Source: Isoetes taiwanensis (lineage: Eukaryota > Streptophyta > Lycopodiopsida > Isoetales > Isoetaceae). From it: DNA of 64,000 bases. Of this stretch, positions 1 through 64,000 are shown one piece after another. The translations under genes were made by a program, and so were the position numbers. Where the stretch lies: NCBI GenBank assembly GCA_021234155.1, contig JAJEKV010000103.1, positions 2,108,001 to 2,172,000 on the forward strand, written 5' to 3'. Each line of letters starts with the position of its first letter. Positions within the stretch are counted from its first letter, which is position 1. Under the pieces are notes generated by a model. It saw nothing but the letters and a program-made list of their open reading frames with translations, was not told the DNA's origin and searched no databases.

Positions 1-240
1 AAGTTCAGAACGGACGAAATGCAGACAGGCATCTACCCAACTAATCAGCCTCAAAAAAACACGAAAGGATCAACCTTGGGCAACAGACGAAAGAAGGTGA
101 ATGACAATAAAAAGAGACGGACGGAATTAATTATGGCCTTTTGAATTTTAAATTTTGAATTTCAAATTAGAACGGTAATTATGAATAAAAATACCGTTTA
201 GAAGCAGGAAATATATAGTCTTAGGGAGAGACGACGGCTA
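1..240. other. Left edge, no gene seen
   Basis: AT-rich stretch (for example around 125-190) without a credible reading frame. The 5' untranslated region of LINE-A1 probably begins somewhere in its right half, but I see no boundary or target-site duplication. Confidence 0.4.
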
Positions 241-311
241 TCTTACAAGTGAGAGTCTAGCACAAGTGCACTGCCTAGAGCCACCACAGAGTCTTTCTGC
301 ACAGAATTCTC

Positions 312-1405
312 TTGCAAACGAGAGCTATGGCCGACAGTATCAACAGCAGCCAGCAGAGGAGATCGGATGCGGCAAGAGCCCCGGTGAGCCAACAGGACCT
401 TAGGGACTTCCTGGCACAGATGGATAAGCAGCTAGAATCAAAGATCCCGAACTTGGATGCACTCAACGCATTGGCTGAAACGTGCAACAGCAACAAGATA
501 GCCATCACTAGCATGGACGTGAGAGTAGGAGGGGTGGAGAAGACGAACGAGGAAATGCAGCGCAGAATGGACGAGATCGAAGAAGAGAAAGCAAAGATCC
601 TGCAAAGGTTGGTTGAATTAGAGAAATCAAATGTTGAGCTGGATGCATGGGAGTCATTTGATAGGATAAAGCCACATTTAATGGAATATGAGGAGCAAAA
701 TAAAATTAAGCATGATGTTAGGCTAATTGGGATAGCAGAGAGGCCTAACGAGGATATATATCGAGTTACTGCAGAAGTGATAGAGACGGTGTTCAAGGAA
801 ACCGCGGGGGCGTCATCATCAAAGCCCTCCGTCGTGCCAATGGGGGGAGATCGAGGCACATAAACCTGACATTGAGGGACATGGCAACCAAGGAAAGGAT
901 CCTACGGATGGGATCCAGATTGAGGAATGGAATCAAAGTACAGGAGTCGTTAACGGTGATGCAGAGACAGGGGCTACACAGGGAATTGGCCAAAGCCAGG
1001 GAGCTGAACCAAGCAGGGATACAAGCGGGGGTCAAGAATGGCAAGGTCTACATACACAAGAGGGTAAGAGAGCAAGCGACTCAACCGCAGGAGCAGACAG
1101 CTGGGGTGCAGGGGATAGCAAAATCAACGGAAGCAGAGAAGAAAAACATACACCCCCTGAAGTCTATACAACAGGGGCTGGAGAACAGACTGCAGGGGGG
1201 AGCACTAAGAGCAATCACGGTAGAGGGGAACCAGAACAGAGCAATAGGAAGAAGCGGAAGCGGGGGAAACGAAGAGCGAGCAACACAAGCAGGGTTCAGA
1301 GGGCCAACCCCGACAATGAAGACCAGGGGAAGACCAAGGAGAATGGGCAATGGTACAGAAAACATGGAGACCCCGAAGGAGCAACCTCGGGGGAAAAGAT
1401 GCTGA
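312..1405 (+). pseudogene. LINE-A1 ORF1 protein, frameshifted
   Basis: Two overlapping frames (312-863 and 872-1405) form one ORF1 broken near 840-870. The first part has a heptad-like, charged coiled coil (about residues 60-120, around EEMQRRMDEIEEEKAK) followed by an RRM-like stretch (KHDVRLIGIAERPNED). The second frame continues with a basic region (LRDMATKERILRMGSRLRNG) typical of the C-terminal RNA-binding domain of L1-type ORF1 proteins, then a low-complexity Gly/Arg/Glu tail. Such proteins coat the LINE RNA and act as nucleic-acid chaperones. The start could also be the ATG at 327. It overlaps the ORF2 start by a few bases. Confidence 0.65.
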
Positions 1406-4400
1406 CATTATGGTACTGGAACTGTACCGGGTACCCATGGGATGATGGAGAAAGACTAGAAGGTGCCCACGGCTGCGACATAATATGCCTGACGGAGACA
1501 TGGGAGCATAACGTTAAAAGGCTGCCAGAGGAGGAAGGATACCAGCTGTTCACATGCTGGAAAGACAGGGATTTTAAGATAGGGAGGGGGAGTGCAAGTC
1601 TGGCTTGTTATATAAAGAACAGTGCAAACAATGCATGTATGTTACATTCAGATATCAATAAAAGATATATGGTTTTGAGCATCCAATTGAAAAACAAACA
1701 AGAGGTAGTTCTCGATAATTACATATTACCCGCCAAACAAAGGATAAGCTAGAATTGTTGGGCGGGAGAGAATATAACGAAATGGAAGGAGCAAGGACCA
1801 ATGATTATAGTAGGAGATCTAAATGCCGAAACTGACAGAACAAAAGTACAAAGTACACACAAGGATGAGAAAGATGGTCAGATAGTGTACACGGCGAGGA
1901 AACAGGAATGGCAGAGGGATACAGAAGATAAGACAGAGGTCAATGCTAGAGGTGAATTATTGTTGGAAGTCCGCGGGGCATGGGATGATCATAGCTAATG
2001 GCGGAAAAATGGAGGGGATCGGGAGGTTTTCTGAGCCAAAACACACATGGTAAGAGCATAGTGGATTATATAATTTTTGAACGACCAAGCAAATGGAAAA
2101 GATAGAAGGGCTGATGCTACAAGAATGGCCGTGGGAAAAGGGAAAGCCATAGACCGATTAAATTAACAATCGACCGATGGGACGCCACAAAAAGATAGCA
2201 CGTGAAAAGAAAGGAGGATAATAAAGACAGGTGAGGATTCAATTCCGTGAGAAATACGCAGAAACCTTCACCCAAATGATCAAGGAGGAAATGGGAAAAT
2301 GGGATGGGGAAAACACAATGCAAGTGATAATGGGAACACCCTAAATGACATCATGGTAAGGGTAGCAATAGATGTGTTTGGGAAAAGGATCAAAATCGGG
2401 AAGAACAGTGGCATTGAGCTTCAAGATGGTATGATGACGAAAGTGTAGAGAATACAAGAGGAAAATAAGAAAAAACACAGGGGAAAGAAGACATACCGGG
2501 AAGAAAAGGCAAAAGATACATAAGATTATCAAGAAGAAAAGATACAATAAATAACCCGCTACAAAGACTTTCAATGGTACATGGGAAAATTCTTTGAAAA
2601 AACAGCCCAAGATTTTGGAGAGGATTCAAAAACAAAGGAGGGGTAGCAATATGAAAGCAAGGAACTAACAAGATGGCATTGGAACCGAGGGATGGGAGAG
2701 TTACCGGACAAATTATACAAGACGGGGGGCTCCTCGGTACCAATACCAATACAAAGATGACCCGGACAAACCATGCTTCAACATGCTAGAAGTAATGCTA
2801 GCCCTAAACAGATGGCTAATCATAAAGCACCGGATCTATACTACCGACCGTGGAACTCGCTGAAGTGTCGAGGCAGAAATTGGCGCATTTGTTGAGACAT
2901 TTTCAATGGCATCATACATCTGTGACTCCCATGACGGATGGACATACAACAGAGTCATACCTCTACATAAGGCGTGAACTAGAAAAGATCCAGGAACTAT
3001 AGGACGATAATGGTAAGCTCGATTTTCGCAAAATGGTTTGGAAAGGTATTGGATAACAAACCAAAGAAATGGGCGTAAGAAGGAAATATGAGAGCACAAG
3101 GGCAAAGCGTGGTTCAGACCGAGCACTCAACCACGATCACCTCGTGACCCTTCGGATATTAATAGAGCGTAACAAAGTGCGTGGAAGGAAAATAACTGTT
3201 GCTTTGTAGATTTTAAAAGCGCTTGATACCCTGAGAGAGAGAAGCCGCTAAAAAGACCGATGGACATGCAAGCCCCGGAGAAATATGGTAGGATTGATCG
3301 CAAGACCGTACCACAAGGTGTATGCTAAGATGGAACAGGAAGGACAACCGATAACTGCGGACACCGGTGTAAAGCAGGGGCTGCCCGCTATCCCCAACTC
3401 GCTTTGGAATATACATAGATGCACTACAGGATACATAGCAGACAGCAAGGGGGACAGTATGCCCCCACACTAGGAGACACTAAGGTACCCATAATGCTAT
3501 ATGCGGATGCTCTCAAGATGATGGCAACAAAAACAAAGGAATGCACGTGACCGCTCAAAATTCTAGAACAATTCCGCGGAGGATACAATGACAAAGTGAA
3601 TCTAGCAAAAACTAAGATAGTCATCTTTGGACATAAGAATGTGCATAATCCTTTTCAGATATAAAGATAAAGAGATAGAGGAAGCAAATGTAATACGAGA
3701 TATCTAGGTTATGATGCGATGGCACGTGGAAATGGGCCAAAGGAGCTAACGCCAGATTCCAATCAGCTATAGGAAGCTACTTTAACATGAAAACTTCAGA
3801 ACAGTATAGAATAACCGATTGGGACATCAAATGTTATCTATTCAAAGGCAGCGATAGCCACCACTCGGCTTGTACGGAAAGAAGCATGGGGGCCGGTTTA
3901 ATGTGAAAAGAAACCGAAAAAGCAGGAAGGAATTTTAGGCAATGGCACGCATGTGAATTCGTGGTAAGGACAAACACGCACCGACAATCATGGTCCTCAA
4001 ACGGGGCAAAAACCGATGGAAGTGAGAGCATGGGAGAGAACCATAAGGTAAGTGCTCAGAGACAACGCGGGAGACATACAAGGGAAACTGTCCAGCATTG
4101 CAATCACCGAATCAGCAAAATCACACATCCTCGAAAGCATTGGATGGTTTAGAGAGGTGGCAACATGGACCAGACAGATGGGATTAAACCTGAGTGACCT
4201 AATAGAAGAGGGGCAGTGGAATGAGGAGTGGGCAGACATAGCGACAAGAGCATGGCTGCAAAGACATACAGGACCCAAGACAGACTGGCTCGTACAAGTT
4301 TTTAATCCAGATCAACAAATAGGACACCAGATATACCGGGATAACATATTGGGGAAAAACAGAAGGGACATACTGGCCAGATTCAGGATGGGAAGTCATG

Positions 4401-4675
4401 ATCTAAGAATCGAAAAAGACAGGTGGAGAGGGGTAGACAAGGAGGACATGATATGCAGAATCTGTGACGGGGGGAGAATAGAGGATGAGAACCATATGAT
4501 TAATGACTGCCCGATCTACGGAGACATCAGGGACAGATATAGAAATATAAGGTGGGGGGAACCAGTCCACAGGCTGATGAAGATGACAGAATCATTACGG
4601 GATTTGGCAGACGCGATCCAAAGAATGACGACCAGACACAGAGAAGTACACAGTGAAAGAGGGCTTGTAATATGA
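1399..4675 (+). pseudogene. LINE-A1 ORF2: endonuclease-reverse transcriptase, broken
   Basis: The N-terminus (1399-1752) has the WNCTG and LTETWE motifs of an apurinic-type endonuclease. 1801-1998 begins with the IIVGDLNAET catalytic motif. RT remnants follow: 'TGVKQGLPA' near 3360-3390, a decayed YADD box ('LYADALKMM') near 3495-3525, and 'VNLAKTKIVIFG' near 3595. The last 207 residues (4052-4675) are open and hold a Cys-x2-Cys ... His-x4-Cys motif (CRICDGG...ENHMINDC) typical of LINE C-termini. At least five frame breaks occur between 1752 and 4052. The enzyme would nick the target and copy LINE RNA in place. Confidence 0.75.
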
Positions 4676-4915
4676 TCTGTACAAAACGGGTCATATAGCC
4701 TCACACAAATTGCTCAGCTAAAAGCTGATTGATAACGACGCATCACTGCACGGCCAAGAAGCCGAGGTAAAGCGGGATGCTGGTATTAAAAGAAAAAAAG
4801 TCAGCCTTCAGAAAAGGCTACATTATAACAGCGTGATGTGCTAGTAGCACCCTTTTAGGGAGCTCGCCCATGCTACACAAGTCCAGGGGCCTTACGGCAC
4901 AAGGGACATTAATGT

Positions 4916-4938
4916 ATTCTATTCTATTCTATTCTATT
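4916..4938 (+). repeat. (ATTCT)n 3' tail of LINE-A1
   Basis: Four and a half tandem ATTCT units at the 3' end of LINE-A1. LINE-A2 has ATTTT-type pentamers at the matching position (minus strand, about 32316-32335) after a similar GGNACATT motif, so short pentamer tails appear to be characteristic of the family. Confidence 0.75.
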
Positions 4939-6826
4939 ATGATTGCACTTTTTTTCCTGTTTAACATAACTTTTGAAACCTTACCAAAATTCTCAATTGC
5001 TTCCAGAAAATTCTCCAGACTTTTGTCTTCTTGTTTAAGAAACACAAATGTATCATCTGCATATTGCATAATAGTGAAAGGTTCATGATCTTCTAGCATC
5101 TCCAAAGTTTCAATTTTACCTTGTTTTTGAAGATTTGTAGCCATTCTGGTAACTATCTCAGCAACAATCAAGAAACGATAAGGGGCCAAAGGACAACCTT
5201 GTCTCACACCACGTCTGCATTGGAATTGCTTGGTTGGATTCCCATTAATTATTAAAGTTGAGGATGCTGTACAATTCAAACTCCAGATTTTTTGATAGAC
5301 TTCCTCATGAAAACCCAAATGTTTCATTGCTCTTTCCAAGAACTGCCAATTTATTGTGTCATATGCTCTTTGAAAATCTAATTTAAGTAACATACATTTC
5401 TGGCCTGACATTTCATTCCAATGCAATCCCTCTGATGCTCCAATATAATTTTCCAAGATGTTCCTCTGTTGTAAAAATGCTGTTTGACACTGGCTGATCA
5501 ACTTGTGCAGAGTAGGCTTCAGTCTATTTGCAAGAATCTTGGCTAGGATTTTATAAGTTGTGTTTGTTAAGGAAATTGGCCTCCAGTCAGCAATCTGTTG
5601 TGGACTTTCTATCTTTGGGATTAAAGTGATATGCCTAGCATTAATTGCAGGATTTAGTCTTCTAGCCTTCCAAGCTCCTTGCACGAAATTGATTATATCT
5701 TCTTTAAGAATGTCCCAGAACTCCTCATAAAATTCTGGTTGGAAACCATCAGGTCCAGGACTTTTTCCTTTAGCCATTGACCTAATTGTCTCCCAAATTT
5801 CCTTCTCATCAGGCACTTTCAGCAAGTCTTTATCCTCATTAGCTTGAGGGATGCTTGGAATTTCTTGAAAATATTTTTCCATATCCTCTTCTTGAGTTTG
5901 AGTTTCCTGGAATATTTTGTTGTATTCTTTATGAAAGAAATCTTCAATCTCTTGTTGCTTTTCTAACAATATTCCTGTAGCTGTTTTAACTTGAACAATT
6001 CCATTGTTGACCATTCTGCTCTTAGCAGTCCTAAAAAAGAAACCTGAGTTCCCTTTATCCATTTCATTGATGTACTTACATCTACTTCTAACTGCCAAGG
6101 ATTTAGCCTCAATTTCTTCAACTAATTTCACTTTTCTTTCAAGTTCTTTCTCTTGCTGCTGTAGAGTGTCATTGGGTTTGTTCACAAATAATTTACTTCT
6201 GACCTCCTTCATTTCTGCATACAATTCCTGTTTTTCCTTTCTTTTTTTCATTGCCCAATCCTTGCCCCACTTCTTGATCCAAACCTTTATTGTCTTCATT
6301 TTTTGAATAAATGCCTTCATATATTCAGTTCTGCTAACAGGGTTTAATGTAGAAAAGAACAATTTAAATTCTTCCAGAAAGCACTTGTTATTTAGTAATC
6401 CAATATTGAACTTAAATGGAATATTTGCTCCGCCTTTATTTGCTTGTACCCGACCTTGAAGTATCTGTGGATAATGATCAGATATCGAATTACTAATATC
6501 CCCAGTTATGATCACATCATCCCATGTGTTTAGATTGTTATTACAAATGTAGAATCTATCCAATAAGCAGAAAATCCTTTCCTCTTTCTTTCTCTTATTA
6601 CTCCAAGAGTAGTTACTTGATGTGGAAGGTGGAATATATGAAAAGATTTCCATCAAGGCATCCCAAGACTCTCTTTCTTTCCTGGCCATATTGATCTTCT
6701 TTCCTAGCTTTTGATCCCAAACTGGGGTGTTATTAAAGTCACCTGCCATCAGCCAATTTTCTATGCTCTTTGTTTGAATCCACTGAGAGATTTGCTTCCA
6801 TTGCCTAGTGGCGTGACGTTAAAATA

Positions 6827-6924
<98 letters not shown>

Positions 6925-7268
6925 CTTTCATTACTTTCAGTTGATGCATAGACATTTATAATGCCAAGTATTTCCTTACCTCTTTGTAGTACTGCTACAG
7001 TCCATCTTCCTGAGTGGTGTCTAAATTTTTCAAGACATTTATATCCCCACCAAGCCATACAAATACCACCCTTAGTACCATCTGCACCTGACCAAACTGA
7101 ATCACCACCAGGCTTAATCCAATCCTGCAACTTAGAAGTCTCAAATTCAGGAAGCCTATGCTCCTGCATCAAAATAATGTCAGCTTTCATTTCCCTTAGA
7201 GCAATAAGTGCTCTTTTTCTTTTGAGAGGACCCTTAATCCCTCTCATATTCCATGTGATAATCTTCAT
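4939..7268 (-). pseudogene. LINE-B ORF2: endonuclease and reverse transcriptase
   Basis: The minus-strand start at 7268 reads MKIITWNMRGI, the standard L1 endonuclease N-terminus, followed by the catalytic-glutamate motif MQEHRLPE and continuing to NVYASTESNE. The repeat insertion interrupts it. It resumes as QWKQISQWIQTKSIENWLMAGDFNN and runs open for 606 residues (6749-4929). Visible RT landmarks are PGPDGFQPEF, LIPKIESPQQIADWRPISL, LKLDFQRAYD, GVRQGCPLAP and QYADDTFVFL. The frame then runs into LINE-A1, so the thumb and C-terminal zinc region are absent. Apart from the insertion and this truncation the reading frame is well preserved, which suggests a relatively recent copy. Confidence 0.88.
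6807..6924 (+). repeat. (TATC)n array with a 21-bp leader, inserted in LINE-B endonuclease
   Basis: AGTGGCGTGACGTTAAAATAC followed by about 24 TATC units. The LINE-B reading frame continues sensibly on both sides, so this is an insertion. A short unique 3' sequence plus a tetranucleotide tail resembles a severely 5'-truncated LINE or SINE 3' end. No target-site duplication is clear. Confidence 0.6.
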
Positions 7269-7464
7269 GCTGGATACTTCTTTCTTTCCTGTATTCTCAG
7301 GTTTAGGGCAGGGCTATTTTCTGAAAAATGAATTTTCTTCACATTTTTCTTGGTGGTATTAGGAGTGTAAAATACTTCCCCTTCATTTTGTTTATCACAA
7401 GGACTTATAGGAATCAAATCCTGGCCTTGTGTTTCTTTTATAAGCAAATCCTGGCCATTTGGAC

Positions 7465-9311
7465 TTATTGATCTAATGTTTCCAATTCCCAGGCCATAGT
7501 ACTTCCATGCTTCATGTTAAGAATGTTTACTTCCATAGGAGATCTCGTGAAGAATTTGAACTTAGCCTTATCTTTTGGTGTATCTTTAATAAGGCCCTCT
7601 TGTGTTTGTGGTACCATGTCAACTTGTTCATCCATCTGAGTCTCTTTATGCTCATTTTTATTAGCATTAGCCAAATTTTCTGCCTTCTCCATCAATTCCA
7701 ATAGGATGTCATACATTTGTTTTTCTGGACCATCATCACCCATATACTTATAGTTTGAAGCTTCTCCCTTATGAACTAACCTTCCATTTGCATGTTCAGT
7801 ATTGGAAGCTGAATTCTGGCCGCCCTGTTTAGTATTAATTGATGTATCCTTTAAGAATTTAGAAGAGTTATCAAGAACAGAATTATCTTCAATAATTTCT
7901 TTACTCTTGACACTTTTCCTTTTGGGACTTATAGGGACCATAGATAATTCCAACACCTGGCCATTAGGACTTATAGGTTCCTTGGAATTCTCTACTCCCT
8001 GGCCACTGGAATTGACCAAAACCTTTATCTGTCCATTAATTCTGTCATGTTCCTCTTTTTTCTTCCATTCTTTCCTTAATCCAATCTTGACCTTCAAATC
8101 TTCTCCTTTATTTTCTTTCATTTCTTTAGCTTTCTGTTTCTGAGCCTTTCTATTAGCACTCCCATTTTTGTTCTTTCTGTAATTATTTACTGCTACCCAA
8201 AAATCAGCTTTTGGATTATCATATGCATTCTCAAGAATTTCCTTGTTTTTTGGCAACTAGGATCAGTAGAATGTTTCATCCATTTTCCATGACAAACACC
8301 TCCACCATGTAATCTAAGGCCCCAAACATTACATGGAGAAGGGAGGCCCTGCCAATTCAGAGATAGACTTTTAAATTCTCCAAAAAAATCCTGATATTGA
8401 ATTTGGCTTGGAATCTCTTTTAAAATATCTATCTGGATCCAAACTTTTGGAGCTCTTTCCGGTACCCCTTCCCACCCAATGTACTCACCTATTCCTGAGA
8501 ACAGTTCTCTAAAAATATCCTCATGCCAATATATAGGATTTAATCCTGCTAAAGTACAAGAGGCTGGATGGTAAAGCTGTTTTAGATCTTTGGGATCGAA
8601 TTTTGGATTCCATTTTTGAAGGTATTGGCTCTATAGATAGTGCCCTGCTTAAGAAGATATTGGACTGTATTTGGATTTCCACATTCTACCACAAAGAAAG
8701 GGAATTGTAGCCAACACATTCCTGAAATTTCAATCTTTTTTTCCATCTTCATAATTTGCGATCTGAGGAAACTAAGCCTGACTCCGTCATGACGGATACA
8801 TCCAATCACAGCACGAGATTCTAGTTCTTTAAGGAATAAAGTGATGATTTTTCAGATTAGGAATACCTCTGAACTCATGAATTGATCTCCTTTCTTGTTT
8901 TTCCAGAATCCTCCTTTGCTCTTCATTAATTTGATCCAAGATTGGACCAACCAATTGAGATTGCATCAGAATAGGCGACATGGTTTGTGTTCTGGTTCTT
9001 CGATTTCCTTCCGCCATAGTCGGAATCAGCTAGTCTCCACATGCAAAGTAACCGAAGTTTTGATTCTTTTCAGTTTTACCATTCAAAAAGTTTAGCAGGG
9101 CAATGATCTGGGTTTTTGTGTGATTTGACGATTCCTGAAGCAAATTCATAACTTCCTGTCCAAGGTCAGAAGTCTTAGTAGAATCATGATTCCCGGGCTC
9201 ATAAGTATCTGTCCTCTGTTGTCCTGCCCTTTTCCCGTTCCCAAGGAGTTGTTCCTGTCCCAAAATACCACTTTCCAAGCTTACATCATGCTTTCCTGTC
9301 CCCCTATCCAC
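7465..9311 (-). pseudogene. LINE-B ORF1, plant L1 DUF4283/zinc-knuckle-like
   Basis: On the minus strand the frame starting at 9311 passes one TAG (9027-9029) and continues as MAEGNRRTRTQTMSPILMQS. Around 8809-8580 it reads GCIRHDGVRLSFLRSQ and WLQFPFFVVECGNPNTVQYL, and around 8540-8400 LFSGIGEYIGWEGVPERAPK. This layout matches the DUF4283-type RNA-binding domain of plant L1 ORF1 proteins. A Cys/His cluster (CNVWGLRLHGGGVCHGKW) follows near 8330-8275. A basic, Lys/Asn-rich tail of 263 residues (8256-7465) contains a repeated SPxGQ/PISPK motif. Family assignment is from motif layout only. Confidence 0.6.
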
Positions 9312-9415
9312 GAATCATGTCCCCCTGTCCCCAAATTTCACCTCAATTTGCCCATGTTGGGCCAGATTTCTCTCCCTACACGTCCTACCAACTCAAGAAG
9401 CGCTAACTCATAGCG

Positions 9416-9537
9416 CCAAGAACATCGTGAGATAAATTAGCTTGCTCTCTTTCCATACTACTTGTTTAAGACTCGGCTAACACTCTTGTACTTATATTAC
9501 TCAAAAATTTATACATTACAAAAAATTTGTAGGACTT
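9416..9537. other. Short spacer between LINE-B and the H3-like gene
   Basis: About 120 AT-rich bases without a gene. This is where the gag-pol part of gypsy-E should follow on the minus strand, but it is absent. LINE-B may have inserted here and displaced the rest beyond the left edge. Confidence 0.4.
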
Positions 9538-10633
9538 CTAACAATCCTCTTTCTTAATAAACTTGGCCAAATACATGTCTTTGGGCACACATATGATTCT
9601 TTTAGCGTGTAAAGCACATGCCAGGAAGTCTTCAAAGTGTTGGACAATCTTTTGCTTCGCAGCTTCTTGCAAAGCAAGTAGCATCTCATTTGTCACTCGC
9701 TTACTCTTGTCGAATTCGTGCAGGACTTCACGAGTCAACCTCGAAAATGCTGCTTGAGGTATCAGAAGGCTGTAGCTGTTATGAAAGTGCCTGATCTCCT
9801 TCGCCGCTCGTGAGAAAGGGGAGTCTCTGCTCCACTTCATAGGCTTCGCCGGTGGTTGTGGTTTCTATGGGGGAGGTTTTAATGTGTTCTCTTTTGTTAG
9901 CCTCCCTCCTTCCACATATGCGACTCTGTACTCGTGGTAGTACTTTGATTACTCATCATACATTTTCATGTACGCTTTGTAATCCGCCAATTTCTGCTTG
10001 TACTCTCTGTCCTTCTTTAGGGTGACGGACTCTGAGCAGACCTGCCAGATATATTGGGGTCTGACTTAGTCCAAGCTGGGTATGGTGGTGGCCCTTCGAG
10101 CTCTTCTGTGTTTGCCTCTTCCCTTCTCTGCACCAAAGATCCTTCCCACATTCCGCCTTGCTCTTGCCAGATAGGCAACTTCCAAGCATCATCTGACTCA
10201 GTATCTGATGATAATGGCGGTTGATCTAGATCTCTCTCGATGATCTTCATCCCCTTGCTAGGCGTCTTCTTGGTGTTGCTTGCGGGTGCCTTCTCCGAGA
10301 GCGGGTCCTTGTCTTTCTCCATCCTCTGTCATGCGAGTTCCTCTCTTTCTGCCATCCTTCACTTCTTCTATTCTCTTTTCCTCCTCTTGATTCTTCGGAG
10401 GCGATGAGCCTCTTTCTCTGTGGGTTGCTCGTCGTGATCCTCCTCTGAGTCTCAAGATTCTGTTCTTAATTCTCCTGTGTTTGTTCCTCTTCTTACTCGT
10501 CGGCGAGATTTTGTGGATCTTCATTTTTCCTCCGTTTCTTAGCCTCCCTCGCCTTCTGTTCGGCCGCGAGGACTTGGACGCTCATGGATTCGTCTTCCAT
10601 TATCATATTTGTTATTTGTTTGGTGTGAGCCAT
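9538..10633 (-). pseudogene. Histone H3-like gene of gypsy-E, intact histone fold
   Basis: On the minus strand the start at 10633 gives MAHTKQITNMIMEDES, close to the H3 tail MARTKQTA. A lysine-, arginine- and glutamate-rich linker follows, with stops and at least two frame changes (pieces at 10524-10258 and 10322-10017). A tyrosine-rich segment (YKAYMKMYDE) near 9990-9950 is shared with gypsy-A. The last 100 residues (9840-9538) are open and align end to end with the H3 fold: AKEIRHF (H3 LREIRRY), SRLTREVLHEF (QRLVREIAQDF), LLALQEA (VMALQEA), HFED and HAKRIICVPKDMYLAKFIKKE ([21 protein letters not shown]). Loop 1 has the length of canonical H3, not the extra residue common in centromeric H3. 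Product: a nuclear nucleosome subunit or H3 mimic, by inference. Confidence 0.8.
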
Positions 10634-10736
10634 GTTTTCTATCACCTCGATTGCCTCACTGGTGCCCTAAAATCGACTTGCATGACGGAGCTAGATAACT
10701 AAGAGGGAAGAGTGCAAATGGCGTGCCCTAAGGGGT

Positions 10737-10746
10737 CTATTTATAA
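10737..10746 (-). promoter_or_regulatory. TATA box of the gypsy-E H3-like gene
   Basis: TTATAAATAG on the minus strand, 113 bp before the MAHTKQ start codon. TATA boxes stand at nearly the same distance in gypsy-A (106 bp) and gypsy-C (111 bp), which supports a gene-specific promoter separate from the LTR. Confidence 0.65.
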
Positions 10747-10847
10747 GGTTGGCAATTCTAGAGTTCCTACTGCAGTGATCATGTTATCTAACTATAAATG
10801 TTGCCTTGCCTAGAATCTCTGATTTCCTTAAGGTATTTTATTCCAAC

Positions 10848-10913
10848 TACTCACGACGTGCATCAGAGCTCGACTGAGATCTGAATCGGGTGCTGGGCAC
10901 ACGGCGTGAGTAC
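10848..10913. promoter_or_regulatory. Long dyad upstream of the gypsy-E TATA box
   Basis: Arms TACTCACGACGTG and CGGCGTGAGTA face each other across about 40 bases, roughly 100 bp upstream of the TATA box. A second, looser dyad (GAGTACTCACGGC ... GAGTAGTC, about 11045-11101) lies about 197 bp further away. Position and spacing match the dyad pairs of gypsy-A and gypsy-C. Confidence 0.6.
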
Positions 10914-11383
10914 TCACCTTTAATTTATCTTTTCTATTCATTTTCTTGGTTTTATAATGGATGTTCTTGGCTTAGATTTTGATTTTAAGCTTACTCACTC
11001 TATTAGATGACCCTTTAAACTCACTATTCTGGGTCAACTATGGTCGAGTACTCACGGCACAGGCTGGGATTTTCACGCCGGTCAACAGAATAATGAGTAG
11101 TCAACCCAGAATAACGAGTACTCGACTGGCCACCGCCGACTGGGATTTTCGGTAGGGTCCCAGGCAGATGGTGTAAGTAGTCAGATCCCTATTGGTAAAA
11201 TTTTTCTAAAGTTTACAATATACAGTCTTATGGATAGATGCAGACGAAATAATGCACCTAACTCCTACATAATCTTATCTAACCATTGTTCATGCCTGGG
11301 ATTTTAACTCCAAGATTGAAGATCTAGATTGTTAATACTACTTGGGAAAGCCAGTGCTCGATCGTGGTCCACATCAAGGTCAT

Positions 11384-11396
11384 GGCTCTGATACCA
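11384..11396 (-). promoter_or_regulatory. Primer-binding site of gypsy-E
   Basis: Reads TGGTATCAGAGCC on the minus strand, complementary to the 3' end of plant methionine tRNA, directly inside the LTR end. It fixes the orientation of the element. Confidence 0.85.
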
Positions 11397-11397
11397 T

Positions 11398-12795
11398 TGT
11401 GATGACCCTACTCGTATACGGTGCCCCGCATGTATAGAACCGGAGTTCATCCTTTCTATCAGTGCACAACTGCTGACACGAGGCGGTGTACCTATCATCA
11501 GGTCCTTGGTGGTGGGCAAGAATCTGACGGGGAAGAATAGACGTATCATTCGTCCCGTCTCCCTCGGGGTCTACCTAGCTGCGAAGCATCACATAAAATA
11601 CATATCCACCTCGAAGGGTGGCCTATCATCACATAACATTTGAACAACAAATATTAATAACATCAGCAAAGAAGGAAAATCCTACCCAAGGCTCAGACTC
11701 ATGGGGATTGACTGACACGGCTTGGGTCTACAGAGGACAATGCAGACAGAATTCATGGCAAATGGATTTGGCTGGCATAAGAACATAGTCATTGGGTAGT
11801 CCACTCCATCCGCCCCTCCTCTGCGTACTTTGCAGATAGGCTGAAAAGTATTGGGGATGTGATCATAGCCTGCCAGGTGCATAGTTAGAGGCACTACTCC
11901 CGGGTTGCATCTCCCTAGTCCCGATGAGGCACCCACCGAGGCAAACTCTCAGTGGCAAACTATTAGGCCTAGCCCACAACGTTCCCCTGTCGTCGCTACA
12001 CACCAGAGGGATCAGCCTTCCTTATCAACCGGTCTAACCCCGCCACCCACAGCCAGGCAGGCTCATATGCACAGGCCGCAATTACTGGGTACTAATGAAG
12101 TCACTCTAGGAATATCATCTACAAGGTGCGTACAGAGATAAACCATCATCATCCAATGGACTTGAAAATACATAATAACTTCTAATCTATCTACCTAAAC
12201 ATACATGGTTAGGTTCATTCGTTAGAGGCTGAGATATGGGGATCTAGAGATTCTCTAAGACTAAGAAGAGATGCAAAGTCCGCTCAATGCCAGTCGGAAA
12301 GCCGTCATTGAACGTCAAATCAATCACATACCAGATCGTTGGCTGCTTCCAGTCCTCGAACGACATCCATGCTATTGGAATGTCTTGAGATGATTGAGTT
12401 TTGGCGATCTGGTTGGAGAAGCGAGCTCCACAGTTGTTGCCAGTCGGAATGGATCTGTCGTAGGTGCAATGCGAGCTTTGGAAGCTGGAATCTGGAAGGG
12501 ACACTTTTAGGATTCCAGATCCCTTTATCATGACGCTTTAGGGTTGGCATCTAAAGGGTCACTTAGGGCTATTGCCACGTGGCGATGGTTATATGCATAT
12601 GTTAATAATTCCAATGGTCATATTTCAGGGTATAACCCTATACCGTTGCCATGATGCATATGTTAATGGTTCCAATGGTCATATTTCAGGGTATAACCCT
12701 ATACCTTTGCCATGTACATGTCGTTGAGTTGACATGTACCAATGATGTGGCAGTATAATATGTATTCGCACCATATATTATGTTGGAACATCACA
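11398..12795 (-). repeat. 5' LTR of gypsy-E
   Basis: TG...CA-bounded repeat of 1398 bp. Both ends are homologous to the gypsy-A and gypsy-C LTR ends, and the middle shares blocks with them (11690-11870 matches 38930-39070, 50640-50760 and 62400-62540). The U3 part near 12230-12560 has diverged. No partner 3' LTR is in the window. Confidence 0.8.
12595..12715. repeat. Two 61-bp tandem units in the gypsy-E LTR
   Basis: The unit starting GCATATGTTAA and ending CCGTTGCCATGAT is repeated almost exactly at 12595 and 12656. It lies in the U3 half, where enhancer repeats are common. Confidence 0.8.
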
Positions 12796-13947
12796 AAAAA
12801 GTATCCTTTCAATGCAAGAATAACAATTTCCTCACTAGAAACATGATTGACTGCATATAATGTGCACATAATAGAATATGTGAATGCATAATTACTTAAG
12901 AAGCAAGAAATGAAACTGGCTATATATATCATATGCCAACGCTCTTCATTAGAATGCATGTGAAAAAAACATCCATCTCCCATGAATAAGTAGCTTGAAA
13001 TCACATAGAAAGCTTCAAATGCAGATTGACAAGTAACAAATTCATAGTTTTTTTTTATGATTGTTATTTATTTGAAAAGCTTGCATTCTCAAGGTTAGAA
13101 TGGATTGTATGGTTTTAGATCTTGCCCACAGTGTTTACAAATGTACAACAATGCGGAATGCAAATCTTAAATGAGTTGTGTAAAAGCAAGATTGCTCAAT
13201 AAGATAAGCAAGATGACTTAGGAGAATTGGGTAGCATTGCACTTTTCCAATTCAATAGTATGAGCCCCAAGTGCAGCTGACGCCATCTCTGCAAACTTCA
13301 TACTAGATTAATTAACAACTCGGGAAGGTAAGTAGTGCTCTGGTTGTGATGAGTCGCACATGTGCAATTTAGACGTTAATAATGGGTCTAACTTGACAAG
13401 TTTGAAACTAAAGAAATGTTCGCGGCGGCCACGATAACCTTAAAAACCATAACTATACCTGCCTGGTTTACACAAGATGGGAAAATTATTCAAGCCGCCT
13501 TTGGAGAAGAAACGTGAAGGGACCATCATGAAAAGTAGATGTGCCAGAGATGATGAGGTGGCATATGTGATGCCACATGGTGGATAGTTAAATTGGCCAA
13601 TTTGATGATGTGGCAGGTCAAATGCTGCAATAATGATGCAGGAGGTTCCATGTTGGCGATCCGTCCGTGTGGCGAATACGAAATTTAAAGGGCATACGAA
13701 GTTCACAGGTTGTGATGATGTGTCATGATGATGTGCCAGGGGCTATAAATATGTACACTACGGTTGGGGTTATTCCAACCAGATGCACAGGTTAGTCTTT
13801 TGATTTCTATTCTGTTTCTTTTCACAGTGCTACCTTTCCCTCGGGGTGCGAGCGGAGGCTCGCCATATTTGTAGTGCACTGGTCGGAAAACAAATTGTGG
13901 TGCTCGTGAAAGAGATTCATCCAAAGAAAGCCAACAACATCCTTTAC
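12796..13947. other. Intergenic, promoter-like stretch, no gene
   Basis: No credible coding sequence. At 13742-13751 CTATAAATAT is followed by CAG/GTTAGT (near 13790) and TTTTCACAG (near 13828), resembling a promoter with a tiny intron or part of another LTR. I see no reading frame attached to it. Confidence 0.35.
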
Positions 13948-14728
13948 TTCTTTCTGCCATCCTTCACTTCTTCTATTCTCTTTTCCTGCTCTTGATTCTT
14001 CGGAGGTGATGAGCCTCTTTCTCTGTAGGTTGCTCGTCGTGATCCTCCTCTGCTTGGTCATCTTGCTCCAGCGTCTCAGGATTCTGTTCTTAATTCTTCT
14101 GTGTTTGTTGCTCTTCTTACTCGTCGGCGAGATTTTGTGGATCTTCATTTTTTCTCCGTTTCTTAGCCTCCCTCGCCTTCTGTTCGGCCGCGAGGACTTG
14201 CACGCTCGTGGATCCGTCTTCCATTATCAAGTTTGTTATTTGTTTGATGTGAGCCATGTTTTCTATCACCAATCGCCTCACTGGCGCCCTAAAATCGGCT
14301 TGCAGGACGGAGCTAGATAACTAAGAGGGAAGAGTGCAAATGGCGTGCCCTAAGGGTCTATTTACAGTGTTGGGAATTCTAGGGTTCCTACTGGGGTGAT
14401 CATGTTATCTAACTATAAATGTTGCCTTGCCTAGAATCTCTGATTCCCTTAAGGTATTTTATTCCAACTACTCACGACGTGCATCAGAGCTCGACTGAGA
14501 TTCTCAATCGGGTGTTGGGCACACGGCGTGAGTACTCTACCTCTTAATTTATCTTTTTTATTCATTTTCTTAGTTTTACAATAGAATAGAATAGAATAGG
14601 TTTTTTAGCATCCACGGAGACCAATTGGCCTATGGGACACAAACAAAAAGAGAGCAGCAAGCATATTACTGACAGGATTATAATGGAATCTGTTCTTGGC
14701 GTCGATTTTGATTTTAAGCTTACTCACT
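13948..14728 (-). pseudogene. Fragment E2: leader and start of a second H3-like gene
   Basis: Homologous to gypsy-E from about 10343 to 10999. On the minus strand the ATG at 14257 gives MAHIKQITNLIMEDGS, then a basic segment (EQKAREAKKRRKNEDP), with the first stop at 14117 and two more in the same frame. The dyad (14469-14534) is kept. The TATA position has decayed to GTAAATAG. The fragment is cut on both sides, with no LTR and no histone fold left. Confidence 0.75.
14581..14690 (-). mobile_element. About 105-bp insertion with an ATTCT tail inside E2
   Basis: Compared with gypsy-E (10960-10975), E2 has about 105 extra bases between GTTTTACAAT and TTATAATGGA. On the minus strand the insert ends in (ATTCT)n, the tail type of LINE-A, and the flanks TTACAAT/TTATAAT may be the target duplication. 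It is best read as a dead-on-arrival LINE or SINE copy. Confidence 0.5.
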
Positions 14729-16747
14729 CCATAGCCTTCAAAACTAGGCAACTACTCATGCTTAACCTAAGCCCACGGCCCTGCATGCTGATCTTTAACT
14801 TCTCTAGAATCTGAATCATAGCAATACCCAATTTCTGCGTAGCAGCAGCAACATGCATGGTTATCTTATTTATTAGATCTACGTCTAGCTCTTATTGTTA
14901 CATCTGAAGCTAGAAGCTGGATATCTATGTAGATAGGAAATATAGACTTCTAACTCATGTTATGAAATTCGATGCTAAAAAGTTTCAGTCTGCAATCTTC
15001 CGAGTAGCACAATCACTTATAAATAAACATGTTAATGATCACATATGGATAAGCATGTTCCACTACTTCTTGTAATGCCTAGTTAACACTGTATAATACA
15101 AAGTTTTAACAAGCAATACATGCAATCTGTCCAGCTCCATCATTCTTATCTAGAAGACCAGCTCTATCAGTATACGCATGTAGCATGTAAAATATACAAG
15201 GGAAGTCTCTATTAATATGCAAGGGACATAAAAATTCATCTTATCTTACCTTATTAATATGCAGGACAGTCCATTTATAAGCATTAGTCATCAAAAATAA
15301 TGTAGTCGAGCATCAGGCAAAGTTATCCCAGTGCTGGATCTATTTTTAAATTTCATCTGTGCTTAATGCAAAACTTCTAACAAACAAGAGCTTATCAACA
15401 AGTCTAGTTTCCAACTTTCAGCAATTCCACATGAATCCACATAATACCATTTGTTTAATTATCTTAACCTGTTTAACCTCTTATCTCAAACATTCTTGAG
15501 TCATGCAATTACTATGTACTAATCTGCAGATCTAACACTTACATTTCATACAATTATCCGGAATCTATTAAAAGAAATTTCATATTAGAATTAACCTGAT
15601 TATCTTGTTTGTGCCCATGCTCCATGTTGGCAGTCTCCAGATCCAATGTTGAGGTTGCTACAATGCTTCCTTGCTGCCTAATGGAATGTTGTTGGGAGTC
15701 GCCCACAATTGTTGAAGTATATTGCTCCTTCTTGGAATAAGGAAAAATACCATTACCTTTATCAGCAAGAGCTATAAACGAGTCTTGTCCTGTGTGCATC
15801 CCCATATAGGTGTTCTTCTCATCCCTAAGAGTATTAGCCAGCTTTCCACTCATGTTAAACATGTCTACTTCATATAACCGTAACCAAGATTTTCAGCATC
15901 TTAGCAAGATTTAATAACAGGATTTGAAGCTGCCGACTGGTATTTGTAGATCTTCCTTTCCATGAGCCGAGCATGCCTCTGCTCAGAGCAACAGAGGCAA
16001 ATGCTCTTTTTGTGCTTTCCTCCTTCCCATGAGCAGCGGAGGCAAATGCTCGGAGCAATGACTAAACCCTGCATAAGACAATTCGATCCTATTCTTTCTT
16101 ACAAAGGAAACCCTAGACAAATTTGCGGGGATAATATCATCAGTTCAAAATAGGTGCAGCAAATAGCTTTTCATTGGAGTAGTACCAGGTTCTCACGTTG
16201 CCTTCAGTACAAGCCAGCCATGCCATCATTTTGCTGTATAAGATCCTCGGCCATTTTGCCCTAAAATGTTAGATTCCAACGAGCCAAAAATTGCATAGTC
16301 CACCACAATTGGTAAATTGTCATAAATTGAACTTTTTAACTAGCAAAGGTCAAGACCATTTCATCTCAAATTAATTGAGGTAGCAACAATCTGGGTGTTT
16401 GCCCAATACTTTCAAACTTACGCAAATGCTTTTATTACAAGCCCATGACCCAATATTTTAAAAGCAATGTCTATGCCATATACAACCAGGCCTTTTATAC
16501 CATTATAACCAAATTGCTTTAGGGTAATTCTAAGCAACATGCACCTCTCAAATATTCAAGAGTACCGAAAGTACTCACTAAATCTAACTAATTAAAAAAA
16601 AAAAGAAAAAAAAGAAAAGATATCGAACTAGGAGCAAGGAGCAAATTGAATCGTGCAGCAATCGAGCAAGGATTTGGGCGTCAAAAGCCATCAACATTGA
16701 ATTGGGCCATGAATTAGGAGTGTTAAAGGGGCTTTCGCGGTCATAAC
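14729..16747. other. AT-rich intergenic DNA, no supported gene
   Basis: No family recognised. A 102-residue open frame on the minus strand (15862-15554) ends near a CAG/GTTAAT donor-like site and could be an exon, but nothing else supports it. A short duplicated motif (GAGGCAAATGCTC) occurs at about 15992 and 16037. There is an A-rich run at 16594-16620. Confidence 0.35.
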
Positions 16748-16937
16748 AACGTAAAGTTCGGACAGGCTGCATTCCGCCGTATTAGCCAATCAAACTATGA
16801 CACATGGCAGATACTCATTTGAGAATGTCACCTACGGCAGTCCTTGGTCTACATTCTGCTATCTTGGTCTACATTCCGAAATTTTGTCCACCTAGCATGG
16901 ATCAACGGCTGAATGCAGCCTGCCCGGACTTCACGTT
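16748..16937. mobile_element. 190-bp MITE-like element with about 32-bp inverted repeats
   Basis: The left end AACGTAAAGTTCGGACAGGC and the reverse complement of the right end, AACGTGAAGTCCGGGCAGGC, continue pairing through GCATTC(C/A)GCCG. There is no coding capacity. The internal sequence contains a doubled 'TTGGTCTACATTC'. No target duplication is obvious. Confidence 0.6.
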
Positions 16938-17487
16938 AAGAGAATGGCCCGCTGCCTTATGAGTAGTTGCTTCTACCCATTTATGCCGGTGTCTCAGGAA
17001 CGCAACACCAAGATCTACTCGAGCGGTCTCCCATGGGTCCGTTACAATCTCTCCCACTAGACTATGCTCCTCCTCGAGCATCACAAACCAAGTCATGACC
17101 TACCGTCCAACAGTATTCCGGGTCATATTTGCCCTCATGGAGACTCAAACTCGGGCCCTGCTCTGATACCAAATGCAACGTTCCTAACCGATATGCCCTT
17201 AGCCAACTAGGCAAAACCATCTAGACTGTTACATCAAACCAGCCTCCGCCTTCGGCGTCAAGCGGTTTTCCTGTGCTGGAATCAAGCCCAGCGGGCCGTT
17301 CCCTTATACGGGGTGCCCTGTACGAGGAAACCGAAAACGTCGTGAATGGTTACAACAGGGCTAGAAACAAGCCGCTATAGTCCCCAATTGTATAGGAACA
17401 CCCGGCGAATATACCTATCATTTAATGCAATGATCTAAAACCTCCAATGGGTCAAAAAGCTTTCAAATTCACATTCTGCATATGAGC
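16938..17487 (-). mobile_element. Remnant of an LTR element with primer-binding site
   Basis: GCTCTGATACCAAA at 17160-17173 is a Met-tRNA primer site on the minus strand. LTR-like non-coding sequence to its right (from 17174) runs up to the copia-A left LTR at 17488, which probably inserted into it. No gag or pol is recognisable. Confidence 0.45.
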
Positions 17488-17677
17488 TGAAACAATTTGA
17501 GCGCCAACACAGAAGCAAGAATTTGCAAAGAACCAGATCCCGATCTTGTGGGATTCTCTTCTATTTATAGTGATCCTAGAATACAACAAGCCTAATTAAG
17601 GCTCCACTAATTCTGTTACAACGTTCATATCCTAACTCTAAAAGTTCTCATTATAACCAGACATTCAGTTTCTAACA
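17488..17677 (-). repeat. 3' LTR of copia-A
   Basis: TGAAACAATTTGAGCG ... GTTTCTAACA, 190 bp. The first 163 bp are repeated at 22154-22316 and 24676-24838. The inner edge touches the polypurine tract. Confidence 0.85.
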
Positions 17678-17691
17678 CTCCCCCTGTCTGA

Positions 17692-20600
17692 TTATAATGA
17701 CGAAGCCACGCCAAGAGTGTTGCAATGTAGCTTGAACTTTTCCCTGCACAGTGGCTTGGTTAGCACATCTGCTGGCATATCTTCAGTAGATATGTACTCC
17801 ATCTGTATAGATCGGTCCACCACTTCTTCTCTTGTAAAATGATGATGAATGGAGATGTGCTTTGATCTTCTATGATGGACTGGGTTCTCAGTAAGAGCTA
17901 TACTACTCTTGTTGTCATTGAAAATAGTAGTTGGCTCTTTTCGCGGAATACCCGAAGTTCTCCCAAGAATTGCCTCAGCCCACACGGTTTCTCTCACCAC
18001 GGCTGATGTAGCCATATATTCTCGCTTCACAAGAAGACAAAGGTAACCGAGGTCGGCTTCAACTAGTCCACGGATCGGCCGCTTCTATGTAGCACGATGC
18101 AAAACACCTGTTGTTGACCTCCTGTTATCTTGATCTCCAGCCCAATCCGCATCAACAAATGACACTAGTTTTACCATGGGATCATTTGAATCAGGTCCAT
18201 ACCTTAATCCCATGTTTGATGTACCCTCAAGATATCTCGATAATTCGTTTTATCGCAATCCAATGTCGCTGCCGGGATTTTGCATGAACCCGCGCCTTCG
18301 CTCCTACCGCTTGTGCAATATCGTGTCCGGTACTAACCATGATATGCATGAGACAACCTCATTGTGATTTTAGAAGGAATACAATTCATTCTAACCTCGC
18401 TCATCACTAGGGGCGTGGTTCCATCTCCTTGCTAAGTCCGATATGGATTTGCTGGAGTATCTTTGGGCAAACACCCTTTTCATTCCAAACTCTTGCCTAG
18501 TCCGTGGAATGGCGTGCAGCCCGATGAATGACAAGGGTTCTCTTAGTTCTATCCCTTAGAACTTGGAGCCCCAAGCGTGTCTTGATTTCACCTAAATCCG
18601 TCATTTCAATTCAAACTGAAGTCGCGTGTTTCATGGATAGGACCAAATCCATGCCTTTGCTTACTATAATTAGACCATCCACATATACAATCACAATCAA
18701 AAACCGATTTTCTGCTCTTTTACAGTAGACATTCCACTCGGTCTTGCATCTGGTAACTCCTAGATTTTGCAGAAATCCATCAATGCGATTATACCAGCTC
18801 CTAGGGCTTTGTTTCGCACCATACAAAGCCCGATTCAATCCGGTACACTTTTCCCTTGATCATTTCAAATCCCTCTGGCCGCCGATGAAAAATTTCCTCC
18901 TCAGAGAAACCCATTTAAGGAAGCTGTTTTGACGCCCATTTGGTGTATTTCCATATCCTCTTGAGCTGCCAAGGCCAAAACCGTCCTTATTGAGGTCATC
19001 TATGCTACTACGGATGAGAATGTTTCCTCAAAGTCTATTCCTCGCCACGAGAGAACCTCTCAGGCGACCAGCCGTGCTCTAAATCTCTCAATAGATCCGC
19101 TACTAGCCTCGCTTAATCTTGAACACCCATCCGCACCCTACAGCTTTCCTTCCTTTTTTGGTAGATTTTACCGAATCCCATGCTTGAGTTAGATACATGG
19201 CATCCATCTCATCTTGCATAGCTTTTCACATCATGGCTGAATCAGTCCGCATAAAGCTTCAAGCATGCATTAACCGGTTCCAAAAATTTTGCCTCGAATC
19301 ATTCCAATATACATTTCTCTTCTATTTTCAGATCCCACCGGTTTCCATGAGATTTCTCAAATAGTAATTCCCGTTGAAGAGTCGCGCGGTCAGGCTGCAT
19401 AGTACTTCTTGTTCTTCCATTCTAACCATCGTTGTGTAGGGTGATGCCCCCTAGCACTTCTTCTTACTTCATCATGAGCTGGCTTGTGGATCAGAATAGG
19501 GACACTTCGAGTGTCATGTTCCTGTTCACTTGGAGCACTTGTTTCACTTGGAGCACCTGAAGCACTTGGTGCTGATTGCTGCTGCTCTTTTGCTTTTTCC
19601 CCACTATGACTGCCTGTTTCATCATGAATTTCTAACCACGATTGGTATGTTCTTGATGCAATTTATCGTTCTCAATCTCCCCGCGGACAATCTTTGAGCT
19701 GCCCCAAACTCATCAAACCTTACATTATGCTCGAATGATCTTTTCTTGTCTCTAGATCCATCAACCTCAGTATCTCTTACCCTCCCCGCAAAGATCCAAC
19801 AAAGATACACTTCCTAGATTTATCTGCCACCTTATCCCTTCTCTTTTCTTTTGGAACAAAAGTAAAAGCTGGAGACCCAAATACCTTCAAATGTGCTAGA
19901 TCCGGTTTAACACCGGCTCCGGACTTCCTCCCGTATTTTTCGGGAATCAAGCATGATGGGTGCTCTCGGTTTTGAAGATAGCATGCAGTAAGTATGGCTT
20001 CAGCCCAAAAACGGTCTGACACCTTGGCCCATTTCATCATACTTAGTACGCATTCCTTCAACGTTCTGATCTTTCGCTCCGCCACCCCATTCTGATGATG
20101 CTCATAAGGATTAGACACCGTTTGCCTTCTAATTCCGGTCCCCATTGTAAGCATTTAATGAACTCTCCGGACACAAATTTCGGTCCCATTGTCACTGCGG
20201 ATGGCTTCAATCAGGTGTCCAGTCTCCCTTTCAACTTGTTTCATCCAAATCTTGAATGTGGCTGGCACGTCACTTTTCTTGTGAATAATAAATACAAAGC
20301 TTTTCCTTGAGAAATCGTCCACAATCACAAGGAAGTATTAAACATTCCCAAATGAACTGATTGGCATTTTTTCCACTCAAATCTGTGTGCACCAACTGCA
20401 GTAATTTTGTGGCTCTCGTACCTTTCCTCTTAGTCTTCTTTTGAGTATGTTTACTCATAATGCAACCTTCACACATATCAAGATTTCCAGCACAATCACA
20501 CTCCATACCTGTGACCATGTTTCCATGTTGCAGCTTCTGCATTCTGCTTTGATTGATGTGGCCAAGTCTGCGATGCCAAAGATGCAAGTCTCCATCGGGC

Positions 20601-20803
20601 CCTCCAGCTGAAAAAGCGTACAATCCCTTGCATGATCCCTGTTGCTGGAATTCAACTAGTTTGTATAAGAAGCTCACTCTCACACCTTTCCCCACAACTT
20701 GCTTAGAATCATTCATCAAGAGCATCTCATTTTTCTGGAGACATGCTGTAATTCCCACATCCTGGGGCGTGGAAATCAGATTTGCGGTAAGCCCCCCAGA
20801 CAT
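17692..20803 (-). pseudogene. copia-A pol: integrase, reverse transcriptase, RNase H
   Basis: On the minus strand 20803-20270 carries the GAG-pre-integrase region (LHLWHRRLGHINQSRMQKL and CEGCIMSKHTQKK) up to DLSG. 20154-19777 is the integrase core (HHQNGVAERKIRTLKE, FWAEAILTACYLQNR). RT fragments include ALYGAKQSPRSWYNRIDGFL and VIVYVDGLIIV (the YVDD box altered to YVDG) near 18838-18611. RNase H at 18030-17692 has the usual MATSAVVRETVWAEAILG, IFNDNKSSIALTENP and TEDMPADVLTKPL. At least six frame breaks are present. Many sit where CTG or CAG would be expected, for example around 18250-18340. Confidence 0.8.
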
Positions 20804-21239
20804 ACAAGATTACGTGTTATGTTTCTTAACTTATCCGCGAACCGAAAAGTTACGATTGCTGTTCGCAATCTTCGGACCAGGCTATCCCACTCACATCTGG
20901 CCCTCGATCTTACGCTTTAAAATTATGTAGCCTCTCCCTATTGTTTGTCATTACATGGGTAGCAATTTGAATCCAAGATCCGGACCTTTTCTTCAATTCC
21001 CCGATAAGCGCCAAAGCTTACGCTCCAGATGCTTCAACTTTAGCCACCAACCCTTGTGGCATATTGCATGTTTCACCATCATCCATGCTTGCTTCCTCAT
21101 CACTATCCGATGTAATTGTCTTCCCATCTTGTTTCAAGAAACCTCCCCGTATTCTTGGGCAGAATTTCCCATTCCTTTGGGTTCAAGAAAGGCTACGTTT
21201 GCCTCAGCTTCACTGCCTGCCTCCTTTTCAGATGGGCTG

Positions 21240-22124
21240 TCACTTTCTTTCGCGATATGAGCACTTGACACACTTGAAGCACTCCCATTGCTCCATTGCT
21301 CCATTTTTTTTTCTGGAAGAGTACGGTCTTGTTTTCACCTCTTTCTCCTTTTGCTGTTTCTTTTCCCCATCTTTCTTGGAATTGCAGTTCCTTGAAATGT
21401 AACCTTTCTTCCCACACGTCCAGCACTCAAAATCTTTCTTTGTAGACCGGACTTTGGCTACAAATGCCGTCTCCTCCTCTTCTTTCTTCAGCAGCTGTGA
21501 GGCCTGCAACACTGCACTAGTCACAGCTTCACTTCTCAATGTACCACTTTGGCATCCCATGGCTTGTTTAATTGAAACATAAGAATTTGGCAGACTGGCT
21601 AAAATAGCCATAGCCAGATCTTCATCACTGATGTTATGCTTCAAGGCTCCTAACTGATCCGCCAAGCTCTCCATGTTACTGATGTGGTCCGCCGGATCAT
21701 CTCCATCTGCCATTTTTGTACTGAAAAACTTCTGCCATAAGAACAATTTTTGAGAGGTATTGTGAGTCTCAAACGTCTTCCTGAGACATTCCCAGCCCTC
21801 CTTAGCAGTTTCTTTGAGCCTCACCAGCGGAATCTGCCCATCCCGCAATCCAAACATCATGGACGTTTTTGCACGATTATCTTTCTTCTTCCATGCAGAT
21901 AAAAGTGCCCTTTCTTCAACAACTTCTCCATTTTCGTCATTCACCTCTGGTGCTTGGGGTCTTGGTTCATCCCCACTCACCACATCCCACATGTCTCTTT
22001 CTTCCAAGACTGCTTGCATCTTCCAAAACCATACAGTGGCATTGGATCGATCCAGTTTCTCAAGATTCTTGAGATCCATTTGAAGCTTGGCCATCTCTAG
22101 AACTTCTCTCTTTCTACTTTGCAC
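21240..22124 (-). CDS. copia-A gag polyprotein
   Basis: Open frame of 294 residues. The N-terminal half has the UBN2/retrotran-gag look (ATVWFWKMQAVLEERDMWDVV, residues about 25-50; KEGWECLRKTFETHN, about 107-121; ISNMESLADQLGALKHNISDEDLAMAILASLPNSY, about 147-180). A CCHC-like zinc knuckle CWTCGKKGYISRNC lies at about 234-247, with Tyr where His is usual. A lysine-rich tail follows. It forms the virus-like particle and packages RNA. Copia-B carries the same gene, broken, at 23738-24646. Confidence 0.82.
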   Translation of the reverse strand: MQSRKREVLEMAKLQMDLKNLEKLDRSNATVWFWKMQAVLEERDMWDVVSGDEPRPQAPEVNDENGEVVEERALLSAWKKKDNRAKTSMMFGLRDGQIPLVRLKETAKEGWECLRKTFETHNTSQKLFLWQKFFSTKMADGDDPADHISNMESLADQLGALKHNISDEDLAMAILASLPNSYVSIKQAMGCQSGTLRSEAVTSAVLQASQLLKKEEEETAFVAKVRSTKKDFECWTCGKKGYISRNCNSKKDGEKKQQKEKEVKTRPYSSRKKNGAMEQWECFKCVKCSYRERK

Positions 22125-22140
22125 AATCTTCTCGTATCAA

Positions 22141-22316
22141 GGCTCTGATACCATGAAACAATTTGAGCGCCAACACAGAAGCAAGAATTTGCAAAGAACC
22201 AGATCCCGATCTTGTGGGATTCTCTTCTATTTATAGTGATCCTAGAATACAACAAGCCTAATTAAGGCTCCACTAATTCTGTTACAACGTTCATATCCTA
22301 ACTCTAAAAGTTCTCA
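22141..22316 (-). repeat. Primer site and truncated 5' LTR of copia-A
   Basis: TGGTATCAGAGCC (minus strand, 22153-22141) abuts the LTR starting TGAAACA at 22154. LTR homology stops at 22316, where a foldback-related sequence starts with TAATGTTTGCCCAATTCG. Confidence 0.8.
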
Positions 22317-23179
22317 TAATGTTTGCCCAATTCGTTTTATTATCACTTTATGGGATGTTTTCATTTTTTAATTGGGGCCGTCGATGGGAGGAATATTCCT
22401 CCTTTTATGCCAAATCAAGGGCCTCTGTTTTTTTCAGGCCCCGACCCATACAAATTTCAAAGGTGCAGAATTCAAGTACTTTACCACTGGCGTTACCCCA
22501 CAGAAAGAAAAAAGAAAAAAAAAGCAATAACCAATGGTGAGAATCAGGTCTTCGCGAAACCAGGCTGCTGCCGGGCTGCTGAATCCTCTTCCTCCAAACA
22601 AACCAGGGTTGGAGGATTCGAACCTCCAGGCCAAGGCGCCGGCCTCACCAGACCCCTTCCAATTACATCTAACTACTGCCATCATCCAAGAAAGAAAGCA
22701 ACAAAACAAGAACGTAGCATTTCTTCTTTTAAATTCTGTGGCTTAAGAATCCGTGCCACCAATCTACAGAACAAATCCCACCAATGTACAGAAGAAACCC
22801 TGCTCTGCAAAAGCAAAAGCATGCAAAAAGACGGCCTGCAAAAACAGAAGAAGCCAAGCCTTGCAAAAACAAAAGCATGCAGGTTGTTCAAGGCATGGTA
22901 GGAACCCCTGTTTCAACCAGTTTCAGACATTTCCTGCCTCTTGTACAAGGACGGCCGCCATTTCCTGCAAATCACTAGAGCTTCCACGGAAAAAAAGAAA
23001 AAAAGGGCTCAAAACACGGCTCCGGCGGAGTTTGGGCGCCGGATCTTCTCCGGAATAACCACGGATTACCTCCATTTTGCGGATCTAGTTTCAGGCATTT
23101 GCTGCAAATCACTAAGTAGGAGCCCCAGCTTGTTTCTCTTCAAAAACCTGATGTCCCACACCAAACTAAACCGCCCTCT
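22317..23179. mobile_element. Diverged half of a foldback element
   Basis: Starts with the same 21 bases as the full foldback at 24839. It shares several blocks with it: GGAATATTCCTCC / CAAGGGCC, CAAAGGTGC, an AAAGAAAAAAGAAAA run, and GGAGGATTCGAACCTCCAGGCC near 22611-22632. It then runs through non-coding sequence with repeated AAAAGCATGCA motifs (22820-22880). Only one arm is present, and it ends where copia-B begins. Confidence 0.55.
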
Positions 23180-23253
23180 CAACTAGTTTGTATAAGAAGC
23201 TCACTCTCACACCTTTCCCCACAACTCGCTTAGAATCATTCATCAAGAGCATC

Positions 23254-24646
23254 TCATTTTTCTGGAGACATGCTGTAATTCCCACATCCGCGGGCCAGGG
23301 AAATCAGATTTCGTGCAAGCCCCGGTACATACAGTACCTGTGTTATGTTTCTTAACTTATCCGCGAACTGAAAAGTTACAGTGCCTGTTCCTGCAATCTT
23401 CAGACCTGAGGCTATCCCACTCACACTGCGCTCCTGATCTTCTGCCTTAAAATTATGTAGCCTCTCCCTATTGTTTGTCATTACATGGGTAGCAGCTGAA
23501 TCCAAGATCCAGACCTTTTCTTCAATTTCGATCTTCGCCAAAGCTTCTGCTCCAGATGCTTCAACTTTAGCCACCAACCCTTGTGGCATATTGCATGTTT
23601 CACCATCATCCATGCTTGCTTCCTCATCACTATCTGATGTACTGTCTTCCCATCTTGTTTCAAGAAACCTCACGTATTCTTGGTAGAATTTTCCATTCCT
23701 TTGGGTTCAAGAAAGGCTACGTTTGCCTCGGCTTCCTTTATGCCGCCTCCTTTTCCGGATGGTACGTCACTTTCTTTTCATGATATGAGCACTTGACACA
23801 CTTGAAGCACTCCCATTGCTCCATTGCTCCATTTTTTTTTCTGGAAGAGTACGGTCTTGTTTTCACCTCTTTCTCCTTTTGCTGTTTCTTTTCCCCATCT
23901 TTCTTGGAATTGCAGTTCCTTGAAATGTAACCTTTCTTCCCACATGTCCAGCACTCAAAATCTTTCTTTGTAGACCGGACTTTGGCTACAAATGCCGTCT
24001 CATCCTCTTCTTTCTTCAGCAGCTGTGAGGCCTGCAACACTGCACTAGTCACAGCTTCACTTCTCAATGTACCACTTTGGCATCCCATGGCTTGTTTAAT
24101 TGAAACGTAAGAATTTGGCGCATCAAGCTAAAATAGCCATAGCGGATCTTCATCGATGTTATGCTTCAAGGCTCTAAGCGATCCGCCAAGCTCTCCATGT
24201 TCTTGATGTGGTCAGCCGGATCATCTCCATCCGCCATTTTGTCTTGAAAAACTTACGCCATAAGAACAATTTTTGAGAGGTATTGTGAGTCTCAAACGTC
24301 TCTTCTGAGACATTCCGGCCCTCCTTAGCGGTTTCTTTGAGCCTCACCACGGATACGCCCATCCCGCAATCCAAACATCATGGGCGTTTTGCCGCGATTA
24401 TCTTTCTTCTTCCATGCGGATAAAAGTGCCCCTTTCTTCAACAACTTCTCCATTTTCGTCATTCACCTCTGGTGCTTGGGGTTTTGGTTCATCCCCACTC
24501 ACCACATCCCACATGTCTCTTTCTTCCAAGACTGCTTGCATCTTCCAAAACCATACAGTGGCATTGGATTGATCCAGTTTCTCAAGATTCTTGAGATCCA
24601 TTTGAAGCTTGGCCATCTCTAGAACTTCTCTCTTTCTACTTTGCAC
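23254..24646 (-). pseudogene. copia-B gag and protease
   Basis: On the minus strand 24646-24398 and 24374-24174 hold the gag N-terminus, and 24088-23738 the gag C-terminus with the zinc knuckle. 23673-23254 holds the aspartic protease with KVWILDSAATHVMTNN (the DSA active site) and TFQFADKLRNITQVLYVPGLARNLIS, a region that is broken in copia-A (20940-21060). The two copies therefore complement each other as evidence for the family. Confidence 0.78.
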
Positions 24647-24662
24647 AATCTTCTCGTATCAA

Positions 24663-24838
24663 GGCTCTGATACCATGAAACAATTTGAGCGCCAACACAG
24701 AAGCAAGAATTTGCAAAGAACCAGATCCCGATCTTGTGGGATTCTCTTCTATTTATAGTGATCCTAGAATACAACAAGCCTAATTAAGGCTCCACTAATT
24801 CTGTTACAACGTTCATATCCTAACTCTAAAAGTTCTCA
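24663..24838 (-). repeat. Primer site and truncated 5' LTR of copia-B
   Basis: Same arrangement as at 22141-22316: TGGTATCAGAGCC (24675-24663 minus), then the LTR from 24676 to 24838, cut at the same base as copia-A. Confidence 0.8.
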
Positions 24839-26540
24839 TAATGTTTGCCCAATTCGTTTGGTATTTGGGGAGGGTATTCTGGCAATGGTGGGGACTAAGA
24901 TTCTGGTATTGTATTGTATGGAAAACCGTATATATTGCCATATTTGAGGAGCTTAATGTCATTTAGAGGTCATGTTGCTTTTTTGGGTGTTCAGATAAGT
25001 TATCTTTGGAAAGGTTGAGAAGGGAAAAAAAAAAATTCAGGGCGTTTTTTTAGGGCGTGGATAAGAAGGGGTGCCCCCTTCTTTTTTTGGCAAGGGTAGC
25101 GGAGCACAGATGTAGCGGAGCACCAGACTCGAAACATTTTTCCAGAGCTCGAGACATCTGTGATCTCCAAAACACCTGTGAGCTCCAAAACGCCCATTCC
25201 GGCGGAAGAAGGCCATCTAGCCCGACTACATTCTGTAGCAGCAAGGGGCTCCTACCATGGCCACGATTTCCCTGCCCTAAAGTCGGAGGTGTTGAAGGGA
25301 TTACAATGATGAAAATGGGCTCTGGTGAGGCCGTTCGGGCCTGGAGGTTCGAATCCTCCAGCCCAGGATTGGTTGCTTTCTTTTTCTTTTTCGGGGCTGC
25401 CCGGCGATACCTTGAGGCGATTTGTCAGATTTGTCGGCGGCGATCATGGGGCCACGAAGGCGGCGGCGATGGATGGCGGGCGGCGATGGGGAGGCCGACC
25501 TCAATAGCCATTGATCGGTGATTCCGGCAGTCCGTAGCCGGCTTCAATGGCTTTTGCATTTTCTTTATTTTTTGTGTCGCCAACCATAGGTCTATTTTGC
25601 ACCATTGAAACTTTCGTGGGGGTACCTGTGCAACATATTAAGGGCCCTTGATCTGAGAATATTCCCCAGATCAATGGTCCAAAAAACAAGATATAAACAT
25701 CCCATAAAGATATATGTTATATGCTAACAACAATTATGGGATGAAGATCTTTATGGGATGTTTATATCTTTGTTTTGGACCATTGATCCGGGAATATTCT
25801 ATCAAGGGCCCCCTAATATTTTGCACAGTGCCCCCACCAAAGTTTCAATGGTGCAAAACGTAATTCCTATGGTTGGCGCATACAAAAAATAAAGAAAAAT
25901 GCAAATCGGGCTTCTGCCACGATCGCGGACCACCGGATCGGGAATAATGGCTATTGGGGCCGAAGCCCCACCCCATCGGCACAAAGCCCTGCCATCCATC
26001 GCCACGCCTTCGTGGCCCCATGATCGCCGCTCGTGACAAATCGTGACGGCAAATCGCCCGCGGGTATCGCTTCTAAGCAGCCCACCGCATAAGAAAAAGA
26101 AAAAGAAATCAACTAATCCCGGAGGATTCAACCTCCAGTCTCGAACTACCACCACCAGAGCCCATTTTCATCATTGTAATCCCTTCAACACCTCCGACTT
26201 TAGGGCAGGGAAATCGTGGCCATGGTAGGAGCCCTTGTCGCTACGTAATGGCCTGCTAGATGGCCTTCTTCCCACGGGAATGGGCGCTTTGAGCTCAATT
26301 GTGTTTTGGAGATCACGAGATGTCTCGAAGCTCGAAAAATGTTTCGAGTCCGGTGTTCGCTACATCCGGTGGCTTCGCCCTTAAAAAAAGAAGGGGGCAC
26401 CCCTTCTTATCCACGCCCTAAAAAAACGCCCTGAATTTTTTTTTTCCCTTCTCAACCTTTCCAAAGATAACTTATCTGAACACCCAAAAAAGCAACATGA
26501 CCTCTAAATGACATTAAGCTCCTCAAATATGGCAATATAT
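24839..26540. mobile_element. Foldback transposon, 1.6-kb near-perfect palindrome
   Basis: 24930-26540 is one long inverted repeat centred near 25735. For example GCCATATTTGAGGAGC (24937) mirrors GCTCCTCAAATATGGC (26519-26534), and the GTGGATAAGAAGGGGTGCCC region near 25055 mirrors 26396-26415. The pairing continues inwards to the AAACATCCCATAAAG / TTTATGGGATGTTT centre. The loop is small and there is no transposase. About 90 bp outside the left arm (24839-24929) has no mirror on the right, so the right tip seems lost. It sits inside the copia 5' LTR, whose remainder follows at 26541. Confidence 0.85.
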
Positions 26541-26565
26541 ACAACCAGACATTCAATTTCTAGGA
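26541..26565 (-). repeat. Displaced end of the copia 5' LTR
   Basis: ACAACCAGACATTCAATTTCTA matches the part of the complete left LTR (17654-17675) missing from both truncated LTRs, so the foldback and the duplication separated it by about 1.7 kb. Confidence 0.7.
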
Positions 26566-26947
26566 ATACATCTATCCAATTCCCTTCCAACACTTGCAGG
26601 TGCAATTACCACGCCATCAACCGACAGAAATTTTAATATAACCTTCTGTCTGTGATCCTGCTCGAGGAGGAGATCCGATTTCATACTAGCATCTCTTTTG
26701 GTTATTCCGTCATCCGGAGGCCCGCTTACTCGCTGTCGGATGAACTTGGGCGCCAAACAAGTAGGGTAAAACCTCTGTTTCTTCTTACCATTCTCTATGC
26801 CTCAACTCACCAGGTCATGATCCTATTATCAGACTGCTACATTTTCTTATTGGCATTCGCGAAACAGGTAAGTCGTCATCAGCAATCCCTGTGCAAAATC
26901 ACCTGGCTAGTTTCTGATTTTCTTTTCGTAGCAGATTATTTGAACAT
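26566..26947 (+). other. Upstream region of the PPR gene with a candidate intron
   Basis: An open stretch at 26652-26866 runs to CAG/GTAAGTCG (near 26868). TTTTCTTTTCGTAG/CAG (near 26930) would be the acceptor of a roughly 64-bp intron just before the PPR frame. Whether this is a real 5' exon or UTR cannot be decided from sequence alone. Confidence 0.35.
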
Positions 26948-28420
26948 TTGTATACGCTTTGCAAGGATAAGCGCTTAAGACATGCACTTCAGTTTGCAGA
27001 AGATATGGAACGGAGATTGACTTTCATAACTAGGGATAATGCATATTGCCTTCTGCAGCTATGTGAAGAAAAAAAGGACCTGAATTGCTGCAGACGAGTT
27101 CAGACCCTAATGGCCCATGTTGGGCTTGATTCTGTTGCAGTTTTGGGTGATCATCTAATTAGATTGTTTGCTTACCAAGGGAATCTGCAAGAGGCAAGTC
27201 AGACATTTAACATAATTGCAATTCCAAGTGAATATTCATGGGCTGCTATTATTTTGGCATACGCAAATCTTGGACAAGGACGAGTGGCATTTGAATTATA
27301 TCATAGAATGCAATCTTCAGGTATGAAGGGAAACTCCTATGTCTACGTTGCAGTTCTCAAGTCCTGCTCGATGACAAGAGATGTTTTGCAGGGAAAAATT
27401 ACTCATGATCAAATCATTAAGGAGAAATTACTATCAGAAGTAATTGTTGGAAATGCCCTTATTGACATGTATGTAAAATCAGGAAGTCTGGAGCAGGCGA
27501 ATAATGTTTTCAACAACATTCCGCAGCGAGATGTGGTTTCATGGAATACGATGATTGCAGGATATGCCCAGCATGGACCAAGTCCTTGGGGCCTGGAATA
27601 TATCAGAAAGATGCAACAGGATGGAATTTCTCCGAATGTCATTTCATGGAATACCATGATTGGAGGTTATGTTGAGCATGGCGAGGGGCTTCTAGCGTTA
27701 CAGTGCTTTGAGAAAATGGTTGACAATGGAAATTGTCCAAATGATGCCACATTTCTAAGTGTTTTGAAAGCATGCACCAGCATAGGCTCCATAGGGCAGG
27801 GAAGATTTATCCATCAGAGAACCATAGTAAGTGAACTTAACGTGGATACTGTGGTAGGAACCACCTTGGTTGATATGTATGCAAAATGTGGAAGCCTCCA
27901 GGAGGCGCAGGCTACCTTTTTCCAATTGACAAATCCAAATGTTGTGTCCTGGAACGCATTGATGGCAGGATATGCGCAGCATGGGCAAAGCTTTTCAGTG
28001 GTGGAATGCTTTAAAAGGATGCAATTGGACTCCATAAGGCCAGACGAAGTATCCTATACTTGTATACTTACTGCTTGTGGCCATGCAGGCCTTGTAGATG
28101 AAGGTCACTGGTATTTTAAAACCATGAAAGAATATTATGACCTTACACCAACGGTATCACACCGGACTTGCATGGTTGATCTTCTTGGCCATGCAGGATG
28201 TGTATATGAGGCTGAGGTGCTAGTCCATGCTGCTTTGCAAACAGACATTGTGGGACTGACAAGTTTTCTTAGTGCTTGCAAGTTACATGGCAGTACAGAT
28301 TCAGGAATATACTGTTTCGATCGGATGGTCTTATTGGATTCCTGTTGTGCACCTGGATTCGTACTCATGTCAAACATTTATACTTGTGCTTGCTTGACAA
28401 GGACATGGATTTTGAACTAA
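26948..28420 (+). CDS. Pentatricopeptide-repeat protein, PLS type, C-terminally short
   Basis: 490 residues without interruption. Repeated PPR signatures: PSEYSWAAIILAYANLGQ (about 93-110), VGNALIDMYVKSGSLEQANNVFNNIPQRDVVSWNTMIAGYAQHG (starting about 167), ISPNVISWNTMIGGYVEHGE (227), GTTLVDMYAKCGSLQEAQATF (304), NPNVVSWNALMAGYAQHGQ (329), and RPDEVSYTCILTACGHAGLVDEG (364). After CMVDLLGHAG (408) an E-type domain begins but ends early (VLMSNIYTCACLTRTWILN). There is no E+ or DYW editing domain. PLS-type proteins bind single-stranded organellar RNA, usually for C-to-U editing in plastids or mitochondria. A clear organelle presequence is not visible from this ATG. It may be a truncated family member or may rely on a DYW partner. 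Coding quality contrasts with the transposons around it. Confidence 0.85.
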   Translation: MYTLCKDKRLRHALQFAEDMERRLTFITRDNAYCLLQLCEEKKDLNCCRRVQTLMAHVGLDSVAVLGDHLIRLFAYQGNLQEASQTFNIIAIPSEYSWAAIILAYANLGQGRVAFELYHRMQSSGMKGNSYVYVAVLKSCSMTRDVLQGKITHDQIIKEKLLSEVIVGNALIDMYVKSGSLEQANNVFNNIPQRDVVSWNTMIAGYAQHGPSPWGLEYIRKMQQDGISPNVISWNTMIGGYVEHGEGLLALQCFEKMVDNGNCPNDATFLSVLKACTSIGSIGQGRFIHQRTIVSELNVDTVVGTTLVDMYAKCGSLQEAQATFFQLTNPNVVSWNALMAGYAQHGQSFSVVECFKRMQLDSIRPDEVSYTCILTACGHAGLVDEGHWYFKTMKEYYDLTPTVSHRTCMVDLLGHAGCVYEAEVLVHAALQTDIVGLTSFLSACKLHGSTDSGIYCFDRMVLLDSCCAPGFVLMSNIYTCACLTRTWILN

Positions 28421-31157
28421 ACATTTGTATTTGGCCATAGATGTCATGGAAACATAACTACGTTATGCCTGCCATATTTCACCCGACCAAGTTCAAGTTC
28501 TAACAGTTTGCTTACTCGCCACTAAGCGATGGGGCCTGTTAATATCAGGATTCATGTCTTTCATATGTCGACAAGATGAACATGGGTCTTGAGGTCTTAT
28601 TAACAAACAAAGATGACCATTTTTGTCAACTGTTACTATTCATGGAATGTTGCTGAAGAATGGCTCATTCATTGATATGACCATTTGGGAAGCTCTAATG
28701 CGTCATTTTCAGTTCGTGTAGCAGATTTGCGGGAATGAAACGATGTGATTAAATGGTTCACACCATATATCCCTCAAATATTGCTTGCTGTATTGACAAC
28801 TACATAACAATTCTTTCTTATTTTACAGGGCTCTTTTCTATAGGGGCCAGTCTAGCCATTGATTCCGATATGTATGAACTTGAATGGTATGCTCCATTTC
28901 ATTGTAAAATTGATGACGAAGGAATATCATTCTTAATAGATAGATAGAGGCTGAGAATGTGCAATAACAGAAGCACTTCAAGGATGACTGTCAGGAAGGA
29001 AGGGAAGATTTAAGGGATGGGATACTGACCTGTACCTGTCCCCGATATGAAGTCAAAGGTGTCGAGGCTGAGAAAGTCAAAGTCATGATATCCAAGCATC
29101 CCAAGGCTTTTAATTGCGGCCCTCAGATATTGCATCCTCCAGATGTAATTTTAGGAAATTAAGGAGCAGGTACATGCATAAGAAATCCAGTATGGAACCA
29201 CATGAGGAGTTGCCTTGCAGGAATTTGAAACTGGCAGGAATGTATCTGCTCAGCTCAATATTCAATTGCAGAAAGTTTGGTGGTGCCTGAAGGAGGTTGG
29301 AGCTTGTGTTGGTGTTGCTTAAAAAGCCTGGCAACGTCAATCTCCTCCCAACAGCCAAATCGAATATGGAGTTGAAGTGGAAATGGCCTCATTCAGATTC
29401 CGCGCTCCCTTCCTTACAAGCACTAGCCTGTTACGACTCATTGCTTAAATGAAGTGGCCATAGGCTGACCAATTTATGTGTATAAATAAATGCACCAAAA
29501 TGGAAGAACAGGAATTTAATGGGATAGGAAAAGAGGTTGCCAGGTTAATTTTAAATTTTATGAAAAACACAGATTACACAAGCTAAGGTCACCTTCAGTG
29601 TTAATTTTATAAAAACAAAAAGAAACTGCAGATCATGCACTAACTAAGGTCACCTTCAGCAAGGCTGCTTTAGACATGACAACATCTTGTGATATCGTGA
29701 TGCTGTAGACATTTCTAGAAACGCTGCCTACCTTCTGCCAAAATTACATTAGGCTCTGCATAACCAATATTTATGAGCAAACGTTTGGCTTCCATAAGGT
29801 AACTCCTAATACATGAAGATCCCAAACCAAATTACAAGTAGTCTTTTTGGGTTAAGGGTGGAGGTGAGGAGTTGATATATATGCAACTGAGTAGGATGTG
29901 CTCTGAAAATTGAGGAGATGTGTGAAATGATGTTGAGCCGTTGAAACGTGTTAGGAGAGCCTTGGTCTTTCAAATCTGTGGCTTCAACCCAAGAAAAGCT
30001 TCGGATTCTCTCTGTTCGCCCCTTGCCTTAGATTTCCATTCATTCAATTTGGGTTCTTTTAATCTGCTCATAACTGGTAAAAATGTTTTTGGGCCATAGA
30101 TTCTTCAGAAATTTTTGACGGTGAAATCTTAAATTTATCAAAAAAATCTATTGATGTAATGCAAGAAATCGCTCTTAATTATATGTCGGATTCGTGTTTT
30201 TGCATGCTAATGAAAATTTTTGGTTCGACGTTGTAGTCTGTTATTGATCCGAAATGGGTAGTACTTACTTATAACAACGTGGAGCATGGAAATAGAGTGA
30301 AGGCTATGGCATCCTCTAATGAATCCCAATGCGAAGATGTGATTTCTCAAGTGATTGAACGTGTTAGGATGACAAGACTGTCTATGATCCATCTCGGCAA
30401 GAAATTCACTCATACCACTTCCTTTCTATTCTATTATATGTTTGAGGCATGTTATTGTCCTAGCTCAGCATTCAAATTGAGAATGGGCATCGTGATATTG
30501 TCCAGTTCATCTGTGCATGAACTGTGCCGGTTTGGATTGCTCTCCTTTAAGTTTCTTGCTAGCCTACCTAGCATAGAAGTTGACCATGGTCTCTATTTAT
30601 ACTCCATTTGCTCAGCCCCTGGCCATGGCTGTGGCGTTTAGATGATGGTGGTAGTAGTGGAGTGAGATGAGAGGGATAACACCTTGGAACGAGGGTGTTA
30701 AGTTTGTTATAGTAGGGTATAACACCCGAGTTCTAGAGTCGCCTTAACAAACTGGGCCCGAGAGTTTTATAGTGGTTTTGTAGTGGTTTTATGGTGGTTT
30801 TCATATCAAGCTAGGTGTTTATAGCCATTTGGCATAACAAACTAGGTGTTTATGCACTTTTTAATGTGTTACTGGTGGGTAACACTCTTGCAATCAACGG
30901 CTGAGATCCGATCTCAGCCTTAAAACTTGAGGGCTAGGTTGTTAAGGATGATGGTCTGCAAGATTGCCTAAGGACACGAAGGAGCTAAGCCAAGAAGCCA
31001 GTCGCCAAGTAGTTGGAGTGGACCAGACCCACAAAACAGGTGGGCCCACCTATAAACTCAAGGGTGACCACGATGAGCTATAGTCCTTGCATGTCGATGA
31101 TTACATGTCCACGCACATGGAGGCATCTCGCACGGGATATACATTCTTAGTATTAGA
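28421..31157. other. Intergenic DNA downstream of the PPR gene
   Basis: No recognised gene. A TTTATTTTACAG acceptor-like site near 28828 precedes a 64-codon open stretch, possibly 3' UTR. Short open frames at 29110-29358 (minus) and 30279-30641 (plus) match nothing I know. 30660-30960 has several 'AACACC/GGTGTTA' motifs in both orientations that could be a decayed small transposon. Confidence 0.35.
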
Positions 31158-31253
31158 TAATTTCCGGACGGGAGGCATTCCGTCGAAAAAAATTTCGAGG
31201 CGGGAGCCTCCGCCAAGAAAATTTTTCGGCGGAATTCCGACCACCGGAAATTA
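31158..31253. mobile_element. 96-bp hairpin element
   Basis: Near-perfect palindrome from TAATTTCCGG to CCGGAAATTA. The inner arms also pair (TTCCGTCGAAAAAAATTTCG with AAAATTTTTCGGCGGAA). The size and structure fit a minimal MITE. No target duplication is evident. Confidence 0.6.
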
Positions 31254-31261
31254 ACAAACGC

Positions 31262-31830
31262 AATAAACACTTGCTTCAAATTACGTGCCAAAAACTTTTT
31301 CAGGGAGAAATTTTTGTTAGCGGCTATGGCGGAGACGGATGTTGCAACAGCTGCTTATCAGCAAACCACGACTAAACAGAGATGAAAATGTGGGCTGAAA
31401 CAGAGATGGAACCTGCCGGATTTGAATCAAAGCTTTGTTTCATGCCAGACTTGAGCTTCAAAAAGGTCTATTTCATGCCTAAGTCTAAACTCCCAAATCT
31501 CTGTCATGTTTGTCTGCTACGCTATGGTATAAGCCAGATTTGAGCTCTTGTCCCGTGTTTATGCCAGACTTAGTGTGAATTACTACGATCCATGTCAGAT
31601 TTGGGTTAAGACCCTGTGACCCATGTCAGATTTACTCACGAGAAGATCCATATATATGCTCTGCGAATCAAAATTTTGGCGTAAGATACAGCCAAAATGA
31701 ATCTTACTATGGATAACTGGGCGATGGAAGAGTGCCCTGGGTTTTTGAGTTCATTCTCGTCGGAATAGTGATCCAACCTGCAGTGCGCTTCAGAACACAG
31801 AAAAACAATACCCCATATGGCAGCGCCGCT

Positions 31831-31871
<41 letters not shown>

Positions 31872-31941
31872 GAGCGGAAGGCATATAGCGCGTGATAAAA
31901 TATACAGAATTTTACAGTAATTTGAAGCAAGTGTTTATTAC
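31262..31941. mobile_element. Candidate 680-bp element with 22-bp perfect terminal inverted repeats
   Basis: AATAAACACTTGCTTCAAAT at the left end is matched exactly, through 22 bases, by its reverse complement at 31919-31940. The interior has no gene. It contains a repeated 'CATGCCAGACTT/TGCCAGATTTG' motif (31442-31640) and an (ATAG)n run. It could be a non-autonomous DNA transposon. The lack of a clear target duplication keeps confidence moderate. Confidence 0.45.
31831..31872. repeat. (ATAG)n microsatellite
   Basis: About ten tandem ATAG units inside the inverted-repeat-bounded segment. Confidence 0.9.
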
Positions 31942-32315
31942 GATATTAGTTATCTCTCTTGATAGATACACAATTCTTGTCTTCAATAAGGAATTCAGCC
32001 CATGCAAAGAAGATGTTGTCACTACGAAATCATTCTTCCGTGTCGTTAACTATCGGCCGATGCCAGCAGCGTGGCACCACGCAATCAAAGTCATTTAACC
32101 ACGTTAACTACGTGGCAACAGTTATGTCAGTGTGGCTGGCATCATCCGCGCCACGTGGATGCCAGTGCATGCCTAGTGGCAGAGACGTGTAGCATGCTAC
32201 GTAAGCGACGTCGTTAAACGACATTGTGTACGTTGCAAAAAGCATATGCTTCGTAACGCCTAGTGGCAGGGAGGCGGGATGTGCCACCTAAGCGACGTCG
32301 TTCAATGACGTGGCT
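31942..32315. other. Intergenic, two tandem copies with CGACGTCG and ACGTGGC motifs
   Basis: AAGCGACGTCGTT occurs at about 32203 and 32291 within two similar blocks about 88 bp apart (each also has CCTAGTGGCAG). ACGTGGC/GCCACGT motifs are frequent (32071-32160). These resemble plant ACGT-core regulatory elements, but no gene is attached. Confidence 0.4.
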
Positions 32316-34910
32316 TAAATTAAAAAATAAAATAAAATATGGCTCCAATGTTCCACCTTTCTGGTGGTTCATACCACCCGATGTGTAGGTATCATCTCCC
32401 TAATTGCATCTGCCAGATCTTTTATTGTATCCACTCTTGTCATTAGGATATGTGCTGGTCAGCTTATACTCCTGTATTTGCTTCTGATGTCTTCATACAC
32501 TGTACAATCGTTGAGCATGTGGTTCTCATCATCTATTTTCCCTGTGTTACAGATTCTGCAGATCCGGTTCTCCCTTTCCACTTTCCTCCACCTGTCTTTT
32601 TTTATTCTTAGATCGTGGCTCCCCATCCTAAATCTTGCCAAGGTGTCCCTTCTTGTCTTCCCTATTAGATTGTCTCTATACATCTGCTGTCCTATCTGTT
32701 GATCCGGATTGAAGACTGCTGTTAGCCAGAGTGTTTTGGGACCGCTGTGTTTTTGTAACCATGCTCTTGTCACTACTTCGGCCCAGTCTTCATTCCATTT
32801 TCCTTCATTTACTAGATCACTCGAGTTTAACCCCATCTCTTTGATCCATACTGCCACCTCCCTGAACCACCCGCTGCCTGTGATGATATGTGACTTGGCT
32901 GATTCGCTGATTGCAATTGTTGATAGCTTCCCAATGTGACAGCCCCTGTTGTCTTTCATCAAGTATCTGACGGTCCTTTCCCATGCTCTTACCTCCGTTG
33001 ATCTCTGACCTGTCTCATATACCATGGCTGTCAGAGGGGTATTTGCCCGCACTCTGAACTCCTGTCTATGCCGTTGCCTAAAAATCCCTTCTTGCTTGTC
33101 CCACTTTTTGTCTGATAGGCCGGGCCACCATGCCTCTGTTCCATATAGTTGTGTCTACGCAATCACTGTATTAAACAGGTAACACTTGATCTCCCAGTCA
33201 ATTATTCTGCTCTATTACATAAGTTTTTCATATTAAAATAGCTTCCACTGGCTGCCTGGAATCTAGAATCCGCTCCCCTGGACTAATTGCCTGTGCCGTG
33301 TGCATCGTATACTAGATATTTGTATTCTGCCAATTCTTCCAGTTCTGTCCCCATATACTTGATGCCTATTCCTGGTGCCGAACGTAACTATTTTGGTTTC
33401 TGCGAGGTTCACTGTTAGCCCTGTCCTTTCGCAAAAGGCCTCTAGTAGTCCTAGTAACCTGCACATACCCTTGTTCTTTGTAGCCGGGACGGTGACAAAT
33501 GCCTTTCTAAAATCTACAAAAAGCATATTATCTTCTTTCCCTGTGATTTGCTTAGTTTATTATCCAGCACCTTCCCGAACCACTTGGCAAAGATAGAGCT
33601 CGCCACTATCGTTCTATAGTTCCCAGACTCTTCCTTGCTTCCTCTCTTGTGTAGGGGTATCACCCTGTTGTATGTCCATCTATCTGGCAGACTACACTAT
33701 TAAATATCATGGTGACCTGTTTCCCAATTACTGTGTCTACATATTTCAGTAGCTCGACAGTCAGTCCTAAAAGTCTGGAGCTTTGTTATTGGACATTTTG
33801 TATAGCGCAATCATCACTTCCTGCATGCTAAAACACGGTTTATTTGTCTCATGTGGGGCGGGTATTGACATTGGTGAGGCCCCTGTCTATATAGTTTCTC
33901 AAGGTATTCTTCCCATTCGATCCCTCGGACATCCTGATGTGCCTTCTCTGGTTTTCTATTCCCCCCTCCCTTCACTTTCAGTCCTTTCTAGAACTTCCTG
34001 GGTTGCTTTTTGAACATTTCAGCCAACCCCCATTGGTGTTGTCATAAATTCTCGTTTCATTTCGATTTCAGCAATCTTAGGTATGCCGCCCTTTCTATTT
34101 GATATGTTTCTGTGCCTTTGTGATCTCTGATTCTTCTTTTCTGCTCCCTACACTCCTCATCATACCATATTAAGGCCCTGAAAGCTTAGCTCTTCCTGGG
34201 TCTTTTCTATTTTCCGAGAATATCCCTTGCCACCTTCACCATTATATCGTTTAGCATGTTCCCGTTCTCGTATGCTCTATGCTCCTCCTATGCCCATTTC
34301 TCCATTTCTGATCTGACATTTTGTGTGAAGGTTTCTGCATGCCTATTCTGGAAGTGTATTTTCATGTTTGTGTTCTTTTCCTTGCCTGGTGTCTCTGTCT
34401 GTACTTGTCCGTGCTGTTTAAGTGTCAGCTGGATGGGTCTGTGGCTCTCCCTCTTTCCAGTCGGCCATTCTGCTAGCATGAAGCTTAAAATGTCTGCTGC
34501 TACTTGGTTATAGAATAGCACATAATCGACTATGCTTTTCCCATGTGTATTCTAGCTCATGAATTCCCCTGATCCACACCATTTCTGTACCTCGTTGGCT
34601 ATAATGACCCCTGTCGTTGTGCATATCTTTACAAGTAACTCCCCTTTCGCATTGATTTCTGCCTTGTCTTCTGTACCTATTCTCCAATCCTATGATCTTG
34701 CAGTATGCACCCATTGTCTGTTTACCTCGTTCATGCTCCTGATCTGTGCCTGCTCCTGACCTGTTCTGGCATTCAGGTCTCCCATCAGTATCATAGGTCC
34801 CTGGTCTTTCCATTTCATCATACTCTCCCCCAGGTCCAGTATTGGCGGGTAGTATGCTATAATCAGGGTTAACTCTTTTTTATTTTGCAATTGTATGCTT
34901 AGCATCATGT
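32316..34910 (-). mobile_element. LINE-A2, 3' segment
   Basis: Second copy of the LINE-A family on the minus strand. The 3' end is at about 32316-32340, with ATTTT pentamers after GGAACATTGGAG. The segment runs back to 34910, where the poly(T) of LINE-C interrupts it. The rest lies at 51343-51412 and 53785-54165. Joined in order, the pieces align continuously with LINE-A1 from about 1230 to its 3' end. Confidence 0.85.
32459..34908 (-). pseudogene. LINE-A2 ORF2: endonuclease C-terminus, RT and Cys/His end
   Basis: Minus-strand pieces: 34908-34690 has MILMGDLNARTGQ (endonuclease), and 33526-33263 has MLFVDFRKAF (RT motif A) followed by VNLAETKIVTFG. 33052-32459 is open for 197 residues, with WLQKHSGPKTLWLTAVFNPDQQIG and CRICNTGKIDDENHMLNDC, nearly the same as 4250-4520 in LINE-A1. 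Several frame breaks occur between 33526 and 34690. The middle of the RT, including a YADD box, is not readable. Confidence 0.75.
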
Positions 34911-35217
34911 ATTTTTTTTTTTTTTTTTTTTGAAGAATATAGGAATATATTAAACCACTAGAATGCGATCAAGTACAATGATAAGTGTGGTGCTAAGAAA
35001 TGAAGTGCCCATCATGATTCACAATCTGTAGGAATGTCGACCAAATTTCCCGCTTAACTGTGTCAGACAAGCTTGAGACTTGGTAAGCCTACCACAACTT
35101 ATGCCTCAAGATCGGAACCAACCGAAAAGGGCTAAGCACTGCATTCTGAAAGACCTTCGCTCTCCGTCTTTTCCAAATCAACCATAGAAGCCAAGCTCTG
35201 CATAAATGGAACGCCTG

Positions 35218-37655
35218 CTACTTGGCCACTGGCCAATTGCTAGGAAAGACTCCCAAGAGAATCTTCTGACTACACAGCGAAGACCCAAAGAGGGCTCTCA
35301 CCCAGGACCAAGCTGCCCCTACCTCTGTGCATAGGACAAAGCAATGCTCAATGGTCTCTCGACGCCTCCCACATAAAGGGCATGTTTCCGCTACCTGAGG
35401 CTTGAACCTGTGGACTCGGACATTCACCCTGAGGCTACGGCGCAAGATCTGCCACAAAAGGGTACGGATTTTAGGAGGAGGCAATGTATTCCACGCACAC
35501 TTCCACATGGCGGGCCACTTACTCCCTGGAAGCTTAAGGGACCACTTATCTGAAGGCGGCAACGTGTCCTGAAGCGCTAGAAGCCCATAAGCCGATGTTA
35601 CAAATTGAGATGCATCAAGTCCACTATGCGACTTCCAAACGCGATTGACTTGAGAAGACAACTGCAATGGAATAGCATTAACAATTCTGGCCCAAGTCCG
35701 TATGTCCCACCGTCAAAGGCCAAATCGTTCCCTAAAAAACTCCCACGACGCCAGATGACCCTCCCAATACCAGTCACGGATGGATGTTACCCCTGCAGCA
35801 ATCCAACGGTGCTGAGTACCCGGGTGTAGGGAAGAGGCCAAGGGAAATGCAGAATCCAAGGGTACCCAGAGAAAGGGCGATGAGGCTACCATACACCTGC
35901 TAGGGTCCAATGAAAAGAGAGCCTTGACCACCTTCCAGGCTTCAGGAGACCCTTAAGAAAAGGCGAAGCATGAGGGAATGGCCGCAAATCCTCAAACAGA
36001 GCCCACGGCAACTGAGCCAGAATTGATGGCTTCTTAAACACAATAGAGTGGCGAAGCAGAGCCAAACCTGGGGATTGTTGCTCCTGCAACAACTGTCAGA
36101 TGAATTTCGACACCAGAACCTTCGTGTGCAACGAGACATCAAGCATACCTAAGCCCCCTGCCTTTCTGGGACGCACACACTTCCACCATGCGACCTTCAC
36201 TGTAGCCCCCTCCTCATTTCCTCCCCAAACAAAATTGCGAATGGTGTCATCCAACTCCTTCACCACACTTTCTGGCGCAAGTATGCAGGAGGCTGCGTAA
36301 ACATGAGTGCTACAGAGCACTGACTTGGCTACCAGAATCCTACCAGCCATGGTGAGTTTACTTTCCCTCCACCAGTTCAGATGATGCTTAAGATTCTGTA
36401 ATGTCTCCGCCCAAATTGCCCTAGCATTAACGTCCAAGCCAAATGGTATGCCTAACAGTTTGGCAGCTGTGTGTGGCGGTGTAAGAGCCCAGGGAAACTG
36501 ACTCAACCATGCAGGAGGAGGTTCCTCCAGTACCCACATGGCCGAGCACTTCGACCAGTTAAGCAAGCACCCTGAAGCTAAAGAAAAGGCATCCAAAATA
36601 TTCTTGGCTGCCTGGAGATTGGACTCATCTACATGAAGAAAGAAGAATGTATCATCCGCAAATTGACTGCAAACTTGCTGCGACCCATCACCCATGCGGA
36701 GACCTTGCACCACATTGTCAGCAACTGCCACCTGAAAAAGCTGCGAAAGAGCTTCTGCCACTATAGTGAACAGAAAGGGTGTCAACGGACATCCCTACCT
36801 AATGCCTCGGCCCACAGAGAAGATTGAAGAGGCCTCACCCTGACACCACATTGTCGCCCTAGCAGACACGTGCGGCTTCATAACTGTTTCCCTGAAACTA
36901 GATCCATACCCAAAGGCCTGCATCATATCCGCCAAGAACTGCCAGCTGATACTGTCATAAGCCTTGGCAAAGTCCAGCTTAAGAAAAACAAGGGGCTGCC
37001 TCATCCTACGAGCCCAATGCACTCCCTCAAAAGTAGCAGCCACATTACGAAGAATATTTCGCTGAGGGAGAAAATCAGACTGCTCTGGGCTAATGGCGTG
37101 AACTAGTACTGGCTTAAGCCTCTCCGCCAAAGCCTTAGCAATGATTTTATATACTACAGACAACCGAGTAGTCGTTGATGGTTTTAGGATGCTTAAATTT
37201 GGGTATAAGTGAAATACAACCTGTATTCAGTAGAGGATGCATCGAGTTATTCCCCAAAAGATTCACATACACTTGCACCACCGAGTCCCCCACCCACTCC
37301 CAGTACTGCTGAAAAAACTCCAATGGTATTTCGTCCAACCCAGGACACTTATTCCGAGCCAACAGGCAGCATGCGTCCCCCAACTCCTGCCCTGTCAATG
37401 GCTCCTCTAAGCTCTGTCTTTGAAGGGCTGAGATTCTTGGCAATACCTTGGCCAGCATCAATTCCTAAAAAACACTCTGTGAGGGAAGCGGGCTCTCCTT
37501 GGAAAACCTTTCATAGTGCGCTGCTACAAAGGCCTTGATAGCATCTGGTTGCTGCAACAACACTCCCTGGGATGTAACTATGTCAGCCATGGCAACTGCA
37601 TACTTCTTCTGGCGGGCTGCTCGGAAAAAGACACGTCAAACCCGCTTTCACCCTG
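35218..37655 (-). pseudogene. LINE-C reverse transcriptase and zf-RVT C-terminus
   Basis: On the minus strand from 37461: LTGQELGDACCLLARNKCPG, PLEFFQQYWEWVGDSVVQVY, ISLIPKFKHPKTINDYSVV, then SVVYKIIAKALAERLKPVL, FLKLDFAKAYDSISWQFL (37163-36795), TPFLFTIVAEALSQLF, CSQFADDTFFFLHVDESN (catalytic FADD; 36785-36096), and a zinc-binding end CPLCGRRRETIEHCFVLC (35667-35218). Frame breaks are few (near 37150, 36790, 36090 and 35700). It would copy LINE RNA at a nicked target, but the endonuclease is missing because of the 5' truncation. Confidence 0.82.
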
Positions 37656-37660
37656 GCCTG
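37656..37660. repeat. Target-site duplication of gypsy-A (with 51064-51068)
   Basis: GCCTG directly precedes the 5' LTR and directly follows the 3' LTR. The LINE-C reading resumes after it on both sides. Confidence 0.9.
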
Positions 37661-39372
37661 TGTGGCGTTCCAGCACAGTATACGCTCCCAGGACGTATAT
37701 TGTACCGCCACGTCACGCGTACACGCCACCCCGATTGACGTGTACGCCAACGTATAGCCAAGTGGGTAGCCCTAGGGGGCAACTTGCTAAGAATGTGCAT
37801 TAGTATTAATGTGCACATTTTCCAATGTACACATTAATGTGGGCACACATTTCCATGTGGCCACTTGATGCCAAGTGGGCCATACCCATAGGAGCAATTA
37901 ATGTGCACATTTTCCAATGTACACATTCATTAATGTGCACACATTTCCATGTGAGCACATTTGGGTGCACACATTTCCATGTGGGCACATTTGGCCACCT
38001 AGCCTTAAAGGCAAGTGGGCCCATTACCAATTATCCCACATGCCAAAAGGGGATAATTGGAAACCCTAGCCACCCCCTTGTCTATATAGGGTTGGAAACC
38101 CTAACTAACCTAATTTTCGATTTTAGGGCTTTAGAACTCTGTTTTGGCTGCCTCAACAGCCAAAACCGCATCCCAGACTCTGCCTGGGAGAATTGCATCC
38201 TTAGTTCCTCGAGATTCGAGCGTTTCAGAAGGATGGTCGAGCTCAGGTCAGGAGGAGCCCCTCAAGGATCAGGTATTTGGCCAATTAGATAGTCTAAACC
38301 CTATTTTAGGCATTGAATCAATAGGTTTAGCCTATTAGATTGCTCATAGCAGCCCTCTAGAACTCTAGATAGCAGATTCTAACTAAAGAACCTAACTCTA
38401 TGATATAGATTAGATCTTGTTCTTTAGTTCTTCTGTGATGTATATGGATGATGTATCTCTGTGAACTCCTTGTATTGGGAAGGGGGGTAGAGACCTAAAG
38501 CTTTGTAGTTGATGCTCCTAGAGTAGCCTCTCTAGCACACCTTGTAGATTCGCCTCAGGCACAAGAGCCACACCGGGATGTGGGTGGAGGGGCCAGACTG
38601 GCTAAGAAGGAGGTTCATGTCCTGACTCTTGAGCGACCCCTCTGGTGTGTAAAGACTGCCGGGGGTCACTGTGACTAGGTCTAATGGCTTGCCACTGCGT
38701 GTGGGCAAGGCATGGGCTCGACACTCGTGAGGTGGTGAATATGACCTTCCATTGAGTTCAAGTCGGATACGGGCAGTGGCCCTCTAGTCACCTTGAGTCA
38801 GCATTGTAGATCTCTGGAGGGAGAAATCCCTACCTGCCCCATCGGAACTGGGGAGATGTAACCCAGGATATAGCCCCCTTGGCTATGCATCCGGCGGGCT
38901 ACAGTCAGGTCCCAACACTTTTCAGCCTACTCTGCAAAGTGTGCACAGGAGGGCGGATGGAGGGACAACCCTAGGCCATGTTCTTATGCCGCCCAAATCC
39001 ATTGCCATGAATTTGCATGCGCAATGAACTCTCGAGACCCAAGCTTGTCACCCATCCCCGTGTCCGAGCCTTGGGTAGGATTCCCTATGTGATGTGCCGA
39101 TCTTTGTCTATGCAGATATGTGGAGGACCATCCGTCGTGATGGTCATATGATGTTGATGTATGTGCTACCGACATGTATGTTTACGCCCGCAGCCTAGGT
39201 AGGCCCCGAGGGAGATCGGGGTGCAATGACCCTTCCACTCTTCCCAATCGGAACCCGCCACTTGTTGCAAAGTGTCATGTGGAGGGCCCTCAGATAGCAT
39301 GGAGCTGGTATGGGGATGAACTCCTGCTTTGTATACGGTGAGGGCACCGTGATACGCAGTAGGGGACGCCAC
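37661..39372 (+). repeat. 5' LTR of gypsy-A
   Basis: About 1.71 kb, homologous throughout to 49354-51063. U3 has repeated TGTGCACATT / CACACATTTCCATGTG units (37797-37990) and a TATA-like CTATATAGGG at 38083-38092. Differences from the 3' LTR cluster at CTG/CAG sites. Confidence 0.9.
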
Positions 39373-40010
39373 GGTGGTATCGGGAGCTATGTTCTTGGAG
39401 ACCAAGAGCAAAGCACCGCCATGTTCCCAAAGAGCACTAACTTGATAGGATCCTCAAACCTCGAAAAATGAGAAATTTTTTTTTTCTCATTTTTGTAGTT
39501 ATGCTAAGCTAGTAAATGCTTAAAAAGAATAGAAACGTAAAAAGACTAAAATTGATGAGCCAACATCCAAAAGTAGGAATTGGTCACACGTCGCCCAGAC
39601 GATTTATACATTTTAGAAATCGGGTCGGGCTTAACGGCAGACATTCACTTTGACACCAAAAAGTTGTAAATTACAAGAAAAATATCTTGATAATTCTAAA
39701 TTTCAGCTAAGAATTAGTAGATTTAGCATGTTACATGTTAATTTAATAGTGGGGCCCCACCATGTCTCACACGCCGCGCCAGACGAGGTTTCTAGATTCT
39801 AGGAATCGGGCTGGGCGCTTAACGGTGAGACCTTGCTTAATTAAGTGTTTTAGATGCCTTAGACAACCCAAAAAGGTAGTTTAAAAGTTGACCTAAAATT
39901 GGCCCTATAAATAGAACTGGACCCCCATTTTTCGCGTTCTTCCCGAGAACTTCGCCAGATTGTCAAGGCGATCTTCCGCGCCAGAGCTCCAATCGTTTAA
40001 CCGAAAAATG
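39373..40010 (+). promoter_or_regulatory. gypsy-A leader: primer site, dyad pair and TATA box
   Basis: GGTGGTATCGGGAGC (39373-39387) is a variant Met-tRNA primer site. Two dyads follow: a weaker one at about 39584-39646 and a strong one at 39764-39831 (GTCTCACACGCCGCGCC ... GGGCGC ... GGTGAGAC), 180 bp apart. CTATAAATAG at 39905-39914 is the TATA box, 106 bp before the MARTK start. The arrangement is shared with gypsy-C and gypsy-E. Confidence 0.7.
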
Positions 40011-41281
40011 ATGGCCCGCACAAAGCGTAATCGCTAGGAAACCTCGTAGGGAGCGGATCCTCCAGCCGTGCCCGACCTTGTTCATAGGATTCTTCGTGAA
40101 CGCTTTCTCCGCCGACATCGGATCTTCGCCGAGCGAGGAATCGTGGTCCGGACAGAGCCACCATACAGAGATCTTGGAGGACGACGCCGACGTCATGAGC
40201 GTAGATCCTCAATGAAATTGAACGCAGGAGGCGTAAAGCGAGCAAAGCCAATGGGAGCAACACCGTGGGGACGCCAACCCACAGGAGGAGAGAGGGAACA
40301 GGTGAACCCACCCATAGGCCAAGAACAACCCCAGATGAGATCCACCCGGCAGGAGGAGCAGGTAGGAGAGGAGCAAGCAGCCACGGAACTCACCCCTGAG
40401 GAAGAGGCCGATCAGCACGCCGGCCCATAAGTGCGAAGTCAAAGAGCCAAGGGGAGCGTAGATCAAAGGATCGAAGACGCCGGAGGACCCAAGAAGAGGA
40501 GGGCCAAGGCCATCAAGGCGGCAAGAGGAAGCCGGGTGAAGGTTGGGAAGAGAGCCCAAGGTCCTGGTCATCAACGAGCCGCCGGGAGGGGAGACCCCGC
40601 CCACCACCGACGACATTCGACCAAGACTACGCGTCGGGCGCAGACGGGCAAGCTCTTCAAAGCCCCGGGTTGTAGAGGAAGAGGCACACCAGCAGACGCC
40701 CAAGAGCAGAGGAGGAGGCAGTGTGGCGGCCCCCACCATTTCCGACGTGGGATAGGGTTAAGGCCCCACGGCCGCAGCGGGAAGCCTATGTGATAGACCC
40801 CTTAAAGGTCTATGAGAAGAGAATGAGGGAGCACAACGCATATATGGCGAAGTGGGAGGCCTACAACACCTATTACTGTGAGCACCGGGTGAGAACGATC
40901 GGCGGGCACCACCTAAGAGCCAGACACTAAAGCCCCCTCCACCAAAACCCAAGGCCCCACGAGCACCCGGGAAGAAGCGGAGCAAGAAGAAACAGGAGGA
41001 AGACAGGGCACTCAAGGAGATCCGCCACTTCTTAAAAGAAAAAGTTACGGACTCGATTCCACGGCGCCCGTTCCAATACCGGGTCCGCTAAGTCATTCAA
41101 GAATACAACACGGACATACGCGCGTGATGCACGAGATGTTGTGTGGTTTGCAAGAGGCGTCGAAGCCCACTTGGTGAAACATTTTGAAGATTCAACGGCC
41201 TGCACAGTGCACGCGAAGAGGGTCACCCTCATGAGGCAGGATATGTATCTTGCCAGACACATCAAGGGAGAACGCCCTTGA
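40011..41281 (+). pseudogene. Histone H3-like gene of gypsy-A
   Basis: The ATG at 40011 (a second ATG lies directly upstream at 40008) gives MARTKRNR, then TAG where CAG would fit. An Arg/Glu/Gly/Pro-rich linker of about 330 codons is spread over three frames. VHRILRERFLRRHRIF near 40075 resembles gypsy-C's IIRKMLRERLARGG. YEKRMREHNAYMAKWEAYNT near 40810-40870 matches the Tyr-rich segment of gypsy-E. The H3 fold starts at 41011: [25 protein letters not shown], then after a one-base break [20 protein letters not shown] and [19 protein letters not shown], ending TGA at 41281. VTLMRxD is more like plant centromeric H3, while IKGERP is more like canonical H3. A nuclear nucleosome component or mimic is inferred. 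Confidence 0.82.
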
Positions 41282-41424
41282 ACCTTGTAAATGACTGTAA
41301 AATTTTGTTAATATAAAGAAAATTTTGTGTAAATAAAGTGTCCAAACCTGTTTAAATAGGTCAAGATATCGATCCCTAGCCTTCGTTTTAATTAAATTGG
41401 AGTTTTGAGCAAAATTGAGACGAT

Positions 41425-41690
41425 GTCTCACACGTCGCGCCAGGACAGATTTCTACATTTTAGAAATCGGGCTGGGCGCAACGTGTGAGACCAGGCCCAA
41501 AAATGCCCAAAACAGCTCCAAATCGACCAAGTAAGGGGTCAATTCTGCCTAACTCGATGAGTTTAGTAGAATTACAGCCTTAGATCACCTAAATTGAGTA
41601 ATCCTAGCCCAATTAGGACCCATGTCTCACACGTCGCGCCAGGACAGATTTCTACATTTTAGAAATCGGGCTGGGCGCAACGTATGAGAC
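41425..41690. promoter_or_regulatory. Second dyad pair of gypsy-A
   Basis: Two nearly identical 67-bp dyads (41425-41491 and 41624-41690), 199 bp apart. The outer stem is GTCTCACACGT/ACGTGTGAGAC, the next CGCGCC/GGGCGC, and the inner AGATTTCT/AGAAATC. They lie between the H3-like gene and the TATA box of ORF-X. Confidence 0.75.
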
Positions 41691-41866
41691 CCCGTACCAT
41701 GTCATCACCAAATGATCCCCAAATTGCACAATAGGTTCAATAGCTCTCCTTAGCATGCTCAAACTCTAGAAATAGTCTTCAAACTTGCAATTGCATCCCT
41801 TAATAGATCAGAATTACCTAATCTCAGTAAAATCTAGGTCATCCAAAAATTAGGGTTTTCCCCTTT

Positions 41867-41876
41867 CTATAAATAA
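41867..41876 (+). promoter_or_regulatory. TATA box of ORF-X
   Basis: TCTATAAATA, 123 bp before the ATG at 41990, repeating the geometry of the H3-like promoters. The downstream sequence GCTTAGGCGATCT is also similar to the gypsy-C leader (ACTTAGGCGATCT). Confidence 0.6.
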
Positions 41877-41989
41877 GTTCCCCATTTCTCAATTGGCACC
41901 CTGCAAATTTGCTCCCCACTGCTTAGGCGATCTTTCAGCTCCCTGAGGCGCTTTCAGATCCGTTTGATACTCCCTTCCTTGCTAGATCA

Positions 41990-43501
41990 ATGGCCACCGC
42001 TGATTTCGGCGATGGTAATATGCCCCGTTCCATGCCATCAGGCGGATGTCAACGACATCTTCCAAGTCTTTGTGAAAGAAATCGACGTCCAAGCTACGCT
42101 GAATGCAACCCCAGCATATAGGCAGGTGCTAGCGGAATTCCAGGCTAGGGTAGGACCCTTCCTTGTCCAAGTTCCCCCTTGCATAGGATACTTCGTTCCC
42201 CGCCCGTCCCTTCAGGCAGCCTTGGGCGATGTCCCCAACATCGCCAAATACTTGACAAACAAGGCGCAAAGGCTACTCGACTACATGGTCCCCGACAACC
42301 AACAGACCAAGTACTTCTTACACCGCCGCCCTAGCCATCTTCTTATCCCACCGCTACCGAGAACCCCGATAGGGGCAACTCTATCCCTCCGGATGGAGGT
42401 AGACCCAATAGCCGAAAGGTGAGGAAGAGCAAATGCCGCCGCAAAGATCAACAAGAACAAGAAGCAAGAGAGGATGAAGAAGAGTCTGACGACGAAGGTT
42501 ACACCTGAGCTCGACTCTGGACGAAGAACGCCGCCAAGGAGAGCAGGATTTGATCAACTTCGAAAGCAATGCCAGGCATCGAGTTGTTTCCCCACTTGGG
42601 CTAGGCATCACAAGCCTAGCCCCTATCATCATCGACACGAGAGGAGTATCTACTCCTCAAACGACATCCTAACCTCCCCAATGTAGGGAGAGGGAGCTCA
42701 GTTGGACGAACTACTCCACCGGGCAAGGGTAGACCGACTGGGACGACTTCATCGCCCAGGGGAGCATCGACTTCCCGCGCCCAAGTGAGGGAGTCCGACA
42801 CCTACATGGGGGAGACGACCACATCCAGGCCTATAGCAAAGATCGTGCAATTGATGGACGAGCCGGAGTCGCCAGGGAGAGGAGGAGTTCCTCGCCTCCA
42901 AGAGAGATGGGGATCCGTGGGAAGACCACGAGTATCCTAATGCCGGGTCCTTCAATATCACCCTTGCCAAAAGGAGAAGGAATCGACCTCGTGAGGCTCG
43001 ACCGCACAATTGAAGACTACAGGGAGCTCATCAAGTAGAGGTCGACGAGGCAGTACTGGCGCCACGAGCCGAGGCCAAACAAGCGGAGAAGCTTCAATTG
43101 ACACACAATGACAGTCGCCTGTGTACTACTTACCATCGGCCGATGGATGGGAGAATAGCGTAATTCACCGCAAGTTCAGTCCCCAGGCTTAAGAAGGAGT
43201 GTTTATGCCGATTGCACTCAAAAGCCGGCAGCATGCTCGAATAGCAAAGAATGTCGACTATGCCGCCTTTAGTCAAGAGGGCAATGGCACTTGACCTCTT
43301 CGATTTCGCCATCCCCACCGACGCCGTGGGAGATTAGCAAAGGATCGCGCCCTTACATCCGACCGCAGAGTAGAAGACCCGTGAGAGCCATCCGGGGAGG
43401 CTCACGCAAGCATCATCAGGAACTTGGGTCACTCGGTAGGGACGGCCCAAGTTAAGAAGTTTCTTGAAGACAACCCGTCTTACCGGCGATTTCAAGACTA
43501 G
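41990..43501 (+). pseudogene. ORF-X of gypsy-A, unidentified nuclear-type protein
   Basis: The start ATGGCCACCGC is chosen from promoter spacing. The best-preserved part (42048-42420, another frame) reads DIFQVFVKEIDVQATL, PAYRQVLAEFQARVGPFLVQ, and SLQAALGDVPNIAKYLTNKA. The spacing of Phe, Tyr-Arg, Val and Pro recalls the N-terminal A domain of MCM helicase subunits, but this is weak. A long acidic and basic linker follows. The end (43270-43501) contains VKRAMALDLFDFAIPTDAV and RLAKDRALTSDRRVED in adjoining frames, which could be a decayed histone-fold of H2B or H4 type, then VKKFLEDNPSYRRFQD. It is not gag, since gag follows. Function unknown. Confidence 0.4.
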
Positions 43502-43672
43502 TTAGACTCTTGATCCCGGAGACTTTTTGTACCTAAAATATTATATGATATATAAATACAATTCTGTTGCACTTTAAATGTTTTATTGATGTATGTTGCC
43601 CCACAATTATACCAACAAACATAAACAATGCAAGAGAACAAATGGAACTAACCATATAGCCATTAATCACTT

Positions 43673-45070
43673 GTGGATGCAGCTAGAGGGCTAAGCGCAG
43701 GGGAACGACAACTGCGAGACCTTATAGAAGAGCAAACCCCGCCCAGACCACCCCCGGCAAGGAACCTATTTGAAGATAGGGAACCCATGACCCCAGAGCA
43801 GGAGATAGCCCAGATGAGGACGGATCTGGAGCAGATAAAGGCATTACTGTCCGTGCAAGCAGGAGTGGGTTCGGTGGGCAATGCTCAGTTGCCGCAAGCA
43901 TCAGCTCGGAGGGAAGGAAGGGACAAGAAGAGGAGCAAGAGAAGGAGATCCCCCAGTCCGGAATCTTCCGACTCAAGTTCAGACTCAGACTCCGACTCTG
44001 AGGAAGAGGAAGAGCAGGCTCAGGAACCAACAGAGGGAAGGCAGAGGAACACCCCAGAGGGACGACAAAGAGATACCAGGGCCTCCGACTACCAGAAGAA
44101 GGTAGATTCCGTGACCGGGCAATGTATGGAAGGCTCTGAACCGGAACAGCTTCTCGTGGGAGAACAGCGTCGCTTGGAAGCAGAGGCATGGCTGGACGAA
44201 ATGAGCGAGTACGGAAATGCTTATGGCATGAAGGATAAGGACAAAGGCAGAGTTGCAACAGCCAACTTGAAAGGAGCCGCCGGATCCGGTGGAAGGGGTA
44301 TGCAAAGGCACACGGCTTAAGCAGGGATGCATGTAAGTTCGTAAAGTTTGCTAAAGCCTTCTGCGCCATTACGCTTCAAGGGAACATAAGTCCAAAGATG
44401 ATGCAGTTAGTTTTTACAAAGTTGCAGCAAGGCAACAAATCGGGTTCAGAAATATACAGAGGAATTCATGAGGCTAAGGTCATGTGCCGGGTTGGAAGAG
44501 AAGCATGCAAAGAGAAAGCTATATTGAGGGGGCTGAATGAGGAGATCCATAAGTTTGTGAGAGCAATAAACCCTAGGACAAGATCGTAAGCGTAATCCAA
44601 GGCTATAAGCTTGCAAGGGTCGGGACCTCGTAATAGCGGCACAAGCAAAGCAGATTTCCGGGAGAAAGGCAAGGCGACAAGAAGCTACAGCCCCTGTGGC
44701 AGCAAAGGGTCTGTGTCCAGCTAGAGCCCCATATGGTGGGAACCGGGGAAGCAAAGCAGGAGAAGAAGAAGTGTGTCCTTTAAGGACAAGCAGAGAAGTC
44801 AAACTACTCCAAAGCAAAGGTAATCCTTTTGCAAGCGATGCCCAAGGAAAAGAGGCAGGAGTGCATAGGAAAAAGAAATTGTGCTTCAGGTGCTTCCAGC
44901 CGGGCCATAGAACAACAAACCGCCCCTACGTCATGAGTGCAGCCCTAGCGGAGTTGGGAGATTGGGACATCCTGTCGGACGACGACGGCGAAGAGGCCCG
45001 CGACTACATTCAGGGTGAGTGTCACATCTTTGCCGCGAATAGATACAGAGCAAGCCGAGAGCCAAGATAA
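43673..45070 (+). pseudogene. gypsy-A gag with defective zinc knuckle
   Basis: The first 215 residues (43673-44320) begin MDAARGLSAGERQLRDL and have a Ser/Asp/Glu-rich acidic stretch (SSDSDSDSEEEEEQ, about residues 97-115). 44398-44589 (TKLQQGNKSGSEIYRGIH) and 44696-45070 follow in other frames. The last piece carries CFRCFQPGHRTTNRP, a CCHC knuckle whose last Cys is replaced by Arg. A capsid/nucleocapsid role is inferred from position before the protease. Confidence 0.65.
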
Positions 45071-45075
45071 GGTAA

Positions 45076-45437
45076 TTTCCACGAGGGGAAGGCTAAAGCT
45101 AAATCCTTCATAGTCTTGATAGACTCGGGGAAGTAGCCATAACTTTGCATCCCCGTAATGGTTCAGATGTTGAAGTTGAAGCCGCTAAAGTCAAAACCAA
45201 GACCCGTTGTTTTAGCAAGTGGCAAAGTAAGGCGACGGGCGGGCAAGAGAATTAACTTCGACATCGACTTGCCGTGGATTAATATCCAGATGGGAGCGAA
45301 GTAATGGGCATTGGAAAGTATGACTTGATCATAGGAATGGAGTACCTTGGGCCAAAGGGGCCATTATCGATCGTGGAAGCGGAAGGTGACCTTCCCAACG
45401 CACGACGGCAAGATCATTGAGATAACAGTAACTTAAG
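45076..45437 (+). pseudogene. gypsy-A aspartic protease remnant
   Basis: SFIVLIDSGK near 45105-45135 is the DSG active site followed by a break. PVVLASGKVRRRAGKRINFDIDLPW is the flap region. Stops at several points. It would cleave the Gag-Pol polyprotein. Confidence 0.6.
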
Positions 45438-45448
45438 TTGTTCCCATC

Positions 45449-48170
45449 ATGCAGTGCATGTCTTCTAAACGGCTGTTCAAGTGCATCAAGAGTGAGCAAG
45501 TGGCATACATCTTCAAGCTTGAGATTAGTGAGCCGGAATCAGAAGGAAGCAAGGAAGACAACGCGCTCAGCAAGTTGCCGAAGCAAGTATCTCAGCTAAT
45601 CACGGAGTTCCATGATCTCTTTCCAGATGAGATCAAGCAGCTCCCTCCTTATAGGGGAGTCGAAAAGCAGATAGCACTCGAACCTGGAACAAAGCCAACA
45701 AGCAAGGCTCCATATAGAATGACAACACAGGAGTTGTCGGAGCTGAAGAAGCAGTTGCAGGAGCTGCTTGACCTAGGTTTCATTAGACCTAGTGTCTCGC
45801 CGTTTGGAGCGCCCATTCTTTTTGTCAAGAAGAAGGATGGATCCTTGAGGATGTGCATAGACTATAGACAGTTGAATAAGCACACCATTAAGAACAAGTA
45901 TGCGCTCCCAAGATCAGACGACTTGATGGATCAGCTCCAAGGGGCAAAGATCTTCTCCAAAATCGACTTAAGGTCAGGATATCATCAGATCAGGATAAAG
46001 GAAGAAGATATCCATAAGACCGCCTTCAGAACGCGGTATGGGCATTATGAGTTCACAGTAATGCCTTTCGGCTTATCAAATGCCCCAACGCGTTCATGAG
46101 GCTCATGAACGATATCTTCAGGGAGTTCCTGGACACCTTTGTGATTGTTTTCTTTGATGACATTTTGGTGTATAGCAGATCCCTTGAAGAGCACGTACAA
46201 CACTTGAGAAGAGTGCTAGAGAAGTTGAAGAGGCACCAGTTGTACGCCAAGTTGTCGAAGTGCCACTTCGCAACAGAAAAGGTGGAGTATCTAGGTCATG
46301 TGATCTCAGCAGAAGGCATCTCGACAGACCCCGCCAAGATTGAGGCAGTCATTCAAAGGGTCGGCTACCAAGAATGTGCATGAAGTCGAAGTTTCCCTCG
46401 CCTAGTTGTGGTACTCACAGAAGTTCGTGAAGAACTTTGCTAAGATAGCAGCCCCGTTAACAGACCTGACGAGGGCAGAGAAGGTGAAAGATTGGGTAGA
46501 GCATTGGCACAAGAAAGCCCAAAAGGGGTTTGAATTGTTGAAGGAAGCTTTAACAACAGCCCCAGTCTTAACCCTGCCGGACCCGGAGAAAGATAAGCTT
46601 GTAGCAACAGATGCGAGTAAGATAGCTACAGGTGCAGTGCTTATGCAAGAAGAGCGGGTGGTAGCGTATGATTCCAGGAAGATGAACGACGCCGAGACGC
46701 GCTACCCAACGCACGATCAGGAGTTGCTTGCGGTTGTCAGGGCATTAAGAATATGGAGGCATTATCTCTTGGGAAGGAAGTTCCAATTGGATACCGACCA
46801 TCAGAGCCTCCAATATGTATTCACGCAACCACACCTTAATCTGAGGCAGCGGAGATGGATGGAGTTCCTCGAAGAATATGACTTTCAGATAGTCTACAAG
46901 CCGGGGAAGCTCAATGTGGTAGCAGATGCGCTTTCAAGGCATCCCCTGACAACTAGAGTGCATTGCAATGCAATCTCGACGCTCTCCAGCGACTTTGGTA
47001 GGAGGATTGAAGAGTCCTTGCCAACGGACGTGGATTTCAAGGAGGTATGGGCAAGCCTTTCGAAGGAGGCCAGAACAGATAAAGAGCGGGAGGCCTTCAA
47101 GCATTATAAGAAGGAAGGCAACCTGTTACACCATAAGAACAAGTTGTGCGTACCCGAATCATCAAGTGTAAGGAAGTTGATCCTCCATGACACGCACAAC
47201 AGCCCAATAGCTGGCCATGCGGGATTCATGAAAACATATTTCAAAGTGCGCAGCAGCTATTATTGGCCAGGAATGAAGAAGCAAATAGCTCGCTACATCA
47301 AGGAATGTCAGCTATGCGGCCAGACGAAGGCGAGCAAACTTCAATTCGGGGGCACTAGAGCCATTAGCGGTGCCAAACGCTAAGTGGGAGGTAATCGGCA
47401 TGGATTTCATCACGGGACTCCCAAGAACGCCGAGAGGCAAGGATGCCTTAATGGTAGTGGTCGACAAGTTGTCGAAGATGGCACATTTTGTGCCTTGCGT
47501 AACCACGATCTGACCATGGATACGACAAAGCTCTTCACCAAAGAGATCTTCGGGCTTCATGGCATGCCAAGGGAGATCATCTCCCATGAGGGGATCCGGT
47601 TCATGAGCCTTTTGGCAAGACCTCTTTGCGAACGATCCGCGAAGCTATCCATGAGCACGGCATATCATCCTCAGACGGATGGCCGACGGAGCGGACCAAA
47701 CAGGATTTTAGAGGACATGCTACTGAAACTATGTCCGGAATAAGCAAAGTATGTGGGAAGAATTTATTCACTTGGTGGAGTTTGCATATAATAGCACCAA
47801 GCAGGAATCATCCCAAATGTCGCCGTTTATGATCAATTACGGCTATCAATGCCTAACTCCGCACACTTGGCACAACCCCGCGTCAAAAGTGGAAGTTTCG
47901 CAGCCAGATGTTGGCCGATATCAAAGCCTTGTAGAGGAAGTTCGTGGCTATCCGCAAGCAAGAAGAATAGATCAAAAGAGCATCGCCGACAAGCATCGAA
48001 CAAAGAAGAGAGTTCAAAGTTGGAGATGATGTTTGGCTCAAGATTAAGGTGAAGCAGCGGCTCGGGGATCGGCAATTGCAAGAAGCTTGCTCCAAGGTGG
48101 GCTGGACCTTTTGGAATAGTCGAGAAACTAGGCAATCAAGCCGCTGGGCTAGACTTGCCAAAGACACCTA
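45449..48170 (+). pseudogene. gypsy-A pol: RT, RNase H, integrase
   Basis: 45449-46099 holds RT motifs [49 protein letters not shown] and MPFGLSNAP. After one frameshift, 46096-46383 has VIVFFDDILVYSRS (catalytic FDD) and YAKLSKCHF. 46406-47383 has RNase H (TDASKIATGAVLMQEERVVAYDSRK, TDHQSLQYVF, KLNVVADALSRHP) and the integrase HHCC zinc finger (HDTHNSPIAGHAGFMKTY ... CQLCGQTKA). The integrase core follows in pieces (MDFITGLPRTP region near 47400; STAYHPQTDGR near 47660; WEEFIHLVEFAYNSTKQESS 47755). Five or more breaks are present. Confidence 0.85.
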
Positions 48171-48249
48171 AAGATTCATAAGGTCTTCCACGGAGTTTGC
48201 TGAAGAGGCATACCCCAAATCCGCACGAAGTCTTGATTCACCAACGCTG

Positions 48250-48504
48250 TTGGAAATGACGGAGGAACAATTTGGAAATAGTCCCGAATTGATTCTTGAT
48301 AAAGCTTTCAAGAAAACGAGGAGATCAGAATTCCTCCAAGATTTGGTCAAGTGGAAACACTTACCGCTGGAAGATGCCACGTGGGTACTTAAGAAAGATT
48401 TAGTAAAGCAAAGTACCCACGTTTATGGAGCAATGGGACAGCAAAGGTCATCTCCCAAGAAATCGCTCGTGCATGTCGATTTGTGTAGGTTAATGCTTGT
48501 ATAG
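48250..48504 (+). CDS. gypsy-A integrase C-terminal chromodomain
   Basis: The open frame contains PELILDKAFKKTRRSEF, then LVKWKHLPLEDATWVLKKDL, the chromodomain core (LVKWxxxPxxxATW) found at the end of chromovirus integrases. In that family the domain steers integration to chromatin marked on histone H3. Here only one clear aromatic-cage position is visible (Trp of VKWK). The chance ATG at 48256 is not a true start, because this is the tail of pol. Confidence 0.75.
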   Translation: MEMTEEQFGNSPELILDKAFKKTRRSEFLQDLVKWKHLPLEDATWVLKKDLVKQSTHVYGAMGQQRSSPKKSLVHVDLCRLMLV

Positions 48505-49353
48505 TTAAGATTAATCCACGCATGCCACCCACGCTTTAGTATGGGTCGCATGCGTTGTCACCGATGATGGGACCACTACGGTGATCTCTAGGGGTGGGTG
48601 TAATGTCAATGTAGGCATGACCGCGTTTCCGCTTTGGGCGAAAGTGGAAGGTAGATTAGAAAGTCTACTGTCCCATTTTTAAGTAGGCGACCTCGAGAGA
48701 AAGGAGGTCATTGAGGAATGCATTCATAGGAAAAGCACCTTTAGCCCCATATATGCTTTGATAGGGAGGAATCTATCCTTTCAGCCCCCCACGCCGAGAA
48801 GGATATCCTCCACGCTGGGCAACTAGAGGTGTAGGCATGAGCGCATATAGGCATGTGGCTGTCGCTCAAGGCCATAATGGAAGATTCACCCTCTTCCCAC
48901 CAGGAGATTAGCCATGCATCCATGTAGATAGGTGGGGTGGTCACCATATAACCAAAAATTTTAATTAATAATTAAATGGTACTAACGTAAGTGTCGACTG
49001 CAGAGCCAAGAGCCCGGAGGGGGCAAGGAGGTCGAAGACGAAGACTTGCAACACAAATTTTGTTGGAATGTGTTGCAAGGAATCAAGGGTACCGAACGTT
49101 AATTTTAAATTTTGATAAACTTAATAGTAATGTTAAGGGAATGTTGGAGTAATCTGTTAGTAATGTTGTGAATTGATAAGTTATTTTATAATATAATAAT
49201 GTGATAAAAGTATTACCTTGAGGTAATTTTAATAAAATGTGTAAGTATTATAGGAGTATATCGTATGCATCAAGGTTGATTGCGGTTAGGAAGATTCCAA
49301 GGTGGGGAGAACCAATGATCTCGCGGACAAACATCATTTCAAGGTGGGGAGAA
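48505..49353 (+). other. gypsy-A 3' untranslated region and polypurine tract
   Basis: No gene. AAGGTGGGGAGAA at 49341-49353 is the polypurine tract next to the 3' LTR. A near copy, AAGGTGGGGAGAA at 49300-49312, lies 41 bp upstream and could be a second priming tract. 49100-49260 is AT-rich. Confidence 0.65.
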
Positions 49354-51063
49354 TGTGACGTTCCGGCCAACGATACGCGCTCCCGGGACGTATATTGTAC
49401 CGCCCGCCAAGTACACGCCACCCGATTGACGTGTACGCCAAACGATAGCCAAGTGGGTAGCCCTAGGGGGCAACTTGCTAAGAATGTGCATTAGTATTAA
49501 TGTGCACATTTTCCAATGTACACATTAATGTGGGCACACATTTCCATGTGGCCACTTGATGCCAAGTGGGCCATACCCATAGGAGCAATTAATGTGCACA
49601 TTTTCCAATGTACACATTCATTAATGTAACACACACATTTCCATGTGAGCACATTTGGGTGCACACATTTCCATGTGGGCACATTTGGCCACCTAGCCTT
49701 AAAGGCAAGTGGGCCCATTACCAATTATCCCACATGCCAAAAAGGGGATAATTGGAAACCCTAGCCACCCCCTTGTCTATATAGGGTTGGAAACCCTAAC
49801 TAACCTAATTTTCGATTTTAGGGCTTTGGGAACTCTGTTTTGGCTGCCTCAACAAATTAAAACCGCATCCCGCATCACACGGGAGAATTGCATCCTTAGT
49901 TCCTCGAGATTCGAGGCGTTTTGGGAAGGATGGTCGAGCTCAGTCGGGGAGGAGCCCCTCAAGGATCAGGTATTTGGCCAATTAGATAGTCTAAACCCTA
50001 TTTTAGGCATTGAATCAATAGGTTTAGCCTATTAGATTGCTCATAGCAGCCCTCTAGAACTCTAGATAGCAGATTCTAACTAAAGAACCTAACTCTATGA
50101 TATAGATTAGATCTTGTTCTTTAGTTCTTCTGTGATGTATATGGATGATGTATCTCTGTGAACTCCTTGTATTGGGAAGGGGGGTAGAGACCTAAAGCTT
50201 TGTAGTTGATGCTCCTAGAGTAGCCTCTCTAGCACACTGTAGATTCGGCCTGTGCACAAGAGCCACACCGGGATGTGGGTGGAGGGGCCAGATTGGCTAA
50301 GAAGGAGGTTCATGTCCTGACTCTTGAGCGACCCCTCTGGTGTGTAAAGACTGCCGGGGGTCACTGTGACTAGGTCTAATGGCTTGCCACTGCGTGTGGG
50401 CAAGGCATGGGCTCACACTCGCGGAGGTGGTGAATATGACCTTCCATTGAGTTCAAGTCGGATACGGGCAGTGGCCCTCTAGTCACCTTGAGTCAGCATT
50501 GTAGATCTCTGGAGGGAGAAATCCCTACCTGCCCCATCGGAACTGGGGAGATGTAACCCAGGATATAGCCCCCTTGGCTATGCATCCGTGGACTGGCTGA
50601 TCAGTCCCAACACTTTTCAGCCTACTCGCAAAGTGTGCATGTGAGGGGCGGATGGAGTGGACAACCCTAGGCCATGTTCTTATGCCAGCCAAATCCATTG
50701 CCATGAATTCTGTCTGCAATGAACTCTGGAGACCCAAGCTTGTCAGTCCATCCCTGTGTCTGAGCCTTGGGTAGGATTCCCTATGTGATGTGCTGATCTT
50801 TGTCTATGCAGATATGTGGAGGACCATCCGTCGTGATGGTCATATGATGTTGATGTATGTGCTACTGACATGTATGTTTACGCTTCCGCAGCTAGGTAGG
50901 CCCTGAGGGAGACGGGGTGCAATGACCCTTCCACTCTTCCCACTGGAACCCGTCACGGTTGCAGTGTCATGTGGAGGGCCCTGTATTAGCATGGAGCTGG
51001 TATGGGGGATGAACTCCTGTTTGTATACGGTGAGGGCACCGTATACGAGTAGGGGACGTCACA
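49354..51063 (+). repeat. 3' LTR of gypsy-A
   Basis: TGTGACGTTCCGG ... GACGTCACA, 1710 bp, homologous to 37661-39372. The TATA-like CTATATAGGG recurs near 49777. Confidence 0.9.
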
Positions 51064-51068
51064 GCCTG

Positions 51069-51342
51069 CGACACCTTTGCCTCCTCGTCAACCACGATCT
51101 GACGAAGCACCTGCTGCTCATGCAAGCCATCAGAGACCCGCCCTCTAAGAGACTCCAGTTCCGCATATAAGGCATCCAACCTGCGACGCTGAGCCGAAGC
51201 CTTTTGCCGCCCCCACTCTTTCGTAAACTGTTTTACCTTAGCCAATGTTGTAACCATTGCACTCATTCCGCTATCCTGGCTGATGATCTGCTACCAAATA
51301 AGCTTACAGTCGGCTGTGAACTCTGGATCCTGAAGAAAGCTT
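51069..51342 (-). mobile_element. LINE-C, 5' segment
   Basis: Minus-strand reading FLQDPEFTADCKLIW, one TAG, then QIISQDSGMSAMVTTLAKVKQF and RRRLDALYAELESLRGRVSD continues the pre-RT region whose next part lies at 37660 and below. Gypsy-A separates the two. Confidence 0.8.
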
Positions 51343-51412
51343 GTGTATCTTTTATTGATATCTAAATGTAAAATACATGCGTTATTGGCTATACTCTCTT
51401 TCACATAGCCAG
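51343..51412 (-). mobile_element. LINE-A2, middle 70-bp segment
   Basis: On the minus strand it includes GCATGTATTTTACATTTAGA and ATATCAATAAAAGATAC, matching LINE-A1 at about 1607-1668. It fills precisely the gap between the other two LINE-A2 pieces. Confidence 0.8.
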
Positions 51413-53784
51413 TGTTATGGATCACACCAATGATCCATACCTTTTATATCCCTGAAACCTTATTTAAAGCTTTTCAATCAATTCATGGTCTCCCAATTTG
51501 TAATCCATCCAGAATTGCTACATAATCCACAATCAAACTGTTAGCAATGACAAAAGATCTCTATTTGAAACAAACATACAATATGAGTTACATGGATAAC
51601 TCAGATTGGTCAAGCTTTAGTTCACCAAAACCAGGGCTAGCTCAAGATGCAATAACCAATGTATGATAGTTCACCACCTAACCGGGTCATTCGGTGCTAA
51701 GAATTGGCAGAATTATGGCAAGGCCTAACAATCAGCTTCCACTTGTAGCTCCTCCCTCGAGCTAGTAGTCCTCAATATAAGACACCAAGAGTTAGGCTCT
51801 AAGATAGTAACAGGCTATTGATTAAGAATAGCAGAAGCTCTAGGAAAAAGTAATGGCTTTCTTAGAATCAGATTCAAGAGCGAATGTGTAGAGCAGTCTT
51901 CTTTGACCCCCTATCACTCTTCCGGCCATATCTCTCTTATTCTAATGATTCACGGAAAGTGCCACCTTAATTCAGAAACTAGACTCCGAGCCGGTTCCAA
52001 TGAAGTAAGAATCGGCTCCATCAGAGCTCTGGTTGCCGAGATATGTGTAACTAAAGTTCAGGGTCTATTTATAGGTCTCTGCTACGACTTTAGCCCTTTT
52101 TTATTTACCTTGCCTTTTTAGCTTCATAAATATAGACCATAGGTTGCCTTCATTGCCTTTCCTTGCCAATAATTTGCCAAACTTAGACACCCACGCTAGT
52201 CCACCAAGACTAACATCCAAGACCACTCCCCCGAGCTGCCATATTCATAACAATTCTTCCCTTTTTTGGAAGCAACTGACCTCAGTTGCAAATCTCAAAT
52301 TAAGGACCAATTCAATTTGTACATGGGCACCAACTCAATTTGTACATGAGCACCAACTCAATCCATTTTAAGGACCAAAGGCTAGGATTATGATCTCATA
52401 AATAGCACCAACTATTTATGACAATCACAACTGTTGTGGCTAAAGATTAAGATAAAGATTCAGGAAAGATTTGATTATTCTTTTGAGATATATTAGCAAA
52501 GCTTAAGATCTACTAGATAAAATTTAAGTTTTAAGATAAAGGCAAGATTAAGAAAAGATCAAGGGTTCCGTTGAAGCACCGACTCCAACCAGTAGCACCA
52601 ACTACTGCTCAAGACTCTAGGCACCAATCTAGAATTTCAATGTCATCTTTTAACATCAACACTTATGGCACCAACCATTGTGCAACTATTAATGGCATGA
52701 TCATTCATTAGCAACATGATCATAAAAGAGATTTACAATTTCTTATAGACAGGTATTCATTATCGAGACATCTTGGTAAAACAATGGGCCGCACTTTACA
52801 TTGTTTAGAATTCATTTAATTTGGAATAGTTCAAGATATGTCAAGGATAGAGAGTTCAAATAAAGATTGATCCGTCCACCATAGATACACCCTCTGTAGA
52901 TGCAGGAAAAGTTTCAATGGAGATCCATCCTGGCCAAGGAGATGGATTGTCAGTTTTGGTTAGGCTTGATTGGAGGGAGATCCATTTTGGGAAACGAAAT
53001 GGATTGATAAGAAAGATTAGGCTCAATTCCCTCTGCTTATTCCACGTCACCAATCACCTGCACCTATATGTTTCTTGCAACAAATAATTTTGTCGTACCA
53101 ATATCCAAAGATTGATTACTCTAGGTAGAATTGGATTGGAAAGAATGATCCAAGAAGTTAAAATTTTAAATTCATAGAAAGAAGATCATTTAGATTCTCA
53201 AGAGGAGGAATTCTATTCCAGTTTGCAATCACTAGCACCAACTAGATGAGTTACAAACATCAGGAACAGCCAGAATAAGGTTCTCTATTCCTGTTTGCAA
53301 ATCTCCAGCACCAACTAGAAGTCTTTGTAAACTTTAGGAATAACCAGCTCTGATACCAATTGTTATGGATCACACCAATGAACCATACCTTTTATATCCC
53401 TGAAACCTTATTTAAAGCTTCTCAATCAATTCATGGTCTCCCAATCTGTAATCCATCCAGAATTGCTTGGAATTGATATGGTCTATGGAGCCTGGAAAGG
53501 TTGGGGCCCATTGGATAACGATTTCCTTGAAGGATCCGCCCTTTTAGCATGTTGGTTAGCACTAGGGGGCTTAGTGCGTAACATTTGGTATTAGAGCCAG
53601 GGTTCAATTCCTCGTGACAACATTGGTGTGTTCCACATGCTTGAGGGCAAACATCTCGAGGAGGGGGAGGAATATGGGGTATGGGATAAAGCCTAGAAAG
53701 GTTGGGGCCCATTGGATAACGATCTCCTTGAAGGATCCGCCCTTTTGGCATGTTGGTTAGCACTAGGGGGCTTAGTGCGTAACA
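51413..53784. mobile_element. Small composite LTR element with GCCAG target duplication
   Basis: GCCAG at 51408-51412 and 53785-53789 flanks a TGTTATGG ... GCGTAACA segment, and LINE-A1 has this GCCAG once. 51413-51516 is repeated at 53362-53473. Directly left of the second copy, GCTCTGATACCAAT is a minus-strand primer site. The interior has no coding frame but repeats of 'AGCACCAACT'. The right end is a TRIM-like unit in the opposite orientation. Element history is unresolved: a non-autonomous LTR element altered by a second insertion or recombination. Confidence 0.65.
53476..53784 (+). mobile_element. TRIM-like miniature LTR unit
   Basis: Two about 100-bp repeats (53476-53584 and 53674-53784), both ending TTAGTGCGTAACA, flank an 89-bp interior. 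The interior has a primer site TTGGTATTAGAGCCAGG (53586-53602) next to the left repeat and a purine tract GAGGAGGGGGAGGAA (53658-53672) next to the right. These are the minimal signals of a terminal-repeat retrotransposon in miniature. Confidence 0.65.
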
Positions 53785-54165
53785 GCCAGCTAGGTCTGCG
53801 CTCCCTCTTTCTATCTTAAAATCTTTATCTTTCCAACATGTAAATAGCCAATACCCTTCTTCCTCTGGCAGTCGCTTGATATTGTGTTCCCATGTCTCTA
53901 CCAGGCATATTATATCACAGTTATGAGCTTCCTCGAGCCTTTTCCCATCATCGCGTGGGTACCCTGTGCAATTCTAGTATCATATGGTCAACGCCTTTTT
54001 CCCCTGGGCTGTTCCTTCAGGTTCTCTGCATGTTCTGGCCCGTTGGTTATCCGTCTGGGTCGTCCTCTAGTTTTTGTGATCAATGGTGGGCCCATATGCC
54101 CATTTTGGTGCACATGCTCCTCGCCGACCCCGTTTCCGCTTCCCCCTCTTGCACAAGGCTGTATC
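53785..54165 (-). mobile_element. LINE-A2, 5' segment
   Basis: The minus-strand sequence matches LINE-A1 from about 1230 to 1607: the end of ORF1 and the endonuclease start (CNSMVYH-type decayed start, then CDIICLVETWEH-like E motif region, EEEGYWLFTCWKDKDFK). The copy is 5' truncated at about 54165. Confidence 0.8.
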
Positions 54166-55660
54166 CACAGAATAAATTACTAATCGCATATTTCTTTTTA
54201 GTCAGAATGACTTTAGCTAAATTTGCTCGATATTAATCCCAAAACTTTCTGTGGTTTAGCTAAACTCTACATACTTTCTAGCGTTTAGCTAAACTAACCC
54301 AAACATCATCCCAAAAAATTCTATGGTGTGGCCAACAGAAAGCATTAAGGGTTTGTGTATATATGGACTGCTACAGGATTGGACATGCTGAATATGGATG
54401 AGAGACCAAACGAAGATGCCTTGGGCGGGAGACCAAGTGCTCTTTTATTGCTGCAAACTCAAGGGTCTTATGAAACTTGGGTAAGCTGAGCATTTCGAAA
54501 TGAAGGTCTATGCGAGTGTGTGGTGGTGCACCTGGAGAGTGGCTGGACCGCCCTTTAGGGTAGGCCTGCTTGATGCCATGTTGCTAAGTTGGAAGAGAGG
54601 GCATCTTATCCTGCAGTACAAGTTTGGAAGAGGGATTTGATCTCTCGTAGTAAGGCTATGAAAAAAGCTAGTTCAGGCCAAGTTAACGCTGGGAATGATG
54701 GCTACTCTTTTGATCCCTTCACTCACTTGCATTATTCGATGGAGGAGCTTCAGATGGCTTTCACTTCAGATGCTATAGTGGTGTTTTATCATTTTCACTT
54801 GGAAAAGATGAGTGGTTCGTAGATTCCGAGTTTGGGGAAGTGAGAGGGGTCATTGCCGGCCAAGGCTTAGCAGGGAAAAGTTATTCTGTCATTGGACGGG
54901 AGACCTGTGGCATTTTTTCCTTTTCCATGTTCCCGCAGTGGTTGCTATGATCCTTAGGGGCTACAACATCTAGTTGGAAGCAAGTATATGATGATTTTCT
55001 TCGGAAATGCAACAAGCTTTCTTCTGTAGTACTCTTCATTTCAGGAAATAGGAATCGCTTGCATTTACTCTTCTAGGAAAAAGGCATGATCCATAGTACT
55101 TCTGATGTAACGAAGAGGGTGAGACAGTTACTAGAATGGGGTAACAGGTACTTTGTATCCGTGCTGAAAGACCTTGTTCTTCCAAGTACATATTTCGGTT
55201 TGAGCTTTAAGATATGGATGAATTTTGTCTAGTAGGGCTCCATGACTGAAGCTAAATTCCTGTAGTAGTTGCAGCGGATGGGAAGAGGGCCATGCTCTCT
55301 AGTACTGGTTGAGTTAAAGGCAGACGCCCATATCCTTCTGTTTATGAAGAGGAAGAGGTCAAGATTGGCCTCCAGCATGGTGATTGCTTCAAATGTGCTA
55401 ATTCTTCCTACTAGATCCATATGGGATTATGTGCTTAAATTCTTCCTATCAGGCCTATTGTGGAGCCTCAAGTAAATGTAATCCATTTACTATTAATATA
55501 AAAAATCTTACCCTCAAAAAAAAAAAAAAAACAAAACAAAACAAAAAACAAAACAAAACTCAAAACTAATGAAAACGGACAATTAATGCCAATTATTATT
55601 GTAAAATTTAAAATCTAAGAATTGAGATAACGAACTAACAAGGGGAAAGAAATATCAAAT
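54166..55660 (+). other. A-tailed non-coding segment, possible retrocopy
   Basis: TTTAGCTAAA palindromes at 54203-54300 (three copies) suggest a small DNA transposon edge. Downstream, 54350-55515 ends in A16 and (CAAAA)n at 55516-55560, like a retroposed transcript. Open stretches at 54589-54822 and 55269-55475 match no family I recognise. Confidence 0.4.
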
Positions 55661-56217
55661 ATCCTCAGGCGCCTCTGTATTTTTTGTTCTCCAGAACTAC
55701 TTCTTGACCATTTTACATCATTGAACTTAAGCTATAAAAGTGCTAGTCAAGATTGTGAAACAGATCTTGGTTGCACCTGAGCCACAAGACGCATCAATCA
55801 CACCTTCCGCCTCTACCCTCGGAATCCCTGATTCCTCCACGGTGTTGAGAGCCTTCCTAAGGCTCTGTAAGATGCAAGCAATCAGCAGAATGCTTCAGAT
55901 TTTCCCTGTGGCAAAACTGTGCCCTCTGCTCCAAATCTGTCAGATTTTTATAGATCACCAAATGGTGATTGGAATGGCTTGATGGAAAGCCAACAGGCCG
56001 AATTGAGGATTCGGCCCATCTCCCAGCATCTAAGTCCCTCCAGGACCTGAATCGACTGCATGAAAGGCAAGCCCGTTGGCTGCCTGCGCCATAGCCATCC
56101 TTCGATGGCCTTTGGTTGACCCATCCAATGGGTTTGTTGCCACCTCGTCCCATTAAAAGGGTTTTATTTCCTTACCTAAGGATTTATTTTGAATTGCCCC
56201 CTATAATGTTCATAACA
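55661..56217 (-). repeat. 3' LTR of gypsy-B
   Basis: On the minus strand it starts TGTTATGAACATTATAGG (56217), immediately after the purine tract AAAGGGGGAGGTA (56230-56218). CTATAAAAATC near 55952 (minus) is a TATA candidate. The outer end near 55.66-55.76 kb is not defined. Confidence 0.6.
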
Positions 56218-56452
56218 TACCTCCCCCTTTAAATCCTTGGTCCCCAAGGATTGTGGGTGTATGTGCATTAGAAACCCTTTCCCTGGGTCACTCTGTGACC
56301 ATGGTTTCTTCATCTAGTCCCTTCAGAAACCCGTTCCCTGGATCACCCTGTGACCATGGTTTCGTAGCTCATAGTTTTTGGGACGTCCCTACTTGCTATC
56401 CCTGATGCAAGTCCTCAATTATACTAGGTAACTATCCTCCTGTTCGACCCTT

Positions 56453-57682
56453 CTAATCTTTTCGTGGCCTCCACGGGTTCTGAGTCAGGTGAGGATTTTG
56501 CTGCACATACTCTTCACTCTCCCATGTGGCCTCGGAGAGTGATTGACCTTGCCACAAGATCAAGTATTCTGCAATATTTCTATTGCGTAGCTTCCGAATG
56601 CGAGTGTCTAGAATCGCCTCCGGAGTTACCCCAGAGCTAAGGGCTAGGGGTATTGTCGCTGGAGCAATTACATTGTCCGTGGACAATATTGCTTTCTTGA
56701 GTTGGCTTACATGGAATACAGGATGCACTCCTATTCCATCTGGGAGCTCCAACTCATATGTTGTCTCATTGATCCTTCTTAACACTTTGAAGGGTCCAGC
56801 ATATCGGGGCGTCAATTTGGGAATCCTTCCATTGACTAGTGGCTTCAAGGTCCCAACCTTGAGTGCCGAGGGGTAAACTATTCGTAAGAATGCTTATTCA
56901 CCTTCCTTGAAGGTTACCTCTCTACGATGTTTGTTGGCATTTAGTCTGGCTCGATCTTGAGCCTTCTTTAGGTTGGCCCTACACTGATACAATATGGCTT
57001 GCATATCTTCCAACACATGGACAGCCGCATCAGTTTTCAGGGCTTGGTTAGTCTTAGTATATGACCTCGGGTTTCTACCCATCATTGCCATAAAGGGGCT
57101 CATTTTGGTTGCTGTATGGTATGCATTGTTGTAAGCGAACTCCACAAAGGGCAAATATTCCTCCCATTTGGACCGTTTTTCAAACACAAAACTTCTTAAT
57201 ATATCCTCTAGGATCATGTTAATTCGTTCAGTTTGTCCATTAGTTTGAGGGTGGTTTCCACTACTCATACTGAGGCTTACTCCCAGCCCTCTCATGAAAT
57301 CCTTCCAAAAGTGCCCTGTGAATTTAGAGTCTCGATCGCTCACAATTCTTCGTGGCAGACCAAACATAGGGTACACAACCCGTAGGTACTCTTTGGCCAC
57401 ATCCTGTCCAGTAGCATCACCTCGTAATGCTAAGAACTTTGCATACTTTGTCAGACAATCGACCATCACTAGCACTTAGGCGTGTTGTCGATTGGAGCGT
57501 GGAAGTGCAACCATGAAATCCATACTTATGCATTCCCACCTTTCCAAAGGTATGGGCAATGGTTGTAATAATCCTGGCATTTTGCCATGATCCGTTTTTA
57601 CCGCCTGACATACCGGACACTGTGGTACATAAGATTTTACATCTTGTTTCATACCCGGCCAAAAGAATTGTCTTTTAATCAA
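56453..57682 (-). pseudogene. gypsy-B integrase and chromodomain
   Basis: 57682-57476 has the end of the zinc finger (QFFWPGMKQDVKSYVPQCPVCQ) and CISMDFMVALPRSN, then an in-frame TAG. 57475-56894 has the catalytic core: MVDCLTKYAKF (first Asp), VSDRDSKFTGHFWKDFM (second Asp), and SSGNHPQTNGQTERINMILED (Glu). After a TAA, 56848-56453 has the GPF module (PRYAGPFKVLRRINETTYELELP) and HPVFHVSQLKK. The chromodomain follows: EAILDTRIRKLRNRNIAEYL, then LWQGQSLSEATWE. It integrates cDNA into the genome. Confidence 0.88.
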
Positions 57683-57811
57683 TTCGTATGTCTTCCACTC
57701 CCCCCCGTGCCCTGCTTGCGGGGTATTATGGAATTCGTACGGAATCTCCTTCCTAAGATTCTCTACTAAGGGGACATAAATGCGTCCCTTATAGAACCAT
57801 AAATCATCATT

Positions 57812-59395
57812 TCATGTCCAGAGAGAACCTTCTCTTTTGGTTAGATCTTGATCCTTCTCGTACAAATCCCTGATTTGTTGGAAGCGATTCCATTCTAGAG
57901 ATTTCATTCCATTAATGTATTTTATTCTGGAAAGTGTATCTGCAACTGGGTTATCTTTCCCAGGGGTGTGTCGAATCTCAAAGTGAAACTCATGTAAGAA
58001 ATCTAACCAGCGCGCTTGTCTGGGACTTATTTCTGCTTGACTTTGCAGAAATTTCAATGGTTTATGATCAGGGAACACAATAAACTTGCGTGGCTCTTTA
58101 TTGGTCCCTGACCTTAAGTAATGCCGCCAAGTTTTTAAGGCATGAACTATGGCCAACAACTCTTGTTCATATGTGGCATATTTCTTCTCTGCCGGATTTA
58201 ATTTACGACTCTCATAAGCCACAACATGCCCTTGTTGCATTAGAACTGCTCCCAGAGCTTGTCCACATGCATCCGTATAAACTTCAAAGGGCAAATTTAA
58301 ATCCGGAATTTTTAGAATTGGTTCACTTGAAAGTAAACCCTTGATGCGTTCAAAGGCTATCTTTTGTTCCTTTCCCCATACAAAGGGTTGCCCTTTCTTA
58401 AGTAGGTCTGTAAGGGGGGTAGCCACCTTTGAAAACTTTGGAATGAATTTCCTATAATAAGTGGCTAAGCCTAGAAAACTCCTTACATCTGGAACATCTA
58501 TAAGTTCTGGCCATTCCCTTATGGCTCGTACTTTGTCTGGATCTAGGGCCAAACCCTTTTCCGAGACTATATGTCCGAGGTATGCTACTTCCTGTTTTAG
58601 AAATTCACATTTGGAAATTTTGGCGTAAAGTTTGTGCTCCCAGAGCATCATCAATACCTTTTCCAAGTGTTCCAAATGCTCCTCCTCACTCCTTGAGTAA
58701 ATCAGAATATCATCCAGGAATATTTGGATACATTTGTCTAAATACCCTTGAAAAACAGTGTTCATCAGCCGCATAAACGTGGCTGGGGCATTTTTTAATC
58801 CAAACGGCATGACCACAAATTCAAAATGCCCTTGGTTGGTTCGAAAGGCCGTTTTGGGTTCATCTCCTTCCCTAATGCTAATCTGATGATATCCACTTCT
58901 TAGGTCGATCTTGGAGAAATATTTTGCTCCCACTAATCGATCCATGATATTATCAATTCTAGGCATGGGATAGCGATCTTTAATAGTGGCTTTATTCAAA
59001 GCCCTATAATCGATACACATGCGTATGTTCCCATCCTTTTTCTTTACAAGGATGGCAGGCGCCCCAAATGGTGACTTGCTAGGCCTTATGAAACCCTTTT
59101 GGAGCAATTCTTGAATTTATCTTTTGACTTCTTCTTGCTCCAGGGGGCTAAGTCGATATGGCGCCCTGGCCACTGGCTTAGTCCCTGGTTCCAAGTCTAT
59201 CTCGTGGGAGATTTCTCTCAATGGTACTCCTTCCGGGAGTTCTTCTGGGAACACATCCCTATATTTATTAAGCAAACTCTCAAGCTTGTCATCCTTGTCC
59301 ATAGCATTTATTTGCTTTGAATCTATGGAGGAGTCAAGAACATAGACAAGATATTTTTCATTAATGTTGGAATGGAAACAACGTTTGGCTTGCAT
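57812..59395 (-). pseudogene. gypsy-B reverse transcriptase and RNase H
   Basis: 59395-59117 leads into IDLEPGTKPVARAPYRLSPL, then one TAA at about 59110, then 431 open residues (59107-57812): [65 protein letters not shown] (LDD active site), LGHIVSEKG, and RNase [50 protein letters not shown] and [10 protein letters not shown]. All catalytic landmarks are kept. Confidence 0.9.
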
Positions 59396-60053
59396 GGCCG
59401 TTATTAACTTGGGGAAAACTACATAAGGAGTACCCTGAAGGGTAATTTCCTTCTTTAGAAATAACTAACAAGTGTTTTTTCCAATCAATAGGAGGATTAA
59501 CCATTTGAAGCCATTTGATACCCAGTACCACATCAAATCTGGTTGATTTTGCTAAGTCAAAACTCATTGTTTTCTCATAGTCCCCAATGGTCAAGTGTAC
59601 ACCAGCCACCCCATGGCTCCAATGCTGAACCTGTTTCCCAGCTTCAGTCTCAATTTCATATGGTGCCACTTGAACCAATTCCATCTTTAGTTCTTGTGCT
59701 AAGTCTGCAGAAATGAAATTGTCAGTATTCCCGGAGTCAACGAGAACAATAACATTTCTATTATTTATTTAGTAAACGGATAACTTGCCCGGCAAAGTTA
59801 TCTTCCTTACTTACCGAACTGGACTCTCCCCGAGCTATGGCGGAGAGTTGCTTGGTTCCCCCTTCAACTTGCTTGGTTGTAGCGGCCATCGCCTTCTTGT
59901 CCTTATGGGGTTTTGGGCAATCCCTGGCCATATGCCCCTTTGCACCGCAATTGTAGCAAGCAAACGGCTTAGTGGACTTCTTCCCTGAAGAGGCGTCCCC
60001 TTTGCCTTTATCATTGCTTGGAGGGTTAACTTGGGCTACCCCTTGAGGCCATG
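59361..60053 (-). pseudogene. gypsy-B gag C-terminus and protease
   Basis: The zinc knuckle CYNCGAKGHMARDC (near 59963-59922) is complete. The protease motif VLVDSGNTDNFISADLAQEL lies near 59750-59690, followed by WSHGVAGVHLTIGDYEKTMS and FDVVLGIKWLQMVNPPIDW. There is a frame change relative to RT near 59390. The N-terminal capsid region is lost at the 60053 junction. Confidence 0.82.
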
Positions 60054-61267
60054 CTCATGTAACTCCGTGCCAGAGAGCTAGCATCAAGATACAGAATCGG
60101 ATCTGGTTCCGTTCTACTCCGAGGTTACCAGCCCAAGCCTCAGGCCAGCAAGGATTTCCATCCACAGCATCGGCCATAGGTACCAGGTTTTGGATTGCTT
60201 TGAATTATTTTGGACTGTTTTGTATCCCAGTATTGCTCTTCGTGATCGCATCCCTCACCGCCCTTGCATAGACCCCCTTGATTTGCCCCTTTCTCGGTTT
60301 TCTCTCTAGGGTTTACAATCTCTCTCTAGCCCCAAAACCCCAAACGCCCAAAAAGGTGCTCGCAGCCCGCTTTTTGAGTCCCCAAATTGGATTCTAAGCA
60401 CCCTTTACGCAGCCGAGACCCTCAAGCTTTGGAACCCTCGCTTCTTCTGACCCAGAGACCCCATAGCCTCAAAGATGACCCGCATAATCAAACGTGATGG
60501 CGAGAGACCCCAAGGCAAAGAACCTTATCACGGTGCCTCGTGTCATCCGGTAAGCCTTATGATCCCACGATAGAGCCCTATCTTCAGGCAGCCCCTTCTT
60601 TTGGGCCCCAAAGATCCTATTCTCGTCCCCAAACCGGATCCACAACCAGTTCGACGATGCGTCCCTCGAATGCCGCGCTAGATAGGCTTGATGCTCGATG
60701 ATGAACCGCAGATCCAGATATCCTAGCCAAAGATACGTGCAAGATGTTTCATCATCACACCGCTACAAAGAATGTTCCGCCAGTTACCCTTACAAAGCCG
60801 GGTGCGGCTTCTAGAGTTGTTGTTGCATAATCGTGGGCCATAGCCCAAGAGATCATAGTATCGCTTCCGGGTGTCTAGCACAATGCCCGCCTCGAGCATG
60901 TGAATGATATGCACGAGGCTGATAATGAGTACATGGATCCACGATACCGGGCCCGACCATGTGAATGATATGCCTAAGGATGATGACGCAGACGAGGATC
61001 CACACATACTTTGCCCGAGGATGCATACTTGAACCCACGTATTGTGGGTATTCGAGAGACGGGTGATTCTCTTGCTATGGATGAAGCCGCACAGTTTTTT
61101 ACCCAAGTGATGCATATCCAAGCACATGGTATTGTCTCGGCCCAGCGGGTTGGAGCAGTGCGGTCTGACCGTACTCGTCACCTCTTGGTGCGCTTTCAAG
61201 ATGCTCTTTCCCGATTGCACATCCTGCGACATGGCAACCATTTGAAAGGAACCACCTTCTCCGTCCA
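60054..61267 (+). pseudogene. LINE-like ORF1 remnant (LINE-D), cut by gypsy-C
   Basis: A C-rich leader (60180-60470) precedes ATGACCCGCATAATC (60474). The clearest coding part is 61011-61267: FFTQVMHIQAHGIVSAQRVG, then RTRHLLVRFQDALSRLHILR and HGNHLKGTTFSVHV. This resembles the RNA-binding end of L1-type ORF1 proteins. A motif CATGTGAATGATATGC occurs twice (about 60897 and 60957). Stops interrupt the middle. Identification is moderate at best. Confidence 0.45.
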
Positions 61268-62829
61268 TGTGACGTTCCGCCAAAGATAAGATACGGTCCC
61301 GGATCTTTATCATTGATCAAATCCATCAATGCGACACGCGCTCCCTTTCCGACCGCGGTACGCCAACGGATAGCTGTGTAAGTAGCCCTAGGGGCAACTT
61401 GCTAGGAGTGTTCATATATTATTAATGTGCACATGTGCACATTAATGAGGGCACACCTTTCCATGTTGGCATATTTTGCCACCTAGCCATTAAAGGCAAG
61501 TGGGGCCTTTCCAATTATCCCACATGCCAAATTGGGTAATTGGAAACCCTAGCCTAAACCCCATGTCTATTTAGGGTAGGAAAACCCTAGCTTGCTAGTT
61601 TTTCGTCCTTAGGGTTTTAGAGCTCAGTTTTGGCTGCCCCAGGAGCCAAAACCGCCTCCGTGACGCCCAAGCCGAATTGCACCATCGGTTCCCTCAATTC
61701 CGCCATTTCAGCAGGATGGTTGAACTTCAGTCGGGGAGGAGCCACTCAAGGATCAGGTATTTGGTCAATTTAATAGCTTAAACCGTCTTCTAGTCATAGA
61801 ATCAGTAGGTTTAGACTATTAAATTGCCCATAGTAGCTATCTAGAACTTAGATCTCGGACACTAACTAAAGAACCTAACTCTATGATTAGATCTAGTTCT
61901 TTAGTTCTTCTGTGATGTATTTGGATGATGTATCTCTGTGAACTCCTTGTATTGGGAAGGGGGGTAGAGGCCCTAAAGCTTGTAGTTGATGCTCCTAGAG
62001 TAGCCTCTCTAGCACACTTGTAGATTCGCCTGTACAAGAGCCACACACGGGTTGTGGGTGAAGGGGCTGACCGGCAAAGAAGGAGGTTCATGTTCGACTC
62101 TGAAGCGATCCCCCGGTGTGTAAAGCCTACCGGGGATCATTGTGACTAGGTCTAATGGCTTACCACTGAGTGCGGGTAAGGCATGGGCTCGACACCCGTG
62201 AAGTGGTGTACACTTTCCAGTGGGTTCAGTCGAATACGGGCAGTGGCCCTCTAGTCACCTCGAGTCAGCATGTAGATCTCTGGAGGGAGTGATCCCTACC
62301 TGCCCCATCGGAACTGGGAGGATGAGACCCGTGAATAGCCCCTTAGGCTATGCATCTGGCGGGCTGATCGAGGTCCCAACACTTTCAAAACCTACTCGCA
62401 AAGTGTGCACGGGAGGGGCGGATGGAGGGACAACCCTATGCCATGTTCTTATGCCAGCCAAATCCATTGCCATGAATTTCGGCGCAATGAACTCGGAGAC
62501 CCAAGCCGCCGGTCACCCCTTGAGTCCGAGCCTTGGGTAGGGTTCCCCCATGTGATGTGCTGACCCCTCGCCTATGCAGGATGTTGATATACCACCCTCC
62601 GGGTGGATGGAGGATCTCGCTGGTACCGACATGTATGTTTACGCCGCTAGCCTAGGTAGGCCCCGAGGGAGACAGGGGGTAGAATGACACCTTCACTCTT
62701 CCCACTGGGACTCGCACGGGTGCAAAGTGATATGTGGAGGGCCCCCGTGACAGCATGGAGCTGGTGTGGGGGAAGAACTCTGTTTGTATACACAGTGAGA
62801 GCACCGTGACATGAGTAGGGGACGTCCAC
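61268..62829 (+). repeat. 5' LTR of gypsy-C
   Basis: About 1.56 kb, homologous to both gypsy-A LTRs with deletions in U3. It ends GACGTCCA next to the primer site GGTGGTATCGAGC. A possible outer target sequence is GTCCA (61263-61267). Confidence 0.85.
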
Positions 62830-63035
62830 GGTGGTATCGAGCAATGTTCTTGGAGACCAAGAGCAAAGCATCGACCATGTTCCCAAAGAGTACTAACTTG
62901 ATAGAATCCTCAAGCCTCGAAAAGTGGGAAAATTTTTCTCTCACCTTTGTAGTTTATGCTAAGCTAGTAACAATTAAGTGAATTGGAATTTAACAAGATT
63001 AAAAAGAATGAGCCAAAAATTTTCCAAGTGAGGTG

Positions 63036-63292
63036 GTCTCACAGCTCGCGCCTGGTCGCAGAACTAAATTTTTGTTTTGAAGCGAGGCGCAAGCTGTGAG
63101 ACATCGAGCCAAGAACACCAAAACATGATGAATTTGAGAAAAATAATGTGGTAAGGCTAATTCTAAGGTAGGAATTAGTTAGAATAGCATGTTTTGATTA
63201 TCTAAAAACCCTAGAAATGTATGAGATCTCACAGCTCGCGCCTGGTCGCAAAACTAAACATTAGTATTGGAACGAGGCGCAAGCTGTGAGAC
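63036..63292. promoter_or_regulatory. Dyad pair of gypsy-C
   Basis: Dyads at 63036-63102 and 63226-63292, 190 bp apart. The outer stem of the first is GTCTCACAGCT/AGCTGTGAGAC, with GCGCC/GGCGC inside. Compared with gypsy-A, the stem changed on both arms together (ACGT to AGCT), so pairing or dyad symmetry is retained. Confidence 0.75.
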
Positions 63293-63394
63293 CAATAGGT
63301 AGAAAAAGTCTGAAATAAGTATAAGTTTTAGATAAGTTGGTGCCTTAGCATGTTAAACAGAGCAACTTGAGTTTTGACCTAAAAATTCCCCAAG

Positions 63395-63404
63395 CTATAA
63401 ATAG
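63395..63404 (+). promoter_or_regulatory. TATA box of the gypsy-C H3-like gene
   Basis: CTATAAATAG, identical to gypsy-A, 111 bp before the ATG at 63506. Confidence 0.65.
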
Positions 63405-63505
63405 ATGTAGAACCCCCTCATTTTTTTCGTTTAAGCCCTAGAAATCCGCTCTTCCCAACTTAGGCGATCTCTCGGCGCTTTTATCCGATTGACGATCCAG
63501 AAAGC

Positions 63506-64000
63506 ATGGCCCGAACCAAACAGACGCAAGAAGGAAGCTGCCGCCCAGCGAAGCCACCAGCGCCACTGAGGCGGAGATCATTCGGAAGATGCTTCGTGAG
63601 AGGCTCGCGAGAGGGGGACGTTCGCCTTCGGACGAGGAGCAAGACACGTCCGATCTGATTGAGGGCTTCAACCAGCAGGCAGAGCAGGACGAGGCCACAT
63701 CACCGAACTCCATGGACGAGGAGACGAGGGAGGTGTATGAAGGAATAGAGCGGGAGATCCGGCAGCAGGAACAAGCAGACCATTCAGACGCACCCACGGA
63801 GATCCTCGAGCAGGATGAGCAAGTGACAGGTCTGGAGCCAGCGGAGGTAGCAGACCTTAGAAGGTTCATCAGAAAGTACGAGCGCCGGCAGAAGAGAAGG
63901 GAAGACAAAAAGAGGAAAAGGAAGGAAGAGGAACAAAAGGCAGCAGAAGAAAAGAAGAAAGCGAAAGGGAAGTTCGTGGCTGGCATAAGGAGAACGAAGG
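63506..64000 (+). pseudogene. Histone H3-like gene of gypsy-C, 5' part
   Basis: The ATG at 63506 gives MARTKQT, identical to the first seven residues of histone H3. One base then appears to be missing near 63527. In the next frame ARRKLPPSEATSATEAEII follows, so allowing for this gap the tail would match H3 through ARTKQTAR. The reading stays open to the window end: MLRERLARGGRSPSDEEQ, an acidic linker, then a strongly basic Lys/Arg/Glu coil (RRQKRREDKKRKRKEEEQKA). The histone fold expected at the C-terminus lies outside the window. Confidence 0.75.

Follow-up and report, generated by a model that had tools for sequence, protein, structure and literature searches.

Genome-wide comparison shows that an ORF encoding a histone H3-like protein is part of Ty3 chromovirus LTR elements in Isoetes taiwanensis, and the substitution patterns of its copies reveal strong purifying selection on the gene; we regard it as nearly certain that these elements encode a selected histone. 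The window, by which we mean the whole stretch of 64,000 nucleotides analysed, contains decayed copies whose genes are broken by stops and frameshifts, so that whether the gene is kept or used cannot be read from the window alone. The first-pass annotation of the window had looked to fern genomes for further copies, a designation that is probably misplaced, Isoetes taiwanensis being a lycophyte.

Decayed elements in the window

Element A (37661-51062, forward strand) is a decayed 13.4-kb LTR element with both ends present, in which gag-like, reverse transcriptase (RT), RNase H and integrase regions follow in order. Alignment of the LTR pair gives 94.0% identity between the 5' LTR (37661..39372) and the 3' LTR (49354..51062), and the target-site duplication (TSD) GCCTG at 37656..37660 recurs as the identical five bases after the 3' LTR; no primer site was recognised in this element with up to three mismatches allowed. 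The decayed H3 gene occupies 40011..41278 on the same strand, as identified with PF00125 and tblastn, and consists of a tip, MARTK, beginning at 40011, a stop after MARTKRNR, a charged insert and a fold that runs across two frames. The second of these frames (41036-41278) scores 36.4 bits against PF00125 (E 7.4e-9), tblastn with host and element H3 queries gives matches at 41008-41121 and 41087-41278, and a Pfam scan of 40882-41088 alone gives no histone match.

Further downstream in element A, and again on the forward strand, an open frame at 41964..42422 corresponds by position only to ORF2 of other copies; it has no Pfam match, and tblastn with the group I ORF2 (see below) finds nothing in the window. 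The gag region at 43673..44320 was located by tblastn, the gag-pol of locus L007 matching element A at 43.5% over 696 aa from 44060, and a Pfam scan of that gag piece shows no gag family. The RT lies at 45449..46099 (PF00078, E 1.2e-18), and RNase H with the integrase zinc-binding domain at 46406..47383 (PF17917, E 6.9e-35; PF17921, E 1.4e-19).

Element E, on the reverse strand, retains an uninterrupted H3 fold of 108 aa at 9541..9864 that belongs to group II (see below); it scores 57.1 bits against PF00125 (E 2.7e-15), and its top match in the PDB is histone H3 (E 5.4e-18). An N-terminal piece at 10496..10666 on this strand has the decayed tip MAHTKQITN, aligned by eye to the MARTKQTAR of other copies, and part of an LTR lies upstream at 11678..11931 (reverse strand), 81% identical to the 3' LTR and 78% to the 5' LTR of element A on the other strand. 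Fragment E2 (14120..14320, reverse strand) is an N-terminal piece without the fold, beginning MAHIKQITN, within a repeat of element E in which 13949-14585 is 91% identical to 10344-10961. Element C, on the forward strand, has an LTR at 61421..63016 with 81.7% identity to that of element A, and the start of its H3 gene at 63464..64000, with MARTKQTQ at 63506. Its fold continues past the window end, is found in the 2 kb that follow the window (40 bits against PF00125, E 5.4e-10) and covers profile positions 12-78 before breaking off; two candidate primer sites for this element lie within three mismatches. Gene starts of the MARTK or MAHTKQ type and the accompanying H3 sequence blocks are thus present as the first-pass annotation had described them, the folds that it read by eye in elements A and E give significant PF00125 scores, as does that of element C, and its assignment of the gene to an LTR family is borne out in the window by the LTRs and TSD of element A and by the LTR ahead of the gene in element C.

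The window also contains a second Ty3-type element at 56453-59107 on the reverse strand, to which the chromovirus pol of locus L003 aligns by tblastn over 682 aa at 40%, and a stretch at 20652-24859 that looks Copia-like by eye and carries a direct repeat about 1.7 kb long, its copies being 93% identical.

Element structure and open copies across the genome

We searched the genome (1,658,258,908 bases in 1110 sequences) with PF00125. The first look yielded 8705 candidates; we scored the best 150, and all of these lay above the cut-off. This sample is ranked by score and is biased towards H3-like copies. Fifteen of the 150 are host-like H3 sequences, which match from profile position 2 and have short frames. 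Among the 135 others, counts by eye give a frame of at least 400 aa in 36 and a stop inside the match in five. We fetched 17 of these 135, mostly picked for long frames, as group I, together with three of the 15 host-like loci.

Homologues of gag or RT lie downstream on the same strand in 15 of the 17 group I loci and in none of the three host H3 loci; loci L001 and L004 have neither in the fetched stretch. In ten of the 11 loci with RT matches the spacing is nearly constant, H3 being at 4.5 kb of the stretch and RT at 8.8-9.2 kb. LTR pairs that are 94-97% identical flank the H3 gene in L001, L007, L010, L013 and element A, and a search for LTR pairs in L009 and L023 found none between the two. 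An exact primer site, TGGTATCAGAGC, is present in 11 of the 17 loci and in none of the three host loci. Among the five LTR pairs checked the TSD is clear only at element A, the script finding none at L001 and L013, and the letters shared at L007 and L010 being unconvincing. The linkage of gene to LTR elements nevertheless extends well beyond the window, as the first-pass annotation would have it. We reject a host H3 gene, a pseudogene or an assembly artefact as the identity of the ORF, because it lies between LTR and gag on many contigs and the three host H3 loci are without such neighbours.

Elements with the H3 gene are about 11-13 kb long and have the order LTR, H3 ORF, ORF2, ORF3, gag-pol with chromodomain, LTR. 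In L003, L007 and L022, Pfam identifies a Ty3-type gag, protease, RT, RNase H and integrase in that order, with a chromodomain (PF00385) at the end of the integrase. ORF2 is conserved, with stop-to-stop lengths of 470 (L007), 487 (L009) and 489 aa (L012, at 3533-4999 on the reverse strand of that locus), and ORF3, between H3 and gag, is likewise conserved at about 140-170 aa; the frames of both that were scanned have no Pfam family, and we disregard a weak PDB match of ORF2 (E 0.42). L003 retains H3 and gag-pol and seemingly lacks the ORF2 stretch. Locus L001 has LTRs about 2.3 kb long with 95% identity, between which lie the H3 ORF and some 2.2 kb more; it is an internally deleted copy that has kept H3.

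Open H3-like proteins across the genome are about 385-459 aa long with a C-terminal H3 fold. In group I the fold stands at the end of the gene in all 17 loci, and the 13 proteins with a clear start have 400-459 aa. Four of them score 141-149 bits against PF00125, 76-81 of 92 fold residues in the 13 are as in host H3, and, of 27 positions of DNA contact and H3-H3 contact, 22 are identical to host H3 in all 13. The N-terminal 200 or so residues form a conserved domain, which has no relatives at E <= 1 among 4089 candidates and none in a PDB search, and is unrelated to ORF2; the L013 version gave 2959 candidates in the genome and 151 matches from the 150 scored. In a search with the whole protein, query coverage is at most 45% among the matches listed (120 of 5424). 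Only L013 among the 13 full ORFs starts with MARTK, and six have a KSG motif before the fold, in the form ARKSG in L010 and L012; this motif is possibly a remnant of the K9 or K27 site and may still be a methylation site.

Copies of the window type, group II, were sought with the fold of element E, which gave 7704 candidates, of which 150, the window's own copy included, were scored; all 150 are at least 66% identical to that fold and, by counts made by eye, 109 have no internal stop and nine have a frame of at least 390 aa. We treat these as a different set from the group I matches because their PF00125 scores are much lower (66-84 bits in four proteins). Ten group II loci were fetched, picked for long frames. 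A tip is seen in eight of them, seven with exact MARTKQTAR and one with a stop at residue 2, and tip and fold share one open frame in five (L026, L027, L028, L029 and L034). The layout is the MARTKQTAR tip, about 300 mostly charged residues rich, by eye, in K, R and E, a conserved block that by eye is common to elements A and C, and a diverged H3 fold; identification of the block as an HMG box has no Pfam support and was dropped. Relative to the host reference (L017) the full N-terminal tail is gone: residues 1-8 remain in group II and few in group I, followed by the long insert. In group II the tail is missing from S10 on, and I, V or M frequently takes the place of K9 (position 9 is M in three of the eight tips, I in two, K in two, V in one). 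Downstream sequence was readable in three of the ten loci: L027 has H3, ORF2 and gag-pol, L028 has H3 with remnants of ORF2 and gag, and L026 has another element in reverse behind H3.

The tip itself is widespread. A pattern for MARTKQTARM has 80 matches in the genome and none in reversed controls, and a pattern for MARTKQTAR with codon 10 starting in A, C or G has 1589, with none for reversed patterns. Among 100 listed of these 1589 tips, position 9 is K in 51, I in 23, V in 17, M in three, L in three, T in two and E in one, so that M after an intact ARTKQTAR is present but in a minority, and position 8 is S instead of R in two. Twelve tip loci were fetched, of which one has an intact H3 gene (L040, a 388-aa protein with 76.7 bits against PF00125), eight are broken and three show no fold in the stretch fetched.

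Selection and descent

Estimates of dN/dS were made by the Nei-Gojobori method, many pairs being saturated at synonymous sites. The median for the group I fold is 0.046 (22 usable of 78 pairs); the group II fold has one of 0.092, the values for the 17 usable pairs out of 45 running from 0.03 to 0.28. Both medians are far below 1. The group I N-terminal domain gives 0.115 (11 usable pairs) and gag 0.051 (14 of 15 pairs usable). The eight group II tips, with the one stop codon set aside, have a pN of 0 against a pS of 0.57. Ranking of the PF00125 sample by score makes it lean to low dN and leaves synonymous divergence unaffected.

In a tree with folds of host and other eukaryotic H3 proteins, the 17 group I folds form one clade (97/98). 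When group II is added, 13 group I folds form one clade (89/80) and group II another (100/100), inside which the fold of element E falls; with element E as the sole group II fold, its end branch came to 10 and it had no usable place. The fold tree has 91 columns, too few to place a root and so tell which group stands nearer to host H3. Group I folds align without gaps to host H3 over 93 codons, and both groups together need 91 alignment columns for folds of 90 residues. A lengthened loop 1 is a feature of CenH3, and we reject identity with CenH3 because neither group has one. The first-pass annotation's proposal that the family captured an H3 gene and kept it through divergence of its subfamilies therefore holds, on the strength of the PF00125 scores, the linkage to LTR elements across the genome, the dN/dS values and the group I clade, and with the choice between one capture and two left aside.

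That groups I and II acquired H3 in separate events at one and the same position seems to us rather unlikely. Group I N-terminal parts match nothing in the group II genes of the window by tblastn, and the tree places group II on a long branch with the host sequences unresolved, as two captures would have it; against this, both groups carry H3 at the same position ahead of ORF2, their ORF2 products are weakly alike (L028 against the L009 ORF2, E 1e-9; L027, E 6e-7), and L013 of group I still begins MARTK. Between the group I lineages L003, L007, L010, L012 and L013, gag is far less diverged than the H3 module, L003 and L012 having a dS of 0.31 in gag and, in the N-terminal domain, a dN of 0.69 with saturated dS, a pattern that an exchange of 5' module and gag-pol among lineages would produce.

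Possible roles and known systems

Our best explanation is that a Ty3/gypsy chromovirus lineage acquired a host H3 gene and has used it as the 5'-most ORF, ahead of ORF2, ORF3 and gag-pol. Element RNA would be translated into the H3-like protein, which we infer to pair with host H4 and to enter nucleosomes on element DNA. In group II such a protein would offer the K4 tip with S10, K14, K18, K23 and K27 absent as substrates, and often K9 as well, and on this proposal the nucleosomes would for that reason resist silencing through H3K9 and H3K27. With M at position 9, and perhaps with I or V there, host H3K9 methyltransferases might also be blocked in trans, as in fission yeast with H3K9M, which dominantly blocks H3K9 methylation on other histones and traps Clr4 (PMC5030085). 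That paper, the one searched on this point, describes norleucine at position 9 as binding G9a much like methionine and mentions neither isoleucine nor H3K9I. We put the explanation as a whole, a captured and selected H3 forming silencing-resistant nucleosomes, at somewhat better than even, and escape from silencing as the main role at a little short of even; we prefer this to the marking or packaging of the element's own DNA that the first-pass annotation had suggested. A block to K9 methylation cannot be the common function, since K stands at position 9 in 51 of the 100 listed tips, and one shared role through K9M is weakened by those same counts, in which M occurs three times. Any single role based on the tip is doubtful, since MARTK is missing from 12 of the 13 full group I ORFs, and the decay of many tip-bearing copies (eight of the 12 fetched) also counts against the explanation.

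Histones of giant viruses package viral genomes, and the H3-like protein, perhaps with host H4, might similarly condense element cDNA in the particle or before integration, with the new N-terminal domain or the charged insert binding Gag or nucleic acid. The retained fold and DNA-contact residues of group I, the insert of group II rich in K, R and E and the position of the ORF ahead of gag are consistent with packaging; it does not need exact conservation of the tip amid synonymous turnover, and the two further ORFs that precede gag have no histone in Pfam scans, so that no element-encoded H4 is seen there, and we consider it unlikely. By entering host chromatin at selected sites, the protein might instead mark these as landing points for the element's integrase or chromodomain. 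An H3 tip could be bound by readers of the PHD type, and as chromoviruses the elements have a chromodomain (PF00385). By eye, in two copies, this domain is possibly Galadriel-like (CHD_II), retaining the YLVKWK chromo box and W45 and seemingly having lost Y24 and Y48. By the criteria for the methyl-lysine cage in PMC3350952, loss of these two residues means that binding of a methylated H3 tail is not expected and self-recognition is not favoured, and we think targeting quite improbable. That the gene is a passenger, carried by chance and without function, would fit the broken copies in elements A, C and E and at many fetched loci; medians of dN/dS of 0.05-0.09 with large or saturated dS, the frames of at least 400 aa in 36 of the 135 non-host matches (within the best 150 of 8705) and eight tips invariant in protein at a pS of 0.57 refute this for the lineages in the selection tests, and it is extremely unlikely overall.

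Giant viruses and polydnaviruses are selfish genomes that encode histones; these, unlike the elements described here, are DNA viruses, and their histones are doublets or H4, with no known tip separated from the fold. The present elements have LTRs, a TSD, a primer site, gag, protease, RT, RNase H, integrase and a chromodomain in common with chromoviruses and differ in having three ORFs before gag, the first of which is a histone H3. Plant Ty3/gypsy elements can carry extra ORFs, most often without known domains, and in Phalaenopsis elements a host epigenetic domain has likewise been captured as such an ORF, although this is an m6A RNA demethylase, an enzyme acting on RNA and not a histone (PMC9289625). 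Helentron-Cq-32A resembles our elements in being a mobile element with captured histone sequence, although its sequences are decayed H4 and H15 fragments with stops, in eight copies; in the literature that we found, these fragments are the only captured histone sequence in mobile elements (PMC4067079). VANC of Arabidopsis transposable elements counters host silencing, like the role proposed here, although it acts on DNA methylation and is not a histone (PMC5735166). The H3K9M mutants share the MARTKQTARM pattern (PMC5030085), although the element versions are natural, lie inside a long protein, have S10 replaced in the copies read and are accompanied by others with K, I or V. The word histone is absent from PMC7264820 and from the main text of the Isoetes taiwanensis genome paper (PMC8566536). 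Our searches of open-access PubMed Central turned up no functional histone gene in a retroelement; reports outside it may exist.

If the protein works, transposons would write chromatin, beyond being read by it, and the retention of H3 sequence by natural selection suggests that the elements influence their own chromatin with it. The elements offer a naturally occurring range of H3 proteins with altered tails, selected in several lineages, which could serve to ask which parts of the H3 tail transposon silencing needs. They also show that the tip is separable from the fold by about 300 residues and still preserved.

The three fetched tip loci without a histone fold (L038, L042 and L044, as judged by short motifs and by eye) represent a second protein family, in which exact MARTKQTAR is followed by V or M and then PG.GP (L042 at C162:84057-85887). 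Pfam scans of the 335-aa frame of L042 and of 124 residues of L044 give no histone match, and the L042 frame has no Pfam family above the cut-off; its members are possibly mimics of the H3 tail carried by a mobile element of a different type. On a bolder reading, which we think less likely than not, the retrotransposon lineage would make a histone immune to silencing, the tip with its active K4 marks being kept, repressive sites dropped and K9 often replaced by an aliphatic residue able to poison H3K9 methyltransferases, and would in this way protect its chromatin from the host; with the seemingly unrelated MARTKQTAR family in which no fold is seen, mimicry of the H3 tail would then be a weapon common to mobile DNA. 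Upstream of L042, in the opposite orientation, is a DUF7869 gene (L048). A further and frequent type of copy (L036 and L043) has the exact tip and a stop soon after it (ARIHPVV*, ARTHPCG), and in these decayed elements the tip is still near-identical.
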